Of a stretch of DNA of 64,000 nt, positions 1 to 64,000 are shown piece by piece (position 1 is the first letter of the stretch; the number at the start of each line of letters is the position of its first letter). The DNA is from Clostridium sp. (lineage in GTDB: Bacteria; Bacillota; Clostridia; Clostridiales; Clostridiaceae), in contig NZ_JAENWM010000003.1 in NCBI RefSeq assembly GCF_016650035.1, forward strand, positions 1 through 64,000. The letters are read 5' to 3'. The translations under genes and the position numbers were made by a program. The notes below the pieces were generated by a model. The model was not told the origin of the DNA, searched no databases, and was given only the letters and a program-made list of their open reading frames with translations.

Positions 1-806
1 AGCGTATTTAAATCTGTTCCACTCTGATATTCTAGTGTAGCAAAAGTGCGTCTTAGAACATGAACTAGCATGTCTGTATCACCATCTGCCTTTAATCCTG
101 CTTTATCAATAGCATTCTTTAACATATTTTGTACTGTACTCTTACTAATTCTAAGTTTTCTTTCCGATAAAAATAATGCATCCGATTCAATTTGTGGTCT
201 TTGTAGTAAATATTCTTTTAGTATTAGTTTAAGTTTAGAATTTAAATATACTCTCCTTTCCTTGTTCCCCTTCCCCATTATTGTTAAGTTATTATCATCT
301 ACACAATTTACATTTAATTTTACTAATTCTGCTAATCTTAAGCCAGTATTAAGAAATAAAATTATTATTGCTTTATCTCTTATTAAGTTTCTCTTACCTA
401 CACTATCTATTAATTTCTTGCAATCTTCTATTTCAAAATATTTTCTAACTCTTTTAGGAATAGTAGGGAGTTCTTCAATTTCAAGTATTACATTATTCTT
501 TACTAGTTTAATTCTCTTACAATATCCAAAGAATGATTTTAATGCAGATATTTTATTTTGTTTAGTTCCATTTGAGCAGCCTGATATTCTTTTACCATCT
601 TTATCAAGAATTAAATTTATACTACTTAAATATTTATCAATATGCTCTAAATTTACTTTTTTTATAGATTCTCTGGTTAAACTAAAATAATTATCTTTCA
701 TATACTTTATAAATAAATTTGTAGCACTCTTATATTGTTCAATAGTTCCTACACTTTTTCCAATTGATCCATTTAAATATTCTAAATAATCATCTATTAA
801 CAACAT
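1..806 (-). CDS. Tyrosine recombinase/integrase, C-terminus cut by window edge
   Basis: Reading leftward from an ATG at 804-806, preceded by an AAGGAGTG ribosome site, gives about 268 residues before the window ends. The N-terminal part looks like a SAM-like core-binding domain. The catalytic domain shows the first arginine in TGLRLAEL, the beta-hairpin lysine region GKGNKER and the HxxR box as HVLRRTFAT, where the usual second His is Arg. The Tyr nucleophile lies beyond the window. Family role: site-specific integration, excision or dimer resolution. It overlaps the small gene upstream by 17 bases and so is probably co-transcribed with it, downstream of the SOS-box promoter at 1.62-1.67 kb. 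An XerC/D-like resolvase for a plasmid-like prophage is an alternative to a true integrase. Confidence 0.93.
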   Translation of the reverse strand, partial: MLLIDDYLEYLNGSIGKSVGTIEQYKSATNLFIKYMKDNYFSLTRESIKKVNLEHIDKYLSSINLILDKDGKRISGCSNGTKQNKISALKSFFGYCKRIKLVKNNVILEIEELPTIPKRVRKYFEIEDCKKLIDSVGKRNLIRDKAIIILFLNTGLRLAELVKLNVNCVDDNNLTIMGKGNKERRVYLNSKLKLILKEYLLQRPQIESDALFLSERKLRISKSTVQNMLKNAIDKAGLKADGDTDMLVHVLRRTFATLEYQSGTDLNT

Positions 807-951
807 TTATATCCACACTCCTTGTAATCTTTTTTACTATAAATTTATAAGCTACTATTAATAATATTATTGTTAACTTCACCGCATGATATATTAAATA
901 AAATACACCTGCTACTGCTATAAATACAAACATGACTGGATGATTCTCCAT
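790..951 (-). CDS. Small membrane protein, 53 aa
   Basis: The ATG follows a strong AGGAGG at good spacing. The product has one long hydrophobic stretch (about residues 6-38) and a basic C-terminus, so it is a likely single-pass membrane protein. The 3' end overlaps the recombinase start, suggesting translational coupling. Function is not recognised; holin-like or membrane-anchoring roles are possible but unsupported. Confidence 0.7.
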   Translation of the reverse strand: MENHPVMFVFIAVAGVFYLIYHAVKLTIILLIVAYKFIVKKITRSVDINVVNR

Positions 952-1035
952 TTTTGTTTCCTCCTGTGATTATATTATTATTATATCCATAATTCTTTTT
1001 TCTATGCGTTATTGTTTAATTCTTTTTTCGACATA

Positions 1036-1365
1036 TTAATTATATAATCCGAGTAATTTAAATGTATTCGTAATTCTTGTTAGTTTATTATTTCTGTGTC
1101 CTAATTGTTCTCGTTGGTCGTGACTACTAATTGCCTCAAAGATATTGTGTAAATTCTTGTGTTTACCTTGAAAGTGGAATCTTGAGCAACCATAGAAATT
1201 CTGATGTTCTAGTGTTATTCTTCTTCCATTGTGTTCTACATCTAATATATACCATGTATCTCTTTTGCTGTGTATTCTAATGTATTCTCCTATCTTATCA
1301 AAGGAAAAACTGTGCAGTTCACACAGCTCCCTAAGCTCTGACCTATCCATTTCTTCTACTTCCAT
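1036..1365 (-). CDS. Hypothetical protein, 109 aa
   Basis: A soluble, charged protein with no recognised family. Two ATGs compete. The upstream one at 1374 sits directly on the AAAGGA ribosome site, so the internal ATG ending at 1365, 8 bases from it, is the better start (product begins MEVEEMDRSEL). It contains several His and Cys residues in the middle (YGCSRFHFQGKHKN), but no clear metal motif. It belongs to the leftward accessory operon between the SOS-box promoter and the recombinase. Confidence 0.7.
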   Translation of the reverse strand: MEVEEMDRSELRELCELHSFSFDKIGEYIRIHSKRDTWYILDVEHNGRRITLEHQNFYGCSRFHFQGKHKNLHNIFEAISSHDQREQLGHRNNKLTRITNTFKLLGLYN

Positions 1366-1417
1366 TATTATCATTCCTTTCTTATAATTTGAATATTGCT
1401 CTTAATAATTTTACAAT

Positions 1418-1594
1418 TCAAGCTATATGTTTCTTCCATTCTAGTTTTAAATTATTAATTCTCTTTGTGGCTGTTTCTAATTTAATTGGATCTGTTTCTC
1501 TCTTTAATATCTCTTTATGATATAGTAAAGCATTTAAAATATTCATTCCTTCAAAATCCTTTACTGCTGGTATTTTCAATCCTTTTATACTCAT
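1418..1594 (-). CDS. Hypothetical small helical protein, 58 aa
   Basis: First gene after the SOS-box promoter. The ATG ending at 1594 follows a GGGGGG run at 7-base spacing; the ATGs further upstream lie inside that ribosome site and are unlikely. The product (MSIKGLKIPAVKDFEGMN...) is short and helical with a basic C-terminus. No family recognised. Its position makes it the most directly LexA-controlled gene in the window. Confidence 0.7.
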   Translation of the reverse strand: MSIKGLKIPAVKDFEGMNILNALLYHKEILKRETDPIKLETATKRINNLKLEWKKHIA

Positions 1595-1621
1595 TTTATT
1601 TCCCCCCATCATAATTTATTA

Positions 1622-1667
1622 GAACAAGTGTTCTTATATTGTATCACCACATAATATCATTTGTCAA
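1622..1667 (-). promoter_or_regulatory. Leftward promoter with LexA (SOS) box
   Basis: On the minus strand TTGACA (1662-1667) and TACAAT (1638-1643) are separated by 18 bases, a consensus housekeeping promoter. Directly downstream, over the expected transcription start, is the palindrome GAACAAGTGTTC (1622-1633), extended to 14 bp as AGAACAAGTGTTCT. This matches the Gram-positive LexA/DinR consensus GAAC-N4-GTTC exactly. Inference: DNA damage induces the operon 1594 to 1, which includes the recombinase. Confidence 0.8.
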
Positions 1668-1781
1668 ATAATTCTTTAATAATGATAAGCTTTACATTTA
1701 TACTTTATACAATATACGTATTATTTGACTAATAGTTTCATATATTGTATAATAAATCCTATTTATATATACTGTTCTTTT

Positions 1782-1825
1782 AATATAACAATTGGCTGTT
1801 AGTATACAAATAATGTTGTTATATT
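1782..1825. terminator. Possible hairpin after HNH gene
   Basis: Ten-base arms AATATAACAA (1782-1791) and TTGTTATATT (1816-1825) form an inverted repeat at the 3' end of the leftward HNH gene. There is no clear T-run, so termination is only a possibility. Confidence 0.3.
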
Positions 1826-2453
1826 AAGAAACTAGTTGAAGCTTTGCAATATTTCCTATATTCATCTTACTTCTTAATTCTTTTGTAGTATCTTCTATTA
1901 ATTCTTCATATATTATTTTTAATTCCTCATTGTGATTCTTAATAGCTTCTTTTAGCTTATATAATTTATTACATTCTATTCTCAATGCTGATTTTTCATT
2001 TAATGCGTCTTTTAACTCTTTACATAATAGATACCCCTCACTAGCTGAGAATATCATGTCTGAAATACAATTTTCAATATCTTTTATTTCTGCACTTTTA
2101 TGACTTAATTCTTTATTTAATTCTGTATACTTAGTTTCTATATTATCGTTAACTTCTATCATAGTTTTTAACATTTTAATTGTAGTATCTTTATCAATAC
2201 TTAGTGTTACTGCTTTTAAATAATCTGTATATTCTTCTATAGTCATATCTGATTTATCTTTATTACATTTGCTGCAGGCTATTACAAGATTGTCGTTTGT
2301 AGTCTTTCCACCTCTGGAATATGGTATCTTATGATCCACTGTAACGTCTTTATCAATTAAATGTTTCCCACAATATTCACATATATTCTTACTTTTTGAT
2401 TTAAAATCTCTAATAATTTTCTGTTCATCTTGAGTATATAATCGTCTACACAT
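1824..2453 (-). CDS. HNH endonuclease with coiled-coil tail, 209 aa
   Basis: The N-terminal HNH domain has paired zinc ligands C25/C28 (CEYC) and C60/C63 (CSKC), the DH catalytic pair at D40-H41 and N55 before the second Cys pair. Residues 90-209 are rich in E, K and L with long helical runs, probably a coiled coil. The domain is typical of free-standing homing or phage nucleases that nick DNA using a single metal ion. A good ribosome site (AGGGGG) precedes the ATG. Biological target unknown; the long helical tail is unusual for a minimal homing enzyme. Confidence 0.85.
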   Translation of the reverse strand: MCRRLYTQDEQKIIRDFKSKSKNICEYCGKHLIDKDVTVDHKIPYSRGGKTTNDNLVIACSKCNKDKSDMTIEEYTDYLKAVTLSIDKDTTIKMLKTMIEVNDNIETKYTELNKELSHKSAEIKDIENCISDMIFSASEGYLLCKELKDALNEKSALRIECNKLYKLKEAIKNHNEELKIIYEELIEDTTKELRSKMNIGNIAKLQLVS

Positions 2454-2468
2454 TTGTAATCCCCCTAA

Positions 2469-2681
2469 TTAATTTATTATTTTTTTAGCAGCTATTACAA
2501 ATACTTTATTATCTTTATCAACATCTATAATGTAATTTAATCCTAATTCTTTTAATGCTCCAGTGACTTCTGTTTCTTCTTCTTTATCAATTCTACATAT
2601 TCCATAATAGATAAAAACTTTCAATTGATTATACCAATTTTCTTTATCATATTTTAATTTTCTAATATTTAAGTTTTCCAT
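2469..2681 (-). CDS. Hypothetical protein, 70 aa
   Basis: Clear AAGGAGG-type site before the ATG. Mixed alpha/beta composition ending in a beta-rich segment (NKVFVIAAKK). It lies 15 bases upstream of the HNH gene in the same operon. No family recognised. Confidence 0.65.
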   Translation of the reverse strand: MENLNIRKLKYDKENWYNQLKVFIYYGICRIDKEEETEVTGALKELGLNYIIDVDKDNKVFVIAAKKIIN

Positions 2682-2696
2682 AATATATCCTCCTTA

Positions 2697-2837
2697 TTAT
2701 TTGCAACTCTTTAATAAAGTATTTTTAGTATTATAATAATTAGTCCATATTAAAGTTTCCTCTTGATTACTGGAAAGAGTTTTAATAGACTTCTTTTGTT
2801 TATTTGTGAGTCCTGATTTATTAAATAGATTAAACAT
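2697..2837 (-). CDS. Hypothetical small basic protein, 46 aa
   Basis: ATG at 2835-2837 preceded by AAGGATGG. The product begins MFNLFNKSGLTNKQKKS and is basic and soluble. It is part of a chain of closely spaced tiny leftward genes, each with its own ribosome site. No family recognised. Confidence 0.55.
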   Translation of the reverse strand: MFNLFNKSGLTNKQKKSIKTLSSNQEETLIWTNYYNTKNTLLKSCK

Positions 2838-2853
2838 TATTACACCATCCTTT

Positions 2854-2937
2854 TTATTGAGTTGATATTATAAACGCTACAATACACCACATGTATAGAG
2901 CTTCTATGATTAGATATAATTCAATACGTTTATTCAT
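2854..2937 (-). CDS. Small membrane peptide, 27 aa
   Basis: ATG at 2935-2937 follows a perfect AGGAGG. The peptide MNKRIELYLIIEALYMWCIV plus a short tail is a single hydrophobic helix with a basic N-terminus. Tiny membrane peptides of this kind are common in phage accessory arms. Function unknown. Confidence 0.5.
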   Translation of the reverse strand: MNKRIELYLIIEALYMWCIVAFIISTQ

Positions 2938-2953
2938 CTTATAACCTCCTGGA

Positions 2954-3052
2954 TTAGCTATGCAATATTCGTATAACTTCTTTTACTTTTACATCTCCAA
3001 ATATTAATATTATTAATTCTATTCTGTTTTTAATATCTTTAACTTTTATCAT
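2954..3052 (-). CDS. Hypothetical peptide, 32 aa
   Basis: ATG at 3050-3052 preceded by AAGGAGG. The sequence alternates basic and hydrophobic residues (MIKVKDIKNRIELIILIFGD...), suggesting an amphipathic helix. It is 16 bases upstream of the 27-aa membrane peptide. Function unknown. Confidence 0.45.
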   Translation of the reverse strand: MIKVKDIKNRIELIILIFGDVKVKEVIRILHS

Positions 3053-3131
3053 GTCATAACCTCCTTAAGTATTGTATAGTTGTAGCTTTCTTATAGAGCC
3101 TGAGAAGAACATAAAAGCTTCTTAGGTATAA

Positions 3132-3293
3132 TTACATTGTTAAAGACTCATCTTCCCACCATTCTCTTATATCGTAATAATCTATATAGTAGAATTCTTC
3201 TAGTGTAGGTAAATAATGATATAATTTTCCCTTAATATTTATAATTGGAATAAGTTTTTTATGACTAGAATTTCTATTTAATCTTACGTTCAA
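3132..3293 (-). CDS. Hypothetical protein, 53 aa, TTG start
   Basis: The TTG at 3291-3293 is 8 bases downstream of AGGTG, the only start matching a ribosome site. The acidic, aromatic C-terminus (FYYIDYYDIREWWEDE) is notable. No family recognised. About 80 bases separate it from the next small gene to the left. Confidence 0.5.
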   Translation of the reverse strand: MNVRLNRNSSHKKLIPIINIKGKLYHYLPTLEEFYYIDYYDIREWWEDESLTM

Positions 3294-3500
3294 TTATTTT
3301 TCACCTCTTTTCTAATGTTATTCTTTAATAGTCGTGTTTGAATATAGTTTTACAAGCCATATGGTAATGCTGTAGGCATGTTAAGGTATTTATAGTATAA
3401 TTGTATTGATTATAATTATGTGTCTTATATGACCTCTTAGCATTGGTGTATGGGAGAGGCTTATTAAGGTATAAACCTCTTAGAAAACCTTTAATGTTAA

Positions 3501-3853
3501 TTAATTTCTTGTCCAGTTTATATCTAATGTTAAAAAATCATCATACATAAATTCAGTTATAGTAATATTAAATAAGCTTTCTAAATATTCTTCTATTTCT
3601 TTCTTATTTTCTTTAGATATTGGAATGATATGTTTAATTCATCTTCGCAGCTTTCCATTATTTTATTATTCATTTCTAATTCTATACCATATTCATAATC
3701 GTAAAAATTATCATCTTCAAACTCTTTTATATCTTCTATGGCTGCTTCTGTGTTATCATCGTATAGTTTGTATATCATTCCTTTGTCATTATCCTTATAG
3801 GCTTGTATAGCCTCTTCTATAGTTAATTTTTTCATACCTTTATATTTATACAT
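3501..3853 (-). pseudogene. Frameshifted small gene (two reading frames joined)
   Basis: The leftward ORF starts at the ATG ending at 3853 (AAGGATGG site; product MYKYKGMKKLTIEEAIQ...). It reads sensibly to about position 3630 and then ends in a poor tail. The -1 frame from the same point continues with protein-like sequence (PISKENKKEIEEYLES...) and stops at 3501. Removing one AT from the ATAT at 3628-3631 would restore a single frame, so a two-base slippage mutation, or a sequence error, is likely. Further downstream a TTTTTTA heptamer (3531-3537) lies in frame and the -1 frame beyond it is open to about 3330. Acidic hypothetical protein, no family. Confidence 0.55.
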
Positions 3854-3870
3854 TAAATACACCATCCTTA

Positions 3871-3894
3871 TAATATTATTGTTTAGTTGTTATT
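3871..3894 (-). repeat. Copy of recurrent leader motif (minus strand)
   Basis: On the minus strand this reads AACAACTAAACAATAATA and then leads into AAGGATGG and the gene at 3853. It matches the ACAATTAAACAATAA motif seen upstream of many genes in the right arm, and shows that both arms share it. Confidence 0.5.
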
Positions 3895-3927
3895 AGTATA
3901 CCACAATTATATAATATTATTCAATTA

Positions 3928-4104
3928 TTAAGATATCATTTTTAAAATTTCTGTTTCTTGTTCCTGAGTTAACCATATAACTTTCTTACCATCTTTAATA
4001 AACATTCCTAATTTATCAGTATAAACTATTTTAAGCTTATTGTTATATTCTGCATAGATATTTATATTTCTTATACCTTTAGCAAAACTTGATATATTAT
4101 TCAT
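3928..4104 (-). CDS. Hypothetical protein, 58 aa
   Basis: ATG at 4102-4104 after AAGGAG. The product MNNISSFAKGIRNINIYAEY... looks like a small alpha/beta protein with a basic patch (KDGKKVIW). No family recognised. Confidence 0.55.
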   Translation of the reverse strand: MNNISSFAKGIRNINIYAEYNNKLKIVYTDKLGMFIKDGKKVIWLTQEQETEILKMIS

Positions 4105-4135
4105 TGTTTCAACTCCTTATTATAAACTTAGGGTT

Positions 4136-4368
4136 TTATATGAACTCAACTATTTCAAATTTATCGTTTTTATAAGCTCCCATAATTTTTAATAATTTTG
4201 TTAAGCTTGCTTGTGCTTGACTAGGTTTATTAAAAAAGAACCTTTTGCATTTTTTTTATCTTCTAGCACTGATTTTTCATTAAACCAAAATGTATTACAT
4301 TTTTTCCACCCATTTACAAGATAATAAATACCTTCACTACTTATACATTTTATTGTGTATTTTGTCAT
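4136..4368 (-). pseudogene. Frameshifted small gene near an A8 run
   Basis: The ORF starts at ATG 4366-4368 after AGGAGG and runs MTKYTIKCISSEGIYYLVN... In the zero frame it stops at 4201. The -1 frame continues convincingly to a stop at 4136 (FFNKPSQAQASLTKLLK...). Two explanations fit: loss of one base in the A8 homopolymer (T8 on the plus strand, 4250-4257), or -1 slippage at the in-frame heptamer T TTT TTA (plus-strand 4231-4237). Homopolymer change or error is the simpler reading. Function unknown. Confidence 0.55.
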
Positions 4369-4418
4369 TTCAATATACCTCCTAAATTTTAGATATAATT
4401 CAGCTTTTATAAGATTGA

Positions 4419-4634
4419 TTAATTCATTTTATTATTTATATAATACTGTGCATCAATATTTCCATCTTCAAATTTAGATAAATAATAGAATGTTCCATGT
4501 TCACAATTATTTTGTAGAAATAGTTTAGTATCTTCTGAAAGTGTGCTATATTTTTCTTCCATATCACTAATCATATTATAAATTTCTTCAAGTATTTTTA
4601 TATCTTCTGTATTTGTATCTTTCTTGTTTTCCAT
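4419..4634 (-). CDS. Hypothetical acidic protein, 71 aa
   Basis: ATG preceded by TGGAGG. Acidic helical N-terminus (DTNTEDIKILEEIYNMISDMEEK) and a Cys/His pair (NNCEHGTFYY). No family recognised; part of the small-gene operon. Confidence 0.6.
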   Translation of the reverse strand: MENKKDTNTEDIKILEEIYNMISDMEEKYSTLSEDTKLFLQNNCEHGTFYYLSKFEDGNIDAQYYINNKMN

Positions 4635-4677
4635 TTATAAACCTCCATAAAATTAAATTTTTATCTTAATAATAACA

Positions 4678-5356
4678 TTAACATATATTTACATGATAAA
4701 TTATAATAATGAGTTCTTGCACCTTTTTAAAAAATCTATAACATTTATTTCCTTCATAATCCATAGTACCATCTTTAATTTTTACATCATATCCTGAACA
4801 TTTAATAAATGTATTCTTGACTCTTTCAAAATAATTAGCAGCCACTTCTGTTATTTTTATATTATCAAATTTTACAGTATACTGAATGGCAATATCTAAA
4901 CCATTATAACCAATTTCTCTTATAGTTTCTATCACATCATTAACACCTTTTAATTTTTCTTCTAAGCCTCTTGTTGTGTTCATGCTTAATGTTATATAAG
5001 AAAGATCTCTTCCCTCTTCATCGTCTCCACCGTTACACCAGAAAAATAAATCCCAATTACTCCTATAATTCATCTTATCATGTTTATATTGATATATAAC
5101 ATATTTATTGCTTAATGCTTCTAATAGACTTTTAACTTTTAACGCTGTTTTATGTGGAATTATACTACAATGTTTATTCCATTCTTCTTTAGTCATAGCA
5201 TCATAATTTCTTTCGTTTTCTGTTTTTTCTTCATCTGTTAATAACTCCCCCGCTTATTCTTATAGAGTGAATATCTAAAATTGCATATCCTTTTTCTATT
5301 GCTAATAAATCATTACTTGATAAATAACTTTTATCTTCTCTTATCATTTTTAACAC
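4678..5356 (-). pseudogene. Frameshifted gene at a G5 run, about 226 aa if repaired
   Basis: The open frame from the ATG ending at 5196 (172 aa, MTKEEWNKHCSII...) has no proper ribosome site. Upstream of it, a GTG ending at 5356 with AAGGAGTG at 8 bases starts MLKMIREDKSYLSSNDLLAIE... and reads up to AGC GGG GGA. Removing one G from the G5 run (C5 on the plus strand, 5247-5251) joins the two exactly as ISGGELLTDEEKTENERNYD and on into the 172-aa frame. A homopolymer indel, sequence error or phase-variable tract are all possible. No family recognised. Confidence 0.6.
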
Positions 5357-5419
5357 TTTTAACACTCCTTTTATATTTATTATTTAATCGTTTAAATTTC
5401 TTATTTTACTGGATATTCT

Positions 5420-6499
5420 TTAAGCTGCTGGACTTACTCCATATTTTTCTATTAACTCACCTATAAATTTATTTATAACTTCAATACCAGTTTTTTCAAT
5501 ACTTGTCTTTAACTTCTCATATATTTCATTCTTTGTTGTTCCTGAAGTTATTTGACAACCACTCTTTATATCACTAATTGTATAACCTTTCTTTTCTTTA
5601 CATAGGAACATATTTAATCCATATTTATTTACAACTTCACCTAAACACTCTTCAAACTTAAATTCTGGAATAGTCATTAATTTATAAAATGTTTCCAATT
5701 GTACTTCTTCAGCTTCTTTTCTCTTCTTATATATTAACATTCCAGTATAGTCTCCTTGAGTTATAGTGTTTAATATTTCCATAGTTCCTTTATCTGTAGC
5801 AGGTAATATAACACCAGTAACACAACTAAAAACTTTCTTTGATGACTTGTTACCGCTCCATAGTCTGCTTTTGAGTGCTTCACGACACATAGGATTATTA
5901 ATATTATCTATTAATACAAGTAAACTATTTACATGTATTTCATTATATTGATTTATTTCATTTAAGAATATTTCTTTTGATAGTGATATTTTTAAAGTAT
6001 CTTTATAATTTTCTGCTTCAATATTTAACCACATTTTAAAGTCTTGTTTCTGCTGCTCATGGAATTCTTCTGCTTGTTTCTCTTTTAGTTCTTGATCTTC
6101 TATAGCTTTTAATTCTGCTTCAACTTTTGCAACCTCTAGTATTACATAACTATTAATATTATCTTGATTAACTAAATTATTTTCTTGTAGATATAAAGCA
6201 AAATTATATAAAGTTTTTTCTATTGTATAACTAGAATTGAATTTCCCGTCCGACTCTCTTAATTCCATATGGTATAAAGTTCTAGGTTTAGTATCAATAT
6301 CTAGTTTTCTATTATAGTGTGTTTCATTCTCTTCAATAGTCAATGAATAACCCTCTTGAAGTCTTGTAGCTGTAAATTCTTTATTAGTATATATTATTCC
6401 CTCACTTCTAATTAGTTTGTCAAGACAAGTCTCTACTCTTGATTTTTGCATAGGTGTTAAACTATTTGTAAACCCTAAATAAGTATTTTTTAAATTCAT
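5420..6499 (-). CDS. Hypothetical protein, 359 aa
   Basis: Largest gene of the left arm. Acidic and mostly helical, with a probable coiled coil around residues 120-165 (VAKVEAELKAIEDQELKEKQAEEF) and a second charged region near 270. No catalytic motif, signal peptide or membrane segment seen. Intact and preceded by AAGGAAG. Position suggests an accessory or host-takeover role, but nothing in the sequence identifies it. Confidence 0.75.
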   Translation of the reverse strand: MNLKNTYLGFTNSLTPMQKSRVETCLDKLIRSEGIIYTNKEFTATRLQEGYSLTIEENETHYNRKLDIDTKPRTLYHMELRESDGKFNSSYTIEKTLYNFALYLQENNLVNQDNINSYVILEVAKVEAELKAIEDQELKEKQAEEFHEQQKQDFKMWLNIEAENYKDTLKISLSKEIFLNEINQYNEIHVNSLLVLIDNINNPMCREALKSRLWSGNKSSKKVFSCVTGVILPATDKGTMEILNTITQGDYTGMLIYKKRKEAEEVQLETFYKLMTIPEFKFEECLGEVVNKYGLNMFLCKEKKGYTISDIKSGCQITSGTTKNEIYEKLKTSIEKTGIEVINKFIGELIEKYGVSPAA

Positions 6500-6627
6500 T
6501 ATTAATACACTTCCTTTTTATCATATTATTTAATTCAAGTAAAATCTTTATTTGAATAGATTATTATATATTTGTATAGAAGTGATCTATAAGTCACAGC
6601 TTATAATTAATCACTTCTTAGTATTAG

Positions 6628-7017
6628 TTATCTATATATAGTCATTGAAAAATCTTTTATTCTATTAAAATTTATTTCTCTTGGAACTTTCTTAGCTTGT
6701 TCTAGTATAGAAGGATATTTTTCAAATAACATTTCAATATCTATTGTTAATTCTTGAAATTCTTCTCTTGATAATTCTTTTAAATGGTTTATATCCCATT
6801 TTTTATAAAATGTATTTGCTTCTTTATATCCTTTTAATACAGTTTCTTGACATTGACCACATTGTGTATAATCTGTTTTAGATCTATTAAATATATCACA
6901 TGAAGTTGTAAAATTTGCGTTCTTATTACCTCCTAAAGTGTAATAACTAATATTAAATACCTTTGTTTTAGATAACATAAAAGTTGTATGAAATTCTTTA
7001 TTAATTATTCTAGTCAT
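6628..7017 (-). CDS. Hypothetical protein, 129 aa, CxxC motif
   Basis: The ATG overlaps the stop of the next gene by one base, so translation is coupled to the 132-aa gene. It contains a CGQC pair (TQCGQCQETV) that could bind zinc or be redox-active, and a helical C-terminal half. No family recognised. Confidence 0.7.
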   Translation of the reverse strand: MTRIINKEFHTTFMLSKTKVFNISYYTLGGNKNANFTTSCDIFNRSKTDYTQCGQCQETVLKGYKEANTFYKKWDINHLKELSREEFQELTIDIEMLFEKYPSILEQAKKVPREINFNRIKDFSMTIYR

Positions 7018-7415
7018 TATTCCGTTACCTCTCTTAGTTCGTCTGATAACTCATAGATATCTTTGTCATATATTTTCTTTAACTTATTATTAGCTCTCTG
7101 GCATCCTCTCCAGGTGCTTCTAGCTTGTCTTGAGTCCTCTTCATAACAGAACTCGTTACAGAATTCTTTATAGTCATATTCACCGCTCATTGCATCCCCT
7201 ATAAAGCAAGTAAAAGCGTCTAATATTTCTGATTTTTCTGTAATTTTTGGAGATGATATTGATGCCCAATATTCAAAACTTGTTGACGTTTTATTCTCTG
7301 TATTTGTTACTTTTACCATATGATTATTAAAATTATTTTCACTCCATGTTGCTTTTTTATCACCTTTTAAAGTTGCTTTTATCTCGAATTCTTTGAATGT
7401 AGTTTTTATACTCAT
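7017..7415 (-). CDS. Hypothetical protein, 132 aa
   Basis: The N-terminal half looks beta-rich (TTFKEFEIKATLKGDKKATW). The middle is acidic with two Cys (NEFCNEFCYEED-type spacing) and the end is helical. It is coupled to the following 129-aa gene by a one-base stop/start overlap, so the two probably act together. Function unknown. Confidence 0.7.
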   Translation of the reverse strand: MSIKTTFKEFEIKATLKGDKKATWSENNFNNHMVKVTNTENKTSTSFEYWASISSPKITEKSEILDAFTCFIGDAMSGEYDYKEFCNEFCYEEDSRQARSTWRGCQRANNKLKKIYDKDIYELSDELREVTE

Positions 7416-7513
7416 AATATATACCCCTTCACCACGATTTATAAAACGTGGATTTATATTTATTTTGATTGATAATATTTGATAGAAAAAGGAGTTTTTA
7501 CACTCCTTATATT

Positions 7514-8023
7514 TTATTCTTCGTCGTCATCTTCTCTATTGCTTATTATAGTGTCTATAGTTTCTATTATATCTTCAAACCCATTATTATTATCTATTTT
7601 CTCAAGGTTTGCTTCTAGCTCCTCGAGTTCTTCTTCAGTTAGATATTTATTGTTTGTTATAATATCATTAATAGCATAATTGTATATCATTTCATTTAAG
7701 TTGTTATATAATTGTTGTGAGTTATATTCATACCATGCCATACTTAAATTTCTTATTAAGTCATTGCTACCCTCCATTAATCCCTGGCATGAAGCTTCTT
7801 CGTATGCTCCACTACTGTGTAAATTCCAGCAATTATCACATATATCCGAGTTATACATACTAACACAATTATCTGCAACTTCTTGTATTGCATCTCCTAT
7901 ATATGTTGATCCATCATAGTTCGTAAACTCTTCTAACGTTGAAGTATCTTCTTGGTTTAAATTATTATCTACGTTATAGCTTTTTACCTCATAGTTTGTT
8001 AATAATACTAATTCATTTTTCAT
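7514..8023 (-). CDS. Hypothetical acidic protein, 169 aa
   Basis: The likely start is the ATG ending at 8023 (MKNELVLLTNYE...), 6 bases after AAAGGAGCG; the longer frame upstream lacks a ribosome site. It contains four Cys in the middle (SDICDNCWNLH and EEASCQGL) and a strongly acidic C-terminus rich in E, N and D. No family recognised. Confidence 0.7.
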   Translation of the reverse strand: MKNELVLLTNYEVKSYNVDNNLNQEDTSTLEEFTNYDGSTYIGDAIQEVADNCVSMYNSDICDNCWNLHSSGAYEEASCQGLMEGSNDLIRNLSMAWYEYNSQQLYNNLNEMIYNYAINDIITNNKYLTEEELEELEANLEKIDNNNGFEDIIETIDTIISNREDDDEE

Positions 8024-8757
8024 AATATATACGCTCCTTTTTTGCATGGTCTTAAATTCGCCATGACTCACAATTTCAATACATTGTTTACACTCCTTTT
8101 TATATTATTTTTAAAGATCAATATACTTTATATACTCAGCTTTAAAAACAATTATATAAAACTGATTAATCATATACTGTAAATAAATTTTAACTTTTAA
8201 GCTTAATATTGCTATTCTGCGAGCATTTCACAATAATGAAGAGTCAAATTTTTTACTAATGTATTAATCAGTTTTATATTACTATTTGCATATTTATTAT
8301 TAAAAGTACGAATACAATTTATAATTTTTTAATGCTAATAGTTTTTATTATTCTATATATTTTTAAATCATTATTTAATTGTTTTTTGTTAGTAAAGACT
8401 AACTATATTAATATTAAATATCTAGGATGATACAATATTAATATGTGATTGATTTGTTTTATTATTTGTTATAGTTTTACTTAATAAGTTTTATGCTAAT
8501 ATTCTCATATTAGTGTACAAGTGAGTTTCATATCATGTAATAAGTTTTATGTGGTATTAAGTCACTTGTATATACTTATTATTAAGTCTATTTATTCAAT
8601 TTTCAATGTACAATTTTTATTTGGTATAATATAGTATATGTAGTATTGTTTAATTGATACTATATTAATAATGCTAAATAACTATTTATTAGTTACTCTA
8701 TAGAGAATATAATTTGCTTATATTCTCTAACAATAACCAATTGTAAATAATTTCATA
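8024..8757. other. Non-coding stretch with a 17-bp inverted repeat
   Basis: No convincing gene. It holds a perfect 17-bp inverted repeat (8154-8170 and 8263-8279, arm ATATAAAACTGATTAAT) spaced by 92 bases. A hairpin with 10-bp arms AGAGAATATA/TATATTCTCT lies at 8702-8728, and a minus-strand copy of the ATTAAACAATA leader motif near 8643-8661. Probably the leader and promoter region of the gene at 7514-8023 plus the end of the 8758 gene. Confidence 0.5.
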
Positions 8758-9360
8758 CTATACTGCTATAGATTGAATATTAAGCAATATTGATTGAAGT
8801 CTATCAAGTTCTAACTTCATTATTTTATTTTCCTTAATTATCATGGCATTCTTATTTTTTGATTTTTTATATTGTATTTTAACCTTTTCATATTCTAAGT
8901 TCTCCAATTCATTATATGATTTTTTCTGTATTTCTAATTGATCAATTTTAATTGTTAATATTTTATTATTATTTTCAGTTATTTGACTGCGAGTTGTTAA
9001 GTAATCATTTAGTAATTCAATACGAGTTAATCTTCGATTTTTAACTATTTGCTCCTGGAATTGCTCATATTTTTTATTACTTAGATAGTAACGTTCCTTT
9101 AGTTCGTTTTGTATATAGTAAACTATGTCGTCAATTTCCATAAAATCATTAAACATTGCAGAGTCAATAAAATCTGAGTAAAAACCAGTTTTGTTAGTTG
9201 TTTCATTTAATGTGATATGATAATCGGTTGAGTCAATTTTATTGATGTTAAAATATATTGTAGGTTCATTTTCTAGTACTGAATTATTGATACCAGCTTT
9301 TTTAAGTTTGTTAGCAATTGTTTTACTTTGTAATAAGAATAGAGATAATTTTTTAATCAT
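8758..9360 (-). CDS. Hypothetical coiled-coil protein, 200 aa
   Basis: Residues about 100-195 are almost continuously charged and helical (ELKERYYLSNKKYEQFQEQ..., later KENKIMKLELDRLQS), a strong coiled-coil pattern. The N-terminal 90 residues look globular. No DNA-binding or enzymatic motif seen. It sits between the Xre regulator and the non-coding gap and may belong to the regulator's operon. Confidence 0.65.
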   Translation of the reverse strand: MIKKLSLFLLQSKTIANKLKKAGINNSVLENEPTIYFNINKIDSTDYHITLNETTNKTGFYSDFIDSAMFNDFMEIDDIVYYIQNELKERYYLSNKKYEQFQEQIVKNRRLTRIELLNDYLTTRSQITENNNKILTIKIDQLEIQKKSYNELENLEYEKVKIQYKKSKNKNAMIIKENKIMKLELDRLQSILLNIQSIAV

Positions 9361-9495
9361 AATATTTTTACCACCTTATAATATTTATTTAGAAGTTATT
9401 TTGTGTTTGTTTAACTTCTATAATATTATTATAAGGGATAACATTCAGTCTGTCAATACTTTTATTAAGTTTATTTTAATTATTTTTATAATACT

Positions 9496-9696
9496 TTAAA
9501 CTTCATCATTATAAAATATATCTGTGATACTCAATCCTAGTAGTTCAGCTATTTTAAATCCTATTTCCATTGAAGTATTATATCTGTTATTAACAATATT
9601 GGACATTGTTGCTTTAGTTATTCCAGTATGTTCACAGATCCAAGATTGTTTAATACCTCTATCAGCTAGTATTTGTTTAAGTTTGTTTTTAATCAT
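9496..9696 (-). CDS. Xre/Cro-type helix-turn-helix regulator, 66 aa
   Basis: The compact HTH domain fills the whole protein. Residues 15-40 (KQSWICEHTGITKATMSNIV) match the Cro/CI helix-turn-helix, and the C-terminus ELLGLSITDIF is typical of the family. Perfect AGGAGG before the ATG. Upstream, a TATAAT and a short dyad ATAAC-AA-GTTAT (about 9728-9740) are candidate promoter and operator, suggesting self-regulation. Its place beside the divide between leftward and rightward arms fits an early or lysogeny switch role. Confidence 0.85.
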   Translation of the reverse strand: MIKNKLKQILADRGIKQSWICEHTGITKATMSNIVNNRYNTSMEIGFKIAELLGLSITDIFYNDEV

Positions 9697-10670
9697 TGTG
9701 CAACACCTCCTAAAAGGATTATACTATATAACAAGTTATTTTGCTAAGTTGTATTTATTGTTTGCTCCCTTGCTATGCCTTAATTATACTGCGTATATGT
9801 AACATTGTATAACGTCATATTAAGCTATATATAGAGATTAGGTATATAATAGATACGATATACTCCAGTATGCTCTGTTTATCGTAGTTTATTAAGTTAT
9901 TGTTTAATTGTCAGTTATTATATTAATTATATAGATAGTAGTTATATGTATTGATATATAAAGGATATAGAGTATATAAGAGTTGTTATATAAGTAATAG
10001 TAAATTGTAGTTGTTAGTTATAGTTAGCTGATTAAAGGTATATAGTAGTTGTTATATGCTCTATATTAGTATGTTATATAGGTTTATATGTGTTTAGCGG
10101 TGGATATAGTATTGAATACTGTGTTATGTAGTATTAGCTGGATTATGTGTTATATAGTAATGTAGTAGGATAATGAAGGTGTACAAGCAATATATATTGA
10201 TTAGGTATAATCATAAGGGTATATGTGTTAGAGTGCGTTAGATGACACGTGAGAGAGTTGTTATTTGGATATAGTGGAGTTTATAAGGTATATTTATGTA
10301 TTTTAATGAAGAGTTGTTATGTTACCAGTTTATTATATTAGTAGTTATATATTAGGTTTATAGCTGATTACATAGTTAACTAGATTATATCAGTCAATAG
10401 GAATGGAATGTTATTAGTCGTTAGGTATATAGATGGATTAGGTTATTAATATAATTTAGGTGGATAAACTGGAATAGTAGAGTATTAGTTATTAATGTAG
10501 TTTAGGTATATATTATAGATTTAATTAGTTTATTATGTGATAACTGTATTATATATGTAAACATTATGTTAACAATTATATTGAATTATTATGTATTACT
10601 TTAGTATTATTTTAGTAATTTATAGTATGTTATAAGTTATTATTCATAGCATTAACTGTATTAGTTATAT
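9697..10670. other. Non-coding G/T-rich flank of the putative origin
   Basis: No credible gene in any frame. The top strand is markedly keto-rich: 10081-10140 contains 17 G and 3 C by direct count. Many short TATATAG-like words recur. This bias is opposite to that of the region right of about 10850. Confidence 0.6.
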
Positions 10671-10677
10671 AGTGCAC

Positions 10678-10818
10678 TGTGGATAACTTGTTGATAAAGT
10701 TGTGGATAACTACTATAATTGTGGATAACTTTATTGTATAGTTGTTGATAAGATGTGTATAAGTCTGTGGATAAGTATAGATTATTTGTGTTAACTCTGT
10801 GGATAACTCTGTGGATAA
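10678..10818 (-). other. Putative replication origin: DnaA-box cluster
   Basis: Six perfect DnaA boxes, read as TGTGGATAA on the top strand (TTATCCACA on the other), start at 10678, 10701, 10720, 10766, 10798 and 10810. Three one-mismatch copies lie at 10689, 10743 and 10754. All share one orientation within 141 bases, with AT-rich DNA on both sides, and they sit between the divergent leftward and rightward gene arms. Known: DnaA boxes in such arrays mark bacterial and plasmid-type origins. Inference: this phage replicates, at least in one phase, by host DnaA-dependent theta replication. Confidence 0.8.
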
Positions 10819-10830
10819 CTATTATAGGTT

Positions 10831-12230
10831 ACAAGTGTAAACTCCTTCAAATGTGAAAACCCCATCTTTAATATAACGCATTATGGAACGTTACAGTTCA
10901 GTAATGCATCCACCAGTAACATATAAGTTTTCAATACTACATAACATAGTTATTGTTATTTTTACTGGAATATTGTGTTACATAGCATAAAATACACATT
11001 TAATCCAATGTTTTTAGTCAATGTATTGTAAAGTTAGTAACTGTCAAGGTTCAGAGCATGTACAAAATAGCACTAAAATAGCATAAATCCTAATAAATAA
11101 GGCTATTGGCTGAATTAATTTGCTAGATTATACATCCCGGGCATCATTACGTTTAGGGACTTGTAGAGGTTGCAGCAAAATCAACTGCCTGTATCATCAA
11201 CACGATATGAGGTAAAATCCACTCCGTATCGTATAGTAATTATCCCTAATTTATCAAATAAATAATCACGACTCAATCCATACACCTCAACACTTCCCAA
11301 TACATTTTTTAACAATTACCATATTTCTACCACATTATTACCTAAATCCCTCATTCTCCGATAACGATAATCGACTATAACTATATTCCAACTCGTAACG
11401 CTTATCCACAATCCTCTACTATAACCCTACCGGGGATATAATCTCATATAAACTAAATTCTCCTACAAATCTACCTGCCTTAATTAAAATTTACATCAAT
11501 TATTCCTATAACTGTTAACAACTTATACACATTTAAAACTATACTTAGTATAACAATATTACTATAAAATTACAAATTAATAAAATATAATATCCATCAT
11601 AATTCTACTATACAATAAATTTACATAACCTACTCTCATTATATTTGTTAACACTTTATACATATCTATAATACAAACTTGGCATGACAATATAAGGGAG
11701 GGGCATATAAAATAATCAGGAAATATAATCTCTATATACGCTACCCTACTTTTAAAAATTACATAATACATTCTCTACTACTATACTTTAATAACTTCTA
11801 TAAAAAATTAGATTTGGTATAAGGCATACGCCGTCTGAGTTTACTAACATTCACTAAAACAGCATATTACAATCTCACTTAAACTTATCACTTCTCACTA
11901 TATTCTCACTAATACTCACCTGTTATAACAACATACTTACAATAACTCATACATTCTCATATTTAACAATTCTACTACACTAACTAAATTATGCAGGATA
12001 TCTGTCAAATTTAACAATATATAAACTTAGTATAAATTATAACTATTACTAAATTCTTCATAACTATTATTCTCTATTCTAATCATATTTCTCCTTATCT
12101 AATCAATCCTACAGACTATATAACCTCAACTTTAATACAATTATATACCTACAGACTAAACTCGCTCATATGACCTCTCAGATAGCCTTACGGATACCCT
12201 CTATTTCAGCTTTTAGTTTTAAGCCATTTT
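10831..12230. other. Non-coding A/C-rich flank of the putative origin
   Basis: No supported gene; the short open frames lack ribosome sites. The top strand is C-rich and G-poor: 11281-11340 contains 17 C and no G by direct count. One GC-rich island (around 11136-11215, including CCCGGG) breaks the pattern and might be a structured RNA or protein-binding site, but nothing recognisable is seen. Confidence 0.5.
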
Positions 12231-12257
12231 AAAGGAGCTTTAGAGCTCTTTTCTTTT
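12231..12257 (+). terminator. Intrinsic terminator before early promoter
   Basis: AAAGGAGCT (12231-12239), loop TTAG, then AGCTCTTTT, pairing over 9 bp with one wobble and followed by TTTTC-TTTT. It would stop read-through from the origin region into the helicase operon. Confidence 0.65.
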
Positions 12258-12292
12258 GTATAAATATATTTAATTTATTTTTAATATTCTTA

Positions 12293-12321
12293 TTGACAAT
12301 TAAACAAGGACATTGCATACT
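12293..12321 (+). promoter_or_regulatory. Rightward early promoter with leader motif
   Basis: TTGACA (12293-12298), 17-base spacer containing ATTAAACAA, and a weak -10 CATACT (12316-12321); TACTAT two bases on is an alternative. It shares the repeated TTGACAATTAAACAA block with the promoters at 15826, 17018 and 41394, and drives the helicase gene. A second motif copy lies just before the gene at about 12361-12375. Confidence 0.65.
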
Positions 12322-12399
12322 ATAACTAGGGATATAATTTAAGGAGAATATTTCTACATTAAACAATTAAATAATATTATAATAAAGGAGAAAAGGTAA

Positions 12400-14019
12400 A
12401 TGCAAAAGAAGTTGAAATTAAAATGGGTAACAGAAACAATCGGAGAAGATTATAAACAATGGTCAAAAGGAGATATTATTCTATTACAAGCCCAAACAGG
12501 CTGCGGAAAGACATATTTTATATGTAATGTCCTAATATCACATCTAAAAAAACAAGGACAAGAAGTATTATATATCTGTAATAGAAAAAATCTCAAAAGA
12601 CAAGTAAAAATAGACTTATTAAAGCAATTTAATATGCCAATACCAGAATTAAAGGAGTTAGACAAACTATCTAAAATAAAAAATGTTACTATCATGAGTT
12701 ATCAATCAATGCAGGAGCGAATACTTGATGAAGAATACGGAGGAGAGAAATTTAAGATCAATATGTATAACTACATAATTTGTGATGAAGTTCATTATAT
12801 GACATCCGATTCTGGATTTAATACTAGCTGCAGAATATCTGTAGATACATTACTTAAGGATTATCTACCTAATATAACTAGAATTTTTATATCAGCAACT
12901 ATGGTACATTTAAAAGATATGACAATAAAAGCCAATCAGGAGCATCCAGATTCATCAGAACCTATTATCTATGAAACAGGTGAAGATTACAGTTATATTA
13001 ATCCAATCATATTCAATAATAATATAGATATTGTTAAAAACTTAATAATTAATGATAGCAGTAATAATAAATGGATACTATTTGTAACTAAAAAGCAAAT
13101 AGGGGAAGATTTAAAAAAAGAATTATTAGACAAAGGTATTTCAACAGAATTTATAAGAGCAGGAAGTCAAAACGCTGAAGTCGATAGTATAATAACTAGT
13201 TGTAAGTTTACTACTAAAGTTTTAATTTGTACTAAAGCTCTAGATAATGGAATTAATATTAATGATGATTTAGTTAAAAGTATAATTATATTTGAATATG
13301 ACTTTATTACCTTTAAACAATGCTTAGGGCGTATTAGAGTAAATATAGAAGATGCTAGAGAAATTGATTTGTATATTCCAAAACTTTATAAAAAAACATT
13401 TCTATGTAACCAAAAATTTAAAATTCAACCTAAATTAGACGCTATTAATTTATTTAATACTGACTATAACGAGTTCTTGCGTAAATATGAAGATAAATTA
13501 GGAGATTTAGGAGAATATGAAGATATATTTTATCATAAGGATGGAAAATTTATTATAAACTATATGGGTGCAAGTAAAGTGTATAAAGATAATGAAATGT
13601 GTCTATATATGATAGATAAATTTGATGCACGAGGAGAAGATGCCTTTGCAGAAGAAGCTTTAAATTGGTTAGGATTATATGATGAAACTTATGAAGAAAA
13701 TACCTATGAAACTATAGAAGAAATTCCTATTTTAACAAGTGAAATTGAGACTTTAGAGAAGTATTTAGATACTATAGTAGGTAAAAAATTATATAGTACT
13801 GAACAACAGGAATTGTCAAATTTAATAATTAAACAATTAATTACTGTTGGAAGTAATATTGACTACAGGACTAAAAAATTAAAGCCTAGTATATTAGAAT
13901 CAATATTAAGAATTCAACTAGATTTGCAGTATGCAATATCTAAAGTAAAAAGAGAAGATAAAATAGTAGAAAGTAAAAGGATTGCTAAGAATTATATAAT
14001 CATATCTAAAATACTTTAA
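12400..14019 (+). CDS. SF2 DEAD/DEAH-type helicase, 539 aa
   Basis: The Walker A motif QTGCGKT lies at residues 32-38, motif II DEVH at 129-132, motif III SAT at 165-167 and a motif VI-like QCLGRIR near 306. The motif order and spacing define an ATP-dependent superfamily 2 helicase or translocase. The C-terminal 200 residues are family-unspecific. It is the first gene of the rightward arm, directly after the origin region, which suggests a role in replication initiation or fork restart. AAAGGAGAAAAGGTAA precedes the ATG. No nuclease domain visible, so a restriction-type translocase is unlikely. Confidence 0.88.
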   Translation: MQKKLKLKWVTETIGEDYKQWSKGDIILLQAQTGCGKTYFICNVLISHLKKQGQEVLYICNRKNLKRQVKIDLLKQFNMPIPELKELDKLSKIKNVTIMSYQSMQERILDEEYGGEKFKINMYNYIICDEVHYMTSDSGFNTSCRISVDTLLKDYLPNITRIFISATMVHLKDMTIKANQEHPDSSEPIIYETGEDYSYINPIIFNNNIDIVKNLIINDSSNNKWILFVTKKQIGEDLKKELLDKGISTEFIRAGSQNAEVDSIITSCKFTTKVLICTKALDNGININDDLVKSIIIFEYDFITFKQCLGRIRVNIEDAREIDLYIPKLYKKTFLCNQKFKIQPKLDAINLFNTDYNEFLRKYEDKLGDLGEYEDIFYHKDGKFIINYMGASKVYKDNEMCLYMIDKFDARGEDAFAEEALNWLGLYDETYEENTYETIEEIPILTSEIETLEKYLDTIVGKKLYSTEQQELSNLIIKQLITVGSNIDYRTKKLKPSILESILRIQLDLQYAISKVKREDKIVESKRIAKNYIIISKIL

Positions 14020-14020
14020 T

Positions 14021-14091
14021 ATTAAAGTCCCACCTGTTTAACTAAGAAATCTATATATAAGATTATATAGTTAAAGGTGTGGGACTTTAAT
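14021..14091 (+). terminator. Large hairpin after first helicase
   Basis: Arms 14021-14044 (beginning ATTAAAGTCCCACC) and 14068-14091 (ending GTGGGACTTTAAT) pair over most of 24 bases with a short internal mismatch. There is no U-run, so it may be a processing or regulatory stem rather than a classical terminator. Confidence 0.5.
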
Positions 14092-14216
14092 AAATCAATT
14101 GTATCTATTTATGCAGATGTATTTTTACTAGTTCAAAAGATTTTGCGTTCGTACCTCCGCAAGTAGTATATTTTTTAATAGGTGGAATAATAATTAAATA
14201 GTAAAGGAGAAGTAGT

Positions 14217-15806
14217 ATGAGTTATCAATTAAGAGATTATCAAGTTGAAGCAATTAGTTCTATAGAAAGTATGTCAAGTAATAAACCAGGATTGATTGTA
14301 TTATCTACAGGAGCTGGTAAAACTGTAGTAATGGCAGATGTAGCTGCAAGAAATATATCGAGAACATTAATAATTTTACCATCGACAGAATTAAGAGAAC
14401 AAACAATAGATAAATTAAGAGAAACTAATCCAGATTTAGATATAGGCTCTGTACAAGGGACTTTAGATGAAGTAGGTAACAAGATAGTATGTAGTACAAG
14501 ACAATCATTAACACATAAAAAGTCTACAAGAATACAAAGGATGATTTCTCATGGAGAGTTTGGATTGATTATATTTGATGAAGCTCATCAAGCAGTATCA
14601 CAAATTGATAAGATACTTTCTAAAATAGATACTACTAAAAGTAAAATTATAGGATTCACAGCAACTCCATTTTCTAAGGATATAACTAATGTATTCAAAG
14701 AAATATTATATAGCAAAGATATTTTATATATGATAGATAATAATTATCTAGTGGAGCCTAAAGTAATTCAAGTTTCTACTAAGACTAGTCTTGCAGCGGT
14801 TAAAACTGTAGCAGGTGAATTTAATCAAAGGCAATTAGAATTAACTGTAAATAATGATTATAGAAATGACTTAATAGTAAAAGCTTATAAGGAATTTGCT
14901 ATAGATAGAAAACACACATTAGTATTTGCAAGTGGAATTGAACATTGTGAGGATTTAAAACAAGAGTTTGTAAATCAAGGAATTAGATGTAATAATATAG
15001 ATTCTACATTATCCCAATCTGATAGAGAAAAAGTTCTTAAACAATATAAAACCGGAAAGATTGATGTATTATGTAATGTAGGAGTTTTAACCACTGGATT
15101 TGATGATCCACAAACTAATTGTATTATATATGCTCGGCCAACTAAGAGTAAAATATTATTTACACAAATTCTAGGTAGAGGGCTCAGGATATTTAAGAAT
15201 AAAAAAGATTGCTTGGTAATGGATTTTAAAGATGTATGTAGCTCTCATGATTTAATGGATATGGAAAGTTTATTTGATGTTAATTTCAAGAAAGGTCAGA
15301 CTTTGAATGAAGCTAGAGAAGATAAAAGAAATGAAGCTGAGGCAGTTAGAATAGAACGTGAAAAGATTGAAACGGCTAGAATAGAACAATTAGAATTAGT
15401 AGCTAAACAGATTAAATTATTTAATAAGGAAATGCATAGAGCTTTTGCAGATGTTAGTTATGATTGGATGAAAGTATCTCCTAATATTTATGCAGTTTCA
15501 GAAAGTTCTGATCATCACATGGCGATAGAATCTGGAGATGGAGAATTTTTAATATATAAAGTTATAACTAAAAAAGATAGTAAATCAGTTGATTATGTTG
15601 ATAGTTTTGAAAATGTAACTGATGCAATTCAATATGTAGAAGATAATATTAAGAATCCTAAGAGTTTTGCATATCCTGATGCTGAATGGAAGAAAGACTC
15701 TGCTACTGAAAATCAGAAGAAATATGTAGCATGGGCAAAGACAAAGTGGGATTGTCATAAATATTTTACTAGTAATAGTATTAGATCACAATTAAGAAAC
15801 TTTTAA
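14217..15806 (+). CDS. SF2 helicase with DEAH box, 529 aa
   Basis: Q-motif-like start (LRDYQVEAI), Walker A STGAGKT at residues 30-36, DEAH at 122-125, FTATP at 148-152, TTGFDDP near 293-299 and motif VI QILGRGLR at 318-325: a complete ReccG/UvsW/type III-restriction style SF2 core. Residues 360-410 form a charged coiled coil. The C-terminal extension carries a KYVAWAKTKW segment seen in phage helicases. Preceded by AAAGGAGAAGTAGT. With the first helicase it forms the replication/recombination unit next to the origin; UvsW-like branch migration is plausible but not proven. Confidence 0.9.
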   Translation: MSYQLRDYQVEAISSIESMSSNKPGLIVLSTGAGKTVVMADVAARNISRTLIILPSTELREQTIDKLRETNPDLDIGSVQGTLDEVGNKIVCSTRQSLTHKKSTRIQRMISHGEFGLIIFDEAHQAVSQIDKILSKIDTTKSKIIGFTATPFSKDITNVFKEILYSKDILYMIDNNYLVEPKVIQVSTKTSLAAVKTVAGEFNQRQLELTVNNDYRNDLIVKAYKEFAIDRKHTLVFASGIEHCEDLKQEFVNQGIRCNNIDSTLSQSDREKVLKQYKTGKIDVLCNVGVLTTGFDDPQTNCIIYARPTKSKILFTQILGRGLRIFKNKKDCLVMDFKDVCSSHDLMDMESLFDVNFKKGQTLNEAREDKRNEAEAVRIEREKIETARIEQLELVAKQIKLFNKEMHRAFADVSYDWMKVSPNIYAVSESSDHHMAIESGDGEFLIYKVITKKDSKSVDYVDSFENVTDAIQYVEDNIKNPKSFAYPDAEWKKDSATENQKKYVAWAKTKWDCHKYFTSNSIRSQLRNF

Positions 15807-15825
15807 ATTTATTTTTAAAAAACTA

Positions 15826-15854
15826 TTGACAACTAAACAATACTCTAGTAAACT
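15826..15854 (+). promoter_or_regulatory. Promoter of small-gene operon
   Basis: TTGACA (15826-15831), a 17-base spacer beginning ACTAAACAATA, and -10 TAAACT (15849-15854). It belongs to the repeated promoter/leader family. Confidence 0.65.
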
Positions 15855-15898
15855 AAGTGTATAGTAAATAATAGTAATTAGAAAGGAGGTTTAGATTT

Positions 15899-16084
15899 AT
15901 GAAATTTTATGATGGATTTGGAGATAAGTTAATATTAAACGAGGATGAAAACCCTAACGTTGTTGAAATTACTATAACAGAGGATGCTCCCGATGGCGGA
16001 GTTGGCAAAGAAGCTAGTTTTGTATTAGATAAAGGACAGTTACTAAAAATAGCCAATTTTATTATTAAAAAATTTGATTTATAG
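15899..16084 (+). CDS. Hypothetical protein, 61 aa
   Basis: Preceded by AAAGGAGGTTTAGATTT. Acidic beta-rich N-terminus and helical C-terminus (GQLLKIANFIIKKFDL). Possibly a small DNA-binding or regulatory protein of the early region. Not a recognised family. Confidence 0.6.
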   Translation: MKFYDGFGDKLILNEDENPNVVEITITEDAPDGGVGKEASFVLDKGQLLKIANFIIKKFDL

Positions 16085-16094
16085 GAGGAATAAT

Positions 16095-16163
16095 ATGCAA
16101 TATAAATATGGATATGAACCTTTAGAAAAAGAAATTGAATGGTTATATAATAGTACAATGTAA
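16095..16163 (+). CDS. Hypothetical peptide, 22 aa
   Basis: ATG 10 bases after AGGAGG; product MQYKYGYEPLEKEIEWLYNS plus two residues. Tight packing with its neighbours argues for translation. Function unknown. Confidence 0.4.
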   Translation: MQYKYGYEPLEKEIEWLYNSTM

Positions 16164-16189
16164 TATTTGAGAAAGGAGGTTTAGGTTAT

Positions 16190-16276
16190 ATGGATTTAAG
16201 TTTAAAAATAATAATTACTATAGTTGTTGTAATTGAAATGTTTGTATTAGGTTATTTTGTATTTATAAAGAAATAG
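16190..16276 (+). CDS. Small membrane peptide, 28 aa
   Basis: Preceded by AAAGGAGGTTTAGGTTAT. The peptide is one transmembrane helix (KIIITIVVVIEMFVLGYFVF) ending in KK. Function unknown. Confidence 0.5.
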   Translation: MDLSLKIIITIVVVIEMFVLGYFVFIKK

Positions 16277-16303
16277 AAGGAGGAATATTAAAAATGATTA
16301 ATT

Positions 16304-16441
16304 ATGATTAAATATTGGGATAGAGTAGAAATGACTTTGGTGGAATATGAGAATTTGATTCAAGATCATAAAAATTTAGTAGCAGAAAATCAAATGTTAC
16401 TTGAAACAATAGATGAATTGGAGGAAAACTTAAATGAGTAA
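16304..16441 (+). CDS. Hypothetical coiled-coil protein, 45 aa
   Basis: Two ATGs follow the AGGAGG. The first (16294) stops after five codons, so the second at 16304 encodes the protein. Residues 10-45 are a heptad-like acidic helix (LVEYENLIQDHKNLVAENQM). The stop overlaps the start of the next gene. No family recognised. Confidence 0.5.
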   Translation: MIKYWDRVEMTLVEYENLIQDHKNLVAENQMLLETIDELEENLNE

Positions 16442-16649
16442 ATTAGATGAATGTGGACTACACGATTTAACTAGATTTAAAGAATATTTAAAGAGTAAAA
16501 AATGTAGTGATTGTGTAGCTCATGAGTTAATAGAATATGTAAGACCTCTTCATATAATCAGATATTGTCATCAAGGGGAAATGGTTATAACAGATTTATT
16601 AATGGCTGAAGAATGTCAATGCTTTGAATTAATTGGGAAGGAGGATTAG
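16434..16649 (+). CDS. Hypothetical Cys-containing protein, 71 aa
   Basis: It overlaps the previous gene by 8 bases. It contains CSDC and CQC pairs plus a lone Cys-His (YCHQG), suggesting a possible zinc site. No family recognised; early-region small protein. Confidence 0.6.
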   Translation: MSKLDECGLHDLTRFKEYLKSKKCSDCVAHELIEYVRPLHIIRYCHQGEMVITDLLMAEECQCFELIGKED

Positions 16650-16651
16650 TT

Positions 16652-16798
16652 ATGACTGTTAAGGAACTAAAAGAAATATTAGAAGCTCTTATCAATCAAG
16701 GACTTGAAAATAGTATAGTAGTATTTGATAATGAGAATGTTGAGTTTGAAGTGGATGGATATAATATATTAGAAGATAAGAAAATAAAATTATGGTAG
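16652..16798 (+). CDS. Hypothetical protein, 48 aa
   Basis: AAGGAGG precedes the ATG. The sequence MTVKELKEILEALINQGLEN followed by a beta hairpin resembles small phage proteins in which helix and strand pack together, but no named family is assigned. Confidence 0.5.
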   Translation: MTVKELKEILEALINQGLENSIVVFDNENVEFEVDGYNILEDKKIKLW

Positions 16799-16810
16799 GA
16801 GGATTAAATT

Positions 16811-17014
16811 ATGTTATTAATTTGTAAGGAATCGGTTAAAACTGATAGTGATATTTTATTTACTAAGGATAAGGAATATGAATTTATTGCAGTAGATAAT
16901 AGATGGACTAGAATTACTATGAAGGATTATAATTTTGTTGGCTATTTTAAGAAAGATGATGAAGGATTTAAAAGATGGAGCAGCCAAGAATTTAAAGATG
17001 AATATTTTAAATAA
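16811..17014 (+). CDS. Hypothetical protein, 67 aa
   Basis: AGGAGG before the ATG. Short beta-rich protein (YEFIAVDNRWTRITMKDYNF) that may adopt a small barrel. It ends just before the next promoter. Function unknown. Confidence 0.6.
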   Translation: MLLICKESVKTDSDILFTKDKEYEFIAVDNRWTRITMKDYNFVGYFKKDDEGFKRWSSQEFKDEYFK

Positions 17015-17017
17015 TAT

Positions 17018-17046
17018 TTGACAATTAAACAATACTGTTATATAAT
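17018..17046 (+). promoter_or_regulatory. Consensus promoter with leader motif
   Basis: TTGACA (17018-17023), 17-base spacer starting ATTAAACAATA, then perfect TATAAT (17041-17046). With 41394 it is the clearest member of the repeated promoter family. Confidence 0.8.
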
Positions 17047-17082
17047 ATATTTAAAGGTAATAAATGAAAGGAAGTGATAATA

Positions 17083-17301
17083 TTGGGTTATAAATGGAGA
17101 ATTACATTAACAAGTGGTAAAGAATATGTAGTGACTAATGAAATGAAAGAAGCGCAGGATATGATTACTTATATATGTGGAACAATGTCGAATGTAAATA
17201 CGATGAGTTATCATCAGACAGATATAAGTGATTCAAATAAATGTCGTAATGTCGTTATTAATAGTGCTGCGGTAGAAAGTGTTGAATTTAACCTTAAATA
17301 A
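17083..17301 (+). CDS. Hypothetical protein, 72 aa, TTG start
   Basis: The GTG at 17074 lies inside the ribosome site AAAGGAAGTG, so the TTG at 17083 is the likelier start (product MGYKWRITLTSGKEYVV...). Beta-strand-rich and similar in layout to small phage proteins containing one SH3-like fold. No family named. Confidence 0.55.
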   Translation: MGYKWRITLTSGKEYVVTNEMKEAQDMITYICGTMSNVNTMSYHQTDISDSNKCRNVVINSAAVESVEFNLK

Positions 17302-17457
17302 CAATTAAAGGATAACTAATGATTAGGATGATGTTTTAGGTTAGCTGAGAGGTTGGTAGAGGCATGCGAGTAGTTATTTGGTGTAATTGTATAGGTAGAG
17401 AGTAAAGTGGTTTATATAAGGGTTTAAGTAAGGAAGAATATTAAGGAGGAATTATTA

Positions 17458-17763
17458 ATGCAAATAGAATTGGGAAATGGAAAATTTAGGATTGAATCAG
17501 ATTCACTTCAATTCGTGGTAAAACAGAGGAAAATAACAAAAGCTGGAAGGATGACTCTTCCTGAGAATGTTGGGAAGATAAGCTATGAAGATATTGGTTA
17601 TTTTACTAAGATTGATAGTGCTTTAAAATGTGTTGGAGATCAGATAGTTTTAGATACACCAAATTTATTAGATATTATAAAAGAATTAAAAAATCTACAG
17701 AAAGAAATTGCTGCTATGAGTGCGTTATTGCAAATTGAGGTAAATTTTGATGGAGAAAATTAA
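17458..17763 (+). CDS. Hypothetical protein, 101 aa
   Basis: AAGGAGG precedes the ATG. The N-terminal 60 residues look like a beta-sandwich (ELGNGKFRIESDSLQFVVKQ). The C-terminal 35 are an amphipathic helix (DIIKELKNLQKEIAAMSALL). Common-looking phage accessory protein; function unknown. A 155-base non-coding leader with a copy of the ACAATTAAAGGATAA motif precedes it. Confidence 0.65.
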   Translation: MQIELGNGKFRIESDSLQFVVKQRKITKAGRMTLPENVGKISYEDIGYFTKIDSALKCVGDQIVLDTPNLLDIIKELKNLQKEIAAMSALLQIEVNFDGEN

Positions 17764-17896
17764 TAGTTTTGAGTTTGATGAGAAGGTGGAGAAAGTTAAT
17801 GCTTATGAAAAAGAGTATATGAATTCTGAGGAGAATCAGGAGTATATTAAGGAATATGGAGAATATGAATTAGAACAATTTTTAATTAGAGCATAG
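17750..17896 (+). CDS. Hypothetical acidic protein, 48 aa
   Basis: Overlaps the previous gene by 14 bases in another frame. The product is strongly acidic and helical (MEKINSFEFDEKVEKVNAYE...). The upstream stretch AATTTTG is a poor ribosome site, so translation probably depends on coupling. Confidence 0.45.
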   Translation: MEKINSFEFDEKVEKVNAYEKEYMNSEENQEYIKEYGEYELEQFLIRA

Positions 17897-17934
17897 AACA
17901 ATTAAACAATAATATTCAAAGGAGAGATTATACT

Positions 17935-18477
17935 ATGAGTTATATTTATAAAATATTAAATAAAGAAAATGGTAAATTTTATATTGGAAGTACAAATAAT
18001 ATTAAAAGAAGAGTGAAAGAGCATAAAGATGCTTTAAATAAAAATGAGCATCACAACATTCATTTACAAAGTGCATGGAATAAATATGGTAAGTCAAAGT
18101 TTGAATTTCTTATATTAGAAGAAATAGCAGAAGATAAACAATTTGAAAGAGAACAAGAATATTTAGACCATCTTAAGCCATTTGGTGAAATTGGTTACAA
18201 CATATGTACAAATACGCAAGATGGGATAAAGAGAGAAATGCAAATAAAGAATTGTGAAGGATGTGGCATAGAATTTGAAACATTCTATCCGAATCAAAAA
18301 TATTGCAGAGATGAATGCAGTCCAAACTTTGATCCTCAATGGTACGACCATGGAATTTGCGATTATGTGTTTACTAAACGAATGGAACAAAGTACTTATG
18401 AGTATGGGGATGATCCAGATGATGCAACAGTAGAAGATTTTATGCACGCATGGATAGTAGACCAAATGGAGAAATAA
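17935..18477 (+). CDS. GIY-YIG homing endonuclease, 180 aa
   Basis: The GIY-YIG core is visible at the N-terminus: YIYK (GIY position), FYIGSTNN (YIG), the catalytic Arg in KRRVKEH and a Glu in the REQEYLDHL region. The middle carries a zinc-ribbon-like CEGCG...CRDEC. Family role: site-specific cleavage that spreads the gene into related phages. It is free-standing, preceded by an ACAATTAAACAATAATATT motif and AAAGGAG. Confidence 0.88.
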   Translation: MSYIYKILNKENGKFYIGSTNNIKRRVKEHKDALNKNEHHNIHLQSAWNKYGKSKFEFLILEEIAEDKQFEREQEYLDHLKPFGEIGYNICTNTQDGIKREMQIKNCEGCGIEFETFYPNQKYCRDECSPNFDPQWYDHGICDYVFTKRMEQSTYEYGDDPDDATVEDFMHAWIVDQMEK

Positions 18478-18522
18478 TTACTATTGATTTAAATGATAAA
18501 AGAACGTAAAGGAGCTTTTGAT

Positions 18523-18699
18523 ATGAAAGTTAAAAAAATATATTCAAAAAGAATATTCGAGGAACTTATGTGTTTAAAAAAGCACAAATTCCTCAATACC
18601 CAGGATAATTTAAAATATAGTTGGCTAAAGGTATTTGTGTTTGAGGAAACACCAGAATTATTAAACGATTTAACAATACTGACACATCATTCTTTATAG
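18523..18699 (+). CDS. Hypothetical protein, 58 aa
   Basis: Start chosen at the ATG 7 bases after AAAGGAGC (product MKVKKIYSKRIFEEL...). Basic helical N-terminus. It lies just upstream of the RNA-polymerase-like gene and may be co-transcribed with it. No family recognised. Confidence 0.55.
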   Translation: MKVKKIYSKRIFEELMCLKKHKFLNTQDNLKYSWLKVFVFEETPELLNDLTILTHHSL

Positions 18700-18738
18700 A
18701 TAAAATTCAAATAATAAAATTCAAAGGAGACATTGCTT

Positions 18739-21645
18739 ATGCTAGAGAAACAATCGACATATATTTATTCGATAGAAGGTAAAGATTTATATAAAAGAAC
18801 AATGGAAATTAAAAAAGGGAGAAAATTTAAAGCAGCCTTGGATTATAGTTTAGAAGCTATTCAGATAGAAAAAATAGCACAATCGGTTTATAAAAATAAA
18901 AAAGAAAAGGCTAATATTTTCTATCAAGAAGAAGAAAAACAATATACTAATAGAGTTGTTAATGTCACTTTTAAATACAACGTTAAAGAATATAATCTTA
19001 TAACTATTAAAGATAAAGAATATTATGTTCATTTGGATAGCGATTTAGATAATAAACTCATAAAAGATATTATTTTTATTGATGGTGTATATATAAAAGA
19101 TAATTTAATTCAATCTGTTGAAATAGGAGCTCATACTACATTAAAATCCAAGCAATTACCCAAGGGGTTTGGAGTAAAAGAAGACAAAATATATTTAACT
19201 ACTACCGGAACAACAATAATTTCAACAGCAGGAGAAACTAGAAAAGAATTATACAAAGAAGGATTTAATATAAAGTATTCTGAAAAAGAAATTATAGAAT
19301 ATGTAAGATTTAAAAGGTCAAGTGGATCGAGTAGAGTAGGTAAATGTTTATTTATAGAAAAGAAATTATATGGGGATATGCTTGAATGGTCGATGATGGG
19401 CTTAAATTTTGATGTGGATAATGAAATTGATTTGGCTGCTCTCGAAGCTTATATTAGTCTTACAACGTCAAGCATTATAGATACAATGGAAATCCAACCT
19501 AAGAATATATTGATTATTGATGATTATGAAAGTATCTTCCCGGATACTGCAATGGTTACAGAAGTGATTAAAGAGTCTTATATTAATGACAAGGGAGAAA
19601 AAGATAGTAGAGATAGGTTGAGCACAGAACCTAAAAAAACTATTATAACGAATTCGATATGGGATGGGGAGAGCTTAATTGATTTAAGTCTGATACCTAA
19701 AGATTACAAAGATAAAGGTATGTTATTACTGAGAAATAGATTTTTAAAATCATGTTGCTTTAATTGTAACATTCAAGATTTTTTTAAGGATAATGGGATA
19801 ACCTCTGTTAATCAGCTTAATGGTAAAACTTTAGCTAAAGATATAAAGGATGTCTTATTTATTACAACTCCTTCTAGTATAAAGTATCTTAAATTTGGAA
19901 CATGGGATGCTTATACAAATAAATTAAGTTCAACTTTTGGAATAGTTAAATATGAAAAACCTACACATTATTTTAAGGGAAGAATGGTTCAAACGCATTA
20001 TCAGTTGCTTAATACTTTGCAATTATCTGAAAAAGATATGAAAGTATTTTTAAAAGATAGTTTAGATTATGTAAAATTATTAAAAACGGATATAAGAGTT
20101 TTTAGAGAACATCTTCATATTAAGATAAAAGATAATATAGAATATGGAAGTATGAGCTCTACAGATGAATTTATAATGACTATGTTACAACTAAATAATA
20201 AGTTTGAGAATACTGATTTGTTTAATAATTTTAGGCAAGATTCTATAAAAAGTTATATAAAAAATATGAAAAAAGGGCATATTTTAATTCATGGTACGTA
20301 TAGCGTTTTATGTGGGAATGGACTAGAAATGTTAAAATCAAGCTGTAAAGATATTAATAATAATGGTGAATCCTTATTTAAAGGAGATAGTCTATTAAAT
20401 GGTGACGAAGTATTCTGTAGTAATTTTCCATATAAAAAACCTCTTATTGGCTCAAGATCTCCACACGTTACAATTGGTAATATATGGTTGTCAACAAATA
20501 CTAATAAAGAAAAAGCAGATAAAATTTTAGAATATTTTAATTCCAGTAAACAAATAATTCATATAAATTCAGTACAAATAAATACTTTAGAACGACTTAG
20601 TTCGGCAGATTTCGACAGCGATAGCTTACTTTTGAGTGATAATAAATTATTAATTTCGAGAGCTCGATTAAATTATGATAAATATTTAGTTCCTACAAGT
20701 AAGGTTGAAGCTAAAAAAGTTAAAAGATTAAACACTCCTGAAGAAAAATGTGATTTAGATATTAAAACATCTAAAAATTTAATAGGAGAAATAATTAATT
20801 GTTCACAAATATTAAATAGCAAACTTTGGGATTCTATAAATTCTAAAAAGCTTGTAACTCCTACTAAATGGCAAGAAGATTTATACGCTACAATTAGTCA
20901 ATTAGATGTTATGAGTTGTATAGAAATAGATAAAGCCAAAAAAGAGTTTTCTATTGACAATAAACTTGAACTAGAAGATATAAGAAAAAAATATGTTTAT
21001 GGAAAAAAGAAACCAGCTTTTTTTAAATTTCTGTCAAAAGGTAAGAAAAATAAAGTTAAAGCTATAAATTATGATAAACATCGAACTTCTATGGATTATT
21101 TAATTAATATTATAAATGTAGAAATTAGAAAAATAACACAGGCTTATAGAAGGGGTGATAATCCAGTTGTAACTTTTGGAGAGTTATTTTCCAAAGAAGT
21201 TAATATAAAATTGAGTGGGGCTAATAGTAAACAAGCAGATAATATAGTCGAAAAATGTAAGCTTTTAAAAGATGGAATAAATAGCATATGGATAAACGAA
21301 AATACAAGTCCTGAAGAAAAATATAAAGAAGTTATAGCATTAAGAAAAAAACATATAACAAGTATGAAACGATTAAAAGTAACTAGCGAAACAATTAAAA
21401 AAGTAATATATAATCTAGATCAAAAGTCTGTTAAATTAAATAATGGAATATTGGTTAAAACAGAGTTGGATAAAAATTCTAGGAATGTATTAAATACATT
21501 ATATCAAACACAAAAGGATAAGTTTATCCCCTTATTTGAGGAATCAAAAGATAAGATAGAAATAATCAAAGAAATCTATGGGAAAACTGAAGGTAAGGAG
21601 GTAATTAACATCTATAATATTCATTATATTGTTAAAAATGGCTAA
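18739..21645 (+). CDS. Putative single-subunit RNA polymerase (YonO/QDE-1-like), 968 aa
   Basis: Start taken at the ATG 9 bases after AAAGGAG; a TTG at 18733 is too close to that site. The key signal is at residues about 594-632. RSPHVTIGNIW is followed by a spaced IHINSVQINTLERLSSADFDSDSLLL-type segment, with DFDSD at 624-628. This order matches the RNA polymerase beta-prime/QDE-1/YonO double-psi barrel (an RxP motif, then a DxDGD Mg-binding loop). Here Ser replaces the usual Gly. Length and single-gene context fit phage YonO-type DNA-dependent RNA polymerases. No other enzyme family fits better. If correct, the phage could transcribe part of its genome itself. A dead or divergent polymerase is the main alternative. 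Confidence 0.68.
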   Translation: MLEKQSTYIYSIEGKDLYKRTMEIKKGRKFKAALDYSLEAIQIEKIAQSVYKNKKEKANIFYQEEEKQYTNRVVNVTFKYNVKEYNLITIKDKEYYVHLDSDLDNKLIKDIIFIDGVYIKDNLIQSVEIGAHTTLKSKQLPKGFGVKEDKIYLTTTGTTIISTAGETRKELYKEGFNIKYSEKEIIEYVRFKRSSGSSRVGKCLFIEKKLYGDMLEWSMMGLNFDVDNEIDLAALEAYISLTTSSIIDTMEIQPKNILIIDDYESIFPDTAMVTEVIKESYINDKGEKDSRDRLSTEPKKTIITNSIWDGESLIDLSLIPKDYKDKGMLLLRNRFLKSCCFNCNIQDFFKDNGITSVNQLNGKTLAKDIKDVLFITTPSSIKYLKFGTWDAYTNKLSSTFGIVKYEKPTHYFKGRMVQTHYQLLNTLQLSEKDMKVFLKDSLDYVKLLKTDIRVFREHLHIKIKDNIEYGSMSSTDEFIMTMLQLNNKFENTDLFNNFRQDSIKSYIKNMKKGHILIHGTYSVLCGNGLEMLKSSCKDINNNGESLFKGDSLLNGDEVFCSNFPYKKPLIGSRSPHVTIGNIWLSTNTNKEKADKILEYFNSSKQIIHINSVQINTLERLSSADFDSDSLLLSDNKLLISRARLNYDKYLVPTSKVEAKKVKRLNTPEEKCDLDIKTSKNLIGEIINCSQILNSKLWDSINSKKLVTPTKWQEDLYATISQLDVMSCIEIDKAKKEFSIDNKLELEDIRKKYVYGKKKPAFFKFLSKGKKNKVKAINYDKHRTSMDYLINIINVEIRKITQAYRRGDNPVVTFGELFSKEVNIKLSGANSKQADNIVEKCKLLKDGINSIWINENTSPEEKYKEVIALRKKHITSMKRLKVTSETIKKVIYNLDQKSVKLNNGILVKTELDKNSRNVLNTLYQTQKDKFIPLFEESKDKIEIIKEIYGKTEGKEVINIYNIHYIVKNG

Positions 21646-21935
21646 ATTTTAAGGTAAAAAATCTGTCTTTTTTATTTCGATAGTGTCTTAACCCAGTGGT
21701 ATCAATGCATACAGGGAAAGCAATCTTAGGTAATATGGAGGGGATAAAAATAATGAAGCTCTCCATGCATAAAAAGGTACTAGTTCTAAACTTTTATGCA
21801 GAGATTATTCCCGTAATAGGCATATTCTCAAATTTTTTATAACAATTAAACAATAACATTTAATAGGGCGATGATAGGGAAGGTAATTTCCTTCCACCCT
21901 TACTTAAAAAATAAGTGAATAAAGGAGATTATATT
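21646..21935 (+). other. Structured intergenic leader
   Basis: No gene. Several stems are visible: GCATAAAAAG pairing with CTTTTATGC (about 21766-21800), ATGGAG with CTCCAT (about 21737-21767), and GGAAGG-TAATTT-CCTTCC (about 21878-21896). A full ACAATTAAACAATAACATT motif lies at 21841-21860. It may be a regulatory RNA leader of the following gene. Confidence 0.45.
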
Positions 21936-22190
21936 ATGAAATTTAGAAAGAAACCAGTCATTATTGATGCAATTCAATTTGATGGAAATATTGTAGAAAT
22001 TGAAGAGTTTTGTGGAGGTTATGCTGAAAATAGAAATGGAGAAATTGTAATTTCAACATTAGAAGGAGAATTACATGCTTCACCTAAAGATTATATTATC
22101 AAAGGGGTTCCTGGAGAGTTTTATCCATGTAAACCCAGTGTGTTCACATTAAGTTACGAAAGTGTAGATTACAATGAAGACTTGCTCTAA
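21936..22190 (+). CDS. Conserved phage protein, MKFRKKP family, 84 aa
   Basis: The start is the ATG after AAAGGAGATTATATT. The opening MKFRKKPVIIDAIQFDG and the closing PKDYIIKGVPGEFYPCKP are hallmarks of a small protein widespread in phages of Firmicutes. Its function is unknown. The 3' end overlaps the endonuclease VII-like gene by 17 bases. Confidence 0.75.
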   Translation: MKFRKKPVIIDAIQFDGNIVEIEEFCGGYAENRNGEIVISTLEGELHASPKDYIIKGVPGEFYPCKPSVFTLSYESVDYNEDLL

Positions 22191-22650
22191 GTGTAAAGAG
22201 ACTAAAGAAGATGACTGTTTTTATGTTGAAAAGAAAGGTAGGAATAAAGGCAAATTAACTAGTTGGTGCAAGGAATGTTGTAGAAAAAGTTCAAGTAATA
22301 GATGGAAAAACGAGAAAGAAAAATGTACAGAAGAACATAGAACATGGGTTAATAATAATAAAGAAAGAGTTGCATTTACTAAAGCTAAAAGCTCTTATGG
22401 AATAACAAAAGAAGAATATGAAAACTTAAAAAGAGTATGTGTTATTTGTGGAAGTTTAGAAAATTTAGTGATTGATCATTCACATCAATCAGGTAGAATA
22501 AGAGGTATGCTCTGTTCTAGTTGTAATAAGGGCTTAGGATTTTTTAAAGATAATCCAATGCTATTAGATAGAGCATCAAATTATATACTAGGGGAAGCGA
22601 AGCCTGATATATTTGATAAAACATATGAAGTAGTAATAACTTTACAATAA
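22174..22650 (+). CDS. Endonuclease VII-type HNH nuclease, 158 aa
   Basis: The C-terminal domain matches recombination endonuclease VII: C89/C92, the catalytic DHSH at 101-104, GRIRGMLC and C114/C117 with N118, then GLGFFKDNP. An extra N-terminal Cys cluster (CSKCKETKEDDCF, WCKECC) forms a second zinc module. Family members resolve branched DNA, but many in phages are homing enzymes. The start overlaps the previous gene and lacks a strong ribosome site, so it may be coupled. Confidence 0.87.
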   Translation: MKTCSKCKETKEDDCFYVEKKGRNKGKLTSWCKECCRKSSSNRWKNEKEKCTEEHRTWVNNNKERVAFTKAKSSYGITKEEYENLKRVCVICGSLENLVIDHSHQSGRIRGMLCSSCNKGLGFFKDNPMLLDRASNYILGEAKPDIFDKTYEVVITLQ

Positions 22651-22688
22651 TTAAATAATAATAAGGAAATGAAGGAGATTGATTATTA

Positions 22689-22976
22689 ATGGCAATTTTA
22701 AAATTTGAGAATGGAACTATATCAGAAAAAGAAGGTAAGTTATTTGTATCTGAGAATATTGAGGGTGAATTAGTAGAACGTAATTTAAGTGAAGAATTAT
22801 CTCTTTGTTTAAATGTGCCTGGTCTTAATTTAAAAGTAACTAAGTTTAAAGAACCAGTTGAAAGAAAACCTATAGCTAAATATATTTGTGGGTGTGGTAA
22901 TAAAATAACATCTGCTGATGAAGAATTAGAAATTAAATGTCTTAAATGTGGACAAGAATTTAAAATTAAAGAATAA
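22689..22976 (+). CDS. Zinc-ribbon protein, 95 aa
   Basis: The C-terminus carries a CxC...CxxC ribbon (ICGCGNKI and IKCLKCGQEF). The N-terminal 60 residues look beta-rich. Phage zinc ribbons of this size often bind nucleic acid or a host protein. Function unknown. Confidence 0.65.
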   Translation: MAILKFENGTISEKEGKLFVSENIEGELVERNLSEELSLCLNVPGLNLKVTKFKEPVERKPIAKYICGCGNKITSADEELEIKCLKCGQEFKIKE

Positions 22977-23008
22977 GTAAAATATTAAGGAGATGAGGAG
23001 GATGGAAG

Positions 23009-24217
23009 GTGACTGAGGAATTAAAGAGATTAGAGAATGAATCAGATTTTGAATATGGTTTAAGACTGATTAAAATAAAAGTTGAAGATAAGCCTGATAA
23101 CTTAGAATGGGCTGATATGGTTTCTATGATGGGATTGACTATTCATTATGATACATTGAGAAAGGCCGTTCAAGCTCCATTTGGAGGATATCAGACATTA
23201 AAATTCTTTGAAGATAAGAAAATAGACAATATTGTAGATACTGCTGGAGATGAATATATACAAAAGTTTGTCAAGGCTAAAGAAGAATCATATAAAGAAA
23301 AAGTTAAACTTCAGGATGAACGAAGAATGTATAATGCATTTGTCAGAGTTGAAGCTAGATGGGAAGAAATGAAAGATGTTGTTCAAGAAGAGGCTAGAAA
23401 TTTAAATACGACTAAACCTTTACTCTCTAATAGAACATCTGTTAAAAGTGGAGAACAAATAGCCTCTTTGCTCCTTAGTGACTTACATTTAGGAATTGAA
23501 GTAGATACGTATTTAAATACTTATAATATTGAGATTGCAAAAGAATATCTTAAGACTTTAGAGTTAAAGACTATTGAATATTGTAAAATTCATAATGTAA
23601 GGGAACTAAATTTAGAAATTCTTGGTGATTTAGTTTCAGGAATAATTCATGTTACAACTAGATTATATCAGCAAGAAACTATTATAAATCAGACAATGAT
23701 ATGTGCAGAAATGTTAGCAGAAATGATTCATAATTTATCAGATAAATTAGAAAAGATTAATATTTATTTCTCTGTAGGAAATCATGCTAGAGTTGTTGCT
23801 AATTATAAGGAACACATGTCTGAGGAAAACTTTGAATATTTAATATTATGGCATTTAAAAACAAGATTAAAAGATGTTAACAATATAGAATTTAAAGAAA
23901 ATATTTATGACAGTGAAATGATTACTTATGTAGTGTTTGGTAAGAAGATTATTTCGATACATGGGCACAAGGATCGTCCAGAAAGTGCAGTTATAAAATT
24001 ATCGCAAATGTTAGGAGTTTTATTCGATGAATGTCATATGGGTCATTTCCATAATTTCGCATTTAAGAGTAAAACGTTGATTAATGGTGCATTTGTAGGA
24101 TTAGATCAGTTTGCTCAAGATCATAGATTTAGTGGAACTCCATCACAAGTAATGAAAATATATTATGAGAATGGTGACGAATGTATTTATGATATAGGGT
24201 TTAGAACAATTAAATAA
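23009..24217 (+). CDS. Calcineurin-like metallophosphoesterase, 402 aa
   Basis: All family motifs are present: SDLHLG (D158, H160), LGDLVSG (GD at 206-207), GNH (257-259), HGH (318-320) and GHFH (345-348). The N-terminal 140 residues are a helical extension including DNA-binding-like FGGYQTL. Mre11/SbcD-like phage enzymes of this form act as DNA exo/endonucleases in replication and repair; a phosphatase role cannot be excluded. GTG start 23009 follows GGAGG. Confidence 0.88.
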   Translation: MTEELKRLENESDFEYGLRLIKIKVEDKPDNLEWADMVSMMGLTIHYDTLRKAVQAPFGGYQTLKFFEDKKIDNIVDTAGDEYIQKFVKAKEESYKEKVKLQDERRMYNAFVRVEARWEEMKDVVQEEARNLNTTKPLLSNRTSVKSGEQIASLLLSDLHLGIEVDTYLNTYNIEIAKEYLKTLELKTIEYCKIHNVRELNLEILGDLVSGIIHVTTRLYQQETIINQTMICAEMLAEMIHNLSDKLEKINIYFSVGNHARVVANYKEHMSEENFEYLILWHLKTRLKDVNNIEFKENIYDSEMITYVVFGKKIISIHGHKDRPESAVIKLSQMLGVLFDECHMGHFHNFAFKSKTLINGAFVGLDQFAQDHRFSGTPSQVMKIYYENGDECIYDIGFRTIK

Positions 24218-24446
24218 TAATATTATGTACTGATATGAAAATATCACTAGTGGTAAAAAAATTATGCCTAGTTTACTAAAGAGTTTTAACTGCTGCCCAA
24301 TAGCCCCGATAAGGGAGAAAGTGTAGGTGGTCATGATTTCTGATTTACAAAATGTGTTTATCTGACACAGAGGTTCCTCCGAGGGTAACGGGGACGTTAA
24401 TATGTAGAATATTGCCCACTTTTAGGAATATGAGGAGGAATTATTA
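24218..24446 (+). other. Structured intergenic region
   Basis: No gene. A GATAT-GAAA-ATATC tetraloop hairpin lies at about 24232-24245. GC-rich blocks (GCCCCGATAAGGGAG and TCCTCCGAGGGTAACGGGGACG) stand out from the AT-rich background, suggesting a folded RNA. Not assigned to any riboswitch family. Confidence 0.4.
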
Positions 24447-24668
24447 ATGTGTGATTGTAATAATGAATGTTGTGGTTGTGAAGAAGAGGTGGAAGTTACA
24501 AAAGAGGATATTATCCAAGTTGTTGCCGAGGAAATAATGAATGGTGAATGTTTAGGCTGCAATTTAGATTTACTCTATAATTTAGCATATTCAAAGGGAA
24601 AAGAAGATTTAGCTAGAGAATCAAGAGATTTCTATCAAGATGTTATGGATGAAGTTTTTGAGGACTAA
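24447..24668 (+). CDS. Hypothetical Cys-rich acidic protein, 73 aa
   Basis: N-terminus CDCNNECCGCEEE clusters five Cys in the first eleven residues, with more at CLGC. The rest is an acidic helix. The cluster could bind metal. Function unknown; flanked on both sides by structured non-coding DNA. Confidence 0.6.
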   Translation: MCDCNNECCGCEEEVEVTKEDIIQVVAEEIMNGECLGCNLDLLYNLAYSKGKEDLARESRDFYQDVMDEVFED

Positions 24669-24918
24669 TTATATGTAATAAGAATCAAACCCAATGCTCA
24701 GAGAGTACGTAAAGAGGAGGGATTATCATGTAAATATTTATCCTTACGAGTGTAAGATTAAGACTTACTAGCATTTATTACTTTGGCGAAAAATTAAAGT
24801 AATAATATTTAATTAGAGGTAGAAAATTTCAGGGGATTTGTTGGAGAACACCAACCACCTAGATTTCTAAAAGAAACACATAGGTTCTTTTAGACTTAAA
24901 TTTGGGAGGAGAATAAAA
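24669..24918 (+). other. Structured leader of the AP2 nuclease gene
   Basis: No gene. Contains short stems and a GGGGATTTGTTGGAGAACACC block. No group I intron core sequences (P, Q, R, S) were found, so an intron is not claimed. Confidence 0.35.
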
Positions 24919-25515
24919 TTGAAATTAGTTGCAGGAATAGGGATATATGAAAATGGTGACTTTAAAATATATGATGAAAACGACAAAATGACTAGAGAAT
25001 ATTTTACTTGGAGAAATATGTGTAAAAGATGTGAGATAGGAGGAGATACTCAACATAAATATACAACTTATATTGGATGCTCTGTATCCTTAGATTTTAT
25101 ACATTTTCAAGATTATGCACAATGGTATACTGAAAATTATTATAAAGTTCCTGGACAAAGAATGGAATTAGATAAAGATATTTTAATGAAAGGTAATAAA
25201 ACTTACAGTCCAAGTACTTGTGTATTAGTGCCTCAAGCTATAAATAGTTTACTTCTAAAATCTGATAAAACAAGAGGCAAATGGCTAATTGGTGTAACTT
25301 GGAACAAAGCACATAATAAATTTGAATCAAGATGTCGTAATGGCAAAGGAAAAAGATTATTTCTAGGCTATTATAATACGGAAATTGAAGCCTATTTATC
25401 ATATGTAAAAGAAAAAGAAATTCAGATAAAACTAAGAGCAGACGAATTCTCTTTATATCTCCCAATGAAAGTTTATACCTCATTAATAAATTATAAAGTA
25501 GATATAAATGATTAA
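24919..25515 (+). CDS. AP2-domain homing endonuclease-like protein, 198 aa
   Basis: TTG start 24919 after GGAGGAG. Residues 90-150 carry the phage pattern KGNKTYSPSTCVLVPQAIN followed by an AP2-type beta-sheet (GKWLIGVTWNKAHNKFES...LFLGYYNTEIEAYLSY). These proteins pair an HNH-like cleavage region with an AP2 DNA-binding domain. It sits directly before the long structured RNA region, as mobile nucleases often do. Confidence 0.78.
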   Translation: MKLVAGIGIYENGDFKIYDENDKMTREYFTWRNMCKRCEIGGDTQHKYTTYIGCSVSLDFIHFQDYAQWYTENYYKVPGQRMELDKDILMKGNKTYSPSTCVLVPQAINSLLLKSDKTRGKWLIGVTWNKAHNKFESRCRNGKGKRLFLGYYNTEIEAYLSYVKEKEIQIKLRADEFSLYLPMKVYTSLINYKVDIND

Positions 25516-27060
25516 GATAAGAGGACGAAAAAAGGCAGATCGTCAACCCTTCCGTTGAAAATCGTTAATAGTTTAGGGAGTTATGATAAAGAGATGTGGG
25601 AAGGTCAACTCACCTTATCCTAATTAAATAGTTTTAGATTGCCAAGTCAAAGGAAATCTATCCTTAATGGCGTAGTGGAGGTATTTTATACTGTACCCAA
25701 GGTAATAAGAATTGAGTTAGTTACTCTACCGAAGATCGAATGGGTATAAATTCCCGTAAAGAAGAATCATACAGGCTATGACTATTACGATAGCATAGAC
25801 CAAATAAGAATTGAGTTGGAAAACTCAGATACGTGTTAATAAGGGAATAGAAGCCCTGACCAGTGAGTTGTCAAAGAATACTATAAGAGGACTGGAACAG
25901 GTAGCCAGCATACTTTTGTATTATATGTGAGTACCGACACATCGTAGTATTCTATTGACAAATTATATTTTGTTAAAAGTTTTAACAATGAAAATATTGT
26001 TAAATATGTTCTACGATTCGATGGATAGTGATAAGATGAGGAGTTTGCAAACTTTATATCACTATTGGAAAACTTGATTTCAAGGCGTATAGAATTAGGT
26101 CAACGTAATTGCAAACACGAACCTTCCTTGAAATTTAATGCGTTAAGTTTGGTAGTTTATAGATGCGTTAATTGTCACTCCTCAGCATGTGACGAATAAA
26201 TGGCTGAGTTCAAATTTTAATGTGAGAATAGTCCAATTAGAGACACCGAGATATAAATCGGCAAATGTGGTGGTTGAAACCCACCTTCTCACAACAATAT
26301 TAGACAATATAGGATATGAAGTAGAAACAGGCAGTCTATACTGTTCACTTTGTAAATATTCCGACCTCGTTTGTAAGACGGTTGAAGTGAAATTAGAGAT
26401 GTGGGAGTGCCAACCCGCCTTATCCTATTTTAAAAGTATGATTTTATATGAGGTTAGAGTTAACCTCGATTGTGTTAAATTTCTATTGGTGAACCATACC
26501 AACCTTTCTAAATGGGAGATAGCCTGAAACCTACCAAGGGTGGGGCGAAATAAGTTGGAGAGGATATAATTCAGAAGACAGACAGAGAATTATATCTGAT
26601 AGCAAGAGACGTTAGCTTTAAAGAATCCGTCAGTTCTGTGGGTAATAATAGCTTTTATAGTTGAAGTAATTATTACAATATACATTGGTTGTAGCAGCAC
26701 AAGTTAATAGAGAATCTATTGAAAGAGATAGGTAATATGGTAGTGCCTGCGGAATATAAACAAAACTATATTCAAATTAGCTCACTCACCAAGCGTGAGA
26801 GGAGAATCTGGAATTCGTAATGCGATAACCGGTTTTTTAAATTAGGTAATCCCTTGCCTGTTAATACGAAATTGGGAACATTAAATTAGTCGGAATGGAG
26901 ACTTTAAACTCGTATCAACTTAGTCGGAATGAAGACCTAAAACTCACTTCAATTCCAGAGTAAACTGCGAAAAATCAAATTTAATAGAGGTTGCGGAGCC
27001 TATCAAAACCGTTTTAATATGAATATAATGCAGTTAAATCTGCTTATAAATAAAAGTAGT
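25516..27060 (+). ncRNA. Candidate giant structured RNA region (about 1.5 kb)
   Basis: The longest gene-free transcribed-strand stretch outside the origin, next to a tRNA gene. It holds two copies of a hairpin with shared flanks, AGAGATGTGGG...CTTATCCTA (25590-25622 and 26395-26428), whose stem bases differ but still pair (CTCAC versus CCCGC opposite GTGGG). ATAAGAATTGAGTT recurs twice (about 25704 and 25807), each starting a hairpin. A tRNA-like fold lies at 26222-26293, and TTAGTCGGAATGRAGAC is repeated at about 26885 and 26919. Very large phage RNAs such as GOLLD and ROOL lie beside phage tRNAs in Firmicutes; membership is inference. Confidence 0.5.
26222..26293 (+). ncRNA. tRNA-like structure without canonical loops
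   Basis: GTGAGAA pairs with TTCTCAC as a 7-bp acceptor and GGTGG-TTGAAAC-CCACC forms a T-arm. The anticodon arm CCGA/TCGG is one base short and the T-loop lacks TTC. No encoded CCA. More likely a tRNA mimic or pseudogene than a working tRNA. Confidence 0.4.
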
Positions 27061-27078
27061 AGAAGGAGTAGATATATT

Positions 27079-27552
27079 ATGATGATTAAAGTAGTTACAA
27101 ACAACAACCCAAGAAAAGAGGAATCTTTCTTTATTGAAGATGTGAAAGATTTAAGCATTTTAAAAGTTGGATTAGGTGATGTAAGAGATTACGTAAGAAG
27201 CATTAACAAGGAATTTGACGAATTTTGTAAAACTGGTAGAGCAATAAATGATATTACTTATGTAGAGTTAGCAAAATGTCATAATTGGGTACTAAGTTCA
27301 CTAGCATTACAATCTATTAACAGATATAAAAATTCAAATAATGTTACTAAATATTATGATTGTGCAACACAAAAATCTGATTGTATTTATATGAATAATT
27401 CAAGTAAAGTAAATTTGTTTACATTTAAGATTCCAGATAAATCTAAAGCTAATAAATTTGTTCAATGCTTATTATCAACTGTGAATGAAGATATTTATGT
27501 TATAAACGATAAAGGACAAACAGTTGATAGTATTAGACATCATAATTTGTAA
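27079..27552 (+). CDS. Hypothetical protein, 157 aa
   Basis: The start is the ATG after AGAAGGAGTAGATATATT (product MMIKVVTNNNPRKEESF...). It appears alpha/beta with four Cys, two of them close together (CATQKSDC). No family recognised. It separates the structured RNA region from the tRNA region, so it may be mobile or a gene tied to RNA function. Confidence 0.65.
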   Translation: MMIKVVTNNNPRKEESFFIEDVKDLSILKVGLGDVRDYVRSINKEFDEFCKTGRAINDITYVELAKCHNWVLSSLALQSINRYKNSNNVTKYYDCATQKSDCIYMNNSSKVNLFTFKIPDKSKANKFVQCLLSTVNEDIYVINDKGQTVDSIRHHNL

Positions 27553-27625
27553 GATAATCCTTTACTTATAGTATGGGATATATAAAGGTTTCTTCCATTG
27601 TACCCTGAAACAGTGGAATTAATAT

Positions 27626-27698
27626 GAACAGATAGCTTAACTAAAGCATTTTCCTATAAGATTATAAGATATGGGTTAAACTCCCATTCTGTTCACCA
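27626..27698 (+). ncRNA. tRNA-like element ending in CCA
   Basis: GAACAGA pairs with TCTGTTC, followed by discriminator A and an encoded CCA. ATGGG-TTAAACT-CCCAT forms a T-arm and GCTT/AAGC a D-stem with an unusually short loop. No 5-bp anticodon stem with a 7-base loop can be drawn, and the conserved D-loop GG and T-loop TTC are absent. Possibly a degenerate tRNA or a tRNA mimic. Confidence 0.4.
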
Positions 27699-27744
27699 CG
27701 AGATAGGTTGTGAATACACCACAATAAAGGGAACTCTCTCATAT

Positions 27745-27820
27745 GGGGATATAGCTCAGTAGGTAGAGCAATTGGCTGTTAACCAATAGGTCAAAGGTTC
27801 AAACCCTTTTATCTCCGCCA
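27745..27820 (+). tRNA. tRNA-Asn (anticodon GTT), CCA encoded
   Basis: A complete 76-nt cloverleaf: acceptor GGGGATA/TATCTCC with one G-T wobble, D-arm TAGCTCAGTAGGTAGAGCA, anticodon arm ATTGG-CTGTTAA-CCAAT with GTT, T-arm AAAGG-TTCAAAC-CCTTT, discriminator G and CCA. It reads AAC and AAT codons, which are very frequent in this genome. Lies between small non-coding blocks and a long 10-bp stem (AGAGAGAATA/TATTCTCTCT, about 27926-27974). Confidence 0.95.
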
Positions 27821-28012
27821 AACAGAACCTACAAGCCTCTCATGGAAGCTCACTGAGTACACTTTAAACTCTAAGGCATTAGAGAATAACCTAGATGGTC
27901 AGGTAGTGGCTAGGTAAAGTAGTTAGAGAGAATATGATTCTTAGCGTAGGGCATCGAATCTGGTATTCTCTCTGATTTAATATTTAACAATTAAAGGATA
28001 ATATTTAGATTC

Positions 28013-28042
28013 AAGAAGCTATCTAATTTTAGCTTCTTTTTT
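28013..28042 (+). terminator. Leader terminator/attenuator before terminase genes
   Basis: AAGAAGCT (28013-28020) pairs with AGCTTCTT (28031-28038), followed by a T-run. It lies downstream of a TTAACAATTAAAGGATAATATT motif copy (27984-) and upstream of the terminase ribosome site, so late transcription must pass it or start after it. Confidence 0.65.
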
Positions 28043-28066
28043 ATTTATAGGGAAGGAGGAATAAAT

Positions 28067-28942
28067 TTGATAACAAGCAAAAGTTGTGTGATTTGCCACA
28101 AAAACAAAGCAGTAAAAAATTACTACATTCACAGAGATAACAGACAGGGATATGGATTAAATAATTGCTGCAAGGAATGTGATAATAAGACAGCTATTAA
28201 TCTAGAGGGTATAAAGACTTATTGCAATAACAACTCTAGAGTATTCAGCCAAAATCTGTACGATGTTGCAACTAAAGCTGTGAATGTAAAATATGAACAT
28301 AATACTGAATTTAACTCTCTCACTGAAGAAAAAAGGGAGTCTTTTTTAAATATAAAAATAATGAAAGCTTATTTCAGTCAGCAAGGTCAACAACAATATT
28401 ATGAGTATGTAAAAACTGATGAAAGTGATGATTTTGTCGAAGAAGATTCAGAGGATGGAATTAAAGATGACAAAGAAGATTTAGATCCAATTAAACAGGG
28501 TAAAGAAAAGAAAGTCCATTCAGAAAAATGGAGTGGTACATACACACACTCACAGATAGATTGGTTGGATAGTTATTATGCAGATACTTGTGAAGATTTT
28601 TCTGTTGTCAGTAGGATACATAAAGATTATGCAAAAAAAATAGCAAAGGCAAGTTTGGCGATGGATAATGCTTATAACGACTTAATGAATGGTATATCTG
28701 GAGCTGATAAGAGATATAAAGAATCTAAAGCAATTTATGATACCCTTTGTGTTTCGGCAAAATTTTCTGAAAAGACACGATCTAATAATGATGTTGCCGG
28801 TTTAGGTTCTCTTTCTGAAATAGTTGCAAAACTTGAACAAACTGGATTTCTTCAAAAGAAAATTACATTTGAGGATGATGATATTGAAAAGATTAACGCC
28901 GACCTGCGTTGGGTATTAAGTAGTGTTGGTGGTGATTTATAA
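28067..28942 (+). CDS. Probable terminase small subunit, 291 aa
   Basis: It directly precedes the large terminase and overlaps it by one base (TAATG). The N-terminus has a zinc finger-like C..C..C..C module (CVICHKN, CCKEC), the middle a highly acidic stretch (about 128-150) and the end a helical region. Small terminase subunits bind packaging sites as multimers. Assignment rests mainly on position; the sequence itself is divergent. TTG start after GGAAGGAGG. Confidence 0.65.
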   Translation: MITSKSCVICHKNKAVKNYYIHRDNRQGYGLNNCCKECDNKTAINLEGIKTYCNNNSRVFSQNLYDVATKAVNVKYEHNTEFNSLTEEKRESFLNIKIMKAYFSQQGQQQYYEYVKTDESDDFVEEDSEDGIKDDKEDLDPIKQGKEKKVHSEKWSGTYTHSQIDWLDSYYADTCEDFSVVSRIHKDYAKKIAKASLAMDNAYNDLMNGISGADKRYKESKAIYDTLCVSAKFSEKTRSNNDVAGLGSLSEIVAKLEQTGFLQKKITFEDDDIEKINADLRWVLSSVGGDL

Positions 28943-30723
28943 TGGCTGCTAATTATTCACACAAAAAACAATCTAGTCAATTTAGAAAAGATATTGATGG
29001 AAGTGCCCCAGAAAGCCACAAAATTACTAAAAAAAATGGCATTGAAAATCCTGAAATTTGGGAAAAATTAATCTGGTTTTACAGAACACACCTAGATATT
29101 TTCATAGAAGATTATTTTTCCACTCCAGAAAAACCTATTAAATTATTTGACGTTCAAAAGGTTGTTGCAAGAAATTGTGGTAATTGTGTTGATGTCAAAG
29201 ATGTTGAGGCAAGATCACTAGGTAAGACATGGAAAATGTCTTTAATACTTAGCGCAATGGGAATTTTGTACGAAAATAATAGGATTCTAGTGGTATCCGG
29301 TACAGTGAAACAGGCTATGATAACTGCTCGTTATATTGAAACTCTTGCAAATACCAATGAAAATCTATCTCGCGAAATAATTTTACCAATAAAAATATCG
29401 AAGGACGGAGCTGTTATTACCTTTAAAAATAATTCTACTATTGAATGTAGGGCTATGAATAATGATGGATCTAATCTTCGTGGGTTGCGCGAAAAAATAA
29501 TTTATATTGATGAGAGTTTTCTTGTGAAAACAGAAGTAGTCCAGAGTGTTTTGATGCCAATATTGCAATATAAAAGAGACATATACTGGGCTAAAAAAGA
29601 TGAAGGATTTGAGGATTTTGAATCTCGATTATTCGAAACCAGTTCCGCCTATTTAAAATCATGTGACTTTTATCAACGATTCAAAGCTACCTTGATAGGT
29701 ATGAAAAATGGCGATAAAGATAAATTCGCATGCGCTTTAAATTATAAAGTTGGAGTTAGATTGGGTATTATATCAGAAAAATTCGTTGATGATCAAAAAT
29801 TATTAATGCCATTGAGTTCTTGGGAAATGGAATGGAATGCTAAAATGATAGGCTCGCAGAATGGTTCATTTTATCCATATGATTTAACAGAGCCCTGTAG
29901 GGATTTAACTCATGTAGAGATTTGTCAGCCAAGGGGTTCAAAATCTATTTATGTATTAGGATTAGATGTAGCTACAAGTGAAGCAAAAACCGCAGATAAT
30001 GCAGCTTTAACAATAGTTAAAATATCTGAAAAGACAGACGGCACATATCATAAATACTTAGTTTATATCAGGACTTACCATGGATATGGTCAACAAGCAT
30101 TAGCTACAGAGGTTAGAAAAATGTGCGTTAGGTTCCCTAATATATCCAAAATAGTAGTAGATTTTAATGCCATAGGTGAAGGTGTTGTTGCTCTGCTTAA
30201 TTTCCCATATGTAGATTCTGATAATGTTGAGCATAAACCTTTGATTCCTGATGATATTGGATATAGTGGAAATACTGCTATTCCAATAGTTAGATGTTTT
30301 AGAGGAAATAATAAGTTAAATAATAGAACGGCAGCAAAAATGAAATTGTATTTTGAAAATAAATCACTACATTTACCATCTCCTTCTGCAACAATGAGAA
30401 GAGAGCAAGAGCAAGAAGTTATAGGTTTAAATGACGATAAACGAAAAGATAAATTAAAACCATCAAGAGAAATATTAATAGAAGAAGTTGCTGTTTATAC
30501 TGAAACGGACGCTTTACAAAATGAGTGTTCTAATATAATCGCAAAAATTTCAGCAGCAGGATCAACAATATATGATTCTGCTCTTACAACTCAACACAAA
30601 GATAGATGGTCAAGTTTAGGGATGGTATTAGAATATATTTCTCAATTAGAGGATACAAACAGAGAGCTTTATAATAATACATCTAAAAATCAATGTTGGG
30701 GCGCAGCAATGTCCTTCAACTAA
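28942..30723 (+). CDS. terL: Terminase large subunit, 593 aa
   Basis: The ATPase domain has Walker A ARSLGKTWKMS near residues 90-100 and Walker B IIYIDES with DE at 190-191. The nuclease domain starts GLDVATSEA with D342 as a metal ligand, and KIVVDFNAIGEG follows near 405-415. It packages DNA into the prohead through the portal. Length and motif spacing are normal. It starts in the stop of the small-subunit gene, so the pair is coupled. Confidence 0.93.
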   Translation: MAANYSHKKQSSQFRKDIDGSAPESHKITKKNGIENPEIWEKLIWFYRTHLDIFIEDYFSTPEKPIKLFDVQKVVARNCGNCVDVKDVEARSLGKTWKMSLILSAMGILYENNRILVVSGTVKQAMITARYIETLANTNENLSREIILPIKISKDGAVITFKNNSTIECRAMNNDGSNLRGLREKIIYIDESFLVKTEVVQSVLMPILQYKRDIYWAKKDEGFEDFESRLFETSSAYLKSCDFYQRFKATLIGMKNGDKDKFACALNYKVGVRLGIISEKFVDDQKLLMPLSSWEMEWNAKMIGSQNGSFYPYDLTEPCRDLTHVEICQPRGSKSIYVLGLDVATSEAKTADNAALTIVKISEKTDGTYHKYLVYIRTYHGYGQQALATEVRKMCVRFPNISKIVVDFNAIGEGVVALLNFPYVDSDNVEHKPLIPDDIGYSGNTAIPIVRCFRGNNKLNNRTAAKMKLYFENKSLHLPSPSATMRREQEQEVIGLNDDKRKDKLKPSREILIEEVAVYTETDALQNECSNIIAKISAAGSTIYDSALTTQHKDRWSSLGMVLEYISQLEDTNRELYNNTSKNQCWGAAMSFN

Positions 30724-30752
30724 TAAACACCTAAAACAAAGGAGGTGAATAT

Positions 30753-32300
30753 ATGTCAAGTAAAGCAAGTAGAAAAAAACAACAAGCCATTAATATTGCA
30801 CAATCAAAACAAACGAAACAACCAGACAAACCATTAGAATATTCTCTAGGAGTAGATATGAAATCTGTGGGAACTGGTAATGGAGTAGTGTCAGTATATT
30901 CAAACGATAATTATACAGCAAGAGGCAATATTAAAGGATATGATGTTGATAGAATATTAATGAATAAGCAAGATAATATGAATCTTATTTACGATTTGAT
31001 GAATTTTTTCGTAGATGCAGATTCTATTTTCAATTCTGTCATAAAAAATGTACTGACTCCATTTAGTGTAGCTTCAGGATGGAAACTACAAGGTTCCTCT
31101 GAAAAGACTAAGGATAAATATAAATTATATTTTAAACAAATCGGATTAAATTCCTTAATGAAAAATATATTTTATGATTTATACCTCTATGGACAATGTT
31201 ATTTATATGACCGAGGAGGATTTATTCAAGTATTACCTCCTAAAAGAGTAAGAGTTGCTTCAATATCAGTTTCTGGACAACCAATTTTAGAATATTGTAT
31301 ATCTGAATACTCTAATCGTTATGTTGTAGCTAAAGAAGGTTTTATGGACACTATAAAAGAGCAATATAAAGGTTATCCACCTGAAATACTAGAACAACTC
31401 CAATCCAAAGGTGGAACGTTCGTATCTGGACAAGGACAATATGTTCAATTAGATCCAGAGAATACATATACAATTCAAGTTGAGAAATCAATGTACGAAA
31501 AATATGCTATTCCATTGGGAGTAAGTTGTCTTAAAAGTTTCTCTAAGAAAACACTAATATCAGAATATGAGAATTCACTTTTGAGTATAGGAGCTAAAAG
31601 TTTTCTTCATGTAAAAGTTGGAGATAAAGATATAGTTAAAACAATAGACACAGGAGTATTGACAGATGTTGGTAATATATTCAAACAAGCAATAAACGGA
31701 TTTCCACTCGCTATAACTGCTTGGAATGTGGATGCAAATTATATTTCAGTAGATACAAAAGGAATGTTTGATAAGTCTAAATACAATGAAGTTAATAATG
31801 AAATACTTTCAGGTTGTGGAATATCCCCTATTGTTGCAACAGGTGACTCTAGTTCTAGTAACTTTGCATCAGCAAGTATTAATGTGGGAACCACCGAGAA
31901 ACGTATATCTCAAAATCAGAATAGTGTAGTTGAATTTATTGAATGGTTAATGCAAAAGAGGTCATATGAATATAGAATAGCATTAAATAAATTACCAGTA
32001 TTTGAATTCAATGCGGTAGATTTACAAAATGATACTAAATTTAAAGATACTGTAGTTGCAATCTATCAACAGGGACTTATTTCTCATGAAACTACTATTG
32101 AAACTCTTGGATTTGATTATGCTCAAGAAAAAGCTAGAAGAGAAGCAGAAAATAAAAATAAAGTTGAAGAAGTGTTTAAATTACCACCAAATGCCAATAC
32201 ATCGTCATCAGCAGATAATAAAGGTGGAGCTCCAGAAAAACCAGGTGCGAATAAAGATAAATCAGCTACTGGAAAGCAACCTAAACCTTCGGATAAATAA
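30753..32300 (+). CDS. Portal protein, 515 aa
   Basis: It follows the terminase after AAAGGAGG. The central DLYLYGQCYLYDRGGFIQVLPPKRVRV is a portal-like clip/stem region. The C-terminus is low-complexity and charged (SSADNKGGAPEKPGANKD). Portals form the dodecameric packaging vertex. Identity is supported by size and by position between terminase and protease. Confidence 0.85.
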   Translation: MSSKASRKKQQAINIAQSKQTKQPDKPLEYSLGVDMKSVGTGNGVVSVYSNDNYTARGNIKGYDVDRILMNKQDNMNLIYDLMNFFVDADSIFNSVIKNVLTPFSVASGWKLQGSSEKTKDKYKLYFKQIGLNSLMKNIFYDLYLYGQCYLYDRGGFIQVLPPKRVRVASISVSGQPILEYCISEYSNRYVVAKEGFMDTIKEQYKGYPPEILEQLQSKGGTFVSGQGQYVQLDPENTYTIQVEKSMYEKYAIPLGVSCLKSFSKKTLISEYENSLLSIGAKSFLHVKVGDKDIVKTIDTGVLTDVGNIFKQAINGFPLAITAWNVDANYISVDTKGMFDKSKYNEVNNEILSGCGISPIVATGDSSSSNFASASINVGTTEKRISQNQNSVVEFIEWLMQKRSYEYRIALNKLPVFEFNAVDLQNDTKFKDTVVAIYQQGLISHETTIETLGFDYAQEKARREAENKNKVEEVFKLPPNANTSSSADNKGGAPEKPGANKDKSATGKQPKPSDK

Positions 32301-32339
32301 TTAAATAATACTTTCTATGCAAAGGAGGTGAGATACGAA

Positions 32340-33776
32340 ATGCCTGGGAAAATACAATTTGAATCTAAAGTAATATCTATAGGTTCAGAATCATCGGACT
32401 TATATATGACACTAGATATGGTATTCCTAGATAACTTAGTAAATTTGAATGGAGTTAAATTCACAGATGAATTTCTATGTGACATTGAAACAAACAAATC
32501 TGTTTATATAGGACTTCCTTTAGTTGGGGATATGAGTGCATTGGTCGGTGGAAAGTATGATAAACTTACCCACAAATTCAACAAAAAAACTGGAGACTTT
32601 GGGACACAAGCACTTGGTAGTTTCATTGATTTTAGAACAGAAAAAACTGATGACCTAGTTCAATTAATTGCAACAGCAAGAATATGGAAGAGGTTCCCCT
32701 CTGTATGTGCAAGTATTGAAGATTTGTTTAATGATGAAGATGGTTTAAAGTTCAGTTATGAATGTTATGCCAGTAATTATGAAGTTGATTCTGGAATTAA
32801 GATCATAGATAAAGGTGAAAATAATTCTATTTTAAGTAGTTGCATAGTTTCAAACCCTGCAAATCCAAATTCCGTTGGAACACTACTTATTGCTGAATTA
32901 CTAGAATCAGATAATCAAAGCATTAAAGGAGGTGAACAAGGAAATATGCAAAGAAGCAAGGATACTTTTACAGTTGAAAATATGTTTGAAAACTCTAAAA
33001 TTAATTTAGCAGAGTTAGATATAAATCAAGTAAAAACGAAATTATTCAATCAACTTAGAGAAAAAATGGAAGATGATTATTGGATGTATGACTCTCAAGA
33101 TATGGGAGTAGACTATGTTGTTCTTAAAAACTATAGTACAGCAGAACTAATAAAAGTTGAATTTAGTGTAGTAAATAATGAAATTACAATTTTAGATACA
33201 TATAATGTCGATAAGGCTTATATTAAGAAAGTAATTTCAAGCAATGAGGAGGAAGATTTAATGAAATTAGCTGAATTAGAATTAAAAGTTACTGAATTAG
33301 AAACAGAAATAGCTTCAAAAAATGCAATAATCGAAACAAGCAAAGTAGAATTAGCAAGTGTTAATGAACAGTTAGTTGCTAAAGATGTTGTAGTTGCAGA
33401 GGTAAATGAGAAATTAACTTCAGTATCAGAAACTTTAATAGCAAAAGAAACTGAAATAGCAGAATTTGCTCCAATAAAAGAAGCACATGAAACTATAATA
33501 GCTGAGAAATCTGCATTAGAATTAGCAGAAAAGAAAACTGCTCTAAAAGAAAAATATACAAAACTTTTAGATGAAAAGGTTATGGCAGAAGTGGAAATTG
33601 CAGAAGCAATCGAAGCATTAAATGAATCAGTATTAAAAGATGCAGTAATTGAAAAAGCATTGGCATCTGTAGTTGCCCCAATAGTAAAAATAGAAACTGC
33701 ATCAAGAATTACAGATACTGTAGTTATTGGAAAAGGTTCAGATCTTTTATCAAAATATATCACTATCAACGAATAA
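32340..33776 (+). CDS. Prohead protease fused to scaffold, about 478 aa
   Basis: A GTG at 32328 lies inside the ribosome site AAAGGAGGTG, so ATG 32340 is preferred. Residues 1-200 look like a prohead protease domain, with typical IVSNPANPNSVG near its end. After about residue 305 the protein becomes a long Ala/Glu/Lys-rich coiled coil, as in scaffolds. An internal ATG at 33261 with its own ribosome site may yield free scaffold. Confidence 0.75.
   Translation: MPGKIQFESKVISIGSESSDLYMTLDMVFLDNLVNLNGVKFTDEFLCDIETNKSVYIGLPLVGDMSALVGGKYDKLTHKFNKKTGDFGTQALGSFIDFRTEKTDDLVQLIATARIWKRFPSVCASIEDLFNDEDGLKFSYECYASNYEVDSGIKIIDKGENNSILSSCIVSNPANPNSVGTLLIAELLESDNQSIKGGEQGNMQRSKDTFTVENMFENSKINLAELDINQVKTKLFNQLREKMEDDYWMYDSQDMGVDYVVLKNYSTAELIKVEFSVVNNEITILDTYNVDKAYIKKVISSNEEEDLMKLAELELKVTELETEIASKNAIIETSKVELASVNEQLVAKDVVVAEVNEKLTSVSETLIAKETEIAEFAPIKEAHETIIAEKSALELAEKKTALKEKYTKLLDEKVMAEVEIAEAIEALNESVLKDAVIEKALASVVAPIVKIETASRITDTVVIGKGSDLLSKYITINE
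33261..33776 (+). CDS. Likely separate scaffold protein from internal start, 171 aa
   Basis: In-frame ATG 33261 has a perfect AGGAGG (33247-33252) at 8-base spacing inside the protease gene. The product is the helical coiled-coil part only (MKLAELELKVTELETEI...). This mirrors lambda C/Nu3 and related phages, where the scaffold is made from a nested start. Inferred from the ribosome site and domain split. Confidence 0.6.
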   Translation: MKLAELELKVTELETEIASKNAIIETSKVELASVNEQLVAKDVVVAEVNEKLTSVSETLIAKETEIAEFAPIKEAHETIIAEKSALELAEKKTALKEKYTKLLDEKVMAEVEIAEAIEALNESVLKDAVIEKALASVVAPIVKIETASRITDTVVIGKGSDLLSKYITINE

Positions 33777-33811
33777 TTAAATAATAATAAAATCTTAGGA
33801 GGATTATAAAA

Positions 33812-34249
33812 ATGGCTGGATTTGTAAAAATAGGTAATCATGAATATTTAGGAACAGTAAAGCTTAACGACTCTGTAACTGCTGGTGTAGAAAATGGAAC
33901 ATTTGTAACAGTGGACTTCGCAACATCACTTGCTGTACCATGTGCTGCTAATACAGGAGCAGTTTGGTTTGTAGAAAATGAAATAGATACAGTTGAGGAA
34001 GAATACATGAATGGTAACAATCTTGATTTCACAGTAGTAGCAGGTAAATATCTTAAACTAAAGAAATTACTTCCTGGTATGGTATTTGTAACAACTAAAT
34101 TCGCTGGTACTCCTGCTGTTGGAGATGTTTTAGACGTAAGTACAACTGGAATATTAGCTGCTACTACTTTAACTCCGCTACAAAGTTTTACAGTAATTGA
34201 GAAACCTGTATTATGGGGTAAAACTTGTTGCACTTGTATCGCTAACTAG
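33812..34249 (+). CDS. Probable capsid decoration protein, 145 aa
   Basis: Located between the protease/scaffold and the major capsid gene, the standard slot for a head-decoration protein. Composition is beta-rich and Thr/Val/Gly-rich with no charge clusters, ending WGKTCCTCIAN. RBS TAGGAGG. No direct family match is claimed. Confidence 0.6.
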   Translation: MAGFVKIGNHEYLGTVKLNDSVTAGVENGTFVTVDFATSLAVPCAANTGAVWFVENEIDTVEEEYMNGNNLDFTVVAGKYLKLKKLLPGMVFVTTKFAGTPAVGDVLDVSTTGILAATTLTPLQSFTVIEKPVLWGKTCCTCIAN

Positions 34250-34307
34250 TTACAAAGAATTATTATCAACAATTAAACAATAATTAAAATTTTAGGAGGA
34301 TATTATA

Positions 34308-35300
34308 ATGGCTAAAAATACTGATAAAGCAATAGAAGTTTTTAGTGCTTCTGTTAGAAGTAAAGAAGTTGACAAAGTAGAAATCGCTGAGGCTAGAGAG
34401 GTTATGCAAAAATTAGCTCAGAACCCAACACCACAAAATAGATATGAAATAGCATCAATAGTTGCTTATACTGTAGAGGATATTGTTAATCAACAAACTC
34501 AATTCTTAGACTTATTTGCAGATGTAAAAAGAGTTTCACCAAATGAAAAAGCTAAATTTGATGTTAAATTAAAAGGAATCCAAGCATTTTTCTGTGCTAA
34601 AGGTTCAACAGTAGAAAGAAGCAGAATCTATCGTAAGTCTGTTACTCTTGATACTGAAGCAATTGGAGCTAGGCCATCAGTTTCTTTCATGGATCTTGCA
34701 CAAGGGAAGGTACAATTTGATGAAATCGTTGGAGATGCTTCATATGAAATGACTAATAAAATAGTAGGAAAAGTTCAATCTGTTCTTGCTACAGGTTTAG
34801 GTGCTATGTCAACTCCTAATTATGGTTCAGGTGCAGGAGTTATAAAAGCTACTTTAGATGCTCAAATATTAGCATTTAGAAGATTAGGAATGTCAGTATC
34901 TCTTGTTGGAGATTATGCTGTAATAGCTAAATTAGCTGCATTAACTGGATTTACAGCAGTAACAGGTACTTTACAATTTGATCCATCAATCATAAATGAA
35001 CAAAATCAGAATGGATTTATAGGAACATATAATGGCTGTTCTGTTATACAACTTGTTAACCCATTTGAAAATGGTTCATTCTCAAGCACAATCTTAATGC
35101 CTTCAATGCTTTATATCGTTCCATCAGGTGCTGCTTCTATGAGACCTTTAAAAGTTGCAATAGAATCTGATATTCCACCAATGGATGCTATTAATATTGA
35201 CGATAGATCATATGAAATGAGATTAGATAAACATTTCGGAAGTGGTCTTGTATTCGGAGATAGAGCATATATGGGAGCATATAAAGATACAAGTTTATAA
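34308..35300 (+). CDS. Major capsid protein, 330 aa
   Basis: Preceded by an ACAATTAAACAATAATTA motif and AGGAGG. It has an HK97-like layout: a helical, charged N-terminus, then extended beta segments, a VTGTLQFDPSIINEQNQNG loop and an A-domain-like C-terminus. Size and synteny (terminase, portal, protease, decoration, this) identify it. Confidence 0.85.
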   Translation: MAKNTDKAIEVFSASVRSKEVDKVEIAEAREVMQKLAQNPTPQNRYEIASIVAYTVEDIVNQQTQFLDLFADVKRVSPNEKAKFDVKLKGIQAFFCAKGSTVERSRIYRKSVTLDTEAIGARPSVSFMDLAQGKVQFDEIVGDASYEMTNKIVGKVQSVLATGLGAMSTPNYGSGAGVIKATLDAQILAFRRLGMSVSLVGDYAVIAKLAALTGFTAVTGTLQFDPSIINEQNQNGFIGTYNGCSVIQLVNPFENGSFSSTILMPSMLYIVPSGAASMRPLKVAIESDIPPMDAINIDDRSYEMRLDKHFGSGLVFGDRAYMGAYKDTSL

Positions 35301-35306
35301 TCAACT

Positions 35307-35334
35307 AGAGAGGGTAATTCCTCTCTTTATTTTT
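35307..35334 (+). terminator. Terminator after major capsid gene
   Basis: AGAGAGG (35307-35313), loop, CCTCTCT (35320-35326), then TTATTTTT. It probably makes capsid message more abundant than downstream genes. Confidence 0.75.
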
Positions 35335-35355
35335 GAATAAGGGAGATAAGGATAT

Positions 35356-35826
35356 ATGGATAAAAAATATAAAGTATTTAATAGAAATAAATATGATGTA
35401 GGTATTGCATTTATGGATCAAGTTAGAACAATGAATGTTAAATCTGGTTCTTTTGTTTTACTCGCAGAGGATGAAATAGCATTTTTGCATTCAATTTCAA
35501 CTACATTTTCAGATAAGGAATTATCAGTAGATGACTTAGATATAAGACAGAATATATTAGGATTTACTGCCAATGAAAAAGTATCTCTGTCATCATCAGA
35601 AATTGTAGTAATATTAAAAAGTGCTTTACCAAAAATGAAGAAAGAATTAGAACTCATAACTGAGGAGAATTTCAAGTATTTAATATTTGAGGAAGCTAAA
35701 AAAATGTATGATGATTTAACTGGGGGAAAGATTGACTTCCTTGCAGAATACTGTAATAAAGATCCAGAAGATTTAAAGCCTGCAAAAGTTGAAGTAGAAG
35801 ATAAAAAAACAGGAAAAGGTAAATAA
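35356..35826 (+). CDS. Hypothetical head-region protein, 156 aa
   Basis: Located directly after the capsid gene. Alpha/beta N-terminus (MDKKYKVFNRNKYDVGIAFM) and a Lys/Glu-rich C-terminus. Possibly a neck or head protein by position. No family recognised. Confidence 0.65.
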   Translation: MDKKYKVFNRNKYDVGIAFMDQVRTMNVKSGSFVLLAEDEIAFLHSISTTFSDKELSVDDLDIRQNILGFTANEKVSLSSSEIVVILKSALPKMKKELELITEENFKYLIFEEAKKMYDDLTGGKIDFLAEYCNKDPEDLKPAKVEVEDKKTGKGK

Positions 35827-35840
35827 GGGAGTGATAAATT

Positions 35841-36863
35841 GTGAGCAGAACTCTAACTTATGAATTTGTAAAGAACTATATTGAAGTAGAAAGTAAAAGT
35901 AATTGCAAATTAATAAGTACAGAATATGTTAATAATCACACTTTCTTAGATATTCAATGTTCTTGTGGAAATACTTTTCATGTAGGTTATGATGCTTTTA
36001 GAAATTGTAATGTAAGGACTTGTAACGAATGCTCTAATAAAATTAGAAAAACATTAAAACCTAGAAAAAGTTACAACGATATAAAAGAATATATAGAAAT
36101 AACTAGTAACAGTGGTTGTATTCTTTTAACAATTAAAGAAGATTACAAAAATAAAAAACAAAAGATAGAATTACAATGTGCTTGTGGGGATAAATTCGAT
36201 GTTTCCTTTGAAAACTTTGAGAGAAGAAATAAAAGGAAATGTAATAAATGCTCCTTTTCAGAAAGAGCTAATAAAGCGTATTTATCTTATGCAACTGTTA
36301 AAGAAGATATTGAGGGTAAAAATGGAAATGGATGCACATTAATTAGTACAGAATATATCGATGCACACACAAATTTAAATATTAAATGTGCATGTGGAAA
36401 TATGTATTCTTGTACTATAAATGATTTCATATCTGACAAACATCAAAAACAATGTGGAGAATGTAGTAAAAAACAATCAAAAGGTGAAGTTAAAATAAAA
36501 AGATATTTAGCTAATAATCATATTTTATTTAAAGAACAATTTATGTTTTCTGATTGCAAAGATATTCTTCCATTGAGATTTGACTTTGCTATTTTAAATG
36601 ACAATTCAACAATAATTAAATTAATTGAGTTTGATGGGCAACAACATTTCAAACCAGTTAGATTTGGAGGAGTGTCAACTGAAAAGGCTTTAATCAGTTT
36701 TAACAGAGCAAAGAGTAATGATGATACGAAAGATAATTATTGTTCAATTAATGACATACCATTATTAAGAATTCCTTATTGGGATTTTAAAAATATAAAG
36801 TCAATCTTAGACAATGAATTCCAAATAGATAGAAAGGAAGTGGGCAGATATGTTGTCGCTTGA
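35841..36863 (+). CDS. Free-standing Vsr-like homing endonuclease with zinc repeats, 340 aa
   Basis: Three repeats of about 60 residues, each with a zinc-ribbon pair (CSCG...CNEC; CACG...CNKC; CACG...CGEC), are followed by a nuclease-like domain. That domain has RFDFAI, KLIEFDGQQHF and a C-terminal IPLLRIPYWDF, the features of Vsr/EDxHD-type nucleases. It is inserted between head genes and overlaps the next gene's start by 14 bases. Homing function is inferred; a second and third member of the family lie at 41542 and 55564. Confidence 0.7.
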   Translation: MSRTLTYEFVKNYIEVESKSNCKLISTEYVNNHTFLDIQCSCGNTFHVGYDAFRNCNVRTCNECSNKIRKTLKPRKSYNDIKEYIEITSNSGCILLTIKEDYKNKKQKIELQCACGDKFDVSFENFERRNKRKCNKCSFSERANKAYLSYATVKEDIEGKNGNGCTLISTEYIDAHTNLNIKCACGNMYSCTINDFISDKHQKQCGECSKKQSKGEVKIKRYLANNHILFKEQFMFSDCKDILPLRFDFAILNDNSTIIKLIEFDGQQHFKPVRFGGVSTEKALISFNRAKSNDDTKDNYCSINDIPLLRIPYWDFKNIKSILDNEFQIDRKEVGRYVVA

Positions 36864-37260
36864 TGTTATCAAAACAGATTTAACAAATAAAGTTAAGTTT
36901 CAGCAAGTTCCTATACCTATGACTAGCTCTGATTATTTGGGATTTGTAGTACAGGGACTTAAAAGACTTTATGTGGATGAGGGTATTGAATCTAGTTATA
37001 GTTTAGATTTTAATGCTACTACCAATATTATCAGCAGAAACTTAACTTTGACAGAGATTGAATATATAACAGTTTCATCTGAAATTGCCTTTAGAAATCA
37101 AATAAAAGATGATTTAAGCAGTATTGTATCATTCAGCACAAATGCTCTGAGCGTTAGTAATGGTGATAAACCCTTCAAGAATTTAAATGATATTATCACA
37201 GTTTTAGAATCTCGTCTATCAAAATTAGCGTTTAAATTTACTCACAAGAGTTCATTATGA
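36850..37260 (+). CDS. Head-tail connector protein, 136 aa
   Basis: First of three connector-like genes. Small, mostly helical protein in the slot of the gp6/gp15-type adaptor. Its ATG overlaps the nuclease gene end and stays behind AAGGAAGTGGGCAG. Position-based call. Confidence 0.6.
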   Translation: MLSLDVIKTDLTNKVKFQQVPIPMTSSDYLGFVVQGLKRLYVDEGIESSYSLDFNATTNIISRNLTLTEIEYITVSSEIAFRNQIKDDLSSIVSFSTNALSVSNGDKPFKNLNDIITVLESRLSKLAFKFTHKSSL

Positions 37261-37499
37261 TAGTTAAAATTAATATTCGTGATAAGGACTTGGAATTAGT
37301 TGACACAAAAGAATATGATTTCAGAGATTTCTGTGATTTATTATCTCGTAGAGTTACAAGTTGTTTATATTTAATTGAGGATTGTTTGGATACTGAATCC
37401 CCTGTTGAGTTTAAAGATATTAGAAGTAATATTCTTGATGTTGCAGGAGAAATTCGTAGATTACCAATTGATATTCAATTTCCAAAGGATGTGATTTAA
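37257..37499 (+). CDS. Hypothetical connector-region protein, 80 aa
   Basis: Overlaps its neighbours by 4 and 1 bases, so the three genes are coupled. Helical with two Cys (TSCLYLIEDCLD). Probably a head-completion component. No family recognised. Confidence 0.55.
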   Translation: MIVKINIRDKDLELVDTKEYDFRDFCDLLSRRVTSCLYLIEDCLDTESPVEFKDIRSNILDVAGEIRRLPIDIQFPKDVI

Positions 37500-38131
37500 T
37501 GAGATTTTATATTCCACCAAATTTACAATCTGATTTCAGTTCGAGTATTCGTGATTTAGGAATTGACTGTATTCTCAATTTCAGTTTAACAAATAAAGTT
37601 AGAATTAGAATGGATAAAGTTAATTACAAGACAAAAAATGGAGTAGTTTCCGGTGATGAAGTAATATTTGCAGAATTATCATCTAATCTAAAAATAGGAG
37701 ATTATATCCAATTTAAGGAGGAAATACTTCTGATAAATCAAGTTAAAACTAATCAATTTCCTCAGTGTTATGAAATTTCTGCTAGTGCTTGTAACACAAA
37801 ATTTGATATTACAAGATATTATGCAGAGGAATATAATTCTAGTGGAGTTATTACTAAAGCAGCAGGTAATTATCCTGTGGTAAGTAGTTTGTACTGTATT
37901 ACAACTATGGGGAGTTTTGAGTTTGATACTTCTACTGGAAGTGTTGGAATTATTCCGAGTGATGTAATTTCGTGTAGTTGTCAAGTTAATACTTTAACTA
38001 AAACTATTATTGAAGGAGATAAATTTCTTTGGTTTAATGATAGTTATATGGTTACGAGTTTGGATTATAGTTCTGTTGATTTGGATGGACTTGATGGAAT
38101 ATTGACTATTCATGCGAAGAAAGTGATATAG
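37499..38131 (+). CDS. Probable head closure protein, 210 aa
   Basis: Starts in the previous stop. Beta-rich with an extended loop region (KVNYKTKNGVVSGDEVIFAE...). The slot after the adaptor fits head-closure proteins (gp16/SPP1-like). Confidence 0.6.
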   Translation: MRFYIPPNLQSDFSSSIRDLGIDCILNFSLTNKVRIRMDKVNYKTKNGVVSGDEVIFAELSSNLKIGDYIQFKEEILLINQVKTNQFPQCYEISASACNTKFDITRYYAEEYNSSGVITKAAGNYPVVSSLYCITTMGSFEFDTSTGSVGIIPSDVISCSCQVNTLTKTIIEGDKFLWFNDSYMVTSLDYSSVDLDGLDGILTIHAKKVI

Positions 38132-38165
38132 GAATTATAAAAATATTGTTTGAAAGGAGAAATTA

Positions 38166-39014
38166 ATGGATTGTAAAGGTGGTATTTATAAAATATTAAA
38201 TCTAGTCAATGGTAAGATGTATGTAGGAAGTTCTATTAATCTAAAAAAAAGAAAAGAAAAACATTTTAGTCAGCTTAAGAATAACCGTCATTCTAATCGC
38301 CATCTTCAAAGTGCTTATAACAAAGATGGAAAAGAAAATTTTAAATGGATTATTTTAGAAGATGTGATTGACAATTCAACAATACTATCCAGAGAGCAAT
38401 ATTGGATTGATTTTTATGGTAGTTCTAATTGTGAGGTGGGTTATAATTTAGCACCTATAGCCGGAAATTGCTTAGGAGTTAAATATTCAGATGAAATAAA
38501 GCAGAGAATGAGCATAAATCATAAGGCATTAAATTTAGTTGGTGAAAAAAGTTCAAAATTTGGAACTCATCCCTCAAAGGAAACACTAAAATTAATGAGT
38601 GAATCTAATAGTGGAGAAAAATCTTACAAAGCTTTATTAACAAATGATCAAGTAAAAGAAATCAAAAGAATGATAATGGCTGGATTTGATAATATTGAAA
38701 TAGGAAAAAAATATGGAGTTAGTAAAGAATTTGTAAGTGCAATAAAAAACGGAGCCAGTTGGAAAAATGTTAATGTAGAAGGAATCAGCAGAGATGATTT
38801 AAGAAACAAAAATAATAGAAATCAAGTTGGAGAAAATAATCATAATTCAAAACTTACGAAAGAAGATGTTATACAAATAAAAATCATGTTAAAAGAAGGA
38901 TTAATCTATAAAGAAATAGCATCTGTATTTAATGTTAGTACAGGTATAGTCGGCTTGATAAAACGTGAAGGAATCTATAAAGATATCCTTATTCCTGACA
39001 TCAGTGTGGCTTAA
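38166..39014 (+). CDS. GIY-YIG homing endonuclease, 282 aa
   Basis: GIYKILN and MYVGSS at residues 6-22 give the GIY-YIG pair, with Arg in KKRKEKHF and Glu in LSREQYWIDFY. A NUMOD-like KETLKLMSESNSG segment follows. Two HTH-like repeats close the protein (TNDQVKEIKRMIMAGFDN and LTKEDVIQIKIMLKEGLIYK). It interrupts the run of connector genes. The HTH repeats likely bind the homing site. Confidence 0.88.
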   Translation: MDCKGGIYKILNLVNGKMYVGSSINLKKRKEKHFSQLKNNRHSNRHLQSAYNKDGKENFKWIILEDVIDNSTILSREQYWIDFYGSSNCEVGYNLAPIAGNCLGVKYSDEIKQRMSINHKALNLVGEKSSKFGTHPSKETLKLMSESNSGEKSYKALLTNDQVKEIKRMIMAGFDNIEIGKKYGVSKEFVSAIKNGASWKNVNVEGISRDDLRNKNNRNQVGENNHNSKLTKEDVIQIKIMLKEGLIYKEIASVFNVSTGIVGLIKREGIYKDILIPDISVA

Positions 39015-39015
39015 T

Positions 39016-39615
39016 ATGCATTTACAATTTGATGAAAAGAAATTAATTAATGACATAATTAAAAACTTAAATCATGAACTGGATATTGTAGCAAAAGTCC
39101 TAATTGAATTTATGATTGGTGAGCTTTCACAAACTCACATAAACCCCAACAATCCTGAAATGAACGAATGGAGATTAAACATCATAGAAGCATTAAAATT
39201 TAGGGCTGTAGCAGTCTCAGGACAGCTTGTTCGTGAAATTGGTATATTAGAACAAGGAAATGAAGGGTTAATGGCACAAGCTCTCTCGTTGGAATTCGGT
39301 ACAGGCTCCAAAATTAATAGTACTGCCAATCCTTGGTATGGTGAATTTATATCTAGTGAATATTATCATGACAGTCGTGAAGGTACAAAAATGTGGACAT
39401 TACCAGGAGAAGACGTTTTCGATCCTCTCAGTGGAACGTGGGCTGAATCTAAAGCCACCAATAGAACTAGTATGGATTTTATGGCACAAGATCCAAGTTT
39501 ATATTGGACGAATGTATTTGGGAATAGTGCTATTATGGCACAGACATATTTTGACAAAGGTATAGATAATGCTATAAATAGAATTGATTTTAGTAATTAT
39601 TTAATAGTAAAGTAG
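39016..39615 (+). CDS. Probable tail completion protein (gp10-like), 199 aa
   Basis: The ATG immediately after the nuclease stop gives MHLQFDEKKLINDI. The upstream longer frame lies in the nuclease gene and is not used. LSLEFGTGSKINSTANPWYG is typical of HK97 gp10-type proteins. Its native ribosome site seems to have been displaced by the nuclease insertion. Confidence 0.65.
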   Translation: MHLQFDEKKLINDIIKNLNHELDIVAKVLIEFMIGELSQTHINPNNPEMNEWRLNIIEALKFRAVAVSGQLVREIGILEQGNEGLMAQALSLEFGTGSKINSTANPWYGEFISSEYYHDSREGTKMWTLPGEDVFDPLSGTWAESKATNRTSMDFMAQDPSLYWTNVFGNSAIMAQTYFDKGIDNAINRIDFSNYLIVK

Positions 39616-39627
39616 GTAGGTGATTAT

Positions 39628-40080
39628 ATGGCTGGAATTGCATCGGATTATGGTGCTTTTATGGAACTGTTAATGAATGATAATGATTTAAAAACTCTAA
39701 TGCTAGTACCTCAAAATGTATTTACTAATTTTGCAGAACTTAGAATTAAGTATTTTGTTGAAGCTTTTATATCAGACGTAGAAGTAGTACCGGATACGTG
39801 CAGGTTATTAATTAAAAATGCACCTATGAATTCTACAAATAATATGATGGTTAAAGAAAATAACATAATCATTGAAGTTTTTGTTCCAAATGAGAAAGAT
39901 AGATTAGGAAATTTTGAAAGAAGAACTAATCAAATATTAGATAAATTAATTAAAATGTTCCATAGACAATTAGTAAACGATAGAAAATTTAATTTAGAAG
40001 CAAGTAATGAATTAACATCTTCTGTTATAGGATATAAAAGATCATATGTAATGTTCAGTTACAAAAGAGTATTCAGTTAA
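39628..40080 (+). CDS. Probable tail terminator protein, 150 aa
   Basis: It sits between the gp10-like gene and the tail tube gene, the tail terminator slot. Compact alpha/beta protein with a central NIIIEVFVPNEKDR strand. RBS TAGGTGATT-like. Position-based call. Confidence 0.6.
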   Translation: MAGIASDYGAFMELLMNDNDLKTLMLVPQNVFTNFAELRIKYFVEAFISDVEVVPDTCRLLIKNAPMNSTNNMMVKENNIIIEVFVPNEKDRLGNFERRTNQILDKLIKMFHRQLVNDRKFNLEASNELTSSVIGYKRSYVMFSYKRVFS

Positions 40081-40085
40081 AAAAT

Positions 40086-40107
40086 AGAGACTAGTGATAG
40101 TCTTTTT
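40086..40107 (+). terminator. Terminator before tail tube gene
   Basis: AGACTA-GTGA-TAGTCT (40088-40103) followed by TTTT. Compact intrinsic terminator upstream of the tail tube ribosome site. Confidence 0.65.
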
Positions 40108-40154
40108 ATTTTATATAAAAATAGAAATAATATAATATTAGGAGGAATTTAATA

Positions 40155-41380
40155 ATGGCAAATTTAAATGTCGCAGGTTTCATCATAGATGTACCTAAGT
40201 GTTTAATTACAACTGCTAAAGGCGATTACCATATGGTGACTGGTTCTAGCGCAGAAGTTTCATTTGGAGGTAACTAACAGTTACAAATAAATTATAACTA
40301 TTTATAATTTAGAAAATTGTTGACAGCCTCCCATGTTCGTAAAGAGCATGGAGTGGTGGTTTCATATAAACCATCCAAAATTCCTTGAATTGCTGGAAAC
40401 TCGTAAAGACACATTGACTACAACGTAGGTATGAAATAAGACCAAGCGTGAATGTTATGAAAATATAAAAAACTAATGTGTATAGCATATGGTTAAATCC
40501 TAAGTGCTTTTATAATCGACAATCAGCATCTAAGACTCGAATAGAGTAAAGTTCAACGACTATTCCGTAATGGAAGTACACTCAAGTGAGTGGAAGTGGG
40601 GAAATCCTAATCTTTAAAGAGAAGGATATGATATAGTCTACACTTATATGAAAATATAAGAAGTTCATAGGTTTAAACCTTGAGAACTAGTTAGGATTAA
40701 CGAACCTAATTGAATAAAATGGAGATAGTTTAACTATAGACGGAGGGTGGAGTTTCTTTTCACTTGCCGAGATTGACAAAAAAAAGACACTCGACATAAA
40801 AATATCAGATACTCAATATGATATTAATGCACAGGCTCTTTCAAGTGGTGGTACATTATCCACAGGAGCAACTACTTTTAAATATTTCGGAGATCCTTAC
40901 ATTATAGACGTTGCAGGAGAAATAACTATACCTTATGTATGTGAAGTAGGAAGTATCAGAATTAATGGTTATGTTGAGACAACAGTTGCTCCAGCAGCCA
41001 CAGGAGAATTTATGCCTACCATTGCTGCTTCTGAGACAACAGTTGCGTTTGCAGTTGCAGATGCTGGTAAAACAGTTTATCCTGCATACTCAGTAGCAGT
41101 AGTTAGTGCTCCAATTCTTTCAGTAAAAACCACTGATTTTCCTGGTGCTGGTGCTGTAACTATGACATTCCCAATTTATTCTGGGGCCGACTCTACAGAT
41201 TCAATAGTAGAAGGTTACGGACAGATTGAAATTTTTAAGGCAAAAATATTACAAACATCAAAATTGGGTGGAAGTTATAAGTCATTAACAAACAATGATA
41301 TTTCCCTCAAAGGACTAGATCCTCGTAGACCAGATGGAAAAATGTGGGAATTTAAATATCTAGATGCTGTAGCACTTTAA
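40155..41380 (+). CDS. Major tail (tube) protein split by a group I intron; 258 aa when spliced
   Basis: Exon 1 (40155-40275) reads MANLNVAGFIIDVPKC... and meets an in-frame TAA at 40275-40277. Exon 2 (from 40725) continues with IDGGWSFFSLAEIDKKKT... to 41380. Joining T40275 to A40725 gives a continuous frame (SFGGNYSLTIDGG) of 777 coding bases. The C-terminal half is a Thr/Ala/Gly-rich domain resembling Ig-like tail-tube decorations. Position before the tail chaperone and tape measure supports the tube call. The exact splice site is inferred from frame and the 3' terminal G. Confidence 0.78.
40276..40724 (+). mobile_element. Group I intron, no ORF, about 449 nt
   Basis: All four core elements can be read in order. 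P is AATTGCTGGAAACTCGTAAAG (about 40392-40412), and Q is AATCAGCATCTAAG. R is GTTCAACGACTATTCCG (about 40551-40567). S is GATATAGTCTAC (about 40629-40642). GACTAT/ATAGTC forms P7. The last intron base is G. The intron carries no nuclease; mobility may depend on one of the nearby nucleases. Confidence 0.88.
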
Positions 41381-41393
41381 TTTAAAATATTTA

Positions 41394-41422
41394 TTGACAA
41401 TTAAACAATAACATTATATAAT
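41394..41422 (+). promoter_or_regulatory. Consensus promoter with leader motif
   Basis: TTGACA (41394-41399), spacer ATTAAACAATAACATTA (17), TATAAT (41417-41422). It drives the nuclease and tail chaperone region. A hairpin leader follows (TAGAGGAA...TTCCTCTA with inner AGTAGAA/TTCTACT). Confidence 0.82.
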
Positions 41423-41541
41423 ATAACTATAGAGGAATAGATAAGAATTAATTACTTTTATTAATAAGTAGAACCTTCCGAGTTCTACTTTCCTCTATTT
41501 ACATATTTAATCGGAAAATAAATTCTACGGAGGAATAATAA

Positions 41542-43029
41542 ATGAGTTTAATAAGTAAAACTGTAATGGTTAAATGGAATGGAGCTAATAAGAAATATTA
41601 TATATCTAAAGGTTATATATGTAATGACTGGAACGAAGAGTTTGAGGTAAAAGTAGAAGATTTATCTAAAGGTAGTAATTCTTACATTAATGTAAAATGT
41701 GATGGAATAAATTGTAAAACACCACTTAAACCTATAAAGTGGATGGATTATAATAAAAATGTAAAATTGGATGGTAAATATTATTGTCAAAAATGTGCCA
41801 TGAGATTATATGGTGGAAAAAGTGTTAGATTAGCTCATTTTACAACAGATAAGTCATTCTATAATTGGTGTATTAAAAATAATCAGCAAGTCTTACTTGA
41901 GAGATGGGATGTTGATAAAAATGAATATAGTCCAAAAGAAGTAAATTGCACTTCTAATGGTTTAAATAGAAAGGGGTACTATTTTAAATGTCTAGAACAC
42001 CCAGAACATATAAGTGAATTAAAAGATATTTCTAGTTTAGTAGGCAAAAAACAAAATAGTATTGACTGCAATCAGTGTAATAAAGTTGGTGTAACAAATC
42101 CTGAACTAACAAAATATTTCGTAGATATAGAAGACACTAAAAAATATTCATTTAGTTCAAAGAAAAAAGTTAAAATGATATGTCAAAATTGTGGTCATAT
42201 CAAAACTATAGCTATTGGAAGTTTATTTTATCAAGGATTTGGATGCCCAAAATGTTCAGATGGTGTAAGTTATAATGAAAAGATAATGTTTAATGTATTA
42301 GAACAATTGGACATAGAATTTAAAGTAGAATTAAGTAAAACTATATTTAGTTGGTGTGATTCTTATAGATATGATTTTTATATTTGTTCTATAAATAGTA
42401 TTTTGGAAGTAAATGGGCTTCAGCATTATGAGCAAACTAACCGTAAAGGTGCTAGAACATTATTAGAAGAACAAAATGATAGATTTAAAGAAGAATTGGC
42501 AAATAAAAATGGGATCGACAATTACATAATAATTGATTGTAGATATAGTCAATTGGAATTTATAAAGAATAACATATTAAAAAGTAGATTAAGTAATTTA
42601 TTTGATTTATCTAATATAGACTGGATACAATGTCATGAATTTGCGTGTAAAAGTTTAGTAAAAATAGCTTGTAATATATGGTGTGATGGTATTAAAAATC
42701 CAGTAGAAATTGGAAGAATATTAAAAATAAGTGAAACTACTGCAAGAACATATTTAAAGCAAGGTAATAAGCTAGAATGGTGTAAATATGATGTCACAGA
42801 ACAAGGAACAAGAAAAGTTATTTGCATAACAACAGGAGTAAAATTTAACAATGTAGTAGAAGGAACAAAAATGTATCATGCAGGTGATTCTCAAATAATT
42901 AAATGTTGTAAGGGAACAGCTAAATCAGCAGGGAGACATCCCTTAACAAATGTTAAACTGGTATGGATGTATTATGAAGACTATCTTAAACAATTAAATA
43001 ATGACACAGTAATTAAAGAAGCTATTTAA
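41542..43029 (+). CDS. Vsr-like homing endonuclease, 495 aa
   Basis: Same family as the genes at 35841 and 55564. N-terminus with Cys-rich zinc modules (CDGINCKTP, YYCQKC), a middle helical region, then a CPKC ribbon and a nuclease-like block (YRYDFYICS, ILEVNGLQHYEQT). It also has a C-terminal HTH-type region (EIGRILKISETTARTYL). It breaks the normal link between tail tube and tail chaperone genes. Role as a mobile nuclease is inferred. Confidence 0.7.
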   Translation: MSLISKTVMVKWNGANKKYYISKGYICNDWNEEFEVKVEDLSKGSNSYINVKCDGINCKTPLKPIKWMDYNKNVKLDGKYYCQKCAMRLYGGKSVRLAHFTTDKSFYNWCIKNNQQVLLERWDVDKNEYSPKEVNCTSNGLNRKGYYFKCLEHPEHISELKDISSLVGKKQNSIDCNQCNKVGVTNPELTKYFVDIEDTKKYSFSSKKKVKMICQNCGHIKTIAIGSLFYQGFGCPKCSDGVSYNEKIMFNVLEQLDIEFKVELSKTIFSWCDSYRYDFYICSINSILEVNGLQHYEQTNRKGARTLLEEQNDRFKEELANKNGIDNYIIIDCRYSQLEFIKNNILKSRLSNLFDLSNIDWIQCHEFACKSLVKIACNIWCDGIKNPVEIGRILKISETTARTYLKQGNKLEWCKYDVTEQGTRKVICITTGVKFNNVVEGTKMYHAGDSQIIKCCKGTAKSAGRHPLTNVKLVWMYYEDYLKQLNNDTVIKEAI

Positions 43030-43045
43030 TTGTAGTTTCTTTTTA
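43015..43045 (+). terminator. Terminator overlapping nuclease gene end
   Basis: AAAGAAGCTA pairs with TAGTTTCTTT over 10 bp with one wobble and continues into TTTATTTT; it includes the stop codon. Confidence 0.6.
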
Positions 43046-43082
43046 TTTTAACCATCAATAAATTATAAAGGAGAAAAGGAAT

Positions 43083-43265
43083 ATGGAAATTGATATCAAT
43101 AAACCTTTTGGAGAGGTAATAGCACAAATAGCAAGACAATGGAATTTAGAGAGTTTAGATGGTAAAGATATGCAAGTAAAAGTTTGTTCTCATTTAACCT
43201 CTAAAAATTTAGAAGAATTTGTTGCTTTAATAAATAATAAAGGAGATAAGGAAAATGGCAAGTAA
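43083..43265 (+). CDS. Hypothetical protein, 60 aa
   Basis: Small protein between nuclease and chaperone genes. It overlaps the chaperone start by 11 bases. AAAGGAGAAAAGG precedes the ATG. Function unknown. Confidence 0.55.
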   Translation: MEIDINKPFGEVIAQIARQWNLESLDGKDMQVKVCSHLTSKNLEEFVALINNKGDKENGK

Positions 43266-43593
43266 ATTAACACCTGAACAAATACAGTTATCTAATGAAA
43301 GAATCTACTCAATAAACGCTGTCAAAGTAAAATACATGATATTAGGGTTTTATAACAATTATATGAACATTAAAACTTTGGGCTTTGTTAAATTAATGGG
43401 ATTTTCAGATGGATTAGAAATAGTTACAAACTTTTTAACTGCAACATTTGATTCCGAAGAAGTGGGAAGAGAAGTTCTAGAAGAATTACGTGCAAAGGAC
43501 ATGAGTAGAATTCTAGAAATTACTAAGAAAATTAATGAATTAGTTGATGAGCCAGAAGTAAAAAACGAGACACCTCCACCGATCCAGGAATAA
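43255..43593 (+). CDS. Tail assembly chaperone, short form (gpG-like), 112 aa
   Basis: Helical protein (TPEQIQLSNERIYSINAVK...) at the slot of lambda gpG between tail tube and tape measure. Its frame ends after a slippery A AAA AAC heptamer at 43560-43566. AAAGGAGATAAGG gives the ribosome site. Confidence 0.75.
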   Translation: MASKLTPEQIQLSNERIYSINAVKVKYMILGFYNNYMNIKTLGFVKLMGFSDGLEIVTNFLTATFDSEEVGREVLEELRAKDMSRILEITKKINELVDEPEVKNETPPPIQE

Positions 43594-43895
43594 CTCTAAG
43601 GAGGGGAGTAATTTTAGTAGGACTTCATTATGGTAAATCGCCATCTGAGGTTAGAGAATTTACCTATATAGATTATCAAGATTGTATGAAAGAGATTGGA
43701 ATTAATATTGCTTTTGAATCATATAAGGGTATAATTGGAAATTCATATGCAACTGATGCTAGTAAAATATTAGGAGAAATTAATCCTTTAAATCATAAAG
43801 AAGTAGATTCTAATGGAAGAACTAAATCTAATTTACCTCGTGTGACAAAAGATATGATGTTGGCGTTGCAAGAGGGAAATAAAAAGAAGAAATAA
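43255..43895 (+). CDS. Tail assembly chaperone, -1 frameshift long form (gpGT-like)
   Basis: The heptamer AAAAAAC at 43560-43566 lies in the zero frame as GTA AAA AAC, the canonical X XXY YYZ. Slipping back by one base continues as KKRDTSTDPGITLRRGVILV... and joins the otherwise start-less frame VGLHYGKSPSEVREFTYIDY, ending at 43895. No proper start codon exists for that second frame. This reproduces the G/GT frameshift conserved across long-tailed phages, in which a minority of ribosomes make the fused chaperone that folds the tape measure. Exact efficiency cannot be read from sequence. Confidence 0.85.
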
Positions 43896-43902
43896 CCCAC
43901 TA

Positions 43903-43948
43903 AAGGAAGCAACATGACTTAAACCTCATAGTTACTTCCTATTTTTTA
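43903..43948 (+). terminator. Terminator after tail chaperone
   Basis: AGGAAG (43904-43909) and CTTCCT (43935-43940) with inner AAC/GTT pairing, followed by TTTTTT. It separates the virion operon from the inserted island. Confidence 0.8.
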
Positions 43949-44145
43949 ACCACATCATATAAAATTGGTGTTTTAAAATGTTATTAGATAGTTTAACTTA
44001 TGGTATATTTTATTAATTTATAGTTGACTATATTGTATTATAGGTGTAAAGTAATAAATATATAATAATTAAAAAGTTTAGTGTATTTTATCCTTCTATT
44101 GGACATACTATAGTAATATATGTATTTAATTTGGAGGATGATATC

Positions 44146-44316
44146 ATGAGTAAAGATAAAAATAAGACTAATGGGGAGACGAGTAATATGGAAATGAGAA
44201 AAGATAACACTACAACACAAAATACTTACAAGAAAGCAAATAGGTCAGTTATTGCTGCATCTATAAAAAAATGTACAAAACAGTATAAAAAAGCTTTAAG
44301 GAATTTGGCTAAATAA
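44146..44316 (+). CDS. Hypothetical basic protein, 56 aa
   Basis: The start is the ATG 8 bases after GGAGG (product MSKDKNKTNGETSNMEMRKD...). Lys-rich with a basic C-terminal helix (IKKCTKQYKKALRNLAK). First gene of the island between chaperone and tape measure. No family recognised. Confidence 0.6.
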   Translation: MSKDKNKTNGETSNMEMRKDNTTTQNTYKKANRSVIAASIKKCTKQYKKALRNLAK

Positions 44317-44348
44317 AGTAATAATTAACGTATAAAGGAGGAGTATTT

Positions 44349-44543
44349 ATGGAATCTTTAATATTTAAACCTTCTGATAAAAAACTTATCGAAGCTGGAA
44401 ATAGACGAAATAGTAGACTTGCGAAATTAAAAAATAGTTATTATACTCAACAACAAGTAAATGAAAGAAATAATGTCGAACTGGAAGTTTTTCAATATAT
44501 GACGTTATTACAAGATAGAGTAAAAGAATGTATTTGTTTATGA
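44349..44543 (+). CDS. Hypothetical protein, possible antitoxin partner, 64 aa
   Basis: Helical, charged (PSDKKLIEAGNRRNSRLAKL...). Ends in a stop that overlaps the next gene's ATG (ATGA). Position and coupling resemble a small antitoxin, but no antitoxin family is visible, so this stays a suggestion. Confidence 0.55.
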   Translation: MESLIFKPSDKKLIEAGNRRNSRLAKLKNSYYTQQQVNERNNVELEVFQYMTLLQDRVKECICL

Positions 44544-44986
44544 GTAATAAATATTATAAAAGTATTGAAGATATAAAGGATAATCGCACATTTATTTTCG
44601 GACAAATCTGGCAAGTAAAAGATGAGTTAATATCAATTCCCAATGCGGATAGATTAAATAATAGGAATTTACATTTTTCTAGGTGTATTATAATTGTTCA
44701 AAATAATCTTAATAATTTTAATCCTGAAAGTGTGATTATTTCAGTGGCTCCAATTTCATCAAGAACAGATTGCGAAAGAGAAAACGATGTGATTCTATTA
44801 AAGGATAAAGACGAAGTAAAAGAAGACAGTATTATAATGTTAGATTATATTCAGCCTTTATTAAAAATAGATTTGTACAGATGTGTTGGCGAGATTTCAG
44901 AAGAAAGTAAATATGATGTATATTTTAATATATCCAATATGTTTGGTTATGCTTCTAAGGAAGTTGCAGCTACTGAAGAAGAATAA
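44540..44986 (+). CDS. MazF/PemK-like protein, 148 aa
   Basis: The start is the ATG overlapping the previous stop. FIFGQIWQV near residue 20 and the following CIIIVQNN...VIISVAPISS segment match the MazF/PemK barrel (GDIxxV and RPVxIVQN patterns). These enzymes cut RNA as toxins. A coupled small gene sits upstream. A domesticated host-interaction protein is an alternative; the first strand is somewhat divergent. Confidence 0.6.
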   Translation: MSNKYYKSIEDIKDNRTFIFGQIWQVKDELISIPNADRLNNRNLHFSRCIIIVQNNLNNFNPESVIISVAPISSRTDCERENDVILLKDKDEVKEDSIIMLDYIQPLLKIDLYRCVGEISEESKYDVYFNISNMFGYASKEVAATEEE

Positions 44987-45094
44987 AAGTCCAAGCTTTA
45001 GCTTCTGATTAATTTCAGGGAGTAACGGAAATAAAGAATATTACTCAATTTTAAGTTAAGCCAAATTAGATTAAAGATAAATAAAGATAGCCTA

Positions 45095-45123
45095 TTGACA
45101 TGTTCTAAATAATGGACTATACT
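45095..45123 (+). promoter_or_regulatory. Promoter of type III toxin-antitoxin locus
   Basis: TTGACA (45095-45100), 17-base spacer, TATACT (45118-45123). Transcription would start about 15 bases before the first RNA repeat. Confidence 0.82.
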
Positions 45124-45145
45124 TTTATTTAATAAAACAATTAAA

Positions 45146-45264
45146 TTTAATACATGGTGATTCACTACCATTCAAAAATGTGAGGTTTAATGCAGGGTGA
45201 TTCGCTACCTATAAAAATGCGAGGTTTAATGCAAAAGGGTTAGATTAATTTCTAGCTCTTTTTT
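45146..45264 (+). ncRNA. ToxI-like antitoxin RNA repeats with terminator
   Basis: Two tandem units, 45146-45185 (40 nt) and 45186-45224 (39 nt), share TTTAATRCA...GGTGATTC.CTACC...AAAAATG.GAGG. A partial third unit follows to 45233. Within units TCAC/GTGA and TCGC/GCGA pair with a compensating change. A terminator (stem 45237-45258, T-run to 45264) separates repeats from the toxin. This is the layout of type III systems, where the toxin cuts the transcript into repeat RNAs that inhibit it. Co-variation is observed; inhibition is inferred. Confidence 0.78.
45237..45264 (+). terminator. Terminator between ToxI-like repeats and toxin gene
   Basis: GGGTTAG pairs with CTAGCTC (one or two wobbles) followed by TTTTTT. 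Partial read-through would set the antitoxin-to-toxin ratio. Confidence 0.7.
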
Positions 45265-45280
45265 ACTACAAAGGGGAAAT

Positions 45281-45805
45281 ATGTGCAATTTAAAGTTTTA
45301 TGAAATAGATATAGATTATGTAAAATACTTAAAAATTTTTGATAGGCAAGTACCTGACTTAGAATATCAATCAAACAATAAGTTCTCATGTGGAATAGTT
45401 TATACTATTAATGAATTTGATTATTTTGCTCCTGTTTCATCTTTTAAAGTAAAGCAAAAGACAAACTTTGTAATCAAAGACAATAACGAAGCTATTAGTT
45501 CTATTAGATTTTGTTTTATGTTTCCAGTACCAAAAGATAAATACAAATTATGTGACTTTAATAGTAAAAAACAAACTTATAAAGATTTAGTTAATGCTGA
45601 ATATGAATATTGTAAATCAAATGTTACTGAAATACAAACATTGGCAGAAAAAGTATATAAAATTGGTTCAAATAGAAATCATCCTTTGGCATATACCTGT
45701 TGTGATTTTAAACTATTAGAGCGAACAATGCAAGATTATATTCAATTACAAGAAATTAAAAAACTAGATGAAGTTGCGGTGACGGTAGAACGAGAAGATA
45801 ACTAA
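45281..45805 (+). CDS. ToxN/AbiQ-like type III toxin, 174 aa
   Basis: N-terminus CNLKFYEIDIDYVKYLKIFD and then RQVPDLEYQ, an FSCGIVYTINEFDYFAPVSSF strand pair and a KTNFVIKD segment follow the ToxN pattern (KFYxIxxxYIxYLxxxD...VPN...GIVxxIxxxxYxAPLTS). ToxN endoribonucleases share the MazF-like fold and are the protein half of type III systems. Size (about 170) is normal. Repeats and terminator directly upstream complete the locus. AAGGGG ribosome site. Confidence 0.8.
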   Translation: MCNLKFYEIDIDYVKYLKIFDRQVPDLEYQSNNKFSCGIVYTINEFDYFAPVSSFKVKQKTNFVIKDNNEAISSIRFCFMFPVPKDKYKLCDFNSKKQTYKDLVNAEYEYCKSNVTEIQTLAEKVYKIGSNRNHPLAYTCCDFKLLERTMQDYIQLQEIKKLDEVAVTVEREDN

Positions 45806-45820
45806 ATAAAAATGTACAAG

Positions 45821-45846
45821 CCTCTGATTAATTTCAGGGGTTTTTA
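45821..45846 (+). terminator. Terminator after toxin gene
   Basis: CCTCTGA-TTAATT-TCAGGGG followed by TTTTT. A similar hairpin without a T-run lies before the promoter, at about 45014-45035. Confidence 0.8.
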
Positions 45847-45951
45847 TTATGTAGAAAATTAAACTGTTATTTTTCTTATGTATTGTATAATATAACCATC
45901 ATAGTGTATAATAAAACTATTAAGTAATAATTAAATGGAGGATTACAATAT

Positions 45952-46365
45952 ATGCGAAAACTAATAATAATATTTAGTATCATGTTATTGTGTGTAGGAT
46001 TATTTGGATGTGCTGAGAGTGGGGATTTGAAAATACCGAGTAACTTAGAATTAAAGGATGAATATAAAAATTCAGTTAGTACAATATATACAGATAATTT
46101 TATAGAATATACAAAACACGCAATAAATATGTATGAGAATATTAATACAATTAATAAAGATGACCTAAAAAAAGACAACTCTTTGTTTGATACTTTATTT
46201 GATAGTAAAGAAGGTTCTAAAATATCAGAATCAGAAATGTTTTTAGGAACAAAGGTGGCAAGTCTTAGTTTTGATATAGCTATGTATACAATAGGATCTG
46301 ATTCAGAAGAAGATAAAATGAAAATAAATGAAGAAATGAAAGCAGTTTTAGATTTATATAAATAA
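45952..46365 (+). CDS. Phage lipoprotein A, 137 aa
   Basis: A signal peptide MRKLIIIFSIMLLCVGLFGC ends in a lipobox (LFGC at 17-20), so the mature protein is lipid-anchored outside the membrane. The body (LKIPSNLELKDEYKNSVST...) is helical and acidic. It is paralogous to the next gene. Phage lipoproteins expressed in lysogens often block infection by related phages. Role here inferred. Confidence 0.75.
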   Translation: MRKLIIIFSIMLLCVGLFGCAESGDLKIPSNLELKDEYKNSVSTIYTDNFIEYTKHAINMYENINTINKDDLKKDNSLFDTLFDSKEGSKISESEMFLGTKVASLSFDIAMYTIGSDSEEDKMKINEEMKAVLDLYK

Positions 46366-46425
46366 AATTATGCAAGTATGAATTATTATAAATGGTTAAA
46401 TAATAATTTATTGGAGGTACAATAC

Positions 46426-46854
46426 ATGGGAAAGAAAATAATAATCATATTTAGTATTATGATGTTGTCAATTATGATGTTTGGATGTGCTACTGATAGT
46501 TTAAAAATACCTAATAAATTAGAATTGAAAGATGAATATAGGGATAGTGTTAGTACAGTATATGCAGATAATTTTAATAATTGTACATCCCATGCAATTT
46601 ATATGTACAAGAATATTGAAAATTTAAGTATGGATAATTCAAGTCTTGATGATTTAAGAAAATCTAATTCCTTGTATAAAACTCTATTTAATAGCAAAGA
46701 TGGTTCAGATTTATCAGATACAGAAAAAATTTTAACTGGTAAGATTCTTGATATTACAGGAGATATGATTGTAATTAGTGGTGATGAATTAAAGGAAAAG
46801 TATAAAACAGAACTAATAGAGCATATGAAATTACTTTTAGATTTATATAAATAA
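46426..46854 (+). CDS. Phage lipoprotein B, paralogue, 142 aa
   Basis: The start is the ATG after TTGGAGG (product MGKKIIIIFSIMMLSIMMFGC, lipobox MFGC). The longer upstream frame is discarded. Shares LKIP.KLELKDEYRDSVST and a C-terminal LLLDLYK with lipoprotein A, so it is a tandem duplicate. Directly upstream of the tape measure promoter. An exclusion role by interference with DNA injection is plausible but unproven. Confidence 0.75.
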   Translation: MGKKIIIIFSIMMLSIMMFGCATDSLKIPNKLELKDEYRDSVSTVYADNFNNCTSHAIYMYKNIENLSMDNSSLDDLRKSNSLYKTLFNSKDGSDLSDTEKILTGKILDITGDMIVISGDELKEKYKTELIEHMKLLLDLYK

Positions 46855-46862
46855 AATATTCG

Positions 46863-46895
46863 ATAGAGTTGATTTTAATAATTAGCTCTATTTTT
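46863..46895 (+). terminator. Terminator ending the cargo island
   Basis: ATAGAG and CTCTAT close a stem followed by TTTTT. It separates the lipoproteins from the tape measure promoter. Confidence 0.75.
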
Positions 46896-46930
46896 GTGCG
46901 TAAAATAAATATGATAATATTATGTTATTC

Positions 46931-46959
46931 TTGACAATTAAAGGATGACATTGCAATCT
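46931..46959 (+). promoter_or_regulatory. Tape measure promoter with leader motif
   Basis: TTGACA (46931-46936), 17-base spacer beginning ATTAAAGGATGACA, and a weak -10 CAATCT (46954-46959). Confidence 0.55.
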
Positions 46960-46960
46960 A

Positions 46961-46987
46961 AGAGTAGAAATTTATCTACTCTTTTTA
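46961..46987 (+). terminator. Attenuator-like hairpin before tape measure
   Basis: AGAGTAGA (46961-46968) pairs with TCTACTCT (46975-46982), then TTTT. It directly follows the promoter and precedes the ribosome site, so it can act as an attenuator. Confidence 0.65.
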
Positions 46988-47015
46988 TTTTAAAATTGAA
47001 AGGAGTAGATAATAT

Positions 47016-50000
47016 ATGGCAATAAACGGAAATAAATTATTAGGTAGATTAGAAATCGGTTTGGATCTGCTCAAATCTAACGCAACTGAGGCCAACAAAA
47101 TACTAGCATCTATAAGTGTAAAGAAAATGAATCTTAACATCATGGATGAACAAACTAAAACGAAAAATTTAGAAGCTATAAAATTAATTAGAAAACAAAT
47201 AGAAAGTGTAACAAACGTTGGAATCGACACATCGAAAATAAAAGCAAGTATGGATAAGTTAATAACTTCATTTAATGCTGTTAAACTTAATGGTAATACG
47301 GTAAGTGAAACATTTAAAACTAATTCAACACAAGCACAACAATGGGCTAGTGAAAATGTAAAAGCAGCTACTAAAGTAACGGATGCTTATAATAAAGCAC
47401 AACAAAAGTTAAAAGAAACTATGAAAACAACTACTAATAAAACTACAGGGCAACAAGTGACTACTGCTTCTACAAAAATAGTTACAAGCGAATCTAGTGC
47501 AGAATTAAATAAAATAACTTTAGCATATCAGAGGTTAAATCTCGAAAATAAGACAACTGTACAATCGCTTTTAGGTATGGCTACTCAGGTAAAAAAAACT
47601 ACTGAGAGATATGGATTATTAGGGACATCTTTAATATCTGCGAATGCTCAACAATTAAGATATCGTACTGAAGCTGAAAGGCTAACTCAAACTCAAGCTA
47701 GACAAACAGCTACTATTAATGCAGAAGCACAAGCTAGAGTTGTAGCAAACAATAAAATTATAGCATCTAATCAAAAAAGACAGTTGGCTACATTAGCAAT
47801 GTACACAAAAGAAACTTCTGCTCTTTCTAAATATGATAAGATGAGCCGTACATTAGCATCAGCAAGTGGTGAGGCTGGATTAGCTATGTCATCCTCTAGT
47901 AGTGGTACAACAATGTCGGATAGATTTAAGGTAAGTGGAGTATATGCATTAGCAGCACAGTCAATCTTTATGTTAAGAGCATCTATACGTAATTTAATTG
48001 AAACTAACAGAGATTATGAGGCTTCGATGGTGGATTTGGGAAGAGTAATTGGTGACGTTTCTAAGAAGGAATTAGAACTCTTTGGACAAGATTCAATAGA
48101 TAATGCAAAAAAATATGGTTTAGCATTAAATGAAATCCAAGATTCATATACTGCATTAGCTAAAGCAGGTGTAGATAAAGGTAATTTATCATCAATGGTA
48201 AATACTATTGCTTTAGGATTAAATACTTCCAATATAACATCCGGTCAACAAATGGCCGAACTACTAACTACCAGTATGAAACAAATGAACATAGAATTTT
48301 CAGAAAGTGAAAGGCTCTTAGACAGTTGGAATTATTTAGCAGATAAAACAGTTGCAGACACATCGGATTTTGCAGAAGCAATTTCGAAAGCTGGCGCTAC
48401 CAGCGCTAGTATGAATATATCTATCTCAGAATTAAATGGGATGGTAGCAGTTTTAAGTAATACTACGGGAGCCACAGGAACTGAAATAGGTTCAGCATTG
48501 AAGGCGATGGAGTCTCGTTTGCTTAGACCTCAGACATTAAACACGCTCAAGGAATACGGAATAGAAGTGATGGCTGATGAAAATCATTTCAAGAGTTTTG
48601 GAGAAATAATTCAACAAGTTTCAACAACATTAGATAAATTTGGAGAAAATACTGTAGAAAGTACCGATATACTTGAAAATTTAGGTGGAATTATGAGAAA
48701 AAACTGGATAAATTTGTTGTCCAGGGATTATGATCAGGTTGGCATTATGGCACAACAGAGTGCTGTAGAATCAATAGGTTACTCAGCTAAGAAATCAGAA
48801 GCTTCAATGGATACGTTAGATAAAAAAGTACAAGTTTTTAATGCAACAGTAAAAGAAATGTATGTTGGATTAGGTACAGGTGGATTACTCCCTCAATTAA
48901 AAGGCATAACTGAAATTGGAACTGGGATTGTAACATTAGCTGGTAAAGTTTCATCATTCTTATTTATATTGCTAGAAACTACAATAGCGGTTAAGACATT
49001 ATCATTTGGACTTAAAATGGTTACAGGTAGTAATTTAACACAATCTTTAGATAGAATGAATATGTCATTTAGTGCATTTGGCAAAAGTTTTCAAACTCAA
49101 ACAATGGCAACTAGAGCATATAATACTGCGTCAAAATCACTTCAAGCACAAATAATATCTGGTAATATAACCGCTCAAGAATCTGGTGCTATATTAGGTG
49201 TAGTAGGTACAAAATTAGGAGTAGCTACTACTGGAATAGTAACAATGAGTGCAGCCCAAGGAGCTCTAGATACAAGGCTGTTAGCCGGTCAGACACTTCA
49301 AGCATCATTAGATACTCAACTTGCTTCAGGTACTATAACAAGAGCGCAATATAATGCAGAAACATTAATGAGAACATATACAGAAACAGAATTAGCTGCT
49401 CAACTTGCATCTCATACTATAACTGAGGAAGCATATAATTTAGCTTTATTGCAACGTGGTACATTGGAAGCAAGTTTAAATAGACAAATTGTAGCTAAAA
49501 CTTTGACAGAGGCAGAAGCTAAAGTTATTTTAGATACAAAAATTTTATCAACAGAACAATATAATATATTAATGGCAGAACAAACAGCAACAATGGCTAC
49601 TTTATCTGCTACAGAAAAAGGTAAAATAGCTTCCGATCAAGCCTTGAATGCATCTCAAAAATCAGTAGCGGCATCTGCATTACTTATGAATTTAGCTATA
49701 ATGGCTGGAGTTGTTATATTAACAGTTATAGCATCAGCAGTTATGAAATATATACGTTCTCAAAAGGATTTGTCACAGAATATTGAGAGTGCAGTTACTT
49801 CATTAAAAACTGAATCAGATGCAATTAATGACTCACTTAAAGATTACGAGGAACTTGCAAATAAGACTTCGTTAACAACTGAAGAAAAAGAAAAATTATT
49901 AACTGCTACTCAAAATTTAATTAAGACCATTCCAGGAGCATCGGCTGTTATCAATGATGAAACTAAATCCTTCTCAGAACAGACAGAAGAGTTAAAGAAA

Positions 50001-53000
50001 TTATCAGCAGCTAAAAGGTTGATAGCATCAACTGCGGCTATGGAAGATATTGTTGATAAAAATTTTGATAAAGTTAAAGCTAATATCAAAGAGTATCAAG
50101 ATATGATAGATCTTCAAAATAGTCTAGCATCAGGCAAAGGTGCTGATTATCAATCTGCTATAGACAAGTTGACAAAAAATAATAAAGGTGGAACTACAGA
50201 AGATTTTGCTGCAACGGCTGTAATAAATAAAGCAAAAAAAAGTTTAGATGAGTATAAAACTAAATTAGTTGAAGCTCAAGGACAAATAATGGGAATAAAT
50301 GCCGTTTTTAAAGCCCAATATACAAATTTAGCAGAAGGATCAGGTGCACAGGAAACCGAAATAGCATTAATACTCAAACATGCAGATGCCATGTCAGAAA
50401 GTGGTAAGAATTTAGAAGGAATAAAAACTTATGCTTCTAATGCTATATACATGTTAAAAGATTTAGCTGAAGTTGAACCTTATAAAAACTTTTCGACATC
50501 TATGGAAGAGTTTAATAAAAAAACTGAACATACTACCGAAGAGGTAAATGCACAAATTGATAGTTTAGATAATTTCCAAAAAATTGCAAAAACTTTAAAA
50601 TTACCATTAGATGAAATATCTTTCTTTACAGAATTGCTTGCAGAACAAAAAATAGCATTAAAAGAAACAAAAACTTCTTTATCAGATGCAGCGGCACAGG
50701 CAAAACTTTCTGCACAAGAATTAAAAGTCCTAACGGATTCATTTGATACATCTATGGATTCTATAGGTGCATATAATAAACTTATGGATGAATATAACAC
50801 AAATGGACATTTCTCTGCTGAATCTATGAAGGAAATTATTGATAAACATCAAGAGTTAGCTCCATATTTAAGTAATGAACCATTACTTTATCAGAAAATA
50901 TCAGATGCTTTAGAATCTGAAAAGAAAACAGCAGACGAAACTTATATTTCAATGATGATGAATTCCGAAGATTTTTACACTGCTAATATCAAAGGGAACA
51001 CAGTTTTAACAAATGAATTAAATAAAAAATATAAAATAGATCTTGCTAATTTTAAGACACTAGCACAGGCAAAGAGTATAGTAGAACAAAATTTAATTAA
51101 ACAATTAGCAGGAGTATGGGCAAAATATTATCAAGTTCAAGCAGATGGAAGTGCTATATTAAATGCTATTGCTTGGGAAAAAGATAATGGTATTAAATCA
51201 AGTAGACTTTCAGATATGACTGACGAGCAAGCAAAATCCTTTACTGAGGCTCAAAAAAAAGTTCAGATATATAATGATAAAGTTAAAGAAATTGAAGATA
51301 GTTTTAAGAAAATTACGGGAGATTTTATACCTGCCACTTTAGACGACTATGGTAAAAAAATAGATGAAATAACTAAAGGAACAAAAGATTTAACTTCGGC
51401 AAATAAACAAGCTACAAATTCAATTAAAGATTATGAAAATGCAATAAAATCATTAGATAATCAACTTAAATTACTTGGCATTTCTCAATCAAAACTTATA
51501 CCAAATTCTCAAGCATATATTAACTCCCTTAGTAAAGAGGAAACTTTAATTAAAAAGAAAATTGATTTAACTAAACAATCTATTAAAGTTAATGAAGCCA
51601 ATGCTAAGTCAATGTTGAAACTAGAAGGAGCATCAACAAAATCTACTACAAGTCAAACTTCCTCATCTGGAAATTATGGTGGGCAATACGCTGGCGGTAA
51701 GTATAGTAGTCAGATAAATCAAGCTGGTTCAAAATATGGACTAGATCCTAATCTAATTGCAGCAATGATACAAACTGAATCAAGTTTCAATCCTAACGCA
51801 TATAATAAATCTTCTGGAGCAACTGGACTAGGACAATTCTTATCTTCAACAGCAAAAGATGAAGGACTTATTAATAGCTCAGGAGATCATAGAAGAAATG
51901 CAGAAGCTTCAATTGATGCCCTAGCTAAATATCTTGTTAAACGTATATCGTGGGCAGGTGGTGATGTAGAGAAAGGTATTAAAGGTTATGGAGAAGGCAC
52001 ACAAGCTTATCTAAATAAAGTCCTTAGTAATATGCCTAACAGTGGCAGTATTGGTTCTAGCTCTACAGGAGACTCTACTACAGATGGTGGTTCAGATAAA
52101 ATCCTAGCAGAAATTGAATCTCAGAAATCAGCATTAATCGACTTCCAAGAAGAATTAGCACAGTTTACTTATCAGAAACTTAATATTCAACTTGGAATGT
52201 TTGACGATAGAATTACAGCATCTAGTAAAAAAATAGCTATGCTTCAAACTGATGTAGAAATTACTTCCAATCTAGAGAGAGAAGTTATGCTGATGGGAAA
52301 AATACGGGAAGCTCTTATTACAGAAAGAACATTAATATATCAGAAAGGTGATTTTCTAGAAAAGGAAATTGATAGTAGAAAATATAATCTCGCTCAAGTT
52401 GCTGAGATGAAACTTGCCCTACAAGATGTTTTACAAGAAGAGAAGAATATACTAGTAGAAATTAATAATAATCGCGCTGCAATTAAAAGTCTTGCAATAG
52501 AACAAATGACATCACTTCTCAATAGTCAAAGAATCAGTTCAGAAATTGCTCTTAAACAGCAACAAGAGAATGAGAAAAATGCTCTAGCATCTTCCGTTTA
52601 TGGAAATGGTGAGAAACGAACTATAACTGTAAATACAGAAATTGACAAAGAAGAACTGCAAAAGAAATACGATGATTTAGATATAACTGTTGAAGCTGGC
52701 GCAGGTAAAACTGGTACTAATAGAAAAGAAACATTAAAAATGAACGAGGCTGTCCTGGAAAGTAGAATTGCAGAAGACGTAATAAAAGCATATGACAAAG
52801 AAAATGAAAAACAACAGAATGCTATTCAAGATCAGATTGATAGCTTGAATAAAGAAAATGATTTACAAGCAGAAATTGAAACTCGTTTAAAAAATCAAAA
52901 TGACTTAATAGAAAAACAAACTGCATTGCAAGAAGTAAAAGAAAATAAGAATATCCAATCTCTAACAAAGAATCAAGATGGAAGTTTTCAATTTAAATAT

Positions 53001-53933
53001 GTTGCAGATGTAAAAGCAGTTGAATCAGCACAGAAAGCAGTAAATGATCAAGTTGAATCTAATGATAATTGGGAGAAATCTACAGCATTAAAACATCAAA
53101 CTGATTCACTAAATGCACTAAAGAAATCACTAGCAGATCAGAAAACTGCAAAAGATGATGATTATGCTGAACAATTAAGAAAGTTAGAAGATCGTCAATT
53201 AATTGAAACTAATTTAATGAGTCTCCATTATTCCGATATGAATTTACTTGCAGATGAGAGTTTAAAAACATTAGGACAGACATATTCATATAATTGGGAA
53301 CTCATAATAGAACAACTCACAACAGATGTAGCATCTGCTAAGGCATTACAGGATTCATTACAACTGTCACAAGCAAGCGGAACAATAGGCTCTACTGTAA
53401 GAGGTACAACAGGTAGTGGTAACTCAGCCTCTATTACAGTTAATACAGAGATAGATAAGGCATTACTACAGGCAAAATATGGTAGTGGAGTAGATATAAC
53501 TGTATCTAAAGGTGATGGTGAAACTGGACTCAATAGAGCAGCAACATTGTTATTGAATGAGAAGGTATTAGCTAGTCAAGGAGTTGTACCTAAATTTGAA
53601 AGTGGTGGAGAAGTTGGTTCATTTACTGGAAGTAGATTTGCTATGGTAGATACAAAAGAAAGAGTATTATCAGCTACTCAAACTCAGGACTTCGGACAGT
53701 TAGTGACTTATTTACCTAATGCTTTAATGAGTATAGAAAATATTATGGATAAGATAAGTATGAGTAATGTTAATAATACTAGTTCTAAAGGAGATACTTA
53801 TGTTAGTAATACTTATGGAGATTTAAGTTTCCCTAATGCAACAAATCATGTTGAGATTGTACAAGCTTTGGATACAATTAATTTAAGAGCCAAACAGTAT
53901 TCAACAACTAAAACATATGGACTAAACTCGTAA
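47016..53933 (+). CDS. Tape measure protein with lytic transglycosylase domain, 2305 aa
   Basis: The N-terminal 850 residues are helical and Ala/Thr/Gln-rich, the tape repeat region. One hydrophobic segment lies at about 888-912 (AIMAGVVILTVIASAVMKYI). A soluble lytic transglycosylase domain at about 1554-1672 has the catalytic Glu1588 in IQTESSFNP and a GATGLGQFL segment. A duplicated module (TVNTEID...ITV...TG.NR) appears near 1863 and 2136. Tape measures set tail length and open the host wall. Length predicts a long tail. Confidence 0.93.
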   Translation: MAINGNKLLGRLEIGLDLLKSNATEANKILASISVKKMNLNIMDEQTKTKNLEAIKLIRKQIESVTNVGIDTSKIKASMDKLITSFNAVKLNGNTVSETFKTNSTQAQQWASENVKAATKVTDAYNKAQQKLKETMKTTTNKTTGQQVTTASTKIVTSESSAELNKITLAYQRLNLENKTTVQSLLGMATQVKKTTERYGLLGTSLISANAQQLRYRTEAERLTQTQARQTATINAEAQARVVANNKIIASNQKRQLATLAMYTKETSALSKYDKMSRTLASASGEAGLAMSSSSSGTTMSDRFKVSGVYALAAQSIFMLRASIRNLIETNRDYEASMVDLGRVIGDVSKKELELFGQDSIDNAKKYGLALNEIQDSYTALAKAGVDKGNLSSMVNTIALGLNTSNITSGQQMAELLTTSMKQMNIEFSESERLLDSWNYLADKTVADTSDFAEAISKAGATSASMNISISELNGMVAVLSNTTGATGTEIGSALKAMESRLLRPQTLNTLKEYGIEVMADENHFKSFGEIIQQVSTTLDKFGENTVESTDILENLGGIMRKNWINLLSRDYDQVGIMAQQSAVESIGYSAKKSEASMDTLDKKVQVFNATVKEMYVGLGTGGLLPQLKGITEIGTGIVTLAGKVSSFLFILLETTIAVKTLSFGLKMVTGSNLTQSLDRMNMSFSAFGKSFQTQTMATRAYNTASKSLQAQIISGNITAQESGAILGVVGTKLGVATTGIVTMSAAQGALDTRLLAGQTLQASLDTQLASGTITRAQYNAETLMRTYTETELAAQLASHTITEEAYNLALLQRGTLEASLNRQIVAKTLTEAEAKVILDTKILSTEQYNILMAEQTATMATLSATEKGKIASDQALNASQKSVAASALLMNLAIMAGVVILTVIASAVMKYIRSQKDLSQNIESAVTSLKTESDAINDSLKDYEELANKTSLTTEEKEKLLTATQNLIKTIPGASAVINDETKSFSEQTEELKKLSAAKRLIASTAAMEDIVDKNFDKVKANIKEYQDMIDLQNSLASGKGADYQSAIDKLTKNNKGGTTEDFAATAVINKAKKSLDEYKTKLVEAQGQIMGINAVFKAQYTNLAEGSGAQETEIALILKHADAMSESGKNLEGIKTYASNAIYMLKDLAEVEPYKNFSTSMEEFNKKTEHTTEEVNAQIDSLDNFQKIAKTLKLPLDEISFFTELLAEQKIALKETKTSLSDAAAQAKLSAQELKVLTDSFDTSMDSIGAYNKLMDEYNTNGHFSAESMKEIIDKHQELAPYLSNEPLLYQKISDALESEKKTADETYISMMMNSEDFYTANIKGNTVLTNELNKKYKIDLANFKTLAQAKSIVEQNLIKQLAGVWAKYYQVQADGSAILNAIAWEKDNGIKSSRLSDMTDEQAKSFTEAQKKVQIYNDKVKEIEDSFKKITGDFIPATLDDYGKKIDEITKGTKDLTSANKQATNSIKDYENAIKSLDNQLKLLGISQSKLIPNSQAYINSLSKEETLIKKKIDLTKQSIKVNEANAKSMLKLEGASTKSTTSQTSSSGNYGGQYAGGKYSSQINQAGSKYGLDPNLIAAMIQTESSFNPNAYNKSSGATGLGQFLSSTAKDEGLINSSGDHRRNAEASIDALAKYLVKRISWAGGDVEKGIKGYGEGTQAYLNKVLSNMPNSGSIGSSSTGDSTTDGGSDKILAEIESQKSALIDFQEELAQFTYQKLNIQLGMFDDRITASSKKIAMLQTDVEITSNLEREVMLMGKIREALITERTLIYQKGDFLEKEIDSRKYNLAQVAEMKLALQDVLQEEKNILVEINNNRAAIKSLAIEQMTSLLNSQRISSEIALKQQQENEKNALASSVYGNGEKRTITVNTEIDKEELQKKYDDLDITVEAGAGKTGTNRKETLKMNEAVLESRIAEDVIKAYDKENEKQQNAIQDQIDSLNKENDLQAEIETRLKNQNDLIEKQTALQEVKENKNIQSLTKNQDGSFQFKYVADVKAVESAQKAVNDQVESNDNWEKSTALKHQTDSLNALKKSLADQKTAKDDDYAEQLRKLEDRQLIETNLMSLHYSDMNLLADESLKTLGQTYSYNWELIIEQLTTDVASAKALQDSLQLSQASGTIGSTVRGTTGSGNSASITVNTEIDKALLQAKYGSGVDITVSKGDGETGLNRAATLLLNEKVLASQGVVPKFESGGEVGSFTGSRFAMVDTKERVLSATQTQDFGQLVTYLPNALMSIENIMDKISMSNVNNTSSKGDTYVSNTYGDLSFPNATNHVEIVQALDTINLRAKQYSTTKTYGLNS

Positions 53934-53963
53934 AAAGGTTAGTCCTTTTAAATGAGGTGAAAT

Positions 53964-54260
53964 ATGAGTGAAAATATTGATAAAAATAAAATTCAACAAC
54001 AAGATGAAATATTAAAAGCTATAGAAACTATGATAATAGCATATGATAGAAACACAAAATATGACAGGACTCAATGGGGAATAATTACAGCTATTAATGT
54101 TAATGGCACATTGAAGATAATGCATAATGATTTTGAAAGTGATTTACCTGTTAAATTTGAAGTGGATATTACTAAATTGATAGTTGGAGATGTAGTCATA
54201 ATAAGGATTCCATCTAATAATTTTTCACAACGATATGTAGATGGGAAAAGACCTTTTTAA
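53964..54260 (+). CDS. Probable tail-tip OB-fold protein, 98 aa
   Basis: Helical start, then a five-stranded barrel-like block (GIITAINVNGTLKIMHNDFES...GDVVIIRIPSN). Small barrels of this kind occur in tail-hub complexes just after the tape measure. Position-based call. Confidence 0.55.
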   Translation: MSENIDKNKIQQQDEILKAIETMIIAYDRNTKYDRTQWGIITAINVNGTLKIMHNDFESDLPVKFEVDITKLIVGDVVIIRIPSNNFSQRYVDGKRPF

Positions 54261-54294
54261 TATAAATAATTAAAAATACAAGGAAGTGATAAAC

Positions 54295-55323
54295 TTGTTA
54301 GTGACACCACAAATTCCATCATTTTTACCTTTTGATGCAACCAAGGATTATGAATTGAACTTTAGTATACCTACATATTCAGATCAATGTGTTAAAAATC
54401 AAATTCAAATATTTAAACAATCCGATAATACTTTGATATACGATAATACAACTATAAGTTTCCAACTTTTTTGTCCTATACCTATAAGTACTCTTTTAAA
54501 TGGTGTAAATTATAAATGCCAAATTAGAACTTATAATATAAATAATGATTTTTCTGAATGGTCTTATATGACTTCTTTCTTGGTTCTATCTCCTGTATTA
54601 GTAGATTTATTTATCCCAAGTATTATTTTAAGTCAAAGTTTAAATTTAAAGGTTACTTATTCACAACCACAAGGCGAACTAATGTTAAGTTTAAAATATA
54701 TATTATACGACCATCAAAAAAATCAATTATCAGTTTCAAGGGAAATATTTGGTTCTAATCTACAATATGAGTTTAATTTATTAGAAAATAATACAAATTA
54801 TTTTGCAAAATGCGAAGTTATAACACAAAATGGATTATTAGGATATTCAGAATACATTCCATTTATGACACAATATCAAGCCCCAAGAGTAAATAATGTT
54901 TTAGAATTAACTAATCAATATCAAGATGGAGCAATCCTCGCTTCCTGTGAGATAATTAGAATACTTGCACACACGGTTGGTAATTTTACTTTTGAAAGTA
55001 GTGAATGGATAAATTTAACTACAGCTGATTCTATGTTATATTACGATGATAATAATGGATTTTCTATGGATAGTAACTTTACAATCAAGTGCTGGCTAAA
55101 ATCTATAGAAGAGGATGAAGTATTTTTAACACTATATGGGTATAGTTTATTAGATAAAATAGAATTGCGATATTATAGTAATAGAATTCATGTATTTAAA
55201 AAATCATGCAATCTAGTAAATCATTACATTAGCAACTTAATTACTATATTACCAACTGATACTTTGTTTGTTTTCTTAGTTCAGAAATATAATGGCGTAG
55301 ATATTCAATGTGAAATAATTTAA
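54295..55323 (+). CDS. Tail protein, FN3-like, 342 aa
   Basis: The start is the TTG after AAGGAAGTG (product MLVTPQIPSFLPFDATKDYEL...). Earlier GTG lies in the ribosome site. Repeated beta-sandwich segments (NGVNYKCQIRTYNINNDFSEW; LLENNTNYFAKCEVITQNGLLG) resemble fibronectin III units. Likely a tail-tip or baseplate component. Confidence 0.65.
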   Translation: MLVTPQIPSFLPFDATKDYELNFSIPTYSDQCVKNQIQIFKQSDNTLIYDNTTISFQLFCPIPISTLLNGVNYKCQIRTYNINNDFSEWSYMTSFLVLSPVLVDLFIPSIILSQSLNLKVTYSQPQGELMLSLKYILYDHQKNQLSVSREIFGSNLQYEFNLLENNTNYFAKCEVITQNGLLGYSEYIPFMTQYQAPRVNNVLELTNQYQDGAILASCEIIRILAHTVGNFTFESSEWINLTTADSMLYYDDNNGFSMDSNFTIKCWLKSIEEDEVFLTLYGYSLLDKIELRYYSNRIHVFKKSCNLVNHYISNLITILPTDTLFVFLVQKYNGVDIQCEII

Positions 55324-55348
55324 TAAAGTAAAAATAAGGAGAATTTAA

Positions 55349-55507
55349 ATGAAGATATTTAATATTAAACAAGCAGATATATTTATTAAGAGTAAAGCGA
55401 AGGTGACTGGAACGGGTTTAGGAAATAAATATAAAACGTATATTGAATTTGAAGACAATGAAATATTAAAAGATTTAATGAACAAGTGGATGGCTAAAGA
55501 ATTTTAG
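55349..55507 (+). CDS. Hypothetical small tail-region protein, 52 aa
   Basis: ATG after AAGGAG; product MKIFNIKQADIFIKSKAKVT..., a small beta-helix mix. Lies between FN3-like tail gene and a mobile nuclease. Function unknown. Confidence 0.55.
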   Translation: MKIFNIKQADIFIKSKAKVTGTGLGNKYKTYIEFEDNEILKDLMNKWMAKEF

Positions 55508-55518
55508 TCATCTTTTTT
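55489..55518 (+). terminator. Terminator overlapping small tail gene end
   Basis: GATGGCTAA pairs with TTAGTCATC (one wobble) followed by TTTTTT; includes the stop codon. Confidence 0.6.
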
Positions 55519-55563
55519 AATGCAAAAATTAATCAAAAAACGATTTTAAGGAGGATTTTAACT

Positions 55564-56694
55564 ATGTTAATAACAAAAACAGTAATCACTAGTTGGAGCA
55601 ATACTAATAAAATATGGTATGAGAGAAAAGGATATATATTCACTAAAATGAGAGAGTGCCTTGAAGTTGATGTAAAAGATTTACCAATCAGTTCAGGTGT
55701 AAAAGTTGAAGTCAAATGTGATTGTCCTGATTGCAAAAGTCCTATTTTAAGCCCTATGAGATGGGTAAGTTATAAAAGGTATATTAAAGAAGATGGGAAA
55801 TATTATTGCAGGAAATGTGCAAGTAAATTATATGGTAATGAGAATATGAGAAAAGTAAAACTAGCAAAAGGCATATCATTTGAACAATGGTGCATTAATA
55901 ATAATAGACAAGATGTTTTAGATAGATGGGATTATGACTTAAATGATAAAAATCCTAATGAGACAGCATGCTCAATAAAAAAGAAATATTATTTTAAATG
56001 TGATAAACATCCTGAACATGAAAGTGAATTAAAAAATTTAAATAGTTTTACTAATGGACTTATAGGGGCTATAAAATGTAATCAATGTAATTCTTTTGCA
56101 CAATGGGGAGCTGATAATATAGATGAAGATTTCTTAGAAAAATATTGGGATTATAATAAGAATGTAGGGATTAAACCATGGGGTATTAGCCATGGATGCC
56201 ATACAAAAGTATTTATAATATGTCAAGAAAATAGCAATCATCTAAGTTATAAAGTTGAATGTAAAAGCTTCTGTGTCGGCAATAGATGCCCTGCGTGTAA
56301 ACAATCAAAAGGAGAAAAAAGAGTTGAAAAATATCTAGTAAATAAAGGGTTTATAAAAGGAGTAGACTATTTATCACAAAAGCCTTTCGATGGATTGTTA
56401 GGATTAGGTGGAGGGAATCTTTCATATGATTTTTATTTGATAAAACATTATAATTTATTGATAGAATATCAAGGAGAATTTCATGACAGACCTATAGATT
56501 TTTATGGGGAAGGTACGAATGTAGCAGAAGATAGATTTGTAAAACAAAAGGAACATGATAGAAGAAAAAAAGAATATGCAGATGATAATAATATAGAATT
56601 ATTACTGATATGGTATTGGGATTTTAATAATATAGAAACTATTTTAAACAAACAATTAAAACAAAATAAGGAGATGGTAATATATGGCATATAA
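55564..56694 (+). CDS. Vsr-like homing endonuclease, 376 aa
   Basis: Third member of the zinc-repeat Vsr-like group: N-terminal Cys modules (CDCPDCKSP, YYCRKC), a middle CNQCN ribbon, CPACKQSKGEKRVEKYL and a nuclease-like block (LSYDFYLIKHYNLLIEYQGEFHD) ending ELLLIWYWDFNNIE. The N-terminal region matches the 41542 protein closely. It splits the tail-tip gene set and overlaps the next gene by 11 bases. Homing role inferred. Confidence 0.72.
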   Translation: MLITKTVITSWSNTNKIWYERKGYIFTKMRECLEVDVKDLPISSGVKVEVKCDCPDCKSPILSPMRWVSYKRYIKEDGKYYCRKCASKLYGNENMRKVKLAKGISFEQWCINNNRQDVLDRWDYDLNDKNPNETACSIKKKYYFKCDKHPEHESELKNLNSFTNGLIGAIKCNQCNSFAQWGADNIDEDFLEKYWDYNKNVGIKPWGISHGCHTKVFIICQENSNHLSYKVECKSFCVGNRCPACKQSKGEKRVEKYLVNKGFIKGVDYLSQKPFDGLLGLGGGNLSYDFYLIKHYNLLIEYQGEFHDRPIDFYGEGTNVAEDRFVKQKEHDRRKKEYADDNNIELLLIWYWDFNNIETILNKQLKQNKEMVIYGI

Positions 56695-58153
56695 TAGGTC
56701 AACTTTTCCCGAACAGATCGACCTTCCAATTGAGCTTTTTGATATTTCACCTACAGATAAACCTGATATAGACGAATATTTTATTTTATGTACTTTGACG
56801 AATCCAACACCTGACCAAATAGATAGAATGGCTTATTTATTAACGGCATATAACAATAAAATATTAAATGCTGAAAAAATAAATTATTTTATGGATATAG
56901 CTATAAACACAGAAAAATTTTGGTTTGACAATGTAAATAACTATTTAAAATTTATAGCTAATTATGATAGTCTTTATCCATACAAAATCTATAACACAGT
57001 AATGGATTTTAATGGTGATTTATATATGAGTTTATCTAGTGACAACATTGGAAATCCTTTATCAGATGCAACTAAATGGAGAAAAATTAGCCAACGTGGT
57101 TTACAAGGTATACAAGGAGAAAGAGGGTTTGCAGGAATGGGACTCGCCTTCATAGGCTCCTATGACTCAACTGCCACATATACAATTAACCAAGGAGTAG
57201 AACAAAATGGAAGTTTATATGGTTGCATCTCACCAATACCTATTACTGGAATATCTCCAAGTAGTAGCACAAATGATTGGAGTATGGTGGTATCTAAAGG
57301 AAGTTCAACTTTTTTAACGGTTCTAAGAGGTTCAGTTATAGTAAATACAAATACTGCTGTTGTTCCAATAGATATTATTGGGTTTAATAAAAATAATGAC
57401 CAAATATTTGTATATACAGATAAAAATTATATAGAACAAGAAAAAGAATATATGTTAAATAGTGATGGATTAAGTATTGTAAAAATGGTTGGAACATGGG
57501 ATGGAACTATAACTCCTGTTAATTTTAATTTTGTAGTATTTAAAAATATTGTAGAAGGAGTCGCTTTGGCAGACGGTAGTTTAATTCAAATTCAAAGTAT
57601 TACATTGGATAAATTAAATTTAGATGTTCAAAATAAAATCGGTAAGATTGGGAATGCCTTTTTACAAACCACTGCACAAGATTTAAGTGGTGCAGTTAAT
57701 GAAAATACCAATAATTTAAAATCACATATAGTTGATTATGTAAAGCACCCTGCTTATATAACTACAACAGGTGTTGCTAATATATATACAGCTACATTAG
57801 ACCCTGCTCCTACAAGTTATGTTGATGGCATGGGAATAACAGCTAAAATAAATGTGAATTCAACTGGGGCATCAACAATGAATATTAATAATCTTGGTGC
57901 AAAAGCGATGAAAGATGGATTTGGAAATTCTATAACTAATTTTAAAGCAAATACGATTTATGGATTTAGATATGAGGCAGTTTCACAATCTCTTATGCTC
58001 CAAGGAGCAAGTGCCCCTGTAAATACATTTTCACAAACTACAGACCCAGCTTTATATGCTAAACCAAATGATATATGGTTTGACTTAGCTAGTGGAACAA
58101 TTAAATATAGAGTAGGAACAGCATGGGTAACATTTGATTACACTTATGCTTAG
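56684..58153 (+). CDS. Tail fibre or receptor-binding protein, 489 aa
   Basis: Residues 140-150 carry a short collagen-like run (GLQGIQGERGFAGMG). The middle is a repetitive beta domain and the C-terminus a YVDGMGITAKINVNSTG-type knob seen in phage fibres. Adjacent to the radical SAM locus. Likely part of the host-binding apparatus. Confidence 0.7.
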   Translation: MAYNRSTFPEQIDLPIELFDISPTDKPDIDEYFILCTLTNPTPDQIDRMAYLLTAYNNKILNAEKINYFMDIAINTEKFWFDNVNNYLKFIANYDSLYPYKIYNTVMDFNGDLYMSLSSDNIGNPLSDATKWRKISQRGLQGIQGERGFAGMGLAFIGSYDSTATYTINQGVEQNGSLYGCISPIPITGISPSSSTNDWSMVVSKGSSTFLTVLRGSVIVNTNTAVVPIDIIGFNKNNDQIFVYTDKNYIEQEKEYMLNSDGLSIVKMVGTWDGTITPVNFNFVVFKNIVEGVALADGSLIQIQSITLDKLNLDVQNKIGKIGNAFLQTTAQDLSGAVNENTNNLKSHIVDYVKHPAYITTTGVANIYTATLDPAPTSYVDGMGITAKINVNSTGASTMNINNLGAKAMKDGFGNSITNFKANTIYGFRYEAVSQSLMLQGASAPVNTFSQTTDPALYAKPNDIWFDLASGTIKYRVGTAWVTFDYTYA

Positions 58154-58169
58154 AAGGGAGAAATAATAT

Positions 58170-61100
58170 ATGATACCAAAAAATAAAATGTATTTAACTT
58201 CACAAGATTTTGGTCAATGGTCGGATTATTTTGGAGAATTAATATCAAGTGATAAAAGATATAATAAGAGTTCATGTGGGGATTGCAATAGTTGTAATTC
58301 CTCATGTTCTACAGAAAGTAATATAAGGACAAAAAATATAACATGGGTAGTTACAGAGGCTTGTAACTTGAATTGCAGTTATTGTTTTAGCGGAGATACA
58401 TTGATCACCATGAAAGACTTTTCTAAACGACAATTAAAGGATATTGAAATAAATGATGAAATTTTAGCTTTTAATGAATTTTCTGAAGGTCAAGGGAAAC
58501 ACAATATCAGCAAAATAGCTAAAGTAGAACAATTACATAATAATTTTTCGGAAACTATTAATATAATATTAGAAGATAATACTATATTAAATGTAACTCC
58601 GAATCACCCTATTTTAGCAAGAAGAAATACCGACAAATCTAAATATGATTATAGAGAGGCTGGTAAATTTAAAGTAGGACAATCCGTGTATACACTTCCT
58701 GATATTAATGAAGAATTTGCAAATATTAATGATATAAATTATCAAATAGGATATTTTGTATCTATGTGGCAAGGTGATGGAAGTTATAAAAAATATATAG
58801 ATAAAAGAGGTTACAAACAATTCAAAATAAGATTAGCGGTAAAAGATGATGAAATAATATCTAGAATGGAAAATATTATGAAAGTTCTTGATATAGATTA
58901 TTATTTATATGATTTTAAAGTGTCTTCTAAATTTAACATAATAAAACCATCTATATTTGCTAATACAGAGAAAGTTTATAATCAAATGATAAAAATAATT
59001 GATGACAATTTTAAAATAAATAAAAGTGTTAATTATTATAAAGGATATTTAGCAGGTATATATGATGCAGAGGGACATATTGATAAAAAGGGTAATACAA
59101 TAAGAATTTGTAACACAGATATTGATATTATAAAAGAAATTGAAGAAGGATTAAAAGTCATTAATATTCCTTATTGTGTAGAACAAGATGGTGTTACAGT
59201 GAATAATAAAATTAAATATAATGTAAGAGTTCTAGCAAATAATCGAGAGAGTTTGAATGTATTAAGATTTATTAAACTAGTATCCCCTTCTGTTCAACGT
59301 AAAGGAATTGAAAACTTTTATAATAAATCTTTATTCCTCAGAAAAAAAATAAAAGAAATATCAGTTGGAGAAACAATAGAAGTATTTAATTTAGGCACGT
59401 CAACTAAAACTTACATTGCAAATAATATCTTAGTCCATAATTGTTATGAAACACATAAAACAGGTAGAAGAATGACTAAAGAAGTTGCAAAACAATCTGT
59501 AGACTTTTTGTTCGATAAACAGAAAATAAATGGATATTATGAATTTGATGACTCTGTAGCAGTTATTCTTGAATTCATTGGTGGCGAACCTCTACTTGAA
59601 ATAGAACTTATTGATTACATTGTTGAGTATTTTAAATTTAAAGCATTTGAAGTAAAAAGTCCTTGGGCAACTAATTATATGATAAGTATGAGTACCAACG
59701 GTGTTTTATTTGAAACAGAAAAAGTACAAAACTTTATTAAAAGAAATTTAGGGCGAGTTAGTATTGGAATAACGATAGATGGTAATAAAGAATTACATGA
59801 TAAATGTAGAGTGTTCCATGACGGAAAAGGTTCTTATGATATAGTTGAAAGTTCTGTAAAAGCATGGTTAAAAATTAATCCCGATTCTCAAACAAAAATA
59901 ACTTTAGCGCCTGAAAATGTTATGTTTTTAAATGATGCTTTGAAGAATGTTTGGAGTTTAGGATTAAAAGGTGCGTTTACAAATTGTGTTTTTGAAGAGG
60001 GTTGGCAGACAAAAGATGCTACTATTTTATATTATCAAATGATTGAATTAGCAGATTATTTATTAGAAGACGAAAATTATTCTAAATATTTTTGTTCATT
60101 ATTTGATGAAACTATAGGACAAGAAGTAACTGAAGATAAAAATTGGTGCTTTAAAGAAGGTACTTTAGTTCTTACGCCTAAAGGTAATGTGAAAATTGAA
60201 GATTTAAAAATTGGGGATATTATAACTACGAATAACTCAATCCAGAATGTCAGCAATATATTTAAAAGAATTAGTAATGATACTGCTACTATTCGTGCAA
60301 CAGGAATATTTGAAACATCTACTACCAAAGAACACCCTTATTTAACTAAACAATTAATAGGCAAGAATAAATATTCAGATTCCAAGTGGGTTAAAGTAAA
60401 AGATATTAAGAAAGGTGATAAAATAGCCAGTCATTGTCATTTATTTGGAGACATAGATGTTGATAATGATATCGCATATATTGTAGGTAGATATATTGGT
60501 GATGGATGGTGTTCAACTACAGGCTATAAATTATGTTGCAGTTATAAAGAATATGAAGAATTAAAACTAGCTATGGACAAAGCACACATAAATTATTCAG
60601 TAGACAATTACAGGACGGTTAAGCAGTTTAATATATTTAAAAATAATACAAAACTTTTGAATATTCTATCTCAAATAGGACATATTGCTTTTGAAAAAAA
60701 TATACCTAGAGAAGCTTTTAATTGGAATAAAGAAAGTGTTGAAAGTTTACTTAAAGGATTGCTAGATGCAGATGGATGTTATAGACAGAAAGAAAATATG
60801 TGGAAGTTTAACACTATAAGCCCAGTTTTAGCCAATGATGTTCTTATTTTATTAAGAGGACTAAACTATTTCCCTACTTGCTATTTATGTAAGAGAGCAG
60901 GGGAAAGTGTTATAGAGGGTAGAACAGTAATAATTAAAGATAGATACGAAGTCTATTTTAATTTAGATAAAAAAAAAACAAGATTTTGTGAGTATGATGA
61001 AGAAAATAACGTAGTTTGGACTCCTGTGAAAGAAGTTAATTTAAATTGTGAACCTTATGAGGTTTTTAATTTAATGGTAGAGAATGAGCACACTTTTATA

Positions 61101-61595
61101 GCAAATGGAAGTATTGTTCATAATTGTGGAGGTAATGGACAAATGCTCGCTATTGCACCTGATGGCAAATGTTTCCCATGTATTAGGTTTATGGGATATG
61201 CTCTAAATGGTAGAGAAGAACAACCTATCGGAGACATTTATAAAGGATTGGATAAAAAGGAAGACAATGAATGGTTGAATGAATTAAGTCAAATTACTAT
61301 GACTTCACAATGTGGTTATGATGACAATAAAAAATGTTTAACTTGTCCTATTGCGAGTGGTTGTGCATTATGTAGTGGTTATAACTATGATAAGTTCGGA
61401 ACTCCAAATCATAAAGCTACTTATATCTGCGAAACACATCAATCTCGTGTAATGGCTAATTACTATTTCTTTAATAGACTTTATAAGAAATTGGGTATAG
61501 AAGATAAATTAGAATTAAATATTTTTAAAGAATGGGCATTGAATATTATAACAGAGAAAGAATATGACGATTTAATTTTCTTAGGAGGTGAATAG
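58170..61595 (+). CDS. Radical SAM/SPASM peptide-modifying enzyme with two inteins, 1141 aa precursor (462 aa spliced)
   Basis: The cluster motif reads CNLNCSY at residues 65-71, with C72 belonging to intein 1. After excision, C425 supplies the third ligand, restoring CNLNCSYCYETHK. Later come the radical SAM landmarks FIGGEP and ISMSTNG. After intein 2 the SPASM region CGGNGQMLAIAPDGKCFPC follows with more Cys (CGYDDNKKCLTCPIASGCALC). These enzymes use SAM radicals to crosslink cysteines in peptide substrates. The adjacent Cys-rich protein is the obvious substrate. N-terminal residues 36-46 are themselves Cys-rich (CGDCNSCNSSC). Substrate and product are inferred. Confidence 0.9.
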   Translation: MIPKNKMYLTSQDFGQWSDYFGELISSDKRYNKSSCGDCNSCNSSCSTESNIRTKNITWVVTEACNLNCSYCFSGDTLITMKDFSKRQLKDIEINDEILAFNEFSEGQGKHNISKIAKVEQLHNNFSETINIILEDNTILNVTPNHPILARRNTDKSKYDYREAGKFKVGQSVYTLPDINEEFANINDINYQIGYFVSMWQGDGSYKKYIDKRGYKQFKIRLAVKDDEIISRMENIMKVLDIDYYLYDFKVSSKFNIIKPSIFANTEKVYNQMIKIIDDNFKINKSVNYYKGYLAGIYDAEGHIDKKGNTIRICNTDIDIIKEIEEGLKVINIPYCVEQDGVTVNNKIKYNVRVLANNRESLNVLRFIKLVSPSVQRKGIENFYNKSLFLRKKIKEISVGETIEVFNLGTSTKTYIANNILVHNCYETHKTGRRMTKEVAKQSVDFLFDKQKINGYYEFDDSVAVILEFIGGEPLLEIELIDYIVEYFKFKAFEVKSPWATNYMISMSTNGVLFETEKVQNFIKRNLGRVSIGITIDGNKELHDKCRVFHDGKGSYDIVESSVKAWLKINPDSQTKITLAPENVMFLNDALKNVWSLGLKGAFTNCVFEEGWQTKDATILYYQMIELADYLLEDENYSKYFCSLFDETIGQEVTEDKNWCFKEGTLVLTPKGNVKIEDLKIGDIITTNNSIQNVSNIFKRISNDTATIRATGIFETSTTKEHPYLTKQLIGKNKYSDSKWVKVKDIKKGDKIASHCHLFGDIDVDNDIAYIVGRYIGDGWCSTTGYKLCCSYKEYEELKLAMDKAHINYSVDNYRTVKQFNIFKNNTKLLNILSQIGHIAFEKNIPREAFNWNKESVESLLKGLLDADGCYRQKENMWKFNTISPVLANDVLILLRGLNYFPTCYLCKRAGESVIEGRTVIIKDRYEVYFNLDKKKTRFCEYDEENNVVWTPVKEVNLNCEPYEVFNLMVENEHTFIANGSIVHNCGGNGQMLAIAPDGKCFPCIRFMGYALNGREEQPIGDIYKGLDKKEDNEWLNELSQITMTSQCGYDDNKKCLTCPIASGCALCSGYNYDKFGTPNHKATYICETHQSRVMANYYFFNRLYKKLGIEDKLELNIFKEWALNIITEKEYDDLIFLGGE
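58383..59441 (+). mobile_element. Intein 1 with LAGLIDADG endonuclease, 353 aa
   Basis: Residues 72-424. Starts CFSGDTLI, has block B TPNHP, endonuclease motifs (MWQGDG and AGIYDAEGH) and ends LVHN followed by Cys425. The insertion lies exactly at the third cysteine of the CX3CX2C cluster motif, so the enzyme is inactive until protein splicing occurs. Confidence 0.92.
60147..61124 (+). mobile_element. Intein 2 with LAGLIDADG endonuclease, 326 aa
   Basis: Residues 660-985. Starts CFKEGTLVL, block B TTKEHP, endonuclease motifs (GRYIGDGW and GLLDADGC), ends SIVHN before Cys986. Insertion is directly before the first SPASM cysteine (CGGNGQM). It again interrupts an iron-sulfur ligand site. Confidence 0.92.
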
Positions 61596-61596
61596 C

Positions 61597-62298
61597 ATGG
61601 CTTGTTCTTTTTGCACTAATACTTGTAGTGAAGGGTGTTCAAATGATTGTGATACATCTTGTTCGGGATATTGTACAGGTACTTGTAGTGCATCTTGTGC
61701 TGATAGTTGCATACTCACATGCTTAGGTTCATGTAGCACTAACTGTGGTGCAATATGTGCTCAGGGTTGTTTGGGTGGATGTGATAGTAGCTGTAGTGGT
61801 GGATGTTGGGGGACATGTCTAGGGGTCTGTCAAGATAACTGTAGTGGAGGTTGTACTGGTAGCTGCAGTGGAGGCTGTAGTGGTAGTTGTAGTGGAAGTT
61901 GTTATACGGGTTGCTATGGTGGTTGTAAGACTGGCTGCTACGGGACTTGCAAAGGTGATTGTAATAACGCTTGTTTATCAGCTGAAAGTTCAACGATCAT
62001 TGCAAATTTAGGTAGTAATATATTAAAAGGAAATAAAGTTAGAGTAAATGATTTTCTAGCTTTAAGAAATGCAATTCACAATGAATTAGTTCGCAGAAGT
62101 AAAACTATACCTGCTGATGTTTATACCGCAACTCCTGTAAAGGGTGGAAAAATACCAAAAGAACATATAGACAAGATATTATTGGATGTTAGAGTTATGG
62201 ATATTGCAAAAGGTACTTTAGCTATTGTCAATCCCACTACATTAACGGGTGTGGCAACCTACATTAAAACATTAATGGCACAAAATATTAAGGCATAA
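61597..62298 (+). CDS. Cys-repeat protein, probable radical SAM substrate, 233 aa
   Basis: The start is the ATG after TTAGGAGGTGAATAGC; a GTG at 61588 lies in that site and is discarded. Residues 1-126 contain 32 Cys: Cys3, Cys6, then one every fourth residue to 126, with small Gly/Ser/Thr spacers. Residues 127-233 have no Cys and look like a folded domain (NDFLALRNAIHNELVRR...). The gene overlaps the enzyme gene end closely (start 2 bases after its stop). Radical SAM maturases of Clostridia act on Cys-rich precursors; here a phage tail-region protein fills that role. A structural tail protein with thioether crosslinks is the leading idea. Confidence 0.85.
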   Translation: MACSFCTNTCSEGCSNDCDTSCSGYCTGTCSASCADSCILTCLGSCSTNCGAICAQGCLGGCDSSCSGGCWGTCLGVCQDNCSGGCTGSCSGGCSGSCSGSCYTGCYGGCKTGCYGTCKGDCNNACLSAESSTIIANLGSNILKGNKVRVNDFLALRNAIHNELVRRSKTIPADVYTATPVKGGKIPKEHIDKILLDVRVMDIAKGTLAIVNPTTLTGVATYIKTLMAQNIKA

Positions 62299-62329
62299 AC
62301 ATTAAATAAAAGAAGGGGGTATAACTTAT

Positions 62330-62776
62330 ATGGAAAAAGTACAAAAAGATATATTAGTATTAATGTTAAATATAAATTTAAAACTTATAAATAAAGATTC
62401 TACATGTGTAAATGATATTAATAGTTTATTATTAATTGCTATGACAGAAAATGAAAAACAGTTAGCTTATGGTAATTTAGAAAGTAAGTTTTTAGAAATT
62501 GCAGAAAATAATTACCTTTTTATTGAATCAGTTATCTCTAATAGTAATCTAGAGAACAAATTATATTTATTGATGAAATGTAAAGGCAAAAACGTCTTAC
62601 GTAACATATCTCAATATAATTTGGAAGATTATGTTACCCTTGCATTAAATACTATTTATACAGGAATAACTCCTCGGCAAGAATTCGATTTATATCAAAT
62701 GCTCGCAAGGTTAGCTATTATGGAAGGAAGTCCTGAATTAATACAATTAACTATAAACAAAATACAATTATTATAG
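62330..62776 (+). CDS. Hypothetical helical protein, 148 aa
   Basis: Mostly helical, acidic, with LYLLMKCKGKNVLRNISQYN in the middle. It lies in the same operon as the modification locus, with AAGGGGG before the ATG. A chaperone or assembly role is possible. No family recognised. Confidence 0.6.
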   Translation: MEKVQKDILVLMLNINLKLINKDSTCVNDINSLLLIAMTENEKQLAYGNLESKFLEIAENNYLFIESVISNSNLENKLYLLMKCKGKNVLRNISQYNLEDYVTLALNTIYTGITPRQEFDLYQMLARLAIMEGSPELIQLTINKIQLL

Positions 62777-62785
62777 GAGGATATT

Positions 62786-63124
62786 ATGATTAAGGAATTA
62801 AAGGAAAATGAACAAATTTTCATTGAAGATATAAATAATGATTTATGTAATAATATATCTATTTTACAATTTCAATTAGATAGCTATGATAAATTATTTA
62901 CGTCTTATATGAATAATACCAGTGAAATAGCGAATGAATTAAATCTAAAGAAATTTTTAGATATTTATAGTGATACTTGTGCAGAAATGGCTAATATAAA
63001 AATACAACTATTAAAGGATAATTTAAAAGATGAATATCAATATTTTCTAGCAAACAAATGTATGTATGTTCTCGATTATCCAAATAAAACTTTAAAGATA
63101 ATAAAAAATACAATAAAAATTTAA
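62786..63124 (+). CDS. Hypothetical coiled-coil protein, 112 aa
   Basis: Predominantly helical (KELKENEQIFIEDINNDLCN...), basic C-terminus. AGGAGG precedes the ATG. Follows the previous gene by 9 bases. Function unknown. Confidence 0.6.
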   Translation: MIKELKENEQIFIEDINNDLCNNISILQFQLDSYDKLFTSYMNNTSEIANELNLKKFLDIYSDTCAEMANIKIQLLKDNLKDEYQYFLANKCMYVLDYPNKTLKIIKNTIKI

Positions 63125-63159
63125 ATTTCAAAAAAATATTTGAAAGGAGGATATTAATA

Positions 63160-64000
63160 ATGGGATTAGTTTTAGGTTATAATTCATTTTTATCAAATAA
63201 TACAACTATTTCTTTACCCTCCAACAGATATTATAGATTAGAATTACAAAAGGCAATATTTGATGCTATTGAAGGATTTGATGATATTGATAAAATCTAT
63301 TCATCAAGCAAAGAAGAATGGAGTTATAATTGTATTTTAAACGGAGAGTTTAGAGATGGTTTAGAGGCAGGAAATATTGATACCAAAGGGCAAGATATTA
63401 AGTATATTTTATTTCAAAAGCGTAAACAAGATGAATTACAATGGAATACTATAGCAAAACTTGATTATGATAAAGCTGTTATATTATATCAAATAATGGA
63501 TAATTATATAGAAAATGCTCAACCGTATGAATATTGTATAATTCCAGTAGCCACAACAGTTCAAGGTAATAGAAGTATGGAAACTATAATTCCTGATTAT
63601 GATGGAATATGGCTTACAGATAGTCAAAACAATGTTCAGTTATCATATAATATCGAACAGGGCGATGTAGAATTCACAAAACCTAGTATTTCCACAGAAA
63701 CTTTAGGTGGAAGATATCCTATATCAACCTATTCAGGTAATTTGGATTATAAAAAAGGATCATTAAAAGCTATGGTTTTGTCAGATAATTCTTTAGATGG
63801 GCCGATAGATATATATAAAGAAAAGATAAATAGGACTAATGTTGTAAATTTTCTAAAGAATTGGAAACCAAAGTTGTATAGAAATTCATCAAATGGAGAA
63901 ATGATGATGATTGCTACTATAGGCAACGCTAAATTTTCACCTAATAACGAATTATCAGGACGATTAGGTACTATTTCTTTTGATTTTCAAGAAGTTGGAG
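63160..64000 (+). CDS. Tail/baseplate protein, C-terminus cut by window edge
   Basis: ATG 63160 after AAAGGAGG. At least 280 residues: helical start, then long beta segments (SYNIEQGDVEFTKPSISTETL and GTISFDFQEVG). Size and position suggest a distal tail or baseplate component. No family can be named from the visible part. Confidence 0.55.
   Translation, partial: MGLVLGYNSFLSNNTTISLPSNRYYRLELQKAIFDAIEGFDDIDKIYSSSKEEWSYNCILNGEFRDGLEAGNIDTKGQDIKYILFQKRKQDELQWNTIAKLDYDKAVILYQIMDNYIENAQPYEYCIIPVATTVQGNRSMETIIPDYDGIWLTDSQNNVQLSYNIEQGDVEFTKPSISTETLGGRYPISTYSGNLDYKKGSLKAMVLSDNSLDGPIDIYKEKINRTNVVNFLKNWKPKLYRNSSNGEMMMIATIGNAKFSPNNELSGRLGTISFDFQEVG

What the first reader, a model, noticed from the sequence alone, without database searches (positions are those of the whole stretch)
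58170..62298. Phage tail-region radical SAM enzyme paired with a 32-cysteine repeat protein
A radical SAM/SPASM maturase sits directly before a protein with 32 cysteines spaced almost perfectly every four residues, and both lie among tail-fibre and tail-tip genes. Known radical SAM systems of this sort make crosslinked peptides in bacteria. Here the likely substrate is a large structural protein with a 107-residue Cys-free domain, suggesting a virion part hardened or shaped by thioether links. I know of no described phage tail protein of this kind.
Basis: partly seen in the sequence, partly recalled or inferred. Interest (0 to 1): 0.95.

Follow-up and report, generated by a model that had tools for sequence, protein, structure and literature searches.

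The report
Phage tail cassette for cysteine-repeat cross-linking
Among the tail genes of a phage lies an enzyme gene, interrupted by two predicted self-removing inserts, directly before a gene for a protein with a cysteine at almost every fourth residue over half its length; the same gene set recurs in dozens of other phage sequences, and the enzyme would likely lock the repeats into a stiff, covalently cross-linked part of the virus tail, which is untested but can be checked by mass spectrometry.

Summary
The 1141-residue ORF is a radical SAM/SPASM maturase of NCBIfam's 'CXXX-repeat target' family, interrupted in frame by two LAGLIDADG inteins (353 and 326 aa) at the third cysteine of CX3CX2C and at a SPASM cysteine. 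One base behind its stop starts a 233-residue protein with 32 Cys (30 of 31 gaps exactly 4) and a Cys-free, predicted helical domain. A small protein two genes on is remote kin of a third family that accompanies the enzyme in 82 of 87 phage-type relatives and is fused to it in three. In 80 of 87 a Cys-repeat ORF lies on the enzyme's strand (78 within 1.5 kb); 55 of 87 loci show recognised tail genes, 0 of 26 bacterial short-peptide relatives do. Scanning by the target's domain instead found the enzyme in 30 of 34 loci. Isolated jumbo phages (SPN3US, phiEaH2) hold a distant version with often unannotated Cys ORFs. Best reading: the enzyme staples the repeats by thioethers into a rigid tail appendage. 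Chemistry and virion location are inferred. The enzyme and target families already had NCBIfam names; ten searches of an open-licence library listed no paper on a phage-tail form.

The parts
58170..61595 (+). Radical SAM/SPASM maturase precursor (1141 aa; exteins 462 aa) with two inteins
   Evidence: TIGR04115 362.8 bits (cut-off 350) with the inteins in place; PHROG 1802; alignment with relatives
58383..59441 (+). Intein 1 (residues 72-424, 353 aa, LAGLIDADG type); inserted at the third Cys of CX3CX2C
   Evidence: Hint and LAGLIDADG_3; C1, TPNH, LAGIYDAEG, terminal HN, C+1; intein at the same site in L015/L108, 38% identical
59442..60146 (+). Middle extein (radical SAM core, residues 425-659)
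60147..61124 (+). Intein 2 (residues 660-985, 326 aa, LAGLIDADG type); inserted at the first SPASM Cys (CGGNG)
   Evidence: Intein_splicing PF14890 54.1 bits, TIGR01443 31.1 bits; C1, TKEH, LKGLLDADG, terminal HN, C+1
61125..61592 (+). C-terminal extein, SPASM domain
   Evidence: matches TIGR04115 positions 250-359; aligned Cys
61597..62298 (+). Cys-repeat protein (233 aa, 32 Cys), predicted substrate
   Evidence: TIGR04114 20.2 bits (cut-off 20); phrog_6085
61603..61974 (+). (CX3)n repeat region, 124 residues with 32 Cys, 25 Gly, 20 Ser, 12 Thr
61975..62295 (+). Cys-free predicted helical domain, related to an N-terminal domain in other targets
   Evidence: found only in Cys-run ORFs of the loci held
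62330..62776 (+). 148-aa protein of unknown role; possible counterparts of similar length in L006 and L008 (weak)
62786..63124 (+). 112-aa partner protein, remote relative of the CXXX-repeat accessory family TIGR04116
   Evidence: same family fused to the enzyme in L160, L169, L150; model pLDDT 90.7
56684..58153 (+). Tail fibre-like protein directly upstream
   Evidence: phrog_26419, phrog_5073 tail fiber
47016..53933 (+). Tail tape measure protein
   Evidence: phrog_4211 1.2e-31

Best explanation
The window holds, inside a phage tail gene cluster, a cassette of a radical SAM/SPASM maturase gene interrupted by two predicted inteins, a gene for a 233-residue protein with 32 cysteines almost exactly four residues apart, and a gene for a small predicted partner protein, and this enzyme likely ties the cysteines to neighbouring residues by thioether bonds so that the repeat becomes a stiff rod that would form part of the tail tip or fibre. 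SHOWN by calls or sequence: family membership of enzyme and target, two intein insertions at cysteines of the CX3CX2C and SPASM motifs, the gene order, recurrence of the trio in many phage sequences, fusion of the partner family to the enzyme in three, a domain that sits at either end of the repeat and was met only with it. INFERRED: both inteins splice out and restore the [4Fe-4S] sites; the partner and the mobile domain help present the repeat to the enzyme or dock the product on the tail; the enzyme works along the repeat, joining Cys sulphurs to a carbon of a nearby Ser, Thr, Gly, Ala or Asn (Asp/Glu are too rare for the PapB type of link to be the rule); the product is extended, reduction-proof and built into the virion.
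For: Enzyme: TIGR04115 362.8 bits over the 350 cut-off; next is PapB, 142.7, also second for the L006 relative, where the SCIFF maturase is third; nearest solved relative of L006 is 5wgg (that this is the SCIFF maturase CteB is recalled). Target: TIGR04114. Trio: Cys-repeat ORF in 80 of 87 phage-type reps, within 1.5 kb in 78 of 87; partner family in 82 of 87; all three in 77 of 87, among them 56 of the 62 viral-contig reps; partner family fused to the N-terminus of the enzyme in 3 of 126 reps, with no separate copy there. Tail setting: hits to six tail seed families in the held flank in 55 of 87 phage-type loci, 0 of 26 bacterial short-peptide loci; baseplate wedge, tail protein and collar fibre upstream of the enzyme in L006 and L016, with one small ORF (the partner) between; same gene order from tape measure to fibre in window and L012/L013. 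Target-first scan: 34 of 34 domain ORFs have Cys runs of 11 or more, enzyme in 30 of 34. Distant parallel: SPN3US/phiEaH2 Cys ORFs lie between a virion structural protein gene and two radical SAM genes. Repeat make-up: 4106 of 4351 Cys gaps are 3 or 4, slots filled mostly with Gly/Ser/Thr/Asn/Ala.
Against: No chemistry and no virion proteomics was done. The repeat part of the model is unreliable (pLDDT under 50). 32 of 87 phage-type loci gave no hit to my six tail seeds, and 5 of the 39 other loci did (L074, L080, L081, L085, L087; four of them carry phage-type targets and are fragments or low scorers, L087 is a distant outlier). A looser scan of 63 neighbours in the 32 loci showed tail fibres among other things but cannot be tallied per locus. 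Seven of 87 lack a same-strand Cys ORF (L155 has it on the other strand) and five lack the partner, some on short contigs. One 31.8-kb contig has a target but no enzyme. The SPN3US enzyme is far below the TIGR04115 cut-off and no partner gene was found there. Bacterial members of the family act beside short peptides, so a released peptide product is possible in principle.
Confidence: 0.52

Rival explanations
1. The product is not structural: the phage carries a RiPP-like bacteriocin or signal as cargo, released at lysis, and the tail position is incidental.
For: The bacterial short-peptide relatives have targets of 53-193 aa (23 ORFs), several with an RR motif that looks like a Tat signal (my reading), and peptides are what most related maturases are named for.
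Against: 80 of 87 phage-type target ORFs are 183-1072 aa; they sit in tail clusters of more than one tail type; no transporter or peptidase family was reported for the genes scanned beside the window's pair (not every gene was scanned); the Cys-free domain next to the repeat is mostly about 100-115 residues.
Confidence: 0.2
2. The target is a virion protein but the enzyme does something other than thioethers, such as D-residue epimerisation, and the cysteines form disulfides or bind metal.
For: Radical SAM peptide enzymes also epimerise in directional, regular patterns (PMC8326336, passages); a regular CX3 array could ligate metal; for the window several of the next profiles (CcpM, quinohemoprotein, nif11-type) lie close together far under their cut-offs, so profile rank alone does not fix the chemistry.
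Against: PapB is the second-best match for the window and for L006; Cys is the one regular feature of the repeat, no other slot residue exceeds 38% at gap 4.
Confidence: 0.2
3. The intein-bearing enzyme copy is a decaying gene and the Cys protein goes unmodified in this phage.
For: Two inteins in one gene, both at cluster-motif cysteines.
Against: One uninterrupted frame of 1141 aa; both inteins keep C1, TxxH, terminal HN and C+1; of 60 residues invariant in 12 relatives, 54 match in the alignment, five more are the motif residues before intein 1 that the aligner misplaced but that can be read in the sequence, and one differs (L414 is Met).
Confidence: 0.06

Closest known systems
NCBIfam CXXX-repeat system (TIGR04115 maturase, TIGR04114 target repeat, TIGR04116 accessory)
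   Same: Enzyme and target over the curated cut-offs; partner is remote kin of the accessory family
   Different: Phage tail clusters, targets mostly of 183-1072 aa with a mobile helical domain, inteins in some enzymes; the bacterial clade (17 rows, one clade, SH-aLRT 100 in a quick tree) has short peptides and enzymes mostly of about 720 or 405 aa
PapB/freyrasin ranthipeptide maturase (NF047865)
   Same: Radical SAM/SPASM enzyme; second-best NCBIfam match, 142.7 bits
   Different: Below its cut-off of 340; PapB joins Cys to Asp/Glu in CX3D/E motifs (PMC9413430, abstract and passages), while the window's 124-residue repeat has only 6 Asp and 1 Glu for 32 Cys
SCIFF maturase (TIGR03974; solved structure 5wgg, CteB by recall)
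   Same: Nearest solved structure by sequence, E 2.9e-25 for the L006 enzyme
   Different: 86.1 bits against a cut-off of 425; acts on a short peptide (recalled); the window's genome and its relatives carry ~459-aa hits at about 30% identity, which I take for SCIFF maturases (name not tested)
SPN3US/phiEaH2 jumbo-phage radical SAM pair with Cys-repeat ORFs
   Same: Cys-repeat ORFs beside radical SAM genes and virion/tail genes
   Different: Enzymes 125.6 and 121.2 bits against 350; targets 19.6 and 17.1 against 20 (SPN3US); two radical SAM genes; partner family not found
Intein-containing Rv2578c-family radical SAM protein (NF038136)
   Same: Intein within a radical SAM protein; window residues 64-428 match it with 54.6 bits
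   Different: Cut-off 700 not reached; different enzyme; here a second intein lies in the SPASM domain

Membership tests
TIGR04115 CXXX-repeat radical SAM maturase | Score over curated cut-off 350 | tested here: met
   362.8 bits; intein-free L006 414.9, L012 446.5, L016 465.6, L028 415.5, L023 363.1; intein-bearing L185 347.2, just under
TIGR04114 CXXX target repeat | Score over cut-off 20 | tested here: met
   20.2 bits, marginal
TIGR04116 CXXX-repeat accessory protein | Score over cut-off 50 | tested here: not met
   Window protein not reported at E 0.1; 10 of 42 aligned relatives hit it, best 1.3e-29; window scores 22 and 36 bits against profiles built without it: remote kin, not a member
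PapB ranthipeptide maturase NF047865 | Score over cut-off 340 | tested here: not met
   142.7 bits
SCIFF maturase TIGR03974 | Score over cut-off 425 | tested here: not met
   86.1 bits
Radical SAM/SPASM enzyme | CX3CX2C motif and SPASM cysteines once the inteins are out | tested here: met
   Sequence and alignment; splicing itself not tested
Ranthipeptide or sactipeptide | Thioether cross-link from Cys to a carbon | not testable with these tools
   Needs mass spectrometry
Intein | Hint-type profile match, C1, TxxH, terminal HN, nucleophile +1 | tested here: met
   for both inteins; splicing not tested
Virion protein | Present in purified particles | not testable with these tools
   Context only

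The most novel reading that the evidence does not exclude
Many diverse tailed phages, with contractile and other tails, build part of their tail tip from a protein rod stapled at every fourth residue by an enzyme carried in the same cluster: an enzyme-made thioether ladder as a viral structural material. In some phages the enzyme itself must first be freed of inteins that occupy its iron-sulphur ligands.
Probability: 0.4. Interest if true: 0.92.

Novelty: new variant of a known kind. Interest (0 to 1): 0.78.

Why it matters
If true, radical SAM peptide chemistry is used to make virion parts, not only small peptides; it would add a reduction-proof covalent fibre to the ways phages stiffen their tails, give a testable source of thioether-ladder proteins, and explain a gene trio that recurs in dozens of phage contigs. 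The jumbo-phage Cys ORF has no annotated feature at the matched place in 30 of 54 records, and the window's repeat has only two Lys and no Arg, so routine annotation and tryptic proteomics would both tend to miss such proteins.

Tried and rejected

Rows dropped: loci were collapsed at 95% enzyme identity to 126 reps; the 460-bit line between phage-type (87) and the rest (39) is my own cut; 13 of the 39 (L074, L080, L081, L083, L085, L087, L091, L093, L095, L152, L158, L163, L165) are fragments, distant outliers or probable phage-type rows, which leaves the 26 short-peptide rows, picked by hand. Viral scan 2 kept the best 80 of 148 confirmed stretches. The tree used 53 of 87 phage-type, 17 of 26 short-peptide and 3 outgroup rows. 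The structure of the target used 25 sequences, that of the partner 42. The neighbour scan used 63 of 90 selected neighbour ORFs.
Full report
OBSERVATION. The Cys protein more likely starts at ATG 61597, eight bases behind AGGAGG and one base behind the enzyme's stop. Its 32 Cys give 30 gaps of four and one of three. No other ORF of 40 aa or more in the window has a Cys run of six.

THE ENZYME HAS TWO INTEINS. Pfam finds Hint, LAGLIDADG_3, Intein_splicing and Radical_SAM in one frame. Aligned with 24 relatives, 19 of them uninterrupted, the window shows inserts of 353 aa (residues 72-424) and 326 aa (660-985). Insert 1 takes the place of the third Cys of CNLNCSY|C; insert 2 that of the Cys of the SPASM CGGNG. 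Both keep C1, TxxH, a LAGLIDADG motif, terminal His-Asn and a Cys at +1. The exteins add up to 462 aa. Of 60 residues invariant in 12 relatives, one differs in the window (54 match in the alignment; five motif residues were misplaced by the aligner but are readable in the sequence). Among 87 phage-type reps, at least 8 carry 9 inteins, at four places: second motif Cys (L022, L025, L167, L147, L161), third motif Cys (window, L108), the CGG SPASM Cys (window), and a later SPASM Cys (L078). L185, met later and outside that count, has one at the third Cys. That these Cys are cluster ligands rests on established knowledge of SPASM enzymes, not on a structure made here.

FAMILY. With the inteins in place the enzyme still passes TIGR04115 (362.8 against 350), followed by PapB (142.7) and others far under their cut-offs. 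All 12 members of an alignment of relatives match TIGR04115 at 1e-20 or better. The target passes TIGR04114 by 0.2 bits.

RECURRENCE. Scans of viral contigs and of one genome per species gave loci that collapse to 126 reps. Of these 87 (62 viral, 24 genome, the window) score 460 bits or more against a profile of phage-type enzymes. A Cys-repeat ORF on the enzyme's strand is in 80 of 87, within 1.5 kb in 78 of 87. Cys-run ORFs are 87 in 327,101 bp next to the enzyme and 9 in 947,587 bp elsewhere or on the other strand. A reverse scan, by the target's domain, gave 34 loci: in all 34 the domain ORF is Cys-repeat, in 30 the enzyme is near; the four misses are L183, L187, L188 (contigs of 5-7 kb) and L199 (31.8-kb record, none). 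Only 10 of the 34 are contigs that the enzyme scans had not listed; of these 6 have the enzyme.

TARGET ANATOMY. Of the 80 phage-type targets, 47 have a stretch of about 90 or more residues before the main Cys run and little after it, 20 the reverse, 13 are other (the sorting is by length, and some of these N-terminal stretches themselves hold Cys). The two domain types align with each other (hhalign 96.5% for all rows; 97.7% for 5 and 26 rows chosen by a motif they share; 0.1-0.3% for three control comparisons) and were found in no ORF without a Cys run of 8 (94 and 55 hits). AlphaFold2 gives four helices there, block pLDDT 49-79; the repeat is under 50 and says nothing. Gaps of 3 or 4 make 4106 of 4351. 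Of ten targets scanned against Pfam, a database relative carries choline-binding repeats and a viral target a glycine-rich domain; six had no match. This fits, but does not show, a surface-binding role.

THIRD COMPONENT. A small protein, in the window 62786-63124, has relatives in 82 of 87 phage-type and 31 of 39 other loci, 75 of the phage-type ones as ORFs under 160 aa. Ten of 42 relatives hit TIGR04116, the CXXX-repeat accessory family; the window's copy does not, but scores 22 and 36 bits against profiles built without it and its close kin, where the neighbouring 148-aa protein scores 2 and -1. In L160, L169 and L150 the same domain is fused to the N-terminus of the enzyme and no separate copy was found. 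This ties partner and enzyme together. Its model is confident (pLDDT 90.7) but has no convincing match among solved structures.

SETTING. The window's contig encodes terminase, portal, tape measure, tail fibre, tail protein and endolysin. With six seed families, tail genes lie in 55 of 87 phage-type loci (39 of 62 viral, 15 of 24 genome loci, and the window) and in 5 of the 39 others; none of the 26 bacterial short-peptide loci is among these five. In L006 and L016 baseplate wedge, tail protein and collar fibre stand upstream, with only the partner gene between them and the enzyme. Named phages: SPN3US and phiEaH2 have two Cys-repeat ORFs each, near two radical SAM genes; the first of the SPN3US ORFs matches 54 records over its first 57 residues, 30 of them without an annotated feature there. 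Their enzymes are not members (125.6 and 121.2 bits). Two genes upstream of the SPN3US Cys ORFs lies SPN3US_0168 (5.2 kb); PMC5105663 (passages only) calls gp168 a tail protein, like a phiKZ protein at the baseplate periphery, and PMC5694885 (passage) gives gp168 as 5.2 kb, so I take them to be the same.

RELATION TO BACTERIAL SYSTEMS. Seventeen short-peptide enzymes form one clade (SH-aLRT 100, quick tree); phage-type as one clade is not rejected (p-AU 0.90), so the direction of transfer is open. In 60 genomes, the window's own and 59 relatives, the middle extein finds only one match at 44% besides itself; the other hits are 24-40% identical over parts, so the gene is not a common gene of the host's genus.

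MECHANISM. Splicing frees the enzyme; the partner and the target's domain guide it; it links Cys to nearby residues along the repeat; the stiff product is built into the tail. Every step after gene content is inferred. Cys-Asp/Glu links as in PapB (PMC9413430, abstract and passages) cannot be the rule with 6 Asp and 1 Glu for 32 Cys.

LITERATURE. Ten searches of an open-licence library listed no paper on a CXXX-repeat maturase, its accession, or radical SAM-modified phage tails; for only 15 of 49 and 20 of 108 papers were listed. One listed paper on another jumbo phage (PMC8541153, listing only) mentions radical SAM once, and a marine virus survey counts viral radical SAM genes (PMC5332604, passages). 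Subscription journals are mostly missing there; I recall, without having seen it here, that the bacterial families come from in-silico work on radical SAM systems.

Noticed in passing
window 55564-56694, 35841-36863, 38166-39014, 41542-43029; L029:10254-11399: Four free-standing homing-endonuclease-like genes (one between two tail genes upstream of the cassette; in L012 the counterparts of these tail genes are adjacent without it), plus a similar-looking ORF downstream in L029, besides the two inteins: a phage loaded with homing elements.
   Followed up: partly
window 25514-25621 and 26311-26426 (+): Two matches to the Rfam 'skipping-rope' RNA family above its gathering score.
   Followed up: no
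window 27626-27695 and 27745-27820 (+): Two tRNA genes (one only by Rfam) just before the packaging genes.
   Followed up: no
L195/L204 (viral record, 51,247 bp): The same maturase (391.9 bits) with six TAG codons inside its frame: a phage that may read TAG as a residue carries the system.
   Followed up: partly
P0101: A Cys-repeat protein followed by a Hint/intein-like domain that runs to the end of the 288-aa sequence: targets too may carry inteins.
   Followed up: no
L052, L140, L171, L161, L129: Some loci have two maturase-like ORFs or several Cys-repeat ORFs (up to six in L161), suggesting families of such proteins.
   Followed up: no
L172:5992-6799 (SPN3US) and L173:6018-6811 (phiEaH2): Two Cys-repeat ORFs in each phage; in the SPN3US record the first is unannotated and the second is overlapped by a gene called in another frame.
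   Followed up: yes
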